Assembly: GCA_018060845.1 (NCBI GenBank)
Contig: JAGOVG010000008.1
Coordinates: 1-34,545 of the forward strand
DNA length: 34,545 nt
Reading direction: 5' to 3'
Source: Candidatus Woesebacteria bacterium
GTDB lineage: Bacteria; Patescibacteriota; Microgenomatia; UBA1400; UBA12108
In this document: piece after piece, positions 1 to 34,545 of the stretch
Layout: every line of letters starts with the position of its first letter
How positions within the stretch are numbered: the stretch's first letter is position 1
Program-made: the position numbers and the translations under genes
Notes under the pieces: generated by a model
The model's input: the letters and a program-made list of their open reading frames with translations, nothing else
Told to the model about the DNA's origin: nothing
The model's database searches: none

Positions 1-66
1 ATGTTAGATATATCCAAGAGCTGCTTGGCCATGCTAGTATCTCTACTACACAGATATATACCCATG

Positions 67-97
67 TGGCTAACACAAAATTAGCCAATATCAGGAG
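67..97 (+). promoter_or_regulatory. trmD leader hairpin and ribosome binding site
   Basis: A perfect 7-bp inverted repeat (TGGCTAA at 67-73, TTAGCCA at 81-87) is followed by AGGAG at 93-97, six bases before the ATG at 104. The SD fixes the trmD start. The hairpin has no U tract, so it is not an obvious intrinsic terminator; it may end the upstream gene's message or affect access to the SD. The first 66 bases hold no gene I can recognise. Confidence 0.5.
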
Positions 98-103
98 TCC
101 ATT

Positions 104-784
104 ATGAAGATCGACATTATTACCCTTTTCCCAGATTTTTTTGAGTCTTTAAAGTCACATAGTATCGTGGGGCGAGCGATCGGGAGTGGCAAAGTAGAAC
201 TACATACCCACAACCTACGCGACTGGGCGACAGACTCATACGGGTCGGTCGATGACCACCCATATGGCGGAGGACCGGGGATGGTACTCCGTTTTGATGT
301 ACTACTTACAGCTTTGAAGGCTGTCAAAGAAATGACGAAGAAATCTGGGAAGACCAAAGTAATTCTCTTAACCCCACAGGGTCAAGTTTATAAGCAAGCG
401 ACTGCACTAGAACTATCAAAGATTGATAATCTTATCTTGATTTGCGGACACTATGAGGGGTTTGACGAGCGGATTCGAGAATATGTAGACATGGAGCTGT
501 CCATTGGTGATTATGTCCTAACCGGTGGGGAGCTAGCAGCCATGATAGTCGTGGACTCAGTATCTCGTTTACTGCCTGGAGTACTAGGCGACGATATGAG
601 TAGTCACGATGAATCACACAGTGAGGGACTCCTAGAATACCCTCAATACACTAGACCGCCCGAGCATGACGGCAAAGTAGTACCAGAGATATTATTGTCT
701 GGTAATCATCCAAAAATAGATGAGTGGCGACGAGAGCAATCGGTAATCAGAACAAAAACTCGACGTCCTGATATGATCAAGTGA
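104..784 (+). CDS. trmD: tRNA (guanine-N1-)-methyltransferase TrmD
   Basis: TrmD methylates N1 of G37 in tRNAs that read codons starting with C or G, using S-adenosylmethionine, and so prevents frameshifting. The 226-aa length is normal for the family. Family motifs are clear: [13 protein letters not shown] at the N-terminus, GGGPGMV near residue 56, LTPQGQ near 90, [11 protein letters not shown] near 114 and the SAM-binding-knot segment [11 protein letters not shown] near 132. The start is fixed by AGGAG six bases upstream. The stop codon overlaps the start of the acetyltransferase gene by 4 bp, so the two are probably translationally coupled. In many bacteria trmD follows rpsP and rimM, which would lie to the left of this window. 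Confidence 0.97.
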
Positions 785-1326
785 TGATGCATTTCAAAGT
801 AGTTAAGTTTGATATTAATCATAAAAATGAATGGGATACCCTAGCTGAACTAAACTGGGGAGAACATACCGACACTGACTACGATCTCAAGAACAATTTT
901 TTTGCTACCCCAGATTATGTTGTAGAGGCTCGGAGCAACAATGATCTCGTAGGGATCATCCTACTAGATCTAAGAGAAGTTTTTATCGGTTCACACACCC
1001 TAAATGCTGGGATGATTGGAGGAGTGGTAGTTAAGATCGACCATCGACACCGAGGAATCGCTCACCAGATGCTAGAGGAGGCAATCAATTTTTTGAAAAA
1101 TAGAAACATCGATCTTGCTTTACTTTGTACCGATGTAAAACGGTTGGGAGTGCTCTATCAAAAAGCTGGATTCACTGCACTAAAAAAGCCTTATGTGTAT
1201 ACAGATAAAACTGGTGCTACATGTACGGAGGCTGGAGGAATGGTTCGAGGCATTAACACAGACAGCCAGATACTAACAAAAATGATTGAGCATGATGAAA
1301 TAAATATTGGGTTAAGCAATTTTTGA
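781..1326 (+). CDS. GNAT-family N-acetyltransferase
   Basis: This is an acetyl-CoA-dependent acyltransferase of the GNAT fold with unknown acceptor. Residues 75-100 carry the motif A pattern ([19 protein letters not shown]), where the R-H-R-G-I-A turn binds the pyrophosphate of acetyl-CoA. A later YQKAGF segment near residue 122 is the usual C-terminal GNAT signature. The N-terminus MMMHF offers several starts; the first ATG overlaps the trmD stop by 4 bp and fits coupling to it. It ends directly against the stop codon of the convergent gene at 1327, with no terminator visible between them. The substrate could be a small molecule, a tRNA-linked aminoacyl group or a protein; the sequence does not say. 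Confidence 0.85.
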
Positions 1327-1929
1327 TTACTTAAAACTAAGTGAGTTTAGGATAGCTTTAGTTGCCACCTGATACTCTGCTTTTGCTGCATCTCCCCCAA
1401 CTGTGAGCGCACTAGCCCGGTAGAGAATATCTCCCATTAAGACATAATAATTGATGCTCGAGCTACAGGTATCGTCAAATGTTAGTGCAGCCAGTGATCC
1501 CAGCTTGCCGTCTTTGATCTCCATACTAGTCTCATTGCTACAGCTCTCAACAGCACTGTCCCGATCTGTCTCGGCTTGGAGTCTATCTGAGTCACCCCCA
1601 TTTGTCTCAAAACGCATGATGCTTACCAGATAGCCGTCGTTGATCGCACCCTGCGGTCTATCCCCCTCTGCTCTATAGCTGATTACCCATTCGCGTGAGT
1701 CGGGAGCAGTACGGGCACTATAAGTAGCAACCTTAGGGTAGCTGAGCGTAAAGTATGCGTTGTCTAGCTTCTCAGATAGAACTGGCGCGGCAGGTGCTAG
1801 CGATGTGGTAGGTGAAACTGATGCCTCAGGTGCGGGACTACTGGCCGGTGCCGTACTACTGTAGCGAACACGAACGTAAAATAAACCAAGGGCAATTACA
1901 ATGAGTACGACGTAGAGTGCTTTTTTCAT
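1327..1929 (-). CDS. membrane-anchored protein of unknown function
   Basis: I do not recognise a named family. The 200-aa protein has one N-terminal hydrophobic helix (about residues 4-22) with no obvious signal peptidase site. An Ala/Pro/Ser-rich linker (about 25-50) and a folded outer domain (about 52-200) follow. The outer domain opens with a segment of the type 'NAYFTLSYPKVATYSA', a strand pattern reminiscent of PsbP-like domains often found in small secreted bacterial proteins; that likeness is only by eye. Two cysteines (near 130 and 155) could form a disulfide outside the cell. Its start overlaps the rmlD-like stop by 4 bp, so it is the last gene of the leftward cluster. Confidence 0.75.
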   Translation of the reverse strand: MKKALYVVLIVIALGLFYVRVRYSSTAPASSPAPEASVSPTTSLAPAAPVLSEKLDNAYFTLSYPKVATYSARTAPDSREWVISYRAEGDRPQGAINDGYLVSIMRFETNGGDSDRLQAETDRDSAVESCSNETSMEIKDGKLGSLAALTFDDTCSSSINYYVLMGDILYRASALTVGGDAAKAEYQVATKAILNSLSFK

Positions 1930-2807
1930 TTTTGTTGCGCCTTAATGAGACCGAGCCCGGTTTTGAGGTCTACCATCTCGATATCCAGAACTTTTTTGGT
2001 CATTACATTACTCATCGCACCATTTTTGACAAAACTACTACCATGGTTTTTTTGATAATCAGCTAGTGTGCTCTCTAATACCTCGTTAGGATCTAAGCCA
2101 TATGCGATCGCGACCTCACGCGCTAGGTCGTAGGGTGAGATACTGCCGGTACCTACCAGGTGATATATCCCCTCGGGTTGTAGAGTTGCTAGGCGCGCAA
2201 ACCCGCGGGCGATATCATCGACAAAAGTTGGAGTAATTAGGTTATCGGAGAACCTAGGGGTTAGTGTATGCGTGGATAGAGCCTCCCTGATTTTTTTGAT
2301 TAGGTCAGGCTTTTGGTCAAAGTTGGCTCTATAGGGGTAGCTCAGTCTGGCGATTGCGTATTTGACCCCGGACTTTTCTACTGCTTCTTCGGCTAGTGCC
2401 TTAGTCGTGCCGTACCAGCTCGCAGGGAACCTAGGGTCGCTCTCAACATACGGCTCAGTTTTGGTACCATCAAATACAAAATCGGTCGAGACATGGATCA
2501 TAAAGATGTTGTGGTCACGACAACTGTTAGCAATATTTTCTGCACCTATTACATTAACTCGGTAGCAGATCCCCTCTTTGTTACCTGCCTCACTCTCGGC
2601 TCTCGCGGTATCGGTAAAGGCGGCAAGGTGGATGAGTGTGGTTGCAGGGTGAGATGCAATAAATGCTTCTACCTGCTCGGCACTGGTTATATCGACACCA
2701 GTTGCGAGGTCTAGATTGTGGATCTCAAACTGGTCAGAATATAGCTCGACAAAACGGGATCCAATTAGACCTGTGGCACCTGTTAAGATGAGGCTTGGTT
2801 TTTGCAT
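1926..2807 (-). CDS. rmlD: dTDP-4-dehydrorhamnose reductase-like SDR (RmlD family)
   Basis: This 293-aa extended short-chain dehydrogenase probably reduces the 4-keto group of a dTDP-deoxysugar with NAD(P)H, the last step of dTDP-L-rhamnose synthesis. It shows the Rossmann motif GATGLIG at residues 10-16, the active-site STDFVFDG at 107-114 and the catalytic YGTTK at 132-136 (Tyr132, Lys136). The segment 'Y-V-E-S-D-P-R-F-P' after STDFVFDG is typical of RmlD and of related reductases. It overlaps the upstream cupin gene by 25 bp and the downstream gene by 4 bp. A GAGGAG in the cupin coding sequence could act as its SD. The exact product sugar is not certain because the epimerase partner is not a canonical RmlC. 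Confidence 0.85.
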   Translation of the reverse strand: MQKPSLILTGATGLIGSRFVELYSDQFEIHNLDLATGVDITSAEQVEAFIASHPATTLIHLAAFTDTARAESEAGNKEGICYRVNVIGAENIANSCRDHNIFMIHVSTDFVFDGTKTEPYVESDPRFPASWYGTTKALAEEAVEKSGVKYAIARLSYPYRANFDQKPDLIKKIREALSTHTLTPRFSDNLITPTFVDDIARGFARLATLQPEGIYHLVGTGSISPYDLAREVAIAYGLDPNEVLESTLADYQKNHGSSFVKNGAMSNVMTKKVLDIEMVDLKTGLGLIKAQQK

Positions 2808-3199
2808 AGCTGTTTAAACTCCTCGTAGTCCTCAACATAGTCGGCGCGGGAGGGGTCGTAGTTGGTGCTAGTTAACGCTAAGATAATACAGTCGTTACTT
2901 AAGTCTTTAAAACCATGCCAGACCATGTGGGGGACATAAATCGCGGACTTGGGACCTTCAAGCCTAATATCTTGCATCCCATTACCATCGTCCACAGAGA
3001 TAGTACTAGATCCCTGGATCTGGACAAATAATTCATCTTCTTCGGCTCTGTGTGCGTGGTTGCCGGTGTCTCCAGTTGGGTTAGAGATAAAGTAAACTCG
3101 CTTAACCTCAAAATCAAAGTATTCTTTGAGCTCCAAAGGAGTCATGAGGAAGTTGGGCGCCTGGATATTATTGAGTGAATAAACTTTGAATTTTGACAT
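2783..3199 (-). CDS. WxcM/FdtA-like cupin sugar-nucleotide isomerase
   Basis: A 138-aa single cupin of the WxcM C-terminal / FdtA / QdtA type. Known members convert dTDP-4-keto-6-deoxyglucose to the 3-keto isomer. Visible signatures are G-N-H-A-H-R near residue 46, ELFVQIQGS near 57, the second cupin motif V-P-H-M-V-W-H-G-F near 92 and a C-terminal Y-V-E-D-Y-E-E-F segment that is characteristic of this family rather than of RmlC. It lies between rmlB and rmlD, the position where rmlC (3,5-epimerase) would be expected. Either the pathway makes a 3-keto derived sugar, or this cupin supplies the epimerase step. Family assignment is good; the reaction is inferred. Confidence 0.8.
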   Translation of the reverse strand: MSKFKVYSLNNIQAPNFLMTPLELKEYFDFEVKRVYFISNPTGDTGNHAHRAEEDELFVQIQGSSTISVDDGNGMQDIRLEGPKSAIYVPHMVWHGFKDLSNDCIILALTSTNYDPSRADYVEDYEEFKQLCKNQASS

Positions 3200-3200
3200 A

Positions 3201-3566
3201 TTAATCTTTTTTTCTTACTTCCTGCAGTCTAGGGTACAAAACCATTAGACCGGGTAGTTGATCTTCAATAATTGTCCCTAGTTCAGCAAAAGCTATTTCA
3301 ATTTTCGCTGCTTGTTCAGACGATAATGCTTCCATCTTCGATTCAACTAATGCTACTAACTTTGTAACATGTTCAGGTGAACCGACCAAATTTGCGCGAT
3401 TTTTCTCGTTACGTATAACGTGATACATCGTGTGGCTAAATAAATCTAAGTCATCCATCAGTAGCTCATCGCTAGCAGCAATGTCAAGAAAACCCAGTGT
3501 TCCCATAACTCTAATTTGATCTTGATAAATACCAACTCTTTCTGATAACTCATTAGGACTCGTCAT
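3201..3566 (-). CDS. small hypothetical helical protein in the dTDP-sugar cluster
   Basis: A 121-aa, soluble-looking, largely helical protein with no signal peptide and no membrane helix. I do not recognise a family. The gene sits tightly between rmlB (4 bp upstream) and the cupin gene (1 bp downstream), so it is almost certainly co-transcribed with them. That spacing and the intact frame argue for a real gene despite no clear Shine-Dalgarno before its ATG. Its job is unknown; a regulatory or chaperone role for the sugar enzymes would be guesswork. Confidence 0.65.
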   Translation of the reverse strand: MTSPNELSERVGIYQDQIRVMGTLGFLDIAASDELLMDDLDLFSHTMYHVIRNEKNRANLVGSPEHVTKLVALVESKMEALSSEQAAKIEIAFAELGTIIEDQLPGLMVLYPRLQEVRKKD

Positions 3567-3570
3567 ATTA

Positions 3571-4584
3571 TTACTTTATGTGTTGATTAATCTCGTTCAT
3601 GCGCGCGCGGATCTTGTCGACCCAGGCTGAGTTATCTAGGTACCACTGCACAGTCTCTTTGAGCCCTGTCTCAAACATATCTCTAGTATATTTGGGCTTC
3701 CATCCTAGGTTCATGATTTTGGTCGCGTCGATTGCATAGCGGCGGTCATGCCCAGGTCTGTCGGCTACGTAGGTCATGAGTGACTCTGGTTTGCCTAGGA
3801 TACCTAGGACCATTTTGGTGATCTCGAGGTTATTACGCTCGTTATCTACGCCGATGTTGTAGACCTCACCATCCACTCCTTTATGTAAGAGTAGGTCGAG
3901 GGCACTACTATGATCGAGCGCGTGGATCCAGTCGCGGACATTTAAGCCGTCACCATACACTGGGACGCTCTCATCTTTCATGGCTTTGAAAATAAAGAAA
4001 GGAATTAGTTTTTCGGGGAACTGGTAGGGACCGTAGTTGTTACTACAGTGAGTAACGATTACAGGAGTTTTGTGGGTTACCCAGTAGGCATGACACATTA
4101 GGTCACCGCCTGCCTTAGCCGCAGCATATGGCATGTTGGGCATGATGGGAGTGTCTTCGGTAAAGAAAGTATTCTCGCCAAGCTTGAGGGCGCCATAGAC
4201 TTCGTCGGTACTAACGTTGATCATGCGCTCAATCTTATTGGTGCGGACCGCGTCGAGCAGCATCTGCACACCTAGGCTGTTGGTCAAGACAAAATCTTTG
4301 ATCCCACCATGAATACTCTTATCCACGTGGGTCTCGGCAGCAAAGTTGATGAGGTGAGTCACACCGTGCTTAACCATAACTTCATTAATACGAGCGAGGT
4401 CAGTGATGTCGCCCTGCTCAAAGTGATATTTGGGATTATTTTCGATATCTTTGAGGTTATCTAGATTACCGGCGTAGGTTAAGAGGTCGTAGTTGATGAT
4501 CTCATAATCTGGGTGAGTCTCTAGCATGTAGTGAATAAAGTTGCTACCGATAAAACCGGCTCCACCTGCGACCATGAGCTTCAT
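3571..4584 (-). CDS. rmlB: dTDP-glucose 4,6-dehydratase
   Basis: RmlB makes dTDP-4-keto-6-deoxy-D-glucose from dTDP-glucose with bound NAD+. The 337-aa length is normal. The N-terminal Rossmann motif GGAGFIG is at residues 7-13, the catalytic S-T-D-E-V-Y-G at 125-131 (with the Asp and Glu used for dehydration) and YAAAK at 153-157. The segments CSNNYGPYQFPEKLIP and GDGLNVRDWIH, which bind the nucleotide sugar, are intact. An AGGAG lies about nine bases before the ATG. The product is the common intermediate for rhamnose and for other deoxysugars, and is consistent with the RmlD-like and cupin genes directly downstream. Confidence 0.96.
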   Translation of the reverse strand: MKLMVAGGAGFIGSNFIHYMLETHPDYEIINYDLLTYAGNLDNLKDIENNPKYHFEQGDITDLARINEVMVKHGVTHLINFAAETHVDKSIHGGIKDFVLTNSLGVQMLLDAVRTNKIERMINVSTDEVYGALKLGENTFFTEDTPIMPNMPYAAAKAGGDLMCHAYWVTHKTPVIVTHCSNNYGPYQFPEKLIPFFIFKAMKDESVPVYGDGLNVRDWIHALDHSSALDLLLHKGVDGEVYNIGVDNERNNLEITKMVLGILGKPESLMTYVADRPGHDRRYAIDATKIMNLGWKPKYTRDMFETGLKETVQWYLDNSAWVDKIRARMNEINQHIK

Positions 4585-4589
4585 AATAC

Positions 4590-5291
4590 TTATCTCCTTA
4601 TTACTTTTTTACCTAGTATCTTCTCTATTATACGACGAAGTGCGTATGAGATGCCGATAATAACAAGAATTGCGCCGACTGTCACGAATAGGACTTGATT
4701 TAGCCTGGATAATAAATTGGTCGCGGCAGTGATAAATGTGACAGGTAAGGTTACGGGTAGGAAATAATACGAAATTAGGAGGATAGCTACCAAGATCACA
4801 ATGAACGGCCAAGACCGCCTATCCTCTTTTGATAAGAGCATGCTACTACCCACGACTACAATGCCATAAAAGATCAAAGCGTACTGCCATAGGAGCCAGT
4901 CGCCACTCTGTAGCAAGCTGCCGAGGATCCAGAGTATGCCTAACCCAGTAAAAAAAGGAGCGGCACCGATCAAAAAACTACGAACTGGTCCACTGCTGGC
5001 AGTGGCCACACTACCCAAGCGCTCACTACCCCCCTCGGTCGGCGAATCAAAATCTGGCAGGACTGTGATCTCGCCAGTTCTTACCCCCAAGAGTTCGGCC
5101 ATGAGCCAGTGGGATAGTTCGTGCAGGATGGTGCCGGGCAAGAAGATGAGGGTATAGAGCCACTTGCCCACCCTGTTAGTCTTAAAGACTAGCAGTGATA
5201 GAGCGACAAATTCAAAGTGGAGCCAGGTGCGCAGCGTGCTTAGTATTATTATCGCAACAGTTGCTAATACTATCGCTCCCAGGAGCCCCAT
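4590..5291 (-). CDS. polytopic membrane protein with HExxH motif (M50-like protease candidate)
   Basis: A 233-aa protein with about six hydrophobic segments. The sequence P-G-T-I-L-H-E-L-S-H-W at about residues 52-62 contains HExxH (His57, Glu58, His61) inside or next to a membrane segment, as in M50 / site-2-type zinc metalloproteases. A second zinc ligand motif of the N-P-D-G type is not obvious, so it could be a degenerate or different zinc membrane protein. It follows the SurA-like gene by 6 bp and precedes rmlB by 5 bp. The ATG has no clear SD and may be coupled to the upstream stop. Substrate unknown; a role in envelope protein turnover is inferred from the fold only. Confidence 0.7.
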   Translation of the reverse strand: MGLLGAIVLATVAIIILSTLRTWLHFEFVALSLLVFKTNRVGKWLYTLIFLPGTILHELSHWLMAELLGVRTGEITVLPDFDSPTEGGSERLGSVATASSGPVRSFLIGAAPFFTGLGILWILGSLLQSGDWLLWQYALIFYGIVVVGSSMLLSKEDRRSWPFIVILVAILLISYYFLPVTLPVTFITAATNLLSRLNQVLFVTVGAILVIIGISYALRRIIEKILGKKVIRR

Positions 5292-5297
5292 TTGATT

Positions 5298-6008
5298 TTA
5301 GAGTCCAAAGTTTTTGAGTTTGGCTTCGGCTTTGATCATCTCAAACCAGTCGCGGAAAGCTTCGACCAATTTGGCTTGGACTAGCTCGTCTTTGACCTGG
5401 TCTTTGACGTCTTCAAATTTTTTGTCTTTGTAAGTCGTAGTTGCGGCTTCGTCAAAGGCTGCTTTGACCTCTTCGTCAGTCGGGTTTACTTTGTCTTTGA
5501 GGATCTCTTCGACTGCAAGCTGAGTCTTAACCTGTTTGGTCAGCTCTGCTCGGTCCATGCCGCGCTGCTCTAGTGCAGCATCTAGGCCACCCATAGATTC
5601 AAACTGAGTCTCTAGTCCTTTGACCTGCTCATCTACTTTGGCCTGATCGACTTTGACACCTGACTTTGCTATTGCACTATCTAGGATCTTTTCGTTGACC
5701 ACATCATCTAGAGCCTGAGTACCATAACTCTGCTCTAAACGATTCCAGATCTCAAAACGAGTAACTGGCGTATAGCCGACGATAGCTGGGACAAAGTAAG
5801 GACCAACTTTGTAGGTCAAAAGTGCGATACCTACTACAATGAGTGCGAGTGGGAGGAGGCGGGGTGGGAGTTTAAATGACTTTGGAGCAGCTGTTACCAT
5901 GGGAGTATCCATGACTGGGAGTGTGGTTGATGCCATATCAATGGTCGAGGATTTGACTACTTTTTTAGTCGTTTTTTTGGTTGTTTTTGCGGCAGCTTTT
6001 TTAGCCAT
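5298..6008 (-). CDS. membrane-anchored SurA/PrsA-like chaperone (N-terminal domain only)
   Basis: About 236 aa. I place the start at 6008 (MAKKAAAK...) because AAGGAGAT sits a few bases upstream; an in-frame upstream extension to 6056 has no such site. The N-terminus is a Lys/Ala/Thr-rich cytoplasmic stretch of about 35 residues, followed by one membrane helix (near residues 53-75). The outer part is an alpha-helical SurA_N-like domain with the order 'VNEKILDSAIAKSGVKVD', 'QLAVEEILKDKVNPTDEEVKAAF' and a C-terminal helix, typical of SurA/PrsA/PpiD chaperones. No parvulin catalytic domain is inserted, so it is probably a holdase rather than a prolyl isomerase. Acts outside the membrane. Confidence 0.75.
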   Translation of the reverse strand: MAKKAAAKTTKKTTKKVVKSSTIDMASTTLPVMDTPMVTAAPKSFKLPPRLLPLALIVVGIALLTYKVGPYFVPAIVGYTPVTRFEIWNRLEQSYGTQALDDVVNEKILDSAIAKSGVKVDQAKVDEQVKGLETQFESMGGLDAALEQRGMDRAELTKQVKTQLAVEEILKDKVNPTDEEVKAAFDEAATTTYKDKKFEDVKDQVKDELVQAKLVEAFRDWFEMIKAEAKLKNFGL

Positions 6009-6071
6009 AAGAGATCTCCTTATTATAAGTAACTTACGTATCCCCCAGTATACCATCCTGGGATAATGTGT

Positions 6072-6701
6072 CTAGTATGGGAGGAAATAGTTGCGGATTA
6101 ATATGAGGAGTGAGCCGACTAACGCGTGAGAGATGAGGATCGGGAAAATGTTTCGGTGATGGACATAGAGCCGTGAATATACATACCCTATTACGATTAC
6201 GACCCCGAGCATGATGGGACTACGAAATGGGATATGTCCTGCTACAAAGAGGAGGGATGAGACTGCAATATTTAGCTTGGTATTGTAGCCTAACTGATCC
6301 ATACGCCAAGTCAGGTAACTGCGGAAAATGAACTCTTGGATTGGGACAGAGACAAAGGTATAAAGAATGAGGCGCATTGGCAAACTAACGCTCAACATAT
6401 CAAAACCAATGAGCCAGACCTGTAGCTCAGGAGAAGAAAAATAGAGGAGTAGAAAAGCGACGAGCGGGAGCAGTATTGTAGTACTAACTAGGTGGGTCCA
6501 GCCATAATGCCACGCCTTAGTAGTAATACCCCAGTCACTGAGCGTTACGTGGCGACTGATACCTCGCCAGAGCACATAGATGCCGCCGAGTAAAAAAAGA
6601 TAAGGGCGGTAGCCAAGGAGGCTCGGGTTATACCCCATCCCAAATATAGGCACAAAATATAATATGAATATTTCGAGTACAAAGAATATTGTCGGAGACA
6701 T
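6072..6701 (-). CDS. CPBP-family intramembrane protease-like protein
   Basis: A 209-aa protein with about six membrane helices. The CPBP (CaaX protease / bacteriocin-processing, PF02517-type) signatures are present in order: Q-E-F-I-F-R at 122-127, the F-V-A-G-H segment with His156, and I-S-H-A with His192. The usual first motif is EExxxR; here the first Glu is Gln122, leaving Glu123 and Arg127. It may therefore be active with a single Glu or be degenerate. It stands alone in the leftward cluster, 24 bp after the glycosylase gene, with no evident SD. Substrates of CPBP proteins in such bacteria are not known. Confidence 0.8.
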   Translation of the reverse strand: MSPTIFFVLEIFILYFVPIFGMGYNPSLLGYRPYLFLLGGIYVLWRGISRHVTLSDWGITTKAWHYGWTHLVSTTILLPLVAFLLLYFSSPELQVWLIGFDMLSVSLPMRLILYTFVSVPIQEFIFRSYLTWRMDQLGYNTKLNIAVSSLLFVAGHIPFRSPIMLGVVIVIGYVYSRLYVHHRNIFPILISHALVGSLLILIRNYFLPY

Positions 6702-6725
6702 AGTTAGCCACTATACAGCTACTAA

Positions 6726-7343
6726 CTAGCGATTGTCGAGCGTATGCCAGAGTGCAATTGAGGCATACGACTCGTATGGTGACCAGCGTTCTACAATCTT
6801 AGTAATTTGTTGCGGCTTTGGCTCATTGATTTTGTAGAGTTTTGCGAGACCGTTTTTTAACCCTAGATCACCGTAGCTAAAGATGTCCTCCCTGTGGAGC
6901 GTAAAGAGCAAGAACATCTCGGCAGTCCAGCGACCAATCCCCTTAACCTTAGTCAACTCAGTTATTACTTCTTCGTTAGCCATAGAGTCTAGCTTTGTTA
7001 GATTGATCTCTGCTTTTATTACCTTATCTGCCAGATCTTTGATGTACTTTACTTTGGCCCACGAAAGTCCTGCATCACGCAACTGTTGATCCTCGATTGC
7101 GATCACATTTTGAGATGTTACTTCTTTGACTAGGTTTTCAAAGCGGCCAAAGATGGTGCTAGCTGCCTTGCCTGCGAGCTGCTGATAAATGATGTTACGG
7201 GTGAGGTTATAAAAATGATCCGAGGTAGATCGGTCTTCAAACCATTCTGACCAATTAATCTGTGGTAGGACCTTAGCAATTACTGGGTCAACGTCATCAA
7301 AGTGTTTGATGACTGCGTCGATTGGAGATAGGCTCGCTATCAT
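6726..7343 (-). CDS. DNA-3-methyladenine glycosylase II family (AlkA-type HhH-GPD)
   Basis: A 205-aa base-excision-repair glycosylase that would remove alkylated purines from DNA. The helix-hairpin-helix motif V-K-G-I-G-R-W-T-A-E-M lies near residues 133-143, followed by the Gly/Pro-Asp loop S-Y-G-D-L-G-L with the probable catalytic Asp159. N-terminal 'IIYQQLAGKAASTIFGRF' is typical for this family (opening helix of the HhH-GPD fold). There is no C-terminal Cys cluster, so it is not an Nth/MutY-type iron-sulfur enzyme. It lacks the extra N-terminal domain of E. coli AlkA, as many short homologues do. Its start overlaps the phosphatase stop by 4 bp (ATGA). Confidence 0.88.
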   Translation of the reverse strand: MIASLSPIDAVIKHFDDVDPVIAKVLPQINWSEWFEDRSTSDHFYNLTRNIIYQQLAGKAASTIFGRFENLVKEVTSQNVIAIEDQQLRDAGLSWAKVKYIKDLADKVIKAEINLTKLDSMANEEVITELTKVKGIGRWTAEMFLLFTLHREDIFSYGDLGLKNGLAKLYKINEPKPQQITKIVERWSPYESYASIALWHTLDNR

Positions 7344-7939
7344 AGAGTCTCTATCGTATAGCTATTACCATTTTTGGTTAAGACAAAGATGGAGCCATTC
7401 CCGACCATCCGAAATCCTTCAGCACTCTCTTTGAGACCGTAGAATTCGAGGATCCGATTAATAGTGCCACCATGCGACACAATACCCACTGATTGGTCGG
7501 GATGAAGGGTCGGTAGCTCGGACAAAAAACCAGTAACCCGCTCGAGCATCTGCCCGATTGACTCGCCCTGGTGTGCATTCCAGTCTAGTATGTGATTATC
7601 GCGAGCATGCTCAAACTCAGTCCAGAGTTTATCTTTAGTCTCATCTGGCTCTTTTTCCCAGGCCCAGCCGGCAAAGATACCCATGTCGGTCTCCCTGAGC
7701 GCTTTAGTGTGTTTGATCTCGATGCTTAGTGTTTTGGCGACATAAGTCGCCGTCTCTTTTGCGCGCACGAGGTCTGAGCTGTAGAGAGCATGGAGCTCGT
7801 GACCAACTAGCTTGTTGGCGGCATCTTTTGCCTGTTTGTGACCAGTCTCGTTAAGCGGGATGTCGAGCCAGCCCTGCATGCGGCGCTCTACGTTATAGTC
7901 TGTCTCACCGTGCCTAATGATATATATTTTCTTTGGCAT
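7340..7939 (-). CDS. histidine phosphatase family protein
   Basis: A 199-aa phosphoglycerate-mutase-like phosphatase. The phosphohistidine loop is I-I-R-H-G-E-T at residues 7-13 (His10); the acid is probably in R-E-T-D near 83, and the second His is in S-H-G-G at 155-158. The pattern N-x-E-R-R-M-Q-G-W-L-D-I-P-L-N-E-T-G is shared by GpmB/CobC-type phosphatases, so the substrate cannot be told from sequence. It lies 2 bp after rarA and overlaps the glycosylase start by 4 bp, so it is in the same transcript. It could act on phosphoglycerate, nucleotides or sugar phosphates. Confidence 0.9.
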   Translation of the reverse strand: MPKKIYIIRHGETDYNVERRMQGWLDIPLNETGHKQAKDAANKLVGHELHALYSSDLVRAKETATYVAKTLSIEIKHTKALRETDMGIFAGWAWEKEPDETKDKLWTEFEHARDNHILDWNAHQGESIGQMLERVTGFLSELPTLHPDQSVGIVSHGGTINRILEFYGLKESAEGFRMVGNGSIFVLTKNGNSYTIETL

Positions 7940-7941
7940 AT

Positions 7942-9087
7942 TTAGCTGTTATCCAAATATTTTTTATTTTTTAATTGATCAGGGAGGAATGATTCGGTAT
8001 CTCTCATATTATAACCCTGACCATAGCCTAGATTTTTCATGAGCTTGGTTGGGGCATTACGCACTTTGAGTGGGATAGCGAGGTTGCCGTACTTTTTGAC
8101 ATCATCCATGGCAGCAAAAAAGGCGTCGTTGGCTGCCCTGCTCTTTTTGCAGTTAGATAAGTAGACCACACCCTCTGCCAGGTTAAGCTGGCACTCAGGA
8201 TAACCGATGGTTTCGCAGGCTCGAAAGACGGCGTTGGCGACAACGAGCGCGGTCGGGACCGCGACCCCTATATCTTCGGAGGCAAAGATCACCATGCGCC
8301 GAGCGATAAAGAGCGGATCTTCCCCGGCCGCCACCATGCGGGCTAGGTAGTAGAGAGCTGCATCTGCCTGACTGGCCCTCATACTTTTAATAAAGGCGCT
8401 AATAGTGTCGTAGTGTTCTTCTCCACTCTGGTCATAGCGGAGATATGGTGACTGTAGTGTGGTATTTAAGGCCTCGGTACTAATCTTAGGGTAAAGGGCT
8501 GCCGCGGACTCAATAATATTTAGAGCCTTCCGCCCATCCCCATTGGCAAAGCGAGCCAAAAAGTCGAGAGCATCTGGATCTATTTTTGATTTGAGTTGTT
8601 TGACCCCTTGCTTGATTAGCAACTTTAACTCATCTTCACTCAGTGGTTTGAGTACATAGACGTGAGAGCGGGAGAGGAGCGGACTGATTACTTCAAAACT
8701 AGGGTTTTCGGTGGTGGCGCCAATTAGAATCAGGACACCATTTTCGACATACGGGAGGAGGTAATCTTGCTGTGATTTGCTAAAGCGATGGATCTCGTCG
8801 AGGAAGAGGATGGTCTTTTTATCGCCCACCTTCTCTACAATCGTCCGTATATCATCTTTTTTGGAAGAGACGGCCGAGAGGTAGTGAAAGTCGGCACCCA
8901 CCGAGCTAGCTATTATCTTAGCGAGCGTAGTCTTGCCACAGCCGGGTGGTCCCCAAAAGATGAGTGAGCTGACACTGCCAGTCTCTATGATGCGACGAAG
9001 CGGCGCCCCCTCACCGACCAGGTGTGACTGGCCAATATAGGTATCAAGTGAAGTAGGTCGCAATAAATCAGCCAAGGGTTGAGCCAT
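7942..9087 (-). CDS. rarA: replication-associated recombination protein A (RarA/MgsA AAA+ ATPase)
   Basis: RarA is a clamp-loader-like AAA+ ATPase that acts at stalled replication forks. At 381 aa it is slightly shorter than E. coli RarA (447 aa). The Walker A GPPGCGKT is at residues 46-53, Walker B with D-E-I-H at 97-100, sensor 1 in [10 protein letters not shown] and the arginine finger region in S-P-L-L-S-R-S. The C-terminal MgsA domain shows the conserved D-P-L-F-I-A-R-R-M segment and Y-G-Q-G-Y-N near the end. It is the first gene of a run with the phosphatase and glycosylase genes, making a small repair-flavoured group. No good SD is seen before the ATG. Confidence 0.95.
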
Positions 9088-9135
9088 GAATATATATTCG
9101 CCCTTTTTTCGGTAAAAATCAAGCAGTTAAAGATT

Positions 9136-9861
9136 TTAGCCTAGAACTTTTTTTGCCCAGTAGGCATTGGTCCTAAAGAGGGATTCGAATGTCCCGGCAT
9201 CTGACCAAAAGCCGTCGAGGGTAGCCCACTTTAGCTTGCCCTCTTTGATGTAGGCATTGTTGAGATCGGTTACCTCTAGCTCGCCTCTGCCGCTCGGCTT
9301 AAGTGATCGGATCTTGTCAAAGACTGTGTTGTCGTAGAGGTAGAGGCCAGTGACTGCGAGATTGCAGGGTGCTACCTCGGGTTTTTCGAGGATCTCTTCG
9401 ATCACACTAGGATCGCTCTCGCTAAAGCGAGGGATACCAAACCTATTGGGATCGGTGACTTCTTTTAAGAACACCATTGCACCCTCACTAAAACCAGTGA
9501 CTGCACTACTAATATCGGCGTCGGTTGTGTTGTCACCTAGGATCACGGCCACGCTCTCGCCGTCGGCAAAATCCTCGGCATACTTTAGGGCGTCACTAAT
9601 GCCGCCACTGCCACCCTCTTGATAGGCGTATTCGACGTGAGAGAGACCTAGGTCGCGACCATTCTTGATGACATTGATAAAGTCGCCGGCGTGCACGTCG
9701 CCTGTGACTATTAAGACTTCGGTGATGCCCGCGTTCATCAAGGTCTGGATGGGGTAATACACCATGGGGCGATCATAGACGGGGAGCAAATGTTTGTTGG
9801 TAGCGTGAGTTAAGGGATATAACCTAGTACCTTTGCCACCAGCGAGGATAACACCTTTCAT
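9136..9861 (-). CDS. rmlA: glucose-1-phosphate thymidylyltransferase (RmlA-like)
   Basis: Catalyses dTTP plus glucose-1-phosphate to dTDP-glucose, the entry step to the dTDP-sugar pathway whose next gene (rmlB) is 4.5 kb further on. The nucleotide-binding G-G-K-G-T-R-L-Y-P-L-T is at residues 8-18, followed by K-H-L-L-P-V-Y-D-R-P-M, E-G-G-S-G-G-I near residue 82 and V-I-L-G-D-N near 107. At 241 aa it lacks the C-terminal extension of classical RmlA (about 290 aa), which carries part of the allosteric site, so feedback control by dTDP-rhamnose may differ. AAGGAG lies just upstream of the ATG. It is separated from the other rml genes by rarA and others, though all point the same way. Confidence 0.9.
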   Translation of the reverse strand: MKGVILAGGKGTRLYPLTHATNKHLLPVYDRPMVYYPIQTLMNAGITEVLIVTGDVHAGDFINVIKNGRDLGLSHVEYAYQEGGSGGISDALKYAEDFADGESVAVILGDNTTDADISSAVTGFSEGAMVFLKEVTDPNRFGIPRFSESDPSVIEEILEKPEVAPCNLAVTGLYLYDNTVFDKIRSLKPSGRGELEVTDLNNAYIKEGKLKWATLDGFWSDAGTFESLFRTNAYWAKKVLG

Positions 9862-9875
9862 AAAGACTCCTTATG

Positions 9876-10133
9876 TTAGAGTACGAGCGTACTCATGACT
9901 ACTATACCTAGGGCAGTGACCAGCACATATTCTAGCACGGTCCGACCGGTTAGATCTTTGAGAGTCAGGTGGTGGATGAGGCCCCAGATAAGATAGATCA
10001 CGCCGTAGACGACGGTCGCATAAAGAAGTACCTGTGGCATATTGCGGAGCGTAAAGACGAGACCGAGGTAGACGATCGAGGTAGCCGCGAGGAGGCTGTA
10101 GGCGAGTTTGTGTTTTTGGACATCTTGCATCAT
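9876..10133 (-). CDS. small three-helix membrane protein
   Basis: An 85-aa protein with three hydrophobic segments (about residues 12-29, 35-53, 65-84) and a short cytoplasmic-looking N-terminus MMQDVQKHK. I do not recognise the family. It sits between the CAP-domain gene (9 bp upstream) and rmlA (14 bp downstream) in the same direction, which supports a real, co-transcribed gene. The N-terminus has two adjacent ATG codons, so the start could be one codon later. Small polytopic proteins like this are common next to CAP and sortase genes in such genomes; no function can be assigned. Confidence 0.6.
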   Translation of the reverse strand: MMQDVQKHKLAYSLLAATSIVYLGLVFTLRNMPQVLLYATVVYGVIYLIWGLIHHLTLKDLTGRTVLEYVLVTALGIVVMSTLVL

Positions 10134-10142
10134 ATATACCCT

Positions 10143-11093
10143 TTACAAAATAGAGCCTGCGTTAAGAATAGTGGTCGCGAGTAATATCACGTTGATAAAG
10201 ACAATGTGCGCCCAGTTTTTGCCAACTCGTCGGGAGATGACCTTAGACTCAGCGAGGATTAGGTCGATCACTAAGACGAGGATAAAGAGCAGTGTGGTCG
10301 CCAGACTCATGATCTTTTTGAGGGTAAACTCATTTAGTTTGGGCTGCACCTGTACCTCGGCAACTACTGCCTCGACACTCTCAGGCGTAGCTGACTGCAC
10401 CTCGGGCTCGGCCTCGTCAGTTATCGTAGTTGCTGGGACGATGGTCGGAGCGGGAGTCGTAGCAGGCGCTACTTCTTTGACAGCTACGGTACTACTACTC
10501 GTATCTGCTGCTGCAACAGTCCCATTAGCTGGCGCACCAAAGAGCTGGACGACCAGCATGGTATCTTTACCCTGCAGTGTTCCTGGGACTACGGCGATCC
10601 CGATCTCTTTGTATTTGGCGTTAACGATATTGTCGCGGTGAGTGGGCGAGGCCATCCAGGCTGAGAGCATACGATCGGTACTACCAAAATCTTTGGCCAG
10701 GTTTTCGCCGGCATAGAGGTAGCCATAGCCGGCCGATTTAAACCAAACCCAGGGAGTCTTGCCACTAGGCGAGTTGTGGGCCCAGTAATCTTCTTCGATC
10801 ATGTTGGCGGCTTTCCTACGTGCGGCATCGGCTAGCTTTTCGGAGTAGACGAGCGTGGGCAAGCCGGCCCGGGTGCGCTCACTATTGGTGGCACTCACCA
10901 CCTCGTTAATGGTGATACTGCTAGTAAAACCAAGGATGTGGTAGGGTGTGGCATCAAGCAGGCGGAGAAAGAGGTTACCGGTTAAGAGTACACCAATAAA
11001 GAAAAAGATCCCAGAATTATGCAGGAGCTTGGCCCGAAAGTTGTTGGTGTGATGTGGGGTAAAATAATGCCTAATTTTGGCGCTAAATGACAT
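10143..11093 (-). CDS. CAP/SCP-domain protein anchored at both ends
   Basis: A 316-aa envelope protein. An N-terminal membrane helix (about 27-47) is followed by a CAP (SCP/PR1, cysteine-rich secretory protein-like) domain from about 60 to 185: V-S-A-T-N-S-E-R opens it, A-H-N-S-P-S-G-K (His about 105) and G-E-N-L-A-K follow, and the closing S-P-T-H-R-D-N-I carries a conserved His. The Ca/Zn-site histidines of the fold are therefore present. An Ala/Thr/Pro-rich linker (about 190-250) leads to two further hydrophobic helices (about 258-285 and 290-315). The CAP domain probably lies outside the cell. CAP proteins act in lipid binding or proteolysis in other organisms; the role here is open. Confidence 0.85.
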   Translation of the reverse strand: MSFSAKIRHYFTPHHTNNFRAKLLHNSGIFFFIGVLLTGNLFLRLLDATPYHILGFTSSITINEVVSATNSERTRAGLPTLVYSEKLADAARRKAANMIEEDYWAHNSPSGKTPWVWFKSAGYGYLYAGENLAKDFGSTDRMLSAWMASPTHRDNIVNAKYKEIGIAVVPGTLQGKDTMLVVQLFGAPANGTVAAADTSSSTVAVKEVAPATTPAPTIVPATTITDEAEPEVQSATPESVEAVVAEVQVQPKLNEFTLKKIMSLATTLLFILVLVIDLILAESKVISRRVGKNWAHIVFINVILLATTILNAGSIL

Positions 11094-11132
11094 GCTTTAT
11101 TATGGTCACAAATTATCAAGACTAGCAAGTGT

Positions 11133-11528
11133 CTATTTGAGCAAAAATACGTCGAGGTAGAGACCCCAGACAAGAGCGATCGTTGAGGCGACAAAGATAA
11201 AGATAAAGTTCCAGCGCTCTTTGGTGGATAAGAGCGTGCCGAGGATATAATCACTCGCCTCTTTTTCGGCAGCACTAAACTCTTTGGATCTTTTGATTTT
11301 ATTTAATAGTCTGTATTTTTTGAGGAGCTCGTACCTTTTTTCGGAGACCTGATAGCGATGAGCAAAGTAGATAATAAAGCCAACAGTACCGATGTACCAG
11401 GAGATGGTAGACCATATGGTCGAGTAATTGTTTAGGACTACGATGATACGGTAGGCAAAGGTCGCCACGATCCCCGACCAAAAATAGAACTCACGGGTAA
11501 ACTTGGAATGGGGTTTTAGCTTTTGCAT
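11133..11528 (-). CDS. small membrane protein of unknown function
   Basis: A 131-aa protein with three or four hydrophobic stretches (about 15-30, 40-58, 106-130) and a charged central helix (about 60-95) rich in Lys, Arg and Glu that probably faces the cytoplasm. I do not recognise the family. It lies 31 bp after the sortase gene and 39 bp before the CAP gene, in the same orientation. Its position between two envelope genes suggests an envelope job, but nothing in the sequence defines it. Confidence 0.6.
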   Translation of the reverse strand: MQKLKPHSKFTREFYFWSGIVATFAYRIIVVLNNYSTIWSTISWYIGTVGFIIYFAHRYQVSEKRYELLKKYRLLNKIKRSKEFSAAEKEASDYILGTLLSTKERWNFIFIFVASTIALVWGLYLDVFLLK

Positions 11529-11559
11529 ACTCTATATACAGAGTAGCACAAATACTAGA

Positions 11560-12150
11560 TTAGTTGAGATGAGCAACGACCACGTAGCGATCCCGGTCTA
11601 GCAGACCAATGCAGGTATAGAGGGTTAGGCGGGAGTCGGCGGTATTACGAGTGAGTGAGGTATCATCAGGGGCGATGGTCGCAGTATAGGTGACGGTATA
11701 CGCAATCATCTCAGACTCACTGAGGCTGACAGTAATCAAATCTCCTGGTTTTAGGTCTGGCAGGCGCTTGAGCATGTTTGGCCAATTGTGACCATAGATC
11801 ACGGTATTACCTGAGCTACCAAAACCTGCAGAGTTACTAGCATACGATAACCCCTTGGTAGTAGTCTCCCATTTGCCACCCACAACAGTTGATGGATATA
11901 TAGGCAGAGTGATGCCGAGCTGCTCAATACGCATAAAGGGATAGATGGGGGTTGCGACTGGAGACTCAACCTCCAGTGACTGATCCATGATACTAGGGGG
12001 TACCACGCTATACTCGATCGGGATCACGCGGTAGCGGAGATAGAGCCTGTTTAAGATGAGTGCGGCAGTAAGTGCAGCTGCCACGACCCAAATACTAGGA
12101 TACTTGGATTTTTTACTCTTTGACCTCTTGGGAGATTTAGTTCTTTTCAT
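11560..12150 (-). CDS. sortase (cysteine transpeptidase)
   Basis: A 196-aa membrane-anchored transpeptidase that would cleave a sorting signal between Thr and Gly and attach the protein to the cell surface. A basic N-terminal tail and one helix (about 18-36) anchor it with the catalytic domain outside. The His is in V-I-Y-G-H-N-W (His121), the Cys in T-L-Y-T-C (Cys180) and the Arg in D-R-D-R-Y (Arg186 or 188), giving the full sortase triad. The TLYTC form with short C-terminus fits class D/E-like enzymes better than class A. It overlaps by 14 bp the end of the gene for its probable substrate, so enzyme and substrate are made from one message. Confidence 0.93.
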   Translation of the reverse strand: MKRTKSPKRSKSKKSKYPSIWVVAAALTAALILNRLYLRYRVIPIEYSVVPPSIMDQSLEVESPVATPIYPFMRIEQLGITLPIYPSTVVGGKWETTTKGLSYASNSAGFGSSGNTVIYGHNWPNMLKRLPDLKPGDLITVSLSESEMIAYTVTYTATIAPDDTSLTRNTADSRLTLYTCIGLLDRDRYVVVAHLN

Positions 12151-12745
12151 GGCGAGACTGACGCAGGCCAGTAAAGATAAAGATGAGTGCGAGAACGGTT
12201 AGAGCGAGTAAAACTAGGGAGTCACCAGTTGCGGCTAAGCCTAGAACATCGCCTTCGCTCGGGCTACTATTACTGCTAGAGCTATTTGAGCTAGAGTTGC
12301 TACTCGAACTTGAACTACTGGAGCTAGAACTAGGTGTGGGAGTGTTCCTACAGCTATAGCTAACATTTTTGGCAACAAAGGGATCTGCGACTAGTCCCCA
12401 GAGAGAGCCATCGGGGACATAGAACCAACCCTCTTTTTTTAGGACTTCGACCTGCTCTTCACTCAGTGAGCTAGCGTTCCACCAGTTGGTCTGGATGCCT
12501 GTACCATCAACACTACAAAAACACTGTAGGAGTGTGGACTCATCGAGGTCATAGACCGCGTCTGTTCCTACATATTCACTAGTGGAGCCGACGATGCCAT
12601 GAGTACCATTAGGATAAAAGACTCGGAGGGTACCTTGAGGAGACAAACATGAGGGGAAGTTGGGGGTATCGACAGCGTAAGCTGGGATATAAGAATTGGC
12701 TATGAGACCTAATGAAATAATGAGTGACGATAGTATTTTACGCAT
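12137..12745 (-). CDS. LPXTG-type surface protein with Ser/Asn-rich stalk, probable sortase substrate
   Basis: A 202-aa secreted protein. The signal peptide (1-24) would be cut after A-Y-A. A domain of about 110 residues with four cysteines (near 33, 75, 77 and 132) follows; two copies of a Trp-containing stretch (T-N-W-W near 87, G-S-L-W-G near 113) are visible, but I do not recognise the fold. Residues 139-162 are a stalk of Ser and Asn. The C-terminus is a complete cell-wall sorting signal: L-A-A-T-G at 170-174, a hydrophobic helix 176-193 and the positive tail RQSRHEKN. It is followed immediately by the sortase gene and preceded by a strong promoter and an AAGGA SD eight bases before the ATG. 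Confidence 0.88.
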   Translation of the reverse strand: MRKILSSLIISLGLIANSYIPAYAVDTPNFPSCLSPQGTLRVFYPNGTHGIVGSTSEYVGTDAVYDLDESTLLQCFCSVDGTGIQTNWWNASSLSEEQVEVLKKEGWFYVPDGSLWGLVADPFVAKNVSYSCRNTPTPSSSSSSSSSSSNSSSNSSSSNSSPSEGDVLGLAATGDSLVLLALTVLALIFIFTGLRQSRHEKN

Positions 12746-12788
12746 ATATCCAGTCCTTAGGTCGCATCTGCGACTTATATAGGGTTAG

Positions 12789-12816
12789 ATTATAGCGTTT
12801 TACTGGGGAATTTCAA
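12789..12816 (-). promoter_or_regulatory. sigma70-like promoter of the surface protein-sortase operon
   Basis: On the minus strand TTGAAA (12811-12816) is followed after 16 bases by TATAAT (12789-12794), close to consensus. It overlaps the last codons of the glycosidase-like gene, so the surface protein and sortase genes can be expressed apart from the glycan operon. The leader that follows has a 6-bp hairpin (GTCGCA/TGCGAC, near 12761-12775) just ahead of the SD. Confidence 0.7.
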
Positions 12817-13807
12817 GCCTAGAGTAATATTCGGTGATAACTGGGACTGCGGGAGTAGCTACTCCCCGAGAATTCCAGATCTCGGTAGAGCCACCAACAT
12901 TAACCCAATAGTTTAGACCGATAACGTTTTTATCAGCTTTAAAGACCTCTAAGGCATCATTGATCCAGGCTGCTTGCTCATCCCCGCTGATCTTGCCATG
13001 AATGTCGGGGATCGGGGCGCCCCACTCGCCTAGGTAGATTTTGCCTCCTGAGCTCTCGGCGATCTCGATCAGGTCACGACGTAGCTTGTCATGCGACCGC
13101 ACGTAGTGATCGATCGCGACCACGCCACCAAGCGCCGCTGTTGTCGGCTTGTCCATCACTAGCTTGGCTACGTCAAAGTTCATAGAGTAGTAGCCGACCT
13201 CGACATTTTTGCCGATAGAGCGGAATGCGTCGCGAGACGCATTGTATTCGTCGATCAAAAATTGGCGATACCCCTCTACCCCACCAACCATGCGTGGGTC
13301 CCCCTCCCCGCCGTTTTCGCATTCTGGACACGGGGTAAAGATATCACCTGATGCAAAGAGACTGCCGTTATTTTTGATAAACTCTAGTATCACTTGTTTA
13401 TGCTCATCTCTACTTATCCGCTTATACCCGAACCACCGCTCCCAACCACTAGCGTTACCTCGGAACCAGACCTTGAGGTTATGCTCCCTAGCAGCATCCA
13501 CCCAGCGAGTGAGGAATGGGACAAACTCTGGGTCATAGGGAGTCGCGATCGCCACATGGCTAGCACCAGTGCCTGCAATATCTGCGACCTGGCGCTCTAT
13601 CGCCTCGTCAAAACTACTATCATCCTCTTTCTCACGTGCGATATCGCGGCTATATTTCATGGTGTCGATACTCCGCACCGACCAGTACGGGACGGGAGAT
13701 GGACGGGGGGAGATGATACTCTCTGGTGGCTGGCGCAGGGATGGCAGGCGGATGGCTACTATGTATAGTAGGACGATACCTACTGTGATCAAAACTTTAG
13801 AGGACAT
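12800..13807 (-). CDS. membrane-anchored glycoside hydrolase-like TIM-barrel protein
   Basis: A 335-aa protein with an N-terminal anchor helix (about 4-20), a Pro-rich linker and a barrel-like domain. Strand-end motifs fit a clan GH-A type glycosidase: H-V-A-I-A-T-P near 84, L-K-V-W-F-R-G-N near 111, C-P-E-C-E-N near 160 as possible acid/base (Glu162 or Glu164), V-G-Y-Y-S-M-N near 204, and K-I-Y-L-G-E-W-G-A-P with Glu261 as the likely nucleophile. The closing L-N-Y-W-V-N-V-G-G is also typical. I cannot assign a GH family. It follows the GT-C-like gene by 13 bp, at the end of the glycan operon, so trimming or remodelling of the surface glycan is a reasonable inference. Confidence 0.7.
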   Translation of the reverse strand: MSSKVLITVGIVLLYIVAIRLPSLRQPPESIISPRPSPVPYWSVRSIDTMKYSRDIAREKEDDSSFDEAIERQVADIAGTGASHVAIATPYDPEFVPFLTRWVDAAREHNLKVWFRGNASGWERWFGYKRISRDEHKQVILEFIKNNGSLFASGDIFTPCPECENGGEGDPRMVGGVEGYRQFLIDEYNASRDAFRSIGKNVEVGYYSMNFDVAKLVMDKPTTAALGGVVAIDHYVRSHDKLRRDLIEIAESSGGKIYLGEWGAPIPDIHGKISGDEQAAWINDALEVFKADKNVIGLNYWVNVGGSTEIWNSRGVATPAVPVITEYYSRLEIPQ

Positions 13808-13820
13808 GAGGACATTATAC

Positions 13821-15458
13821 CTATTTATTGTCTTTGATCACTGCCTCGGTCTGGAGACGATCCATAAACTCAGGTTTTAGCTCGTAGATGTCGGCAAAGG
13901 GATAGGCTGCCACACGGGTATAGTTGGCAAAGCCTGGAGTGCGCGAGACTGCGCGCCAGGTTAGATCGGCGTCGTCGTAGGTGCGCATAATAATCCATCT
14001 GGCCCAGTGGTCGGGAGTCGTTGTCGCACTCTCCCAATATTTGCCTGTGCCCTCATGGATAAAGCGCTTCATGGGGAGTTTGCTACTAAAGATAATGGCA
14101 TCATGGCTAGCTGCGGAGATTAGGATAAATCCTTTTTCTTTCTTTGCGTTCGTTTCTAAATAGCCCGAGACTTCGCTCACGTTCTTTTGGCTACTACCTA
14201 CTCTCGCATCATCAATTGCTACTGAGTCAGCACTGATAAAACCTATTAATGTGACTAGTAATAACATTGGGATAATAACTAACCTCCAAGATTTGTACCT
14301 ATCCACTAAGTAACCGATCATAATTGCAATTGTAGGTGATAACATAACACCATACCGTATGTTAAACCAAGTATCACCAGATATTCCTTGAACGTAAATA
14401 ACAGAAAATCCAAGGTAAAGCGCCATTATGTTAAAGATCAACGGAGCCCAAAGCGATGTAAAAGCAACCTTTGTTCTGTTGTCTATCTTTTTGTCTACAG
14501 ACAAAAAGTATGCTCCTATTAGCGATAAAACAAATGGTACCGTGTAGCTGCTATATAGTAAGGAATACATGTAGACTTTAATTGACAAAAAGAGGTTCCA
14601 TTTTGTCGGTAGTACTCCAGCAGATTCCATTACGAGCTGCTGCGCGTGGGCGGAGAATTCGCCCAACATAAAGTAGAGGGGGTCCTTAAAGATTAAGAGA
14701 TTCCACATAAACCAACCAAATACTCCAGTTACTGCTAAAGTCGAAAATAGGATAGTTATACCCTCTACATGGGATAGCCTCTCTCTCCATGAACCCATAT
14801 GCTTACTACTACTGAATGCTTGATTCATTACTAGCAATCCTGCAACTCCCAGCAAAAACCAACCATCATACCTTACTAAGGTCGCCATCATGATCCAAAA
14901 AGCTGCCTTAATTAGTGAAAGAGTGTCACTTTGCTGATGCCAATTTATAAGATAGTAGCAACCAGCTGTCATTGTGAATAACAGGAGTGGTTCGGTCATT
15001 GCGGTTGATTGGAGATAGAGAATATTAATATTCGCGGCAAATACAACTACACCAATTAATTTTCCTAAAAGTCCTATATTAATTCTACCTAGTATTTTAA
15101 ATATCAAAACACCAGTGCCAATAAATGAGAGCATGTTCCAAACTGCACCAGCGAAGCCAGAATGCCACATCCAGTCGTTCCAGATGAGAGGTACCATAAG
15201 GATATGGTTTAGTGGCAGCCAGACAGACCCTAGCTGAGCTAAGCCAGGTTTTAATCCTTCAACAACCCGCCGTCCAATATCCAAGTGTGACCTAGCATCG
15301 TTATACGAAAGAGCTAAGCCATTGTTTAAGTAGTATATGTAAGATAACACTGATGTTATAGTCATTAAAATAATGACTAGAGTTAGTGCGTGATGAGTCA
15401 ACAATTTCTTTATTTGTAAAATAAATATTGAAAACTTATAAATAGGTATTTTTATCAT
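13821..15458 (-). CDS. polytopic GT-C-like glycosyltransferase (PMT/ArnT type)
   Basis: A 545-aa protein with about ten membrane helices that probably transfers a sugar from a polyprenyl-phosphate donor on the outer face of the membrane. The first outer loop carries Y-N-D-A-R-S-H-L-D-I-G-R-R near residues 52-64, the acidic site typical of GT-C enzymes (mannosyltransferases, ArnT). M-T-E-P-L-L-L-F and L-V-R-Y-D-G-W follow, also typical. The C-terminal 110 residues form a soluble outer domain. It overlaps the dehydrogenase gene by 4 bp. Base composition changes near 14200 (residue about 420): the N-terminal part is AT-rich, the C-terminal part matches the GC-richer flank, so the gene looks like a recombinant. 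Confidence 0.8.
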   Translation of the reverse strand: MIKIPIYKFSIFILQIKKLLTHHALTLVIILMTITSVLSYIYYLNNGLALSYNDARSHLDIGRRVVEGLKPGLAQLGSVWLPLNHILMVPLIWNDWMWHSGFAGAVWNMLSFIGTGVLIFKILGRINIGLLGKLIGVVVFAANINILYLQSTAMTEPLLLFTMTAGCYYLINWHQQSDTLSLIKAAFWIMMATLVRYDGWFLLGVAGLLVMNQAFSSSKHMGSWRERLSHVEGITILFSTLAVTGVFGWFMWNLLIFKDPLYFMLGEFSAHAQQLVMESAGVLPTKWNLFLSIKVYMYSLLYSSYTVPFVLSLIGAYFLSVDKKIDNRTKVAFTSLWAPLIFNIMALYLGFSVIYVQGISGDTWFNIRYGVMLSPTIAIMIGYLVDRYKSWRLVIIPMLLLVTLIGFISADSVAIDDARVGSSQKNVSEVSGYLETNAKKEKGFILISAASHDAIIFSSKLPMKRFIHEGTGKYWESATTTPDHWARWIIMRTYDDADLTWRAVSRTPGFANYTRVAAYPFADIYELKPEFMDRLQTEAVIKDNK

Positions 15459-16372
15459 ATAAATTTTGATGGGTTAGAATTAAATAAGTTGTTAACCGCG
15501 TCTACTGCCATCCTTTGGTGTGCCTGCTTTGTAAAGCCTGCAATATGAGGCGAGAGAAGTGTGTTTGGCAAAGACTGTAGATTTTTGTCGATGTTCGGTT
15601 CATTACAAAACACATCAAGCGCGACACTATCGATCTTTCCGTCTTTAACGCATTGGATTAACTCTCCTTCGTCGATTAGCTCGCCACGAGAAACGTTGAT
15701 GAGAGTAGCTCCATTTTTAATCAAAGATAAGCGAGTCTTATTAAACATCCCTCTAGTCTCTTTGGTTAATGGAGACTGTATGCTGATAATATCAGATCTC
15801 TGTAGCAAATCATCTAATCCAACTAGATTAACACCTAATGTCGTAGCCAAATCGGGACTGACGTATGGATCATAAGCTAGGAGCTCTACTTCAAATGGTA
15901 TAAGGCGCTTTGCAACTTCACGGCCTACCGCACCAAGACCTACCATGCCAAATGTTTTTCCTGACAACTCCTCTCCAATTAAATTAAATGATCGCCATTC
16001 ACCATTTTGAAGATTTTGTGACTGTTGATTAATCTTGTGAAGATTAAAAATTGTGCAACCTACTACGTACTCTGCAACGCTCTTCGCGTTAGAGCCTGGA
16101 GAGTTATAGATTTGAATACCCCTATTCTTGGCTAATGTAAGATCTATGTTATCAAGACCGACGCCTGCTTTTAGTATAAACTTTAGATTAGGAAGATCAT
16201 CGATAATGACTGCATCGATCTTGGTATATGTCCTAACGAATATACCTACTACTTTATTTTTGATATCCTCTGACAGAGTGTTAATTATAGTAACGTAACC
16301 ATTATCTCGAAGCATTGTTAGAGCTGAAGGGTCGATTTCTTTGTGATCAATAACCCATACTATATTATTCAT
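15455..16372 (-). CDS. D-2-hydroxyacid dehydrogenase (SerA-like)
   Basis: A 305-aa NAD-dependent dehydrogenase that interconverts a 2-hydroxyacid and a 2-ketoacid. It has the Rossmann motif G-L-G-A-V-G at 145-150, the adenosine-binding Asp168, and the catalytic set Arg229 (S-R-G-E-L), Glu258 (N-E-P) and His276 (S-P-H-I-A-G). It lacks the regulatory ACT domain of 3-phosphoglycerate dehydrogenase. It overlaps the upstream membrane gene by 8 bp and the downstream gene by 4 bp, so it is a genuine member of the glycan operon. It might make a hydroxyacid used as a glycan substituent, or be a passenger; substrate choice cannot be read from the sequence. Confidence 0.9.
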   Translation of the reverse strand: MNNIVWVIDHKEIDPSALTMLRDNGYVTIINTLSEDIKNKVVGIFVRTYTKIDAVIIDDLPNLKFILKAGVGLDNIDLTLAKNRGIQIYNSPGSNAKSVAEYVVGCTIFNLHKINQQSQNLQNGEWRSFNLIGEELSGKTFGMVGLGAVGREVAKRLIPFEVELLAYDPYVSPDLATTLGVNLVGLDDLLQRSDIISIQSPLTKETRGMFNKTRLSLIKNGATLINVSRGELIDEGELIQCVKDGKIDSVALDVFCNEPNIDKNLQSLPNTLLSPHIAGFTKQAHQRMAVDAVNNLFNSNPSKFI

Positions 16373-17876
16373 TTTGATCCTTTTTATAGAGAATGAGGGG
16401 AAGAAGTATTGTAATAACGATACCGACAGAAAGTAGGTAATGTAGCTGTTCTAGATTGAGGTACGGTGAGAGCCACAAATTGTAAGGCAGTGAACTAGAT
16501 TTGTTTACTTTAATCAGGTTCAGGTTGTATTGATAGTCATCAGGAATCCGATCCACTAAGGACTCAGTATATACATCAGGTGGCACTACTGTTGTGGTAA
16601 GGGCGCCAGCAACTGATACATATACGCTCGGAATGAGGAGCAATAAAGTTATAGCTAAAGGAATTATTTTTGATTTAATATTTGATAAATATAGACTCAC
16701 GAATACTGACAAAAAAGCAGTAGTTGGCAACAAATAACGTGGTCCAAATGACCAACCACCCCATGGATCATTAAACGTAGCATAAATAATCAAATTTAGT
16801 GCAATTGTTGAGATGGTGATAGCATGCAAAGGAGTGTTTAGCTTGGATGCCCAGATGTAAATTATGCCAAGAAGACCAACGATTAATACCGGGAAGTAAT
16901 AGAAGATGCCGCGCGTGTCGCTAAATATAAGCGTGTAATATCCACGAATTTGCCGCTCAGTATCAAATTGCTTAAATTTCTCTTTAGTTGCAGATGTGGT
17001 AGTTGGAGTAATGTGAAGCTGTGTGTTTACACTATCAGGAGGGTATATGGCACGTCCCAACCTTTGTCCAAGCTTAAATGGTGAACCGGCCGCAGTGTTA
17101 TTATATAAACCAAAAATTAATAACGGAATTAATAGCCCTACTACAAAGAGCGTAATATTTGGGTTTATGTGCAGTTGGATTGGATTCTTATAGCGATCAT
17201 AAATGACTCTAAAGAACTTAATACAATAATAGACAAGTTGAGGCATGAATAGAAGCGAGTTAGGTATATCTACCATTATCCCTAAGCCGTATAGAATACC
17301 GAAAATAACAGCCCGCAAAAAAGTTATCTCCTTGTAGATGAGTAAAGTCAGAGAGACACCAATTGCAACACTAATACTATGCTGCGTAAGTGTACCTGAG
17401 TATGCATGTGCGTTTGTAGCAAACGCATAAAGTAGACCAGCAAACATCGCGTATGACTGTTTGGCACCCATGGCTTTTGCCAATCTTGCTATCAAATAGA
17501 TGTTGATTACTGATGTTACTGATATGAAACCAAAAGTGAATAATTGCGGATAACCTATAATTTTACCAAGAGCATACGACGGCAATGCTAGTAATGCTAC
17601 ACCAGGTGTAAAGATGGAGATATAACGATTATTTACTTTTGATAAGTCAGGCGAAGCTAGGGCAGCCAGTTCAGAATTAAGAAATATTGTTCTGTCTTCG
17701 AAAAGTGATCTTACTAAGGCATAACGAGAAGAACTATGTGAACTCTCAAAAGCAGATGTTTCGTAGTTATCTAGAAAACTGCTATTTTGGTATACGCTAT
17801 TCTTGTCACCTTTAACTGCGAATAAGGTGAAAATCAAGCCTAGTAAAAAGATAGCTAAAAATTTTGTTATTCTCAT
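16365..17876 (-). CDS. polytopic membrane protein, probable GT-C-like glycosyltransferase
   Basis: A 503-aa protein with about eleven membrane helices. The N-terminal loop between helices 1 and 2 is long (about 22-85) and contains S-S-R-Y-A-L-V-R-S-L and N-R-Y-I-S-I-F-T-P-G, a layout seen in PMT/ArnT-like and related bacterial GT-C proteins, but without the sharp acidic motif of the neighbouring gene. D-P-W-G-G-W-S-F-G-P-R-Y-L-L-P near residue 377 is a strongly conserved-looking outer loop typical of this group. It overlaps the GT4 gene by 4 bp. Function as a sugar transferase is inferred from topology and neighbours; a polymerase (Wzy-like) role is the main alternative. Confidence 0.65.
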   Translation of the reverse strand: MRITKFLAIFLLGLIFTLFAVKGDKNSVYQNSSFLDNYETSAFESSHSSSRYALVRSLFEDRTIFLNSELAALASPDLSKVNNRYISIFTPGVALLALPSYALGKIIGYPQLFTFGFISVTSVINIYLIARLAKAMGAKQSYAMFAGLLYAFATNAHAYSGTLTQHSISVAIGVSLTLLIYKEITFLRAVIFGILYGLGIMVDIPNSLLFMPQLVYYCIKFFRVIYDRYKNPIQLHINPNITLFVVGLLIPLLIFGLYNNTAAGSPFKLGQRLGRAIYPPDSVNTQLHITPTTTSATKEKFKQFDTERQIRGYYTLIFSDTRGIFYYFPVLIVGLLGIIYIWASKLNTPLHAITISTIALNLIIYATFNDPWGGWSFGPRYLLPTTAFLSVFVSLYLSNIKSKIIPLAITLLLLIPSVYVSVAGALTTTVVPPDVYTESLVDRIPDDYQYNLNLIKVNKSSSLPYNLWLSPYLNLEQLHYLLSVGIVITILLPLILYKKDQNE

Positions 17877-19114
17877 ATTTTGTAAGCCTCGCTAGATTTG
17901 TAGAGTAGCTTAATTAACTTACTTATCTGTTTTGTAAAATTATATTTAGATCTAGATAGAGAATAATTGCTACTAGAGTAGTTATTATACAAATCTGAAT
18001 TGGTTAATAAAAGGTAGATTGCCTCAGCCATTCTAATTGCATTTTTTTCTGGAACTACCGAGCCGCCGAAGTTGTCACTAGCTAGTTCTATAGAAGTTGC
18101 ATTAGAGGCAATCACCATCGGTAGAGACGAAGCCATCGCTTCTAAGTACATCGCTGGCATAGACTCAGATATTGACCCTGAGACGAATAAATCACTCTCT
18201 TTGTAATATGTGCCTATAATGTGTTTTGGAACATATCCTATGAATTTTACATATTCATTTAAACTATACTTTTTAACTAACTTTTCTAAGTTATTTAATT
18301 CCGGCCCATCGCCAATAATATTAAGCTCAGCCTGTCTATAATTGAGTATATTAACGAGGTGATTAAAGGCAGCGATTACGGTTACAAAATCTTTACGTCG
18401 CACTAAATAGCCAACTGAAATAACTCTATACTTATTACGTTTCAAAAGTTTTCTTGGCTTACTAAGAAATGACGTAGTGTCTGAACCTATGGTTAGTCGT
18501 GTGAGTTTTTTTAACTGCAAACTAGAAAGGAGGTCTAGAGAGGCATGGTCTTTCGCAACTACTAGACTTGCTCTTTGGAGCGTTTGGTTAGAAAGATTCT
18601 GACTTAGCGACTTGAATTTATAAAATACTGAATCGATTATCCTTGTTAATTTGAGGAAGAAATCGGTGGAATAGCTTTTCCTGCCCATAGACCTGCCTTC
18701 GTCAGCTGCTAAAAAGGTATGTGGTGCTACGATCGGACCTATCACTGTTGCCACTTTTCTGGCACTAGAAAGAAGCAATATATTAAATGTTTCCCCGATT
18801 GCAAAAGGACCATTATGCCAGAGAAGATCGTAGTGATTCTTAGATAAAAGTAATAGCCCTTTAACATAAACCCAGAAGATGAACCGAAGTCTAAGAAGTA
18901 TAGAGATATATTGTGGCTTACTCCCTAACATGGCGTGTATATTTAGGTTTCCAATTTTATTTTCTTGCATGTATGCCACTAAGACGTCTCCAGAAACATT
19001 TTTATACTCACTGAGTGCTGTCAGATAGTCATAGGCACGTGTATACTCACTCCCATCTTGAGGATTCGGACAATAGTGTAATGGCGCGATTAAGATAGAT
19101 AGCTTATGATTCAT
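17873..19114 (-). CDS. GT4-family glycosyltransferase
   Basis: A 413-aa retaining glycosyltransferase of the GT-B fold. The C-terminal donor domain shows V-I-S-V-G-Y-L-V-R-R-K-D-F at about 231-243, E-L-N-I-I-G-D-G-P-E at 263-272 and the E-x7-E element S-E-S-M-P-A-M-Y-L-E (Glu317 and Glu325). The N-terminal domain is less conserved and has a hydrophobic stretch (about 70-90) that may dip into the membrane. It overlaps the fusion gene by 11 bp and the next gene by 4 bp. It would add a sugar from a nucleotide donor to a lipid-linked glycan in the cytoplasm. Acceptor and donor are unknown. Confidence 0.9.
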   Translation of the reverse strand: MNHKLSILIAPLHYCPNPQDGSEYTRAYDYLTALSEYKNVSGDVLVAYMQENKIGNLNIHAMLGSKPQYISILLRLRFIFWVYVKGLLLLSKNHYDLLWHNGPFAIGETFNILLLSSARKVATVIGPIVAPHTFLAADEGRSMGRKSYSTDFFLKLTRIIDSVFYKFKSLSQNLSNQTLQRASLVVAKDHASLDLLSSLQLKKLTRLTIGSDTTSFLSKPRKLLKRNKYRVISVGYLVRRKDFVTVIAAFNHLVNILNYRQAELNIIGDGPELNNLEKLVKKYSLNEYVKFIGYVPKHIIGTYYKESDLFVSGSISESMPAMYLEAMASSLPMVIASNATSIELASDNFGGSVVPEKNAIRMAEAIYLLLTNSDLYNNYSSSNYSLSRSKYNFTKQISKLIKLLYKSSEAYKI

Positions 19115-22100
19115 AGTATTTTCTACCTATATTTAGATATCCGTCACGGTTAACACTAGGAATACTGTATTTAGTTAATAATATGTATGGAATCAACTTC
19201 TTTTCCTTTGAATTCAGTATTAGTTTTTTGTTAGTCGAGATGGACTCTAACAATTTACATAGTGTCAGATCATAACTCTTTAGTGTATATACACCATGTT
19301 CGAGATCTAGGAGATAATAACTGTCACCTCGTTTAATAATGTTTTCTGGCTTTAGATCACGATGGGCGAAGACAAGTTCCTTAGAGTCAAATTGTATCAG
19401 TGAATAGAGTGATGAAACAAATACTCTTGTTAAGAAGGGGGCCTGACGAAGAGAGTTAGTGATAATCCCAACTATATATAGCCAGAGTGATCCGAGAATT
19501 AAATCGTAATTGCTTAGTCGCTTTACTTTGGATCTTTGCTTTTTGGTTAGGGTGCTGTAGTTTAGTTGATTTAAGGATGGTAGTACGAAGTCGTAGATTT
19601 CTTTATATGTAATAGCTTCATCTTTGTTATTGTCAATATACTGATTCACTATTGAGAGAGTATTTTTTGATTCCAGAATGTCTACTACTGCAGGAGTACA
19701 GAGTTTTTTACTAGTCTTTGACAAGGCGAGAGCACGAGCTAAGTTTATTGAGTTTTCTGCTTCCCGAATTAAATTATAGTAGTGATAATCTTTTTGTTTG
19801 TAAATGTATGACTTGATAATGAATTTATCATGTCCCTTAGAATATAGTCCCACATGATATTTGGTACTTTTGTTAGAGCTACTGAGTTTTCTTATTTCTT
19901 TATACTCAGGCACATTGATGTGATTCATTGCTTTAAAATTTTTATTTGTAGAGCTAAAACTGTCCCAAAGCTGCAATAAAAGATGCTTACCAACTGGTTC
20001 TGTTATCATTTTGGTAGATAGCAAACCAATTAAGAGTGAAGTGCTTTTTTCCCAGTCAAACTGGCTAGCCCATTTGATTGCTTTATTCGAAAGTTGTGAT
20101 CGCAAACTATTGTTTTGGATAAGTTTGATAACCATTTCTGATAACTCAGTAGTATTGCCATACTCAAATAAGTATCCACTTTCTCCATCCTTTACAGCAT
20201 CGCGGAGGCCAGGAACGTTGCTGGCTACAATCGGAGTACCACAAGCATTTGCTTCGATTGTGGTAATTCCCCATCCTTCGATTAAGCTAGGATTTACGAA
20301 AACCCAAGATTCTTGATATAGTTTTAATTTCTCTTTTTCACTAACTTTACCGACAAACTTAATACAATGATCGAGCTTACGTTTAACTACTAACTTTTCT
20401 AGGCTGTTTCTTGCAGGGCCATCACCAGCGATTATGCATCTGACTTTGGGAATATCTGACACTACCCTTTTCATAGACTCGATTAAGAGAAATATGCTTT
20501 TGGCGGTTGTAAGACGCCCGAGATAGAGTACGGTCGGGTTGAGAGATTTTTTACCAGGTTTAAATGTATTTAGATCTACTCCATTGTAAACAATCTGTGG
20601 GTTCTGACTAGTCAAATTATGAGAGTTTATTGCTTCTTTACTACTCGGACTAACAGTCATTACCTCGGTTTTTCTATAAACTAAGGGCATAATCCTTTTC
20701 TCTAAGAACTGTGCTATATAGGAAAATGGTGGGATTAAGCTAGTCCTAAATACATCCTGATGAACGTGATGTATTAGTAACACTACTTTCTCTTTTACAT
20801 ATAAAGGAGTGAAAAATGGCAAACCATTCTCACTATCAATAATCACGTCGTATCTACCCCTAAATCGGAAGTAGTAGTATAAGAAGGCCCAAACATATAC
20901 TAGGTAAAATCCTCCACGCCGAATCACTCTAACTCCGTCAATCTTCTCATGTCTTATGCTTTTGCCATCATTACCCGAGAATATTGTCACTTGATGTCCG
21001 CTCTTGACCATCCGTTTACTCAACTCGTGAATATATACTTCTGCACCACCTGCCCACTTATGCCGGAGGTCTCGCCAGTTAAAGATAAGTACGCGGAGAT
21101 ATCCTTGAGGGAGTGGAGGTAAAGGAGGTAGAGGCTTAAATAACCCAAAAAAGTCTACTGTTGCATCCAGGATACTTTTGACTAAGTCGTAGTAGTAATT
21201 AGAAATTAGAATAACAATAAAACATGCGAGCGAACTACCGAATGAAACTATTACTAGTGATTCTATTGAGGAGTGAAGTAGTGACATTATAAATGCTTGT
21301 GCAAGACTAAAAATGAATCCAAGAACTGGGAAAATATATCTTTTTTGAACTTGTTGATAGGTGATAATAGTTGAGCTAATAGAGAACAGAGCTACACCTA
21401 TGGTATAGAGTGGCAGATACTGAACAATTTCTTTTGTTTGTGATCCCCATAGTAACGGAGCAGTAACTGAACCAAAGAAGCCAAAAATAGCTACAGCGAA
21501 AAGATTGGCAGATGTAACTAGTAGCATGATGCGAGAGAAGTTTCTCTTTGGATTGATACCTGATCCGAGATCTTTACTTGTATATGGAATTACAAACTGA
21601 CTAAATGTATTACCCATGAAATATACCATCTTGCCAGAAAGAGAGAGGTAACTATAAAGCCCTGCTTCGATCGGACTAAGAAAATGTTTAGCGATAATAA
21701 TATCTAGACTTAGATAAGCTACTTTTGAGAGCGTACTAAGGAGTGATGTTATATAAAATTTCTTGGAAATGAGTTCTACCTGACTATCATCTACTATAAG
21801 TGAGTTTTTGTGATCTTGGCGACGACTTTGATTCCATTCAATTCCTAGCATTAGGAGCATCGCTATTGGAGTTGAAAGGTAGATAAGATCGGCTAGATCT
21901 AGCCCTACAAATAGACTAGTGAGGAGTAGTTTTGAGATCGATTCAATGACCGTGGTTAGCGCAGGAATAGTAAATAGTAGTATTCCGGTTAAATACCCAC
22001 CAGTAATAGCGCTTAATGTACTTATTATCCATAGTGGACTAAAGATAATTAGTAGATTAGGAGTCTCTAGCTTGAAGAAATTCTGTAAAATAGGGATACT

Positions 22101-24578
22101 CAAAATCCAAAATAGAGAAACAATCCCTACAGGCAGAATAATTTTTCGAGTTATTCGAGTCAGATGACCATTTATAGGCTTACCATACTTTCCAACTACG
22201 AAAGCTGTGCTGTGACTGACTGCCTTACCAAGAGGATTAGTAAGAATCGAGGCTATATACAATAAGCTCGAGAATAAACTCAGATCTCCAAATGAAGTGA
22301 TATCTAGCCTACGCGACAAATACGCGTTATAGAGGAAGTTCATAAAATTGCCGAATACATTAGCAAGCACCATAACACCACCGGCATTCCAGACCGAGTT
22401 AATACGATCTACCAACTTCTGCAGAGAGCGAGAACGAACATTAGTAGTACGATTAATCAATACAGACTTTTTGGTTTTGGTCAGACCGTGCAGCGTCTTT
22501 TCCCAGTAGTGTGGTTTGGTAATTAGCTGGACTAGGGCGACGGCTGCGGCGTAGCTGATCGCGAGCCAGTAGAGAGGGATTAGGAGCACATACTTAATGA
22601 GCTCCCAGTGTCCACGTTTGGCGCAGCCAATCATGTAGTTGTAGAGCGCGATAAAGTTGCCCAGGAGGAGCGAGGTCACTGCCATATAAAAAACAACCGC
22701 GGGGTAGATACTCTCGATAAAGGCGCCGACCTGAGCGTAGAGGACAAAGTAACTGATAGTCATGATCCACAAATATGGGTTGATCAAAATAAAGGCGATC
22801 TTGCCACCGACGATTAGGTTAAAGAGGAGTGCGTGGACCCCCTGCTTTTTGAATAGTGCGACAGGATGGCGCATGTGGACGAGATAAGTCTGCATGTACC
22901 CTTTGAGCCAGCGGGACCGCTGCCTAATCCAGTTACGAAAATTATTATTAGCTTCTTCTAGGGTCGTACTATCTATAATGGCGGTCTGATAGCCGGCGTT
23001 AAATAGGCGGGTACCAAGGTCCGCATCTTCGGTCACATTAAAAGCGTCCCAGCCATGAAGATCGCGTAGGAGCTGAGTCTTAAAGTGGTTGCTGGTACCA
23101 CCAAGTGGAATCGTGGTCTTAATAGACTGGAGCCCTGGTAGGATGACGTCAAACCAAAGACTGTACTCGGCAGTAAAGAAGCGAGTCAGGAGATTGTCGC
23201 GACTATTAAAGTAATTCAATTTGGCTTGGACACAACCGATTTTGTCATGACTCTGAGACAGAGCTAGGTAGGCTTTTTTGAGCTGAAGTGGCTCGGGCTT
23301 GTCCTCGGCATCGTAGATAACTACATACTCACCTTTAACAAAAGCTAGACCATAGTTGCAGGCCTTTGGTTTGGTCTTGGGGTAGCTGTGCGGGACTATG
23401 ATCGTTCGATAGTGCGCGGGGAGGTCTAGCTCTTTGGCCATTTTGATAGACTCTTTGTCATCTTCTTCGAGTAAGAGCAAAATATCTAGTTTGGTTTTGG
23501 GATAATCGAGGCCATCCATAGAGTGGATAAACTCAGGGAGCACATTGGCTTCTTTGTAGAGCGGGACGAGGATCGAGTAGATCGGAAGATCTTTGTCTTT
23601 GATGCTCGCTAGCTCATCACTAGTTGCGATAATCTCAGGAGGAAAGTGCAGACTCTTGAGTGTGACATAGAGATTAAAGAGTACGTCTATCAAATAGATC
23701 AAGCTTAAGGTGGCAGTGAGAACGATCAAGGTACTAATAGGCTCGACCACAAATCCCCAGCCGATCGCTATCACTAGCGCGGAGATGAGCGTGACCTGCC
23801 ATGGGGCAAAGGTCTTGAGGGCTGAGATGTGATGAGGGAGCGTGGAGTGGGTGACAAAATGATTCTTTTTAAAAGTTACGCCGGCACCGAGCATCTGCTC
23901 GACCGGTAACTTGACATAGACGGGGTTAGAAAAGATGTAGCGAAGAGTCGAGTTGTTTTGGGAGAGCGTCTTTTTGATTTTGGCGAGGAATGGCTTGGGA
24001 CGGCTAACGTGAGGAGTGTCCCTTTTGACTTTGTAGACAGGGAGTCCAAGGTTTTTGGCAGTGTAGCTTAGCTCGGCCTCGATATTCCATTCGTTGAGGG
24101 TGTTGGGATTGAGGTGTGCAAAGACGTGGCGAGGAAAGATCTTAGGACCGCGGTGGAGACGATTCTTAAAGAGCTGTTTCCAAGAGAATGGAGTATAGGT
24201 GAGCCCGTAGCCAGTCCCGATGTTCCTATACTGGGTGAGTAGCTGTGGCATGCAGTCTGCCAGGTCAGCGTCGAGGATAGCGATGTGCTGTCCACGTGCG
24301 ACAGAGTAGCCAGCGAGAATACTGTCGCTCTTACCCAGTCTCGCAGAATTGCGTAGTCGAATAATCTTTATAGGACTAAGACTCGGCATTATATAACTGT
24401 CGGTACCATCGCTACTGCCATCGTCGACTATGATGACCTCTGTTTTTGAGGGTAGTTCGTTGAGGCGATCCTTGAGGTAGATAGCTAGTTTTTGGAGGTT
24501 ATTTTTCTCGTTGTGCGCAGGAATAATCAGGGAGAGGGCGAGCTTGATTTGGTCGTTATTTTTGCTTGTCTTTGCCAT
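19104..24578 (-). CDS. five-module fusion: GT2 - GT2 - Wzx-like flippase - GT4 - kinase-like
   Basis: One open frame of 1824 codons. Modules in order: (1) DPM1/GtrB-like GT2, about 12-230, V-D-D-G-S at 51-55 and D-A-D at 103-105; (2) membrane helices 258-310 and a processive-type GT2, about 332-690, with the Asp motifs Y-D-A-E-D at 422-426 and T-E-D-A-D at 516-520, R-Q-R-S-R-W at 552-557 and later helices; (3) a flippase-like run of about 12 helices, 723-1140; (4) after a proline linker near 1149-1158, a GT4, 1160-1512, G-G-A-E at 1177-1180 and the Glu motif at 1434-1449; (5) a kinase-like domain, about 1540-1824, H-R-D-L-K-P-E-N at 1739-1746 and D-L-E at 1758-1760. Together it could build, flip and modify a lipid-linked glycan. 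Base composition shifts near residue 700. Confidence 0.88.
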   Translation of the reverse strand: MAKTSKNNDQIKLALSLIIPAHNEKNNLQKLAIYLKDRLNELPSKTEVIIVDDGSSDGTDSYIMPSLSPIKIIRLRNSARLGKSDSILAGYSVARGQHIAILDADLADCMPQLLTQYRNIGTGYGLTYTPFSWKQLFKNRLHRGPKIFPRHVFAHLNPNTLNEWNIEAELSYTAKNLGLPVYKVKRDTPHVSRPKPFLAKIKKTLSQNNSTLRYIFSNPVYVKLPVEQMLGAGVTFKKNHFVTHSTLPHHISALKTFAPWQVTLISALVIAIGWGFVVEPISTLIVLTATLSLIYLIDVLFNLYVTLKSLHFPPEIIATSDELASIKDKDLPIYSILVPLYKEANVLPEFIHSMDGLDYPKTKLDILLLLEEDDKESIKMAKELDLPAHYRTIIVPHSYPKTKPKACNYGLAFVKGEYVVIYDAEDKPEPLQLKKAYLALSQSHDKIGCVQAKLNYFNSRDNLLTRFFTAEYSLWFDVILPGLQSIKTTIPLGGTSNHFKTQLLRDLHGWDAFNVTEDADLGTRLFNAGYQTAIIDSTTLEEANNNFRNWIRQRSRWLKGYMQTYLVHMRHPVALFKKQGVHALLFNLIVGGKIAFILINPYLWIMTISYFVLYAQVGAFIESIYPAVVFYMAVTSLLLGNFIALYNYMIGCAKRGHWELIKYVLLIPLYWLAISYAAAVALVQLITKPHYWEKTLHGLTKTKKSVLINRTTNVRSRSLQKLVDRINSVWNAGGVMVLANVFGNFMNFLYNAYLSRRLDITSFGDLSLFSSLLYIASILTNPLGKAVSHSTAFVVGKYGKPINGHLTRITRKIILPVGIVSLFWILSIPILQNFFKLETPNLLIIFSPLWIISTLSAITGGYLTGILLFTIPALTTVIESISKLLLTSLFVGLDLADLIYLSTPIAMLLMLGIEWNQSRRQDHKNSLIVDDSQVELISKKFYITSLLSTLSKVAYLSLDIIIAKHFLSPIEAGLYSYLSLSGKMVYFMGNTFSQFVIPYTSKDLGSGINPKRNFSRIMLLVTSANLFAVAIFGFFGSVTAPLLWGSQTKEIVQYLPLYTIGVALFSISSTIITYQQVQKRYIFPVLGFIFSLAQAFIMSLLHSSIESLVIVSFGSSLACFIVILISNYYYDLVKSILDATVDFFGLFKPLPPLPPLPQGYLRVLIFNWRDLRHKWAGGAEVYIHELSKRMVKSGHQVTIFSGNDGKSIRHEKIDGVRVIRRGGFYLVYVWAFLYYYFRFRGRYDVIIDSENGLPFFTPLYVKEKVVLLIHHVHQDVFRTSLIPPFSYIAQFLEKRIMPLVYRKTEVMTVSPSSKEAINSHNLTSQNPQIVYNGVDLNTFKPGKKSLNPTVLYLGRLTTAKSIFLLIESMKRVVSDIPKVRCIIAGDGPARNSLEKLVVKRKLDHCIKFVGKVSEKEKLKLYQESWVFVNPSLIEGWGITTIEANACGTPIVASNVPGLRDAVKDGESGYLFEYGNTTELSEMVIKLIQNNSLRSQLSNKAIKWASQFDWEKSTSLLIGLLSTKMITEPVGKHLLLQLWDSFSSTNKNFKAMNHINVPEYKEIRKLSSSNKSTKYHVGLYSKGHDKFIIKSYIYKQKDYHYYNLIREAENSINLARALALSKTSKKLCTPAVVDILESKNTLSIVNQYIDNNKDEAITYKEIYDFVLPSLNQLNYSTLTKKQRSKVKRLSNYDLILGSLWLYIVGIITNSLRQAPFLTRVFVSSLYSLIQFDSKELVFAHRDLKPENIIKRGDSYYLLDLEHGVYTLKSYDLTLCKLLESISTNKKLILNSKEKKLIPYILLTKYSIPSVNRDGYLNIGRKYYES

Positions 24579-24589
24579 ATATACACAAA

Positions 24590-24605
24590 GCCTGCAAGCG
24601 CAGGC
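24590..24605 (-). promoter_or_regulatory. leader hairpin of the glycan operon
   Basis: GCCTGC/GCAGGC pairs with a 4-base loop in the untranslated leader between the promoter and the ATG at 24578. It is followed by only three T residues, so it is a poor terminator; it may stabilise the message or modulate translation, since no SD is seen before the start codon. Confidence 0.35.
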
Positions 24606-24632
24606 AAGTCTTCTAGATCAAACTAATACTAA

Positions 24633-24641
24633 ATTATATCA
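24633..24641 (-). promoter_or_regulatory. extended -10 promoter of the glycan operon
   Basis: On the minus strand TGATATAAT is a perfect extended -10 (TGN-TATAAT). No good -35 hexamer lies 16-18 bases upstream, as is usual for extended -10 promoters. It lies downstream of the 5S terminator and about 55 bases before the ATG of the giant fusion gene, so the glycan operon has its own start. Confidence 0.55.
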
Positions 24642-24666
24642 TAGAAGTAAAGTATATAGGACATAC

Positions 24667-24697
24667 AAAAAATCCCGTACCTATGAGGATACGGGAT
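24667..24697 (-). terminator. intrinsic terminator of the 23S-5S transcript
   Basis: On the minus strand an 8-bp stem (ATCCCGTA at 24690-24697 pairing with TACGGGAT at 24672-24679) with a 10-base loop is followed by six T residues. It stands 22 bases after the end of 5S rRNA and before the glycan operon promoter. Confidence 0.88.
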
Positions 24698-24718
24698 AAC
24701 ACAATATTAGCAACACTA

Positions 24719-24842
24719 ATGTCCCGGCAATGATCTATTTTCGCAGTTAGTTAAATCAACTACTATCGTCAACGCTGAGGTGTTTCACGACTCTGTTCGG
24801 AATGGGAAGAGGTGGGACCACCTCGCTCAAATCACCGAGACA
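24719..24842 (-). rRNA. rrf: 5S ribosomal RNA
   Basis: The conserved core C-C-G-A-A-C-A-G-A-G and the G-A-G-G-T-G-G-T-C-C-C-A-C-C helix are clear on the minus strand. Terminal helix: ATGTC(T)CGG at the 5' end pairs with CCGGGACAT at the 3' end, which sets the ends to within a few bases. It follows 23S by about 95 bases and precedes a strong terminator. Between 23S and 5S a hairpin of the form GGGTG-GAC/GTTCACCC (near 24874-24895) may be a processing site. Confidence 0.93.
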
Positions 24843-24906
24843 TGAGTATCGCTAATATATGTAAAAGTGCGGGGTGAACACGAATGTCCACCCGTACATT
24901 TTTATA

Positions 24907-24925
24907 CTTTAAATAGTGAAGAGTA
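24907..24925 (-). other. 3' arm of the pre-23S processing stem
   Basis: This trailer segment pairs with the leader arm at 29149-29167: 17 of 19 positions are complementary, with an unbroken 11-bp core. In bacterial pre-rRNA such a stem is cut by RNase III to release pre-23S. The stem encloses 23S and both introns but not 5S or tRNA-Ala. Confidence 0.75.
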
Positions 24926-24962
24926 AGAGTACAGTATCAAACTACTCGTTCGATCATGCGTA

Positions 24963-25012
24963 ATCCAATAAATTGGATCCCATTGACTATCAGAAGATTC
25001 TGATGTCTCTGG
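24963..25012 (-). other. 50-nt two-hairpin insertion near the 23S 3' end
   Basis: In other bacteria the A-G-C-T-G-A-C-C-x-G-T stretch is followed at once by TACTAATA. Here about 50 bases intervene, forming two simple hairpins (TCAGAA/TTCTGA and ATCCAAT/ATTGGAT), and the following bases read TACGCATG instead. It lies in the last exon close to helix 1. It may be an expansion segment or a short element excised or tolerated in mature rRNA. Confidence 0.55.
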
Positions 25013-25274
25013 ACAGGTCAGCTAAACACTTTGCAGTGCGTACACCTCCTGCCGATTACCTGGTGGTCTTCCAGGGATCTACCGTCTATATTTCTATAAA
25101 CAAGGAATTCTCATCTTGGGGCGTGTTTCCCGCTTAGATGCTTTCAGCGGTTATCACTTACCAACGTAGCTACTCTGCGATGCGTCTGACGACTACAACA
25201 GAAACACTAGCGGTTGGCTCACTCCGGTCCTCTCGTACTAAGAGCAACCCCCCTCAAAATTCCAACGCTGATAA

Positions 25275-25317
<43 letters not shown>

Positions 25318-25345
25318 ACGTAGCGCTTTAATGGGCGAACAGACC

Positions 25346-25376
<31 letters not shown>

Positions 25377-25498
25377 CGCTGAGCCGACATCGCTCAATAA
25401 TTATTTAATTGTCTCCAATTAGTTTTGACTATACCATCACCTCTCTAATTAAATAGAGGGTGCCAACGTTTTATAGAGATATTTTATCCCTATCTTCA

Positions 25499-25514
25499 CC
25501 CCGCCAAGGCGGGG
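25499..25514. repeat. short palindromic unit, type A (in intron)
   Basis: CCCCGCC-AA-GGCGGGG, nearly the same core as the palindrome at 31681-31692. It sits downstream of the endonuclease ORF in a peripheral part of the intron. Confidence 0.5.
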
Positions 25515-25531
25515 ATCCAGTCGATACGGGG

Positions 25532-26092
25532 TTATATCAAAATTTTGTATGCCATAGAAGGAATTATGTATGGTCGAATAATATCGACAAACTTTTTGGA
25601 TTCTTTGACGTTAAATCGTAATCGATAATATTGCTTATCTTGATCACGACTGACAGTCAACCCAAAATATCTAAAAAGGAGTCTACCCAGTAAGAGTTGT
25701 TCTTGTTCAGGGAACACCTGCGTATTGAGGTAGCAACTTTTATCACACAAACTTCCGTCGTCCATGTACCACACTGCCATAATGCGAGCATTTAGTTCTA
25801 AATCAAGAGGAATTATCTTCTTTTTATTGATATAAAATTGATGATATATAGAAGTAAAGCAAGGCATGCTAGCGGTAAAAAACCGATAGCCTACTCTCTT
25901 ACCATTACCTTTATATGATTTTGGCGGCGTTAGTACGCAATTATTTAGGACGCTATACTTCCAATCAACGTAGTCTTTTTGATGAATACTATGTGTGATT
26001 TGGAGATGTGCATTGTTTTTGCAACGCATATATCCATCACCAAGCATACATCCTATTACTACATCTGATTGTAATTTTGACAAACTTCCCAC
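25532..26092 (-). CDS. LAGLIDADG homing endonuclease encoded in the 23S intron
   Basis: A 186-aa intron-encoded endonuclease that would cut intronless 23S genes at the insertion site and so spread the intron. Two LAGLIDADG motifs are present: V-V-I-G-C-M-L-G-D-G at residues 11-20 and R-I-M-A-V-W-Y-M-D-D-G at 103-113, each with its metal-binding Asp; the W-Y-M-D-D-G form is typical of the LAGLIDADG_2 (PF03161-like) group. The start is a GTG at 26092; an in-frame TAG lies 18 bases upstream, so no longer protein is possible, and no SD is evident. The frame is open and both motifs are intact, which suggests the enzyme is still functional. Translation must occur from the precursor or the excised intron. 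Confidence 0.93.
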   Translation of the reverse strand: MGSLSKLQSDVVIGCMLGDGYMRCKNNAHLQITHSIHQKDYVDWKYSVLNNCVLTPPKSYKGNGKRVGYRFFTASMPCFTSIYHQFYINKKKIIPLDLELNARIMAVWYMDDGSLCDKSCYLNTQVFPEQEQLLLGRLLFRYFGLTVSRDQDKQYYRLRFNVKESKKFVDIIRPYIIPSMAYKILI

Positions 26093-26650
26093 GGTATTGC
26101 CCTATTCAAACGCTTGATTCTAGTATTACCGAAATAACACCGAATATCAAGTGGGTTCAATGAATGAGGGTTTCACCGTTATGAGTTGGTTTTTCTTTAG
26201 ATCATTGATCTAAAACAGCACTCAGATCTTACAATCTGAGGACCCCGATATGTTGAGGTAGCGAACTGCACCGTCGCTGTGGACGCTCAGGTGCAACTAC
26301 TCTGTTATCCCCGGGGTAGCTTTTATCCGATAAGCCCGGTACCTCCCACGAAGTACACGAGGATCACTAGGTCCGACTTTCGTCTCTGCTTGACTTGTGT
26401 GTCTCACAGTCAGGCATCCTTATGCCCTTGCACTATCATTCCGATTTCCATCCGGAATTAGGATACCTTTGAGCGCTTGCGGTACTCTTTAGCAAGCAAC
26501 CTCCCCAGTTAAACTGCCTCCCAGACAGTGTCCTCTCCCTCGATCCAGAGGGATAAGTGAGAAACTCACGTTTCAAAGAGTGGTGTTACATGATCGCCTT
26601 GCGGCTCCCACCTACGCTACACAGTCAAAACATAAATTTCAGTGTCAAGG

Positions 26651-26683
<33 letters not shown>

Positions 26684-26758
26684 TTACCAGTAGGCCGCAT
26701 CTTCACAGCCATTTCAATTTCGCCGAGCCCTCCCTCAAGACAGTTATGAGATTGTTAA

Positions 26759-27102
<344 letters not shown>

Positions 27103-28588
27103 ACCATAGAACAGTTATAGTTACTGCTGCCGTTCACCAGGGCTTCAATCAAAGGCTATCCCGAACAAGTCGGGGTTACCCTCTCAGTTAACCTTCTGGC
27201 ACTGGGCAGGCCTCAGCCCGTATACGTAGGCTTACGCCTTCGCACAGACCTGTGTTTTTGTTAAACAGTCACCTCATAGTCTTTATCTGCGACCCATTTT
27301 TTGAATACAAGTACCCAAAAAACAGGTTAGGCATCTCCCTAAGTTACGCCTAGCTAATTTGCCGAGTTCCTTAAGGAAGGTTCTCTCGCTCACCTTGGTA
27401 TACTCTACCAGTTCACCTGTGTCGGTTTGCGGTACGGATTTTGAACATTCTCACTGCGAAGGTTTTCTTGGATTCAGAAAGGATACAAGATCACGCTGGC
27501 CGAAGCCAACATTTTCCATCACGTCTCGGATCGTAATGCCAACTCCGGATTTTCCTAGAGTCAACTCCCTTAACGCTTGGACGCAAATTCGATAATGCGC
27601 CTTGCCCTTCCTAAACCGTCACTCCCCAGTTGATAACGAACGCCCAAAAGGACAGGAATATCAACCTGTAATCCATCGACTACGCCGGCATTACACCAGC
27701 CTCGCCTTAGGGCCGCCTAACCCAACGCCGACGAACGTTGCGTTGGAAACCTGGAACATACGGTGATAAGGATTCTCACCTTATTCTCGCTACTCATCCC
27801 GCCATTCTCACTTCTGACCACTCCACCGCCCCTTACAGGACGACTTCACAGTTGTCAGAACGCTCCCCTACCACTTATAAACGATAAATCGCTTACAAAT
27901 CCGTAATTTCGGTACATAACTTGAGCCTCGATGGGTCTTCGGCGCCACAATCCGAGACTAGTGAGCTGTTACGCTTTCTTTCAAGGATGGCTGCTTCTGA
28001 GCCGACCTCCTAGCTGTATATGGATTATGACTTCCTTGAGCCACTTAGTTATGATTTTGAGACCTTAATTGACGATCGTGGGTTGTTTCCCTTTTGCCCC
28101 TGGAACTTAGCTCCCAGGGACTGACTCCCAAGCTGAACATGTTGGTATTCGGAGTTTGATAAAGTGAGAGACCTTGCGATCCCGCACCTTTTCAGTGCTC
28201 TACCCCCATCATGCAATCACTTGAGGCTATACCTAAATATATTTCGGGGAGAACCAGCTATCTCCGGGTTCGATTGGCATATTACCTCTAACCACAAGTC
28301 CTCCAAGAATTTTGCAGCATTCACTGGTTCGGGCCTTCCCCCACTTTTACATGGGGTTCACCCTGCTCATGGTTAGCTCACTCCGGTTTCGGGTCTTGGA
28401 CGCACTGCTAATCGGACTATTCATCCTCGCTTTCACTACGCCTCCGCGACGATATCGCTTAGACTTGCAGTACATGCAAACTCGACGGGTCATTCTTCAA
28501 TAGGCACGACATCATCCGGATAAATCCAGACTCTGTCTGTTTGTTAGCATACAGTTTCAGGTACTATTTCACTGGGTGTCTCACCCAT

Positions 28589-28629
<41 letters not shown>

Positions 28630-29148
28630 TGTTGCGTATTTAGCCTTGCCCCGTGGTCGGGGCGGATTCCGCAGGGAGTTTGCCGTCTCCCAACGTACTT
28701 AGGAACTATACTACCAAGTTAGAGATTTCGATTACGCGACTATCACGCACTATGGTCACCTATTCCACGGTGTTCTTCTATCTCTTACTTGACGTTATGT
28801 ATAGCCCTGCAACACCGTAATAAATTACGGTTTAGGCTGTTCCCTTTTCGCTCACCGCTTACTAGGGGAATCTCGTTCGATTTCTTTTCCTCCGGGTACT
28901 TAGATGTTTCAGTTCTCCGGGTTACCTACTCGCAGATAAATCTGCGGTACACTGCCATTACTGACAGCGGGGTTACCCCATTCGGACACCGCCGGGTCAA
29001 AGGATTATGGCTCCTCACCGACGACTTTCGCGGCCTTATACGTCCTTCTTCGGCACAACATGCCTAGGCATCCACTATATGCTTTAGTTGAGTAGCTTGA
29101 TACTTAAATTTTTATTAAAAAATCAAAAAAATTGTTTAGATGCTTTCC

Positions 29149-29167
29149 TACTCTTCACTTGTTAAAG
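29149..29167 (-). other. 5' arm of the pre-23S processing stem
   Basis: Leader segment complementary to 24907-24925 (17 of 19 positions, 11-bp unbroken core), about 48 bases before the mature 5' end of 23S. The remaining leader between it and tRNA-Ala is AT-rich and includes a further local hairpin (TCTAGAATC/ATTTCTAGA near 29175-29196). Confidence 0.75.
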
Positions 29168-29250
29168 TACAAAATCTAGAAATAAGATTCTAGATTGTAG
29201 AAACATGTCCTTAGGAGACATATCTCTACAAGCTAAGATCCTATTGTGGA

Positions 29251-29272
29251 CTCCTTCGGCTACGCTCAGGAT
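29251..29272. repeat. short palindromic unit, type B (23S leader)
   Basis: CTCCTTCGGC-TAC-GCTCAGGAT. A near-identical copy, differing only at the centre, lies at 31707-31727 inside the broken tRNA-Ile copy. The arms TCCT/AGGA and the GC centre make an imperfect inverted repeat, as in dispersed intergenic palindromic elements. Confidence 0.55.
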
Positions 29273-29291
29273 AAACTCACCTGATTGTAAC

Positions 29292-29367
29292 TGGTGGACC
29301 GTGCCGGGCTCGAACCGGCCACCTCTTCATTGCAAATGAAGTGCTCTACCAGATGAGCTAACGGCCC
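29292..29367 (-). tRNA. tRNA-Ala (anticodon TGC)
   Basis: Full cloverleaf on the minus strand: acceptor GGGCCGT/ACGGTCC, discriminator A, encoded CCA, anticodon loop T-T-T-G-C-A-A with TGC at the anticodon, and T-arm with GTTCGAGCC-type loop. It lies about 190 bases upstream of the 23S 5' end on the same strand, where the 16S-23S spacer tRNA is normally found, although 16S itself is elsewhere. It is outside the 23S processing stem. Confidence 0.97.
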
Positions 29368-29370
29368 TCC

Positions 29371-29397
29371 TACGCCTAGGCTTCGGCGGGCAAGCCC
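29371..29397. repeat. palindromic element upstream of tRNA-Ala
   Basis: TACGCCTAGGCTTCGGCGGGC followed by AAGCCC: nested GC-rich inverted repeats (GCCTAGGC; CGCC/GGCG; GGGC/GCCC). It resembles the other short palindromes in this region in style but is a different sequence. It sits between the HAD gene terminator and tRNA-Ala. The remaining bases up to the HAD gene (29398-29599) hold only the terminator. Confidence 0.4.
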
Positions 29398-29436
29398 AGT
29401 TTTTTTAGATTTTATGTTAAAGGTGCGATAGCGAAT

Positions 29437-29457
29437 AAAAAACCCGCTAGTGCGGGG
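29437..29457 (-). terminator. intrinsic terminator after the HAD gene
   Basis: On the minus strand CCCGC-ACTA-GCGGG is followed by six T residues. It lies about 145 bases beyond the HAD stop codon and before tRNA-Ala, so it separates the HAD/membrane-protein transcript from the tRNA-Ala-23S-5S unit. It also makes it unlikely that 23S depends on read-through from 16S. Confidence 0.8.
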
Positions 29458-29599
29458 GAGGACAAAAGAACAAACTGTTTATGAAGACAAAATCAACACA
29501 TGAGGATCAATTCCGATCTGTATGTGATTTGATTTTTCAGCATATTGGTTTGGAAGTCTCCCGAGCGAACGTAATTGTAACTCATGGACACCCCATGGG

Positions 29600-30223
29600 T
29601 CAATAGGTAAGACCGAGCTGTCGTAGATCAGTTTCGAGCTGAGGTTGTGACTTAAATAGTATTGGGGTAAAACCACACTCAGCTGCATTCATCAAACTCT
29701 TTGTTGCATCGTCGATAAATGCTAATTCTTTGATTGTGACGCCAAGCGATGTGGCGAGCTTGATAAAGGCTAGGCAATCTGGCTTTTGGACCCCTATTTC
29801 GGCGGAGATAATAAAACTATCAAAATGTCGCTCTACATCCTGCGCTCTAATCTTTATGGCTACTTCGGCACTCGCATTACTCAGTAGCCCCACTTTGTAC
29901 CCAACTAGTCTGAGTCGATCTACGAGAGCAAGCATATCGGGATTGAGGTTGATATAGCTACTAGAGAGATCTGCGTCTAGCTGGATGGCCTGATCAAGGA
30001 ACTGGATGCGGTCTAGGGAAGTCAGGATTGTAGACCAAAATTCTCGCCTAGATACTACTTTGCCAGTATTTAAAAGGTGATTTTTGGAAAAATAGGCACT
30101 TTCCCAGGCCTCCATTGAGACATTGATGAGCTCGCAGATCTGCGCTTTAAATCTTTTGCCTGCCTCTGCGTCCCCACCTAGCACCCCACCATAGTCAAAA
30201 CCAATTGCCTTAATTTTTGTCAT
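29600..30223 (-). CDS. HAD-superfamily hydrolase
   Basis: A 207-aa phosphatase-like protein. Motif I is G-F-D-Y-G-G-V at residues 8-14 with nucleophile Asp10; the acid normally two residues on is Gly here, as in several HAD-IA proteins. Motif II is L-L-S-N-A-S near 114, motif III a Lys in G-V-Q-K-P-D near 145 and motif IV F-I-D-D-A near 168. The helical cap between residues 20 and 90 is of the C1 type. The substrate cannot be predicted. It follows the unknown membrane-protein gene by 11 bp and ends in an intrinsic terminator. Confidence 0.85.
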   Translation of the reverse strand: MTKIKAIGFDYGGVLGGDAEAGKRFKAQICELINVSMEAWESAYFSKNHLLNTGKVVSRREFWSTILTSLDRIQFLDQAIQLDADLSSSYINLNPDMLALVDRLRLVGYKVGLLSNASAEVAIKIRAQDVERHFDSFIISAEIGVQKPDCLAFIKLATSLGVTIKELAFIDDATKSLMNAAECGFTPILFKSQPQLETDLRQLGLTY

Positions 30224-30234
30224 ACTATCTATTT

Positions 30235-31218
30235 TTACTCCAGTGTTATTTTATCTTTTAATTGCTGAGTTAGTCCGTTGACGGTCGATATCACAGGATA
30301 TGTCCCAGGTTTGAGATTATGGATACGAAGTCTAAGCTGAATAGAGCAGTCAGGTTCTGTTTTAATACCAATGATATCGATCGGGTAAGTACCATCAAGC
30401 GAAAGATAAATCTGTTCTTTTAGTGTATTGTCTTCACGACATAGATTTGTATCTGTAAGACTCATTTCAAGATCTTGCAATTTACCAATAGTAAATGTGG
30501 TAGGAGCAAGTTGATATAAATCGTTAGTAGTATATGATTTTCCTCTGTTAAAACCACCACTATACATATTGAGATTATTTATAAATAGATCTGAGTCGAC
30601 ATTATGTCCAACTAGTCGAAAGTGACGACCATCTTGAGACCAGTCTGCTCGATACATGAGACCGTCTTTCCCAAAACACCTCATGGGAAGTGTGATACCC
30701 GAGTAAGACGCCATAGTAAATCTGAATTCTATGGGGTAGAGATTGTAACAATTCTCCCTAAGTGACTTGCTCCCCTCGATCTGGAGCTGTATGTACTCGT
30801 TTTTGTCAGATGGATTGTATGCTGTCAGGTACCTAGTACTCTCATCCCAGCTGTCATAACACCGCCAATTGATGGGTACATTTGGTAACCACGAACAATA
30901 GGTGGATTGATCTCTGTCTAGCAATACAGATTTGTTGGTTGGCAAGGGAGCTATGGCAGTAAATAGATAGACAAAAGTGATTAATAAGCCAATGCTGCCC
31001 GCAAAAGCGATACCCATATCTTTGTATCTTAAAATCTTAGATTTAGGTGAGTCGGTTAGAGAGACATAAATGACCCCTAGGCAGCTAAGAAATACTGGAA
31101 GCAAAATTGTCAAAATGAAAAGATCTAGCCACCCAACCATATAACTACCGATCAAATAGATAACAATGGTGACGAAAATCAATAGACGAACGTACCAAAA
31201 TGGTGTGCGATTTTTCAT
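30235..31218 (-). CDS. membrane protein with Cys-containing outer domain, unknown function
   Basis: A 327-aa protein that I do not recognise. Three hydrophobic helices lie near the N-terminus (about 10-28, 31-54, 68-90), then a large outer domain (about 95-327). The domain has Cys residues spaced along it (near 108, 120, 157, 183, 259 and 290) that could form disulfides, and it ends in a small beta-sandwich-like segment (I-H-N-L-K-P-G-T-Y-P-V). The composition is AT-rich like the ABC exporter gene to its right. Upstream, two TATAAT-like boxes (31227-31232 and 31238-31243) face leftwards without clear -35 elements. It shares a transcript with the HAD gene. Confidence 0.7.
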   Translation of the reverse strand: MKNRTPFWYVRLLIFVTIVIYLIGSYMVGWLDLFILTILLPVFLSCLGVIYVSLTDSPKSKILRYKDMGIAFAGSIGLLITFVYLFTAIAPLPTNKSVLLDRDQSTYCSWLPNVPINWRCYDSWDESTRYLTAYNPSDKNEYIQLQIEGSKSLRENCYNLYPIEFRFTMASYSGITLPMRCFGKDGLMYRADWSQDGRHFRLVGHNVDSDLFINNLNMYSGGFNRGKSYTTNDLYQLAPTTFTIGKLQDLEMSLTDTNLCREDNTLKEQIYLSLDGTYPIDIIGIKTEPDCSIQLRLRIHNLKPGTYPVISTVNGLTQQLKDKITLE

Positions 31219-31314
31219 TGATCTATATTATAACTCTATTATACCTGATGGACTGGTCCTTCTAGCGAATTTAGATCAAACCAGTTACAATATCATTCGA
31301 CAAGTTAATAAAAT

Positions 31315-31386
31315 GGGTGCGTAGTTCAGTGGTAGAACGCTTTCCTGATAAGAAAGAGGTCCAAAGTTCGATTCTTTGCGCACCCA
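31315..31386 (+). tRNA. tRNA-Ile (anticodon GAT)
   Basis: Cloverleaf on the plus strand, against the direction of the rRNA genes: acceptor GGGTGCG/CGCACCC, discriminator A, anticodon stem CTTTC/GAAAG with loop C-T-G-A-T-A-A, T-arm CAAAG/CTTTG. CCA is not encoded, unlike in tRNA-Ala. tRNA-Ile(GAT) is normally in the 16S-23S spacer in the same direction; here it lies in the gap between the two rRNA genes but inverted. Confidence 0.95.
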
Positions 31387-31391
31387 CATAA

Positions 31392-31661
31392 ATGCTAAAG
31401 TTACTTTTTTCTCTTGTTCTTGGTTTTGCTGTTGCCTACATTTATGAATTTGGGGGTAGATATATATTAAAAATGCTATTTCAAAATGATCGCCTTGGAT
31501 TAATAATCTACGGATATAGACTTCATCATAGTTTATATGGAATATTATTCTTGTTTTTATCTTTAATAAATAGATCTCTTTTTTTCGCAGGATTTGGAGT
31601 AGGTATTATTGTCCAACATACTCTATTTGGTGGATTTCAGTTTGTTTCTAGAGAAATTTAG
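31392..31661 (+). CDS. small membrane protein directly behind tRNA-Ile
   Basis: An 89-aa protein with three hydrophobic helices (about 3-18, 44-62, 63-80). Residues Y-G-Y-R-L-H-H-S-L-Y-G-I near 39-51, and I-I-V-Q-H-T-L-F-G-G-F-Q-F-V near 72-85, look like conserved polar motifs rather than random coding, so I take it as real; I believe similar His-containing small proteins occur in other CPR genomes, but I name no family. The ATG is 5 bases after the tRNA end, so there is no room for an SD, and tRNA 3' processing would leave a nearly leaderless message. A broken tRNA copy follows. Confidence 0.6.
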   Translation: MLKLLFSLVLGFAVAYIYEFGGRYILKMLFQNDRLGLIIYGYRLHHSLYGILFLFLSLINRSLFFAGFGVGIIVQHTLFGGFQFVSREI

Positions 31662-31679
31662 TGTCTATAAGTAGAACGT

Positions 31680-31692
31680 CCCGCCATGGCGG
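31680..31692. repeat. short palindromic unit, type A (in tRNA copy)
   Basis: CCGCCATGGCGG is a perfect 12-base palindrome preceded by an extra C. It replaces the anticodon arm of the broken tRNA-Ile copy and matches the core of the unit at 25499-25514. Confidence 0.55.
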
Positions 31693-31706
31693 CAAAGTCC
31701 AAAGTT

Positions 31707-31727
31707 CTCCTTCGGCAAGCTCAGGAT
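31707..31727. repeat. short palindromic unit, type B (in tRNA copy)
   Basis: CTCCTTCGGC-AA-GCTCAGGAT, nearly the same as 29251-29272. It interrupts the T-loop of the degenerate tRNA copy, which makes it the best evidence here that these units insert as discrete elements. Confidence 0.6.
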
Positions 31728-31764
31728 CTAAGAGATTCTTTGCGCACCAACCAAAAAATACCTA

Positions 31765-33504
31765 TTATTTATTCTCAACTTTTATTAGAAAATCTTGGTA
31801 ACTACCAATAAGAGTAAGTTTTCCTTTTGAGATCGAGTAGATGCGATCACACTTTTCTAGTGTGGCAGTACGGTGTGTGATCCAGATTGTAGTATTATTG
31901 CCGGGTCGATTACCCACATTGTCTCGGATTATTTTTTCTGTTGTAACATCGAGAGAGGAGGTAGCTTCATCAAAAATAATTATTTGTGGATTACGATAGA
32001 TCGCTCGAGCGATTCCAATTCGCTGTCTCTCTCCACCTGATAATCTGTAACCTTTTTCTCCTAGGACAGTATCTAGTCCATTTGGTAGCTTCTTTATGAC
32101 TGGATCGAGATGTGCTATCTCGATTGTTTGCTCTAATGATTCGCTAGACTGTGAACGCATTAAGGTAATATTCTCTCTAAGCGACAAGTCAAAGATCTCA
32201 GAGTCCTGGAGTACTAGTGCAATATTTGCACTAATTGTGTCGTGATTGATGGAGTCGAAGTCGACATTGTCGATTTGATATGTCCCCTGAGTTAAAGGCA
32301 GTATCCCGATCATGATCTTGGAAAGAGTTGATTTACCACTACCTGTTGCTCCGATAATGCCTACATGTTCTCCCTTGTTAATCGTCAAGTTAACATTCTT
32401 TAGACTGACTTGTTTAGGCGAAGTATCTAAATTGTCATAGTCAAAAGTAGCGTTTTTTAGTTTGATCTCACTCCAATTAGTTGGGAATTCGACCAGTACT
32501 CTTTCACTACTTACGTTCTTGCTCCAAAAAATTGGCATCATCCGGGCGATTGCGATCTTGGCAGATATTGTTTGTTCGTAGACACTCAAGATATTGCTAG
32601 CGTTACCGGTTAGTTTTTCTAGATAACCATAAAAGATAACGATCGACCCGAGTGTAATTGCGCCTGTAATATAGTCGTGGCCAACAAGCAACAGGTACCC
32701 TGCAATGCAGAGCCCGTTAAATACTTGAAATGCGATCCACTGGCCAATGCCGTAGCGACGACCCAAGTACTCATACTTTTTCTTGATGTCCTCTTTTTCG
32801 GCTATCCTATTGTTAAATGAGTCTTTGGCTCCCAAAGTTTTGATGGTTAATATATTACTCAAACCCTCTACATACGACCCACCACTTTGTTCTGATGCCT
32901 TGTTGTAGTCATTTTTGACCTGTTGGATCCGTGCATAATAAAATTTGATAATTCCAAAAAACCCAGCTAAGTAGAATAGTAAAAACAGTAGATATTGGGA
33001 ATTGAGATAAGTAAAAATTACGGTGATACCGATTGTGGCGGTAACCGCTTGAAACAACTCATTGTTGATTTGTTCTGAAAGAGTCACGAATGCCTGAGTA
33101 CCATTTTGTAATTTTTGTGCCTTGGCACCTGCTACTTCGGCGCGACTATCTAACCAGGACAGACTAAGTAGTCGATCAAAACCTTTTACGTTAATATCGT
33201 AGATTATATTTGTTCGAAGATTGCCTAGTGCTTTTTTTAGAGAGAGACGGATATATGATACAAGAGAGAATGATATCCCGAGAAATAGAGCGTAAAAATA
33301 AAAGGTGACTAGCGACTCTCCAGCCTGATAACTACCAAAAAAATCAATGATTTTTGCCAATAATAAGGGAGGGATAATAGAATAAAAACTAATCAAGAAA
33401 AGGGGGATAATGTAGAACACATATTTCTTCCGCCTATTTCCTGTTAGCTGTGAGTAAGCCTTTACTAAGTCCCACCAAGAAAAATTTAACTCTAGTTGCT
33501 TCAT
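31765..33504 (-). CDS. ABC exporter, fused permease and ATPase (MsbA/LmrA-like half-transporter)
   Basis: A 579-aa type IV ABC exporter half that would work as a homodimer, moving lipids, peptides or drugs out of the cell. Six membrane helices fill residues about 28-310. The ATPase domain has Walker A G-A-T-G-S-G-K-S-T at 385-393, a Q-loop in V-L-Q-D-S near 431, signature L-S-G-G-E at 488-492, Walker B I-I-I-F-D-E at 508-513 and the switch His544. All catalytic residues are intact. It is the only gene between 16S and tRNA-Ile on this strand, 215 bases downstream of the 16S end. No terminator is visible between 16S and this gene, so partial co-transcription with 16S is possible. The cargo is unknown. 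Confidence 0.93.
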   Translation of the reverse strand: MKQLELNFSWWDLVKAYSQLTGNRRKKYVFYIIPLFLISFYSIIPPLLLAKIIDFFGSYQAGESLVTFYFYALFLGISFSLVSYIRLSLKKALGNLRTNIIYDINVKGFDRLLSLSWLDSRAEVAGAKAQKLQNGTQAFVTLSEQINNELFQAVTATIGITVIFTYLNSQYLLFLLFYLAGFFGIIKFYYARIQQVKNDYNKASEQSGGSYVEGLSNILTIKTLGAKDSFNNRIAEKEDIKKKYEYLGRRYGIGQWIAFQVFNGLCIAGYLLLVGHDYITGAITLGSIVIFYGYLEKLTGNASNILSVYEQTISAKIAIARMMPIFWSKNVSSERVLVEFPTNWSEIKLKNATFDYDNLDTSPKQVSLKNVNLTINKGEHVGIIGATGSGKSTLSKIMIGILPLTQGTYQIDNVDFDSINHDTISANIALVLQDSEIFDLSLRENITLMRSQSSESLEQTIEIAHLDPVIKKLPNGLDTVLGEKGYRLSGGERQRIGIARAIYRNPQIIIFDEATSSLDVTTEKIIRDNVGNRPGNNTTIWITHRTATLEKCDRIYSISKGKLTLIGSYQDFLIKVENK

Positions 33505-33718
33505 GAAACTATTCTAGCATTTACATGATTAATACCCCGGGCAATATAATTGCTTGCGGGTTAAGGGACAAAAAGATCTAATTACTGCAAAGAGATGGTA
33601 GCACTCGAATGTTTTCTTGAATTGAGAATTAGTTAAGTTTATACAGTCAACTAATAAAAAGCTGTGGACGTAATCAATTCCCCATACAGGGCGGGTCGTG
33701 ATACCCTTTATACTCCTA
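33505..33718 (-). other. 16S downstream spacer, no gene seen
   Basis: About 214 bases between the 16S 3' end and the ABC exporter. I see no tRNA, no convincing ORF and no stem followed by a T run. A small inverted repeat (GCAAT/ATTGC near 33541-33555) is present. On the minus strand a TAGAAT box six bases before the exporter ATG could be a weak -10 giving a nearly leaderless message, but no -35 accompanies it. Confidence 0.4.

Positions 33719-34545
<827 letters not shown>

Follow-up and report, generated by a model that had tools for sequence, protein, structure and literature searches.

RESULTS

Gene content between the 5S rRNA and CAP-domain genes

The window is the entire 34,545-base contig C3 of an assembly of 976,905 bases in 14 contigs (genome G000), and between a 5S rRNA gene and a gene for a CAP-domain protein it holds an island whose features are collected in Table 1. 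A giant gene starts 144 bases past the 5S rRNA gene on the same strand (24578-24722), with a terminator-like hairpin of 10 pairs at 24672-24697 between the two. Its product joins a GT2 domain recognised by Pfam (residues 16-107), a second GT2 of the processive type (334-559), a MOP flippase (about 722-1140), a GT4 (1177-1503), and a kinase-like module (1540-1824). The first GT2 matches ArnC-type and MftF-type models, as polyprenyl-phosphate sugar synthases do, and the second matches PgaC_IcaA (2.4e-26) and CelA (7e-18), like GT2s of the PgaC/cellulose-synthase type, all below the curated cut-offs; unlike the members of either group, these GT2s are fused in tandem. For the flippase module, Pfam gives a weak Polysacc_synt match below its cut-off (E 4.1e-4), and the AlphaFold2 model with Foldseek predicts the fold of MOP flippases such as Wzx, MurJ, and MATE (TM-score by query 0.57-0.74 among the 50 matches listed), from which the module differs in standing mid-fusion between GT2 and GT4. 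The kinase-like module keeps the catalytic K, HxDxxxxN, and D in 9/9 sequences, as in APH/choline-kinase-like small-molecule kinases, and its best PDB profile match is choline kinase (E 5.9e-6, about 48 positions); unlike those enzymes, it is fused to, or encoded beside, a glycan flippase/GT4 gene. The same kind of profile search against the PDB returned no match for the flippase, the hydrolase-like protein, or GTC2.

Downstream of the giant lie a further GT4, GTC1, a dehydrogenase with a counterpart in the same place in genome G005 (40% identity), and GTC2; the label GT-C rests on topology and on the preliminary description of this DNA, GTC2 being without support from any family model. The hydrolase-like protein that follows is a predicted TIM barrel, with Foldseek matches to GH5, GH30, GH26, and GH113, and beyond the CAP gene there are sugar-nucleotide genes. 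From this gene content, we consider it rather probable that the stretch from the 5S rRNA to the CAP-domain gene is a fixed site in the chromosome that houses a locus for surface-glycan synthesis. A scan of genome contigs gave a distant GT4 in a Methanosphaera record as its sole match, which was left out of the analysis. Repeats that might serve a site-specific switch were weak and two-copy, none of them marking such a switch, and repeat-mediated switching was rejected on these grounds.

Table 1. Features of the island and its borders in the 34,545-base window.
Feature	Coordinates	Strand	Remarks
5S rRNA, left border of island	24722..24839	-	
Giant fusion, 1824 aa	19104..24578	-	GT2, GT2, flippase, GT4, kinase-like
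Left composition edge	22247..22490	-	Best codon 705 of giant (about 22466), linker between second GT2 and flippase
MOP-superfamily flippase module (predicted)	21159..22415	-	AlphaFold2 pLDDT 85.7; Foldseek to MATE/MurJ/WzxE
Kinase-like module	19107..19961	-	K50, H200-D202-N207, D219 invariant
GT4 glycosyltransferase of variable centre	17873..19114	-	GC3 0.34
GTC1, multi-membrane GT-C-like protein	16365..17876	-	GC3 0.33; NCBIfam NF047440 E 8.6e-18, below cut-off
D-2-hydroxyacid dehydrogenase	15455..16372	-	GC3 0.34
GTC2, conserved GT-C-like membrane protein	13821..15458	-	Codons 1-423 low GC3, 424-545 high
Right composition edge	14075..14210	-	Best codon 423 of GTC2 (about 14192), start of conserved block
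Membrane-anchored glycoside-hydrolase-like protein, conserved right flank	12800..13807	-	AlphaFold2 pLDDT 81
Conserved flank protein, no family	12137..12745	-	
Sortase	11560..12150	-	Pfam Sortase 1.2e-21
CAP-domain protein, right border of island	10143..11093	-	88% identical in same-genus G001
Sugar nucleotidyltransferase, conserved chromosomal flank	9136..9861	-	90% identical in G001

Elsewhere on the contig, the 23S rRNA gene spans 4.1 kb (24986-29102), with a group I intron at 26843-27081 and a LAGLIDADG_2 ORF at 25532-26092. The 16S and 23S rRNA genes lie 4.6 kb apart (29102-33720), the spacer being 1.7 kb in G001, of the same genus, and 1.3 kb in G004; it contains genes for an ABC transporter, a membrane protein, a HAD hydrolase, and a tRNA-Ile on the opposite strand. 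A second low-GC island (0.36 in an 8-kb interval) lies on another contig of the genome (G000:C1, about 6-18 kb, L125) and encodes a serine recombinase, a replication-type protein, and an IS-type transposase, as named by eye from the translations. This island looks like a mobile element, and we count it in favour of exchange at the glycan locus.

Composition steps inside two genes

GC is 0.373 at 14200-22450 and 0.450 in the sampled genome (17 stretches, 323,099 bases), and a 500-bp profile falls near 22.3-22.5 kb and returns near 14.0-14.2 kb. Coding GC3 is 0.333 in this cassette, 0.591 in codons 1-700 of the giant, and 0.579 in codons 426-545 of GTC2; across 204 genes of G000, it averages 0.452 (sd 0.066), so that the step leads from unusually high to unusually low values and not from average to low. 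With the amino acid held constant, synonymous GC drops at codon 705 of the giant (support 697-778) and rises at codon 423 of GTC2 (support 417-462), and 0 of 2000 permutations per gene gave a change as large in either case. The low-GC stretch described earlier is thus confirmed, and its edges fall where they had been placed, near residue 700 of the giant between the second GT2 and the flippase, and near residue 420 of a GT-C-like gene, which is the second of two such genes (13821-15458).

Both steps are exceptional for this genome and for these genes. Among 74 other ORFs of at least 400 aa from the genome sample, none matched the step sizes of 0.27 (giant) and 0.25 (GTC2), which are the two largest among the 76 long ORFs; by test statistic, the giant was reached by 0/74 and GTC2 by 1/74, a 3070-aa ORF. 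At a fixed split, the giant of G000 gives 0.274 against a mean of 0.031 (sd 0.034, maximum 0.108) for 26 homologues, and its GTC2 gives -0.227 against a mean of 0.012 (sd 0.054, minimum -0.100; z -4.4) for 24. Relatives with the same composition throughout, which the preliminary description had named as a sign of vertical descent, did not appear among these homologues, which show no comparable steps. Both edges adjoin highly conserved blocks of their genes, conservation in GTC2 rising from 0.44-0.47 before the edge to 0.66-0.81 after it. Such a step within an ORF would be hard to derive from expression level or a smooth mutation gradient.

Age of the fusion and shape of the locus in relatives

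The giant is matched at E 1e-100 in 60 of the 373 genomes of the class sample, the window's own included, and in the order sample, the GT2-GT2 half is matched in 11/88 genomes and GTC2 in 12/88. GT2, GT2, flippase, and GT4 form one ORF in 40 of the 47 other genomes read gene by gene (22/28 and 18/19), a count that includes ORFs beginning within the first GT2, past it, or at the end of a contig. The exceptions are G029, G066, and G208, with two ORFs split at the 700-735 joint; G022, with the GT2 part only; G018, where the gene runs off the contig; and G005 and G193, where it lies on two contigs. An exact 99-base overlap joins the G005 pieces, and the resulting protein of 1616 aa ends in a kinase of its own. 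For G109, G142, and G248, the match table shows GT2-GT2 and GT4 in a single frame and no flippase match between them. Most relatives that possess the kinase module encode it as a gene of its own, and in G000 and G005 it is fused; the free gene lies in the centre of many loci, and in G302 and G112 it immediately follows the giant. Since the four-module fusion is class-wide, it is older than the composition edges, and the giant fused enzyme is much older than the presumed swap. The suggestion that an exchange had perhaps produced the five-module protein is therefore ruled out, for the four-module fusion by its spread and for the kinase fusion by a joint that is wholly within the low-GC part and is common to G005.

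The same order of genes is seen across families, running from the giant through variable genes, GTC1, GTC2, hydrolase, and (protein) to the sortase, with conserved outer genes around a variable centre, apart from G077 and G078, in which hydrolase and sortase are found upstream of the giant instead, and G022, which lacks the centre. A three-segment fit to 22 loci gave a low-GC3 centre of at least twice the null maximum in seven (G000, G023, G037, G219, G098, G166, and G195), the null being 20 permutations that ignore codon autocorrelation. In the other six, the right edge falls within the first 52 codons of GTC2 in five, and the left edge lies well inside the giant in two (G219 at about 707 and G037 at about 1284, in reference codons). 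Large steps inside both border genes occur in G000 alone among the 22.

Within family f1, the right flank of CAP, nucleotidyltransferase, MgsA, and RmlB is conserved; RmlB is 95% identical in G001, with the CAP protein and the nucleotidyltransferase at the values in Table 1, and these three genes have a GC3 of 0.58-0.59 in G000. Because these native orthologues carry such values, it is the low-GC centre that looks out of place and the high-GC flanks that look native. In G000 and G005 alike, the rRNA operon forms the left border. The site holds a glycan locus in one of five family relatives and other surface-type cargo in three, and in G002, the contig ends before it. G004, contiguous from 5S to CAP, encodes a Big_13/fn3 protein of 1638 aa, a CARDB protein of 779 aa, and a third protein of 255 aa. 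In G001, the neighbour of CAP is a Big_13/LTD/fn3 protein of 1337 aa. In G003, Big_7/beta-helix/Spherulin4 proteins adjoin CAP and an SdrD_B/SpaA protein of 1553 aa adjoins 5S; the two borders are on different contigs in G001 and G003. CARDB-type proteins lie next to the island at L048:3826-6159 (777 aa, G005) and L179:6817-9156 (779 aa, G004). It is clear from these loci that in family f1, the 5S-CAP site holds alternative surface cargo, either the glycan locus or Ig-like giants.

Kinship along the locus

Segment-by-segment phylogenies, which had been proposed for the two border genes, gave a divided answer. In the giant, G000 and G005 are sisters throughout, in GT2-GT2 (SH-aLRT 99), flippase (100), and GT4 (88), with 46% identity in the flippase and 63% in the GT4, so the closest relative is the same on both sides of the edge and only the degree changes mildly: the kinship excess of the pair is 0.16 before the left edge and 0.42 after it (8/1000 permutations). 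In GTC2, codons 25-420 join G000 and G005 (93; with G037, 99), and codons 424-541 place them apart, a discordance seen in a quick tree that failed the AU test (togetherness p 0.33; with G037, 0.088). The CAP tree joins the two at 100, and trees of the hydrolase, protein 12137, and the sortase are weakly resolved. GTC1 places them in opposite deep clades, and their grouping is rejected (AU p 0.0012) while the giant's segments keep them together; the discordance of centre and flank makes it likely that the centre was exchanged in the lineage of G000 or of G005.

Kinship also steps inside the giant in other genomes; all 1035 pairs with data were summarised, and those with a close second GT2 were listed one by one. 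For G077/G078, two members of one genus, normalised distance is 0.29-0.36 in GT2-GT2, 0.97 in the flippase, and 0.85 in the GT4 (B/A2 ratio z 6.2, C/A2 z 5.2 over the 1035 pairs), and identity is 89% over residues 331-700, 37% in the flippase, and 56% in the GT4, the latter two being about those of unrelated pairs. The step lies at reference 751-823, just past the joint of second GT2 and flippase (0/1000 permutations). G166/G175 has its best step position at 1096, close to where the flippase joins GT4 (support 259-1117), and differs at GT4 (z 2.5); G147/G403 shows a weak step (4/1000) and G403/G408 a reverse one (0/1000), and G147/G408 and G249/G339 show none. Fast divergence of the flippase is an alternative for these pairs, as G077 and G078 are still sisters in the flippase tree. 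The comparison with relatives thus agrees with what had been proposed, in that outer genes are conserved around a variable centre in the loci compared and G077/G078 step past the same joint.

DISCUSSION

We favour, with some confidence, the explanation that homologous recombination, crossing over next to conserved coding blocks, replaced the low-GC centre, the donor being most likely a near relative. The replaced stretch would run for about 8.3 kb from the flippase part of the giant through GTC2 codon 423, with crossovers at the end of the second GT2 and in the GTC2 block that starts near codon 421; crossovers in or beside such blocks would account for both border genes still being in frame. 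The replacement would have brought in a flippase, GT4, and kinase of its own along with the extra GT4 and GTC1, leaving the outer GT2-GT2, GTC2 tail, hydrolase, and sortase in place. Exchange is likely, and the intragenic edges were probably left by the swapping of cassettes at a fixed site for surface genes. The earlier account of a homologous replacement, as in serotype switching, thus holds in its sharp edges within two ORFs, its conserved outer genes and variable centre, and the discordance of GTC1. The evidence speaks against a foreign donor. By synonymous composition the giant looks chimeric, and its closest relative is the same on both sides of the edge. Any donor would be a close relative, as the giant groups with G005 on both sides of its edge, which leaves a distant donor unsupported, and the flippase-GT4 part, though low in GC, is by its sequence kinship of the same family stock. 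We propose that the donor was a low-GC relative from the same lineage or one close to it, although none such was found among the family genomes compared, and a single exchange may lie behind both edges.

Low GC does not by itself prove recent transfer, and it is common in capsule centres, where it need not mean one (excerpts of PMC6619384). An old mosaic, in which the G000-G005 lineage inherited the locus vertically and GC3 of the flippase-to-GTC2 stretch was lowered in G000 only, through module-specific AT drift or lost codon selection, is unlikely but has several observations in its favour, namely the sisterhood with G005 on both sides of the edge, a FYMINK/GARP ratio that is only mildly raised in the flippase (z 1.6, rank 4/46) and stands at z 0.2 in the GT4, and the recurrence of low centres in 7 of 22 loci. 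Drift would not be expected, however, to stop sharply inside two ORFs, a comparable step occurs in 0/26 homologues, and the discordance of GTC1 also speaks against it. Replacement of the flanks, with the high-GC GT2-GT2 and GTC2-tail/hydrolase parts coming from a GC-richer relative, appears more doubtful still. It would explain why flank GC3, at 0.58-0.59, exceeds the genome mean, and the weaker G005 kinship of the high-GC half, which fits a donor of the same family, would even allow the flank as newcomer; against this, the right flank continues into vertically inherited genes (88-95% in G001) with equally high GC3, and GT2-GT2 still groups with G005 at 99. A chimeric assembly joining the loci of two relatives through conserved blocks is very improbable, for, despite 14 contigs, 2.05% contamination, and edges beside conserved blocks, where misjoining would occur, the two joints 8.3 kb apart are in frame and correctly registered, the assembly has no second copy of the giant or GTC2, and composition steps inside the giant also occur in G037 and G219.

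If the centre was replaced, the glycan has probably changed with it. Judging from the protein families, the GT2 modules would make or extend a lipid-linked glycan, the fused flippase would turn it over, the GT4 and kinase may modify it on the inner side, and its completion on the outer side may fall to the GT-C enzymes, hydrolase, and sortase. The locus resembles Streptococcus pneumoniae cps, Neisseria cps, and Enterobacteriales SP loci in its fixed site and conserved outer genes, and it shares with these capsule/O-antigen loci a variable low-GC glycosyltransferase centre and intragenic mosaic borders (excerpts of PMC6619384 and PMC7305143), such as the one inside meningococcal ctrE (excerpts of PMC6619384). 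Unlike in those loci, the borders here fall within a fusion of several glycosyltransferase and flippase modules, no gene of the locus was recognised as encoding Wzy, a chain-length regulator, or an export ABC protein, and the exchange is read across species, with one genome per species, and not across strains. Our literature search found no report of the fusion or of such exchange in these bacteria.

A broader reading, which we put forward tentatively and hold somewhat less probable than not, is that in this small-genome class, the stretch from the rRNA operon to CAP is a switch site for surface identity and the giant is its own recombination platform. Cargo would be exchanged there as entire types, with a glycan factory and giant surface proteins of the Ig/SdrD type replacing one another, and the conserved GT2 and GT-C blocks would anchor in-frame swaps of flippase, GT4, and kinase modules together with neighbouring genes. 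If exchange at this locus is true, the dynamics of capsule switching would extend to tiny-genome, probably host-attached bacteria, on which the literature searched holds little, and would involve a multi-module enzyme whose parts are exchanged in frame. The 5S-to-CAP stretch offers a concrete place to seek surface variation between strains.

Follow-up and report, generated by a model that had tools for sequence, protein, structure and literature searches.

The protein described here is a real and recurrent architecture, built from known parts and apparently undescribed, in which two GT2 glycosyltransferase domains, a Wzx/MATE-type flippase domain and a GT4 glycosyltransferase domain lie in one reading frame. 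Glycosyltransferases of surface glycans and flippases of lipid-linked sugars are ordinarily separate proteins. The case at hand comes from a contig of a Candidatus Woesebacteria bacterium (34,545 nucleotides; this whole stretch of DNA is called the window below), where a kinase-like domain is added at the C-terminus; a four-module protein is widespread, and this five-module form elaborates on it locally. The features of the open reading frame (ORF), located by ORF prediction and module scans, are as follows.

19104-24578, minus strand: fusion ORF of 1824 amino acids, in the order GT2a, transmembrane (TM) linker, GT2b, flippase, GT4, kinase-like domain
23874-24578, minus strand: GT2a (residues 1-235), a GT-A domain of the DPMS/GtrB/ArnC type, decayed in this genome
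23589-23873, minus strand: conserved linker (residues 236-330) with two predicted TM helices
22461-23588, minus strand: GT2b (residues 331-706), a cellulose-synthase-like GT2 with DAED, TED and QRSRW motifs and 3-4 C-terminal TM helices
21204-22376, minus strand: flippase domain of the Wzx/MATE type (MOP; residues 735-1125) with 12 predicted TM helices
20043-21095, minus strand: GT4 (residues 1162-1512) with a GGAE loop and an E-x7-E motif
19125-19955, minus strand: APH/choline-kinase-like domain (residues 1542-1818) with K, HRDLKPEN and DLE intact

The initial annotation had reported a single frame of 1824 amino acids. Its coordinates are right and the frame is open from an ATG through 1824 codons, but the strand is minus; on the plus strand this interval is crowded with stops. 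A Pfam scan of the ORF gives strong matches for GT2a (residues 16-107; PF00535), GT2b (334-620; PF13641/PF13632) and GT4 (1177-1503; PF13439/PF00534). GT2b is the most conserved module, with a median identity of 64% to its relatives (56-68% to the window protein in a diverse set). All the motifs of processive-type GT2 enzymes (D, DxD, TED, QxxRW) are present together with flanking TM helices, the DAED, TED and QxRW positions are invariant in the family alignment, and the best relative of the family profile among solved structures is cellulose synthase (2e-20). In the GT4 module the E-x7-E motif is likewise conserved in the family. The flippase, with 23-36% identity to its relatives, is the least conserved of these three core modules. 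In the window protein its match to PF01943 (E = 1e-4) lies under the curated cut-off and emerges only from a scan restricted to residues 723-1140; among the relatives, 4 of 16 members match Polysacc_synt (best 4e-11), and matches to PF01943, PF13440 and MatE occur in the family. Aligned by hhalign with the canonical stand-alone Wzx of the same genome, the domain scores E = 6.5e-6 over 309 columns. The sole match of the flippase profile to solved structures is spurious, and single-sequence AlphaFold models of the kinase and flippase pieces have pLDDT values of 37 and 39, too low to be informative.

The first GT2 tells a different story from the second. The family profile of GT2a (A5) matches DPMS (1e-38), GtrB (6e-33) and ArnC (5e-31), a family whose products are polyprenyl-monophosphate sugars and not a lipid-PP primer. 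In the window copy VDDGSSDGT and DAD are kept, but YPPE and D-x-QSG-x-K, two segments that relatives conserve, are gone, so that the initial annotation's statement that all key motifs are intact fails for this domain, which is probably inactive here. GT2a is missing in at least ten relatives; in genome G037 the copy is beyond recognition, and in the sister genome (G005) it forms a separate ORF of 141 amino acids in a different frame. Decay, repeated loss and the kind of product made by the family all speak against the proposal that this GT2 primes a lipid carrier.

How widespread is the fusion? In a first search of 89 genomes, the window's own included, we found single ORFs of about 1536-1603 amino acids with the same first four modules, as well as pairs of adjacent ORFs with the same halves. 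With a GT2b profile (A2), matches came from 11 of 88 order-level genomes (threshold 1e-100), 60 of 374 class-level genomes (1e-90) and 20 of 380 genomes drawn from the phylum (1e-70). About 70 loci were retrieved and their modules marked by profiles built from the family itself, giving 71 GT2b ORFs from some 65 genomes of one phylum. GT2a, TM linker, GT2b, flippase and GT4 share one frame, without the kinase, in 31 of the 71, and one more, that of the window, adds the kinase. Thirteen keep flippase and GT4 and have no recognisable GT2a in the ORF; three carry the flippase and are open at contig ends; three have GT4 without a flippase; and in the remaining 20 the flippase is not fused. The two halves can also be adjacent genes, with a 4-base overlap at locus L046 and nearly abutting at L048. 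Variants with GT2a, GT2b and GT4 in one frame and no flippase were seen at L114, L128 and L142. The presence of the four-module fusion in dozens of independent genomes excludes chance and artefact, and homologues are evidently not always encoded separately. The phylum-sample genomes listed measure about 0.5-1.7 Mb; the rRNA is bacterial, with a group I intron in the 23S gene, and together these features probably point to Patescibacteria/CPR. The suggestion that a small-genome, CPR-like bacterium carries glycosyltransferases and a lipid-glycan flippase on one polypeptide is supported, and the domain order recurs in full except for the kinase. A separate search of genome contigs for related loci gave one unrelated archaeal GT4. 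Neither Pfam nor NCBIfam holds a model of the fused architecture, and the open-access literature on flippases and glycosyltransferases in Patescibacteria, CPR or Saccharibacteria contains no description that matches it, in line with the initial annotation, which knew of no such protein.

The initial annotation read the kinase as the last step of a possible pathway. Instead, it is a C-terminal addition found in two genomes, those of the window and G005, and a separate neighbouring gene elsewhere: stand-alone homologues occur in many clusters, and at L046, L094, L101, L103, L126 and L145 the kinase gene directly follows the fusion or its flippase-GT4 half. With only two fused cases, a founding role for the kinase in the family is ruled out. 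The domain itself looks sound. Scanned alone, the window kinase gives a weak match to PF01633 (E = 3e-5), and the full-ORF scan a weak choline-kinase match at residues 1723-1772; its relatives match PF01636 (APH) in 13 of 17 cases and PF01633 in 7 of 17, and an alignment with 16 relatives shows K, H-x-D, N and D to be fully or almost fully invariant. The two fused kinases share 22% identity, as against 31% between the window kinase and the stand-alone kinase of L101, so separate captures and a later exchange are both possible. The GT2b tree, poorly resolved in parts (33 of 68 inner branches are open), pairs the window with G005 as its sister (97). On this tree the fused or unfused state requires about 10-11 changes, which means that fusion and fission have both occurred, or that modules have moved. 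The distance matrices of the modules correlate weakly (rho from -0.13 to 0.48), and modules therefore seem to have been exchanged rather than to have strictly co-evolved.

In the gene maps the fusion comes first in a cluster whose further GT2, GT4, kinase, deacetylase and aminotransferase genes vary; after these come two conserved genes that we call c1 and c2. In the window, the genes on this side of the fusion are the following.

17873-19114, minus strand: stand-alone GT4, overlapping the end of the fusion ORF by 11 bases
16365-17876, minus strand: c1, a multi-TM protein of 503 amino acids from a second PMT_2-like family
15455-16372, minus strand: D-isomer 2-hydroxyacid dehydrogenase, otherwise found only in the cluster of the sister genome
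13821-15458, minus strand: c2, a GT-C (PMT_2-like) glycosyltransferase of 545 amino acids
12800-13807, minus strand: c7, a conserved protein that looks secreted, has no Pfam hit and resembles a glycosidase (TIM-barrel) by eye only

Homologues of c1 are present in 29 of the studied loci. The closest partner is c2, which occurs in 12 of 12 fusion-bearing and 0 of 10 fusion-lacking genomes, a modest and related set searched with a profile built from the family's own clusters. In the 12 genomes c2 is always on the same contig as the fusion, within about 15 kb. The conserved unit thus reaches past the fusion protein to the c2 GT-C, and the picture of a self-contained assembly line drawn in the initial annotation does not agree with a nearby gene that tracks the fusion in all 22 genomes tested. 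By Pfam, 4 of 15 c2 family members are PMT_2-like; the c2 profile has no match among solved structures. Where GT2b units lack the flippase half, c2 is usually the gene that comes directly after them. Some c2 ORFs are longer, at 857-887 amino acids (L049, positions 3279-5849; L144; L153), and all of these directly follow GT2b; the L049 ORF, the one scanned, joins a GT-C to a GH5-like glycosidase. In the window, dTDP-sugar (Rml-like), sortase-like and surface-protein-like genes were recognised by eye after the cluster (1926-9861 and 11560-12745).

On which side of the membrane do the modules lie? Hydropathy averaged over 46 fused proteins shows two helices ahead of GT2b, another three behind it and 12 peaks in the flippase; the window's own profile has four helices after GT2b. 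With the helices between one soluble module and the next even in number, GT4 and the kinase would lie on the cytosolic side with the GT2s. By this hydropathy estimate GT2a, GT2b, GT4 and the kinase are all predicted to be cytosolic, in agreement with their need for nucleotide donors, and GT4 and the kinase would then be unable to act after flipping. The initial annotation had read the domain order as the order of the pathway, with flipping followed by GT4 and then the kinase. Such a sequence of steps is unlikely given the predicted topology, and we have discarded it.

On balance we favor the view that the fusion acts as a membrane-bound synthase and flippase for a cell-surface glycan, akin to a three-component transmembrane glycosylation system. 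Architecture, recurrence, co-occurrence and motif state are observed; activities, topology and substrates we infer as follows. The BcsA-like GT2b and GT4, judging by their folds and intact motifs, would assemble a conserved sugar chain on the cytosolic side, and the Wzx/MATE-type domain, by homology, would carry the lipid-linked sugar or oligosaccharide outward. There the c2 GT-C, with c1, may finish or decorate the glycan from polyprenyl-phosphate sugars. The N-terminal GT2a would charge the polyprenyl-phosphate carrier in most relatives; in the window genome, where it has decayed, another GT2 would have to supply the charged carrier. The fused kinase most likely phosphorylates the sugar of a cytosolic intermediate or of a precursor. 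Fusion of the modules would maintain their stoichiometry and pass intermediates along.

Three-component systems such as GtrA/GtrB/Gtr, or Ribf with its polyprenyl-P-sugar synthase, MATE-family flippase and GT136 GT-C (PMC11127046), combine a DPMS/GtrB-type GT2, a flippase and a GT-C partner. Counterparts of all three are seen here: a GT2 that is decayed in the window, a flippase domain that is a candidate for moving the donor lipid, and a GT-C putatively acting outside. Unlike those systems, the present one has the GT2 and the flippase in one chain with a second GT2 and a GT4, its flippase is Wzx-like rather than GtrA, and its synthase module has in many cases decayed or been lost. As in the Wzx/Wzy pathway, a MOP-family flippase stands among variable glycosyltransferases, but the surroundings of the fusion contain no recognisable PGT or Wzy-type gene. 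Among the scanned cluster proteins there was no Pfam match to Wzy_C, a search that a Wzy too divergent for Pfam would escape. Nearly every genome has PGTs (PF02397) and PF00953 proteins, whether it carries the fusion or not. The PGT matches lie on other contigs, or far from the fusion in single-contig genomes, and the single PGT of the window genome is on another contig (C14). That contig (loci L158 and L159) bears a canonical cluster with a separate Wzx, an O-antigen ligase/polymerase, PMT_2 proteins and the PGT. Precedents for joining an enzyme or a kinase-like domain to a lipid flippase exist in MprF, a fusion of synthase and flippase (PMC11980842), and in mycobacterial MurJ, a flippase with a pseudokinase (PMC6180346); the synthase domain of MprF is unrelated to those described here, and in contrast to the pseudokinase of MurJ, the kinase motifs of the fusion look intact.

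The strongest competing explanation, which we regard as unlikely though worth keeping in sight, is that GT2b is a processive synthase-translocase extruding a homopolymer by itself, with the flippase-GT4 half as a tethered pathway for side-chain donors. GT2b could move its own polymer as BcsA does, with the flippase serving another substrate. The BcsA-like profile, the QRSRW motif, the two N-terminal and 3-4 C-terminal helices and the existence of flippase-free GT2b units paired with c2 are in keeping with this, and the motifs and helix layout recall synthase-dependent systems at large (BcsA/BcsB, HAS, PgaC). Relatives of GT2b at about 40-50% identity are found outside the phylum in Geobacillus, Actinomycetota and Alphaproteobacteria; on a Geobacillus plasmid (L160) a 50% identical relative lies between BcsB and a GT39 protein. 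However, no BcsB was recognised in the window cluster, and in most relatives the flippase half, with GT4, is fused in frame to the synthase. In Nonomuraea (L163) the GT2b relative adjoins a c2 homologue (E = 1e-68 over 493 columns) that carries additional sequence at its N-terminus. The Geobacillus and Nonomuraea neighbourhoods also count in favor of the synthase and flippase reading given above. Among 72,556 plasmid records, not one matches 80% of the fusion at a single site, and the best of those listed reaches 26%. A ManC-like neighbour in Geobacillus and a GH113 neighbour in Hyphomicrobiales serve only as a lead that GT2b might make a mannan; c7 has no similarity to the GH113 protein.

We give less credence still to a glycolipid or lipoglycan anchor, in which GT2b and GT4 would glycosylate a membrane lipid, the flippase would turn it over and GT-C enzymes would extend it. 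Lipid mannosyltransferases, PimA for one, are among the GT4s that the GT4 module matches, and genes for PIG-L deacetylases, polysaccharide deacetylases and GT-C proteins recur across the clusters; but the PIG-L and GT4 family matches are generic, and no lipid-anchor gene was recognised.

Base composition changes abruptly within the window ORF.

22242-22493, minus strand: GC3 change point in the fusion ORF (best codon 757, range 696-779)

GC3 is 0.58 before about codon 757 and 0.32 after it, with a likelihood gain of 63.6 compared to at most 7.6 in 100 shuffles; a weaker break is present in c2 near codon 460 (gain 8.8 versus 7.4). The sister ORF of G005 is even. Over the 46 fused ORFs, GC3 is usually slightly higher in GT2b than in GT4 (0.456 versus 0.407), and the difference exceeds 0.15 in only 2 of them. 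From 13.8 to 22.5 kb the window has a GC content of about 0.34-0.41 within a region of 0.43-0.53, and the edges fall inside the fusion ORF and c2. This pattern suggests that a low-GC cassette of about 8 kb has recombined in within two conserved partner genes, the fusion and c2; a chimeric window contig is a less likely cause. It is possible, as a tentative extension, that the protein is a one-chain machine for glycan assembly and export, handing intermediates from GT2b and GT4 (plus the kinase) directly to the flippase and then to a dedicated GT-C. The variable stretch from the flippase-GT4-kinase half to c2 might then be exchanged by recombination, with the swaps falling within the open frames of GT2b and c2, its conserved partners, and so switch the coat of an ultra-small bacterium. 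That the fusion itself is an assembly chimera or a frame error joining separate genes, for which the sharp GC3 break could be cited, is extremely improbable, and recurrence rules it out: dozens of independent genomes have the modules joined in this order within a single frame, the GT4-kinase fusion appears again in G005 (though the gene is there split over two contigs), and two in-frame joins would be required, one of them near a domain border.

The cell-surface chemistry of Patescibacteria is largely unknown, and their contact with host cells depends on the surface. The module families are known; what would be new, if borne out, is the in-frame union of a flippase with a GT4 and two GT2s throughout many families of a single phylum, as an architecture for making surface glycans. 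For Patescibacteria this would define a glycan pathway that is open to testing, with one gene as its marker and an unvarying partner. The covalent link between glycosyltransferase and flippase would also make it possible to ask directly whether the enzyme channels lipid-linked glycans to the flippase.

Elsewhere in the window, the 23S rRNA gene is stretched to 4.1 kb (24986-29102, minus strand; intervals 25532-26092 and 26843-27081) by sequence that includes a group I intron and an ORF resembling a LAGLIDADG homing endonuclease, and an ABC-transporter-like gene (31765-33504, minus strand) lies with other ORFs between the 16S and 23S rRNA genes.
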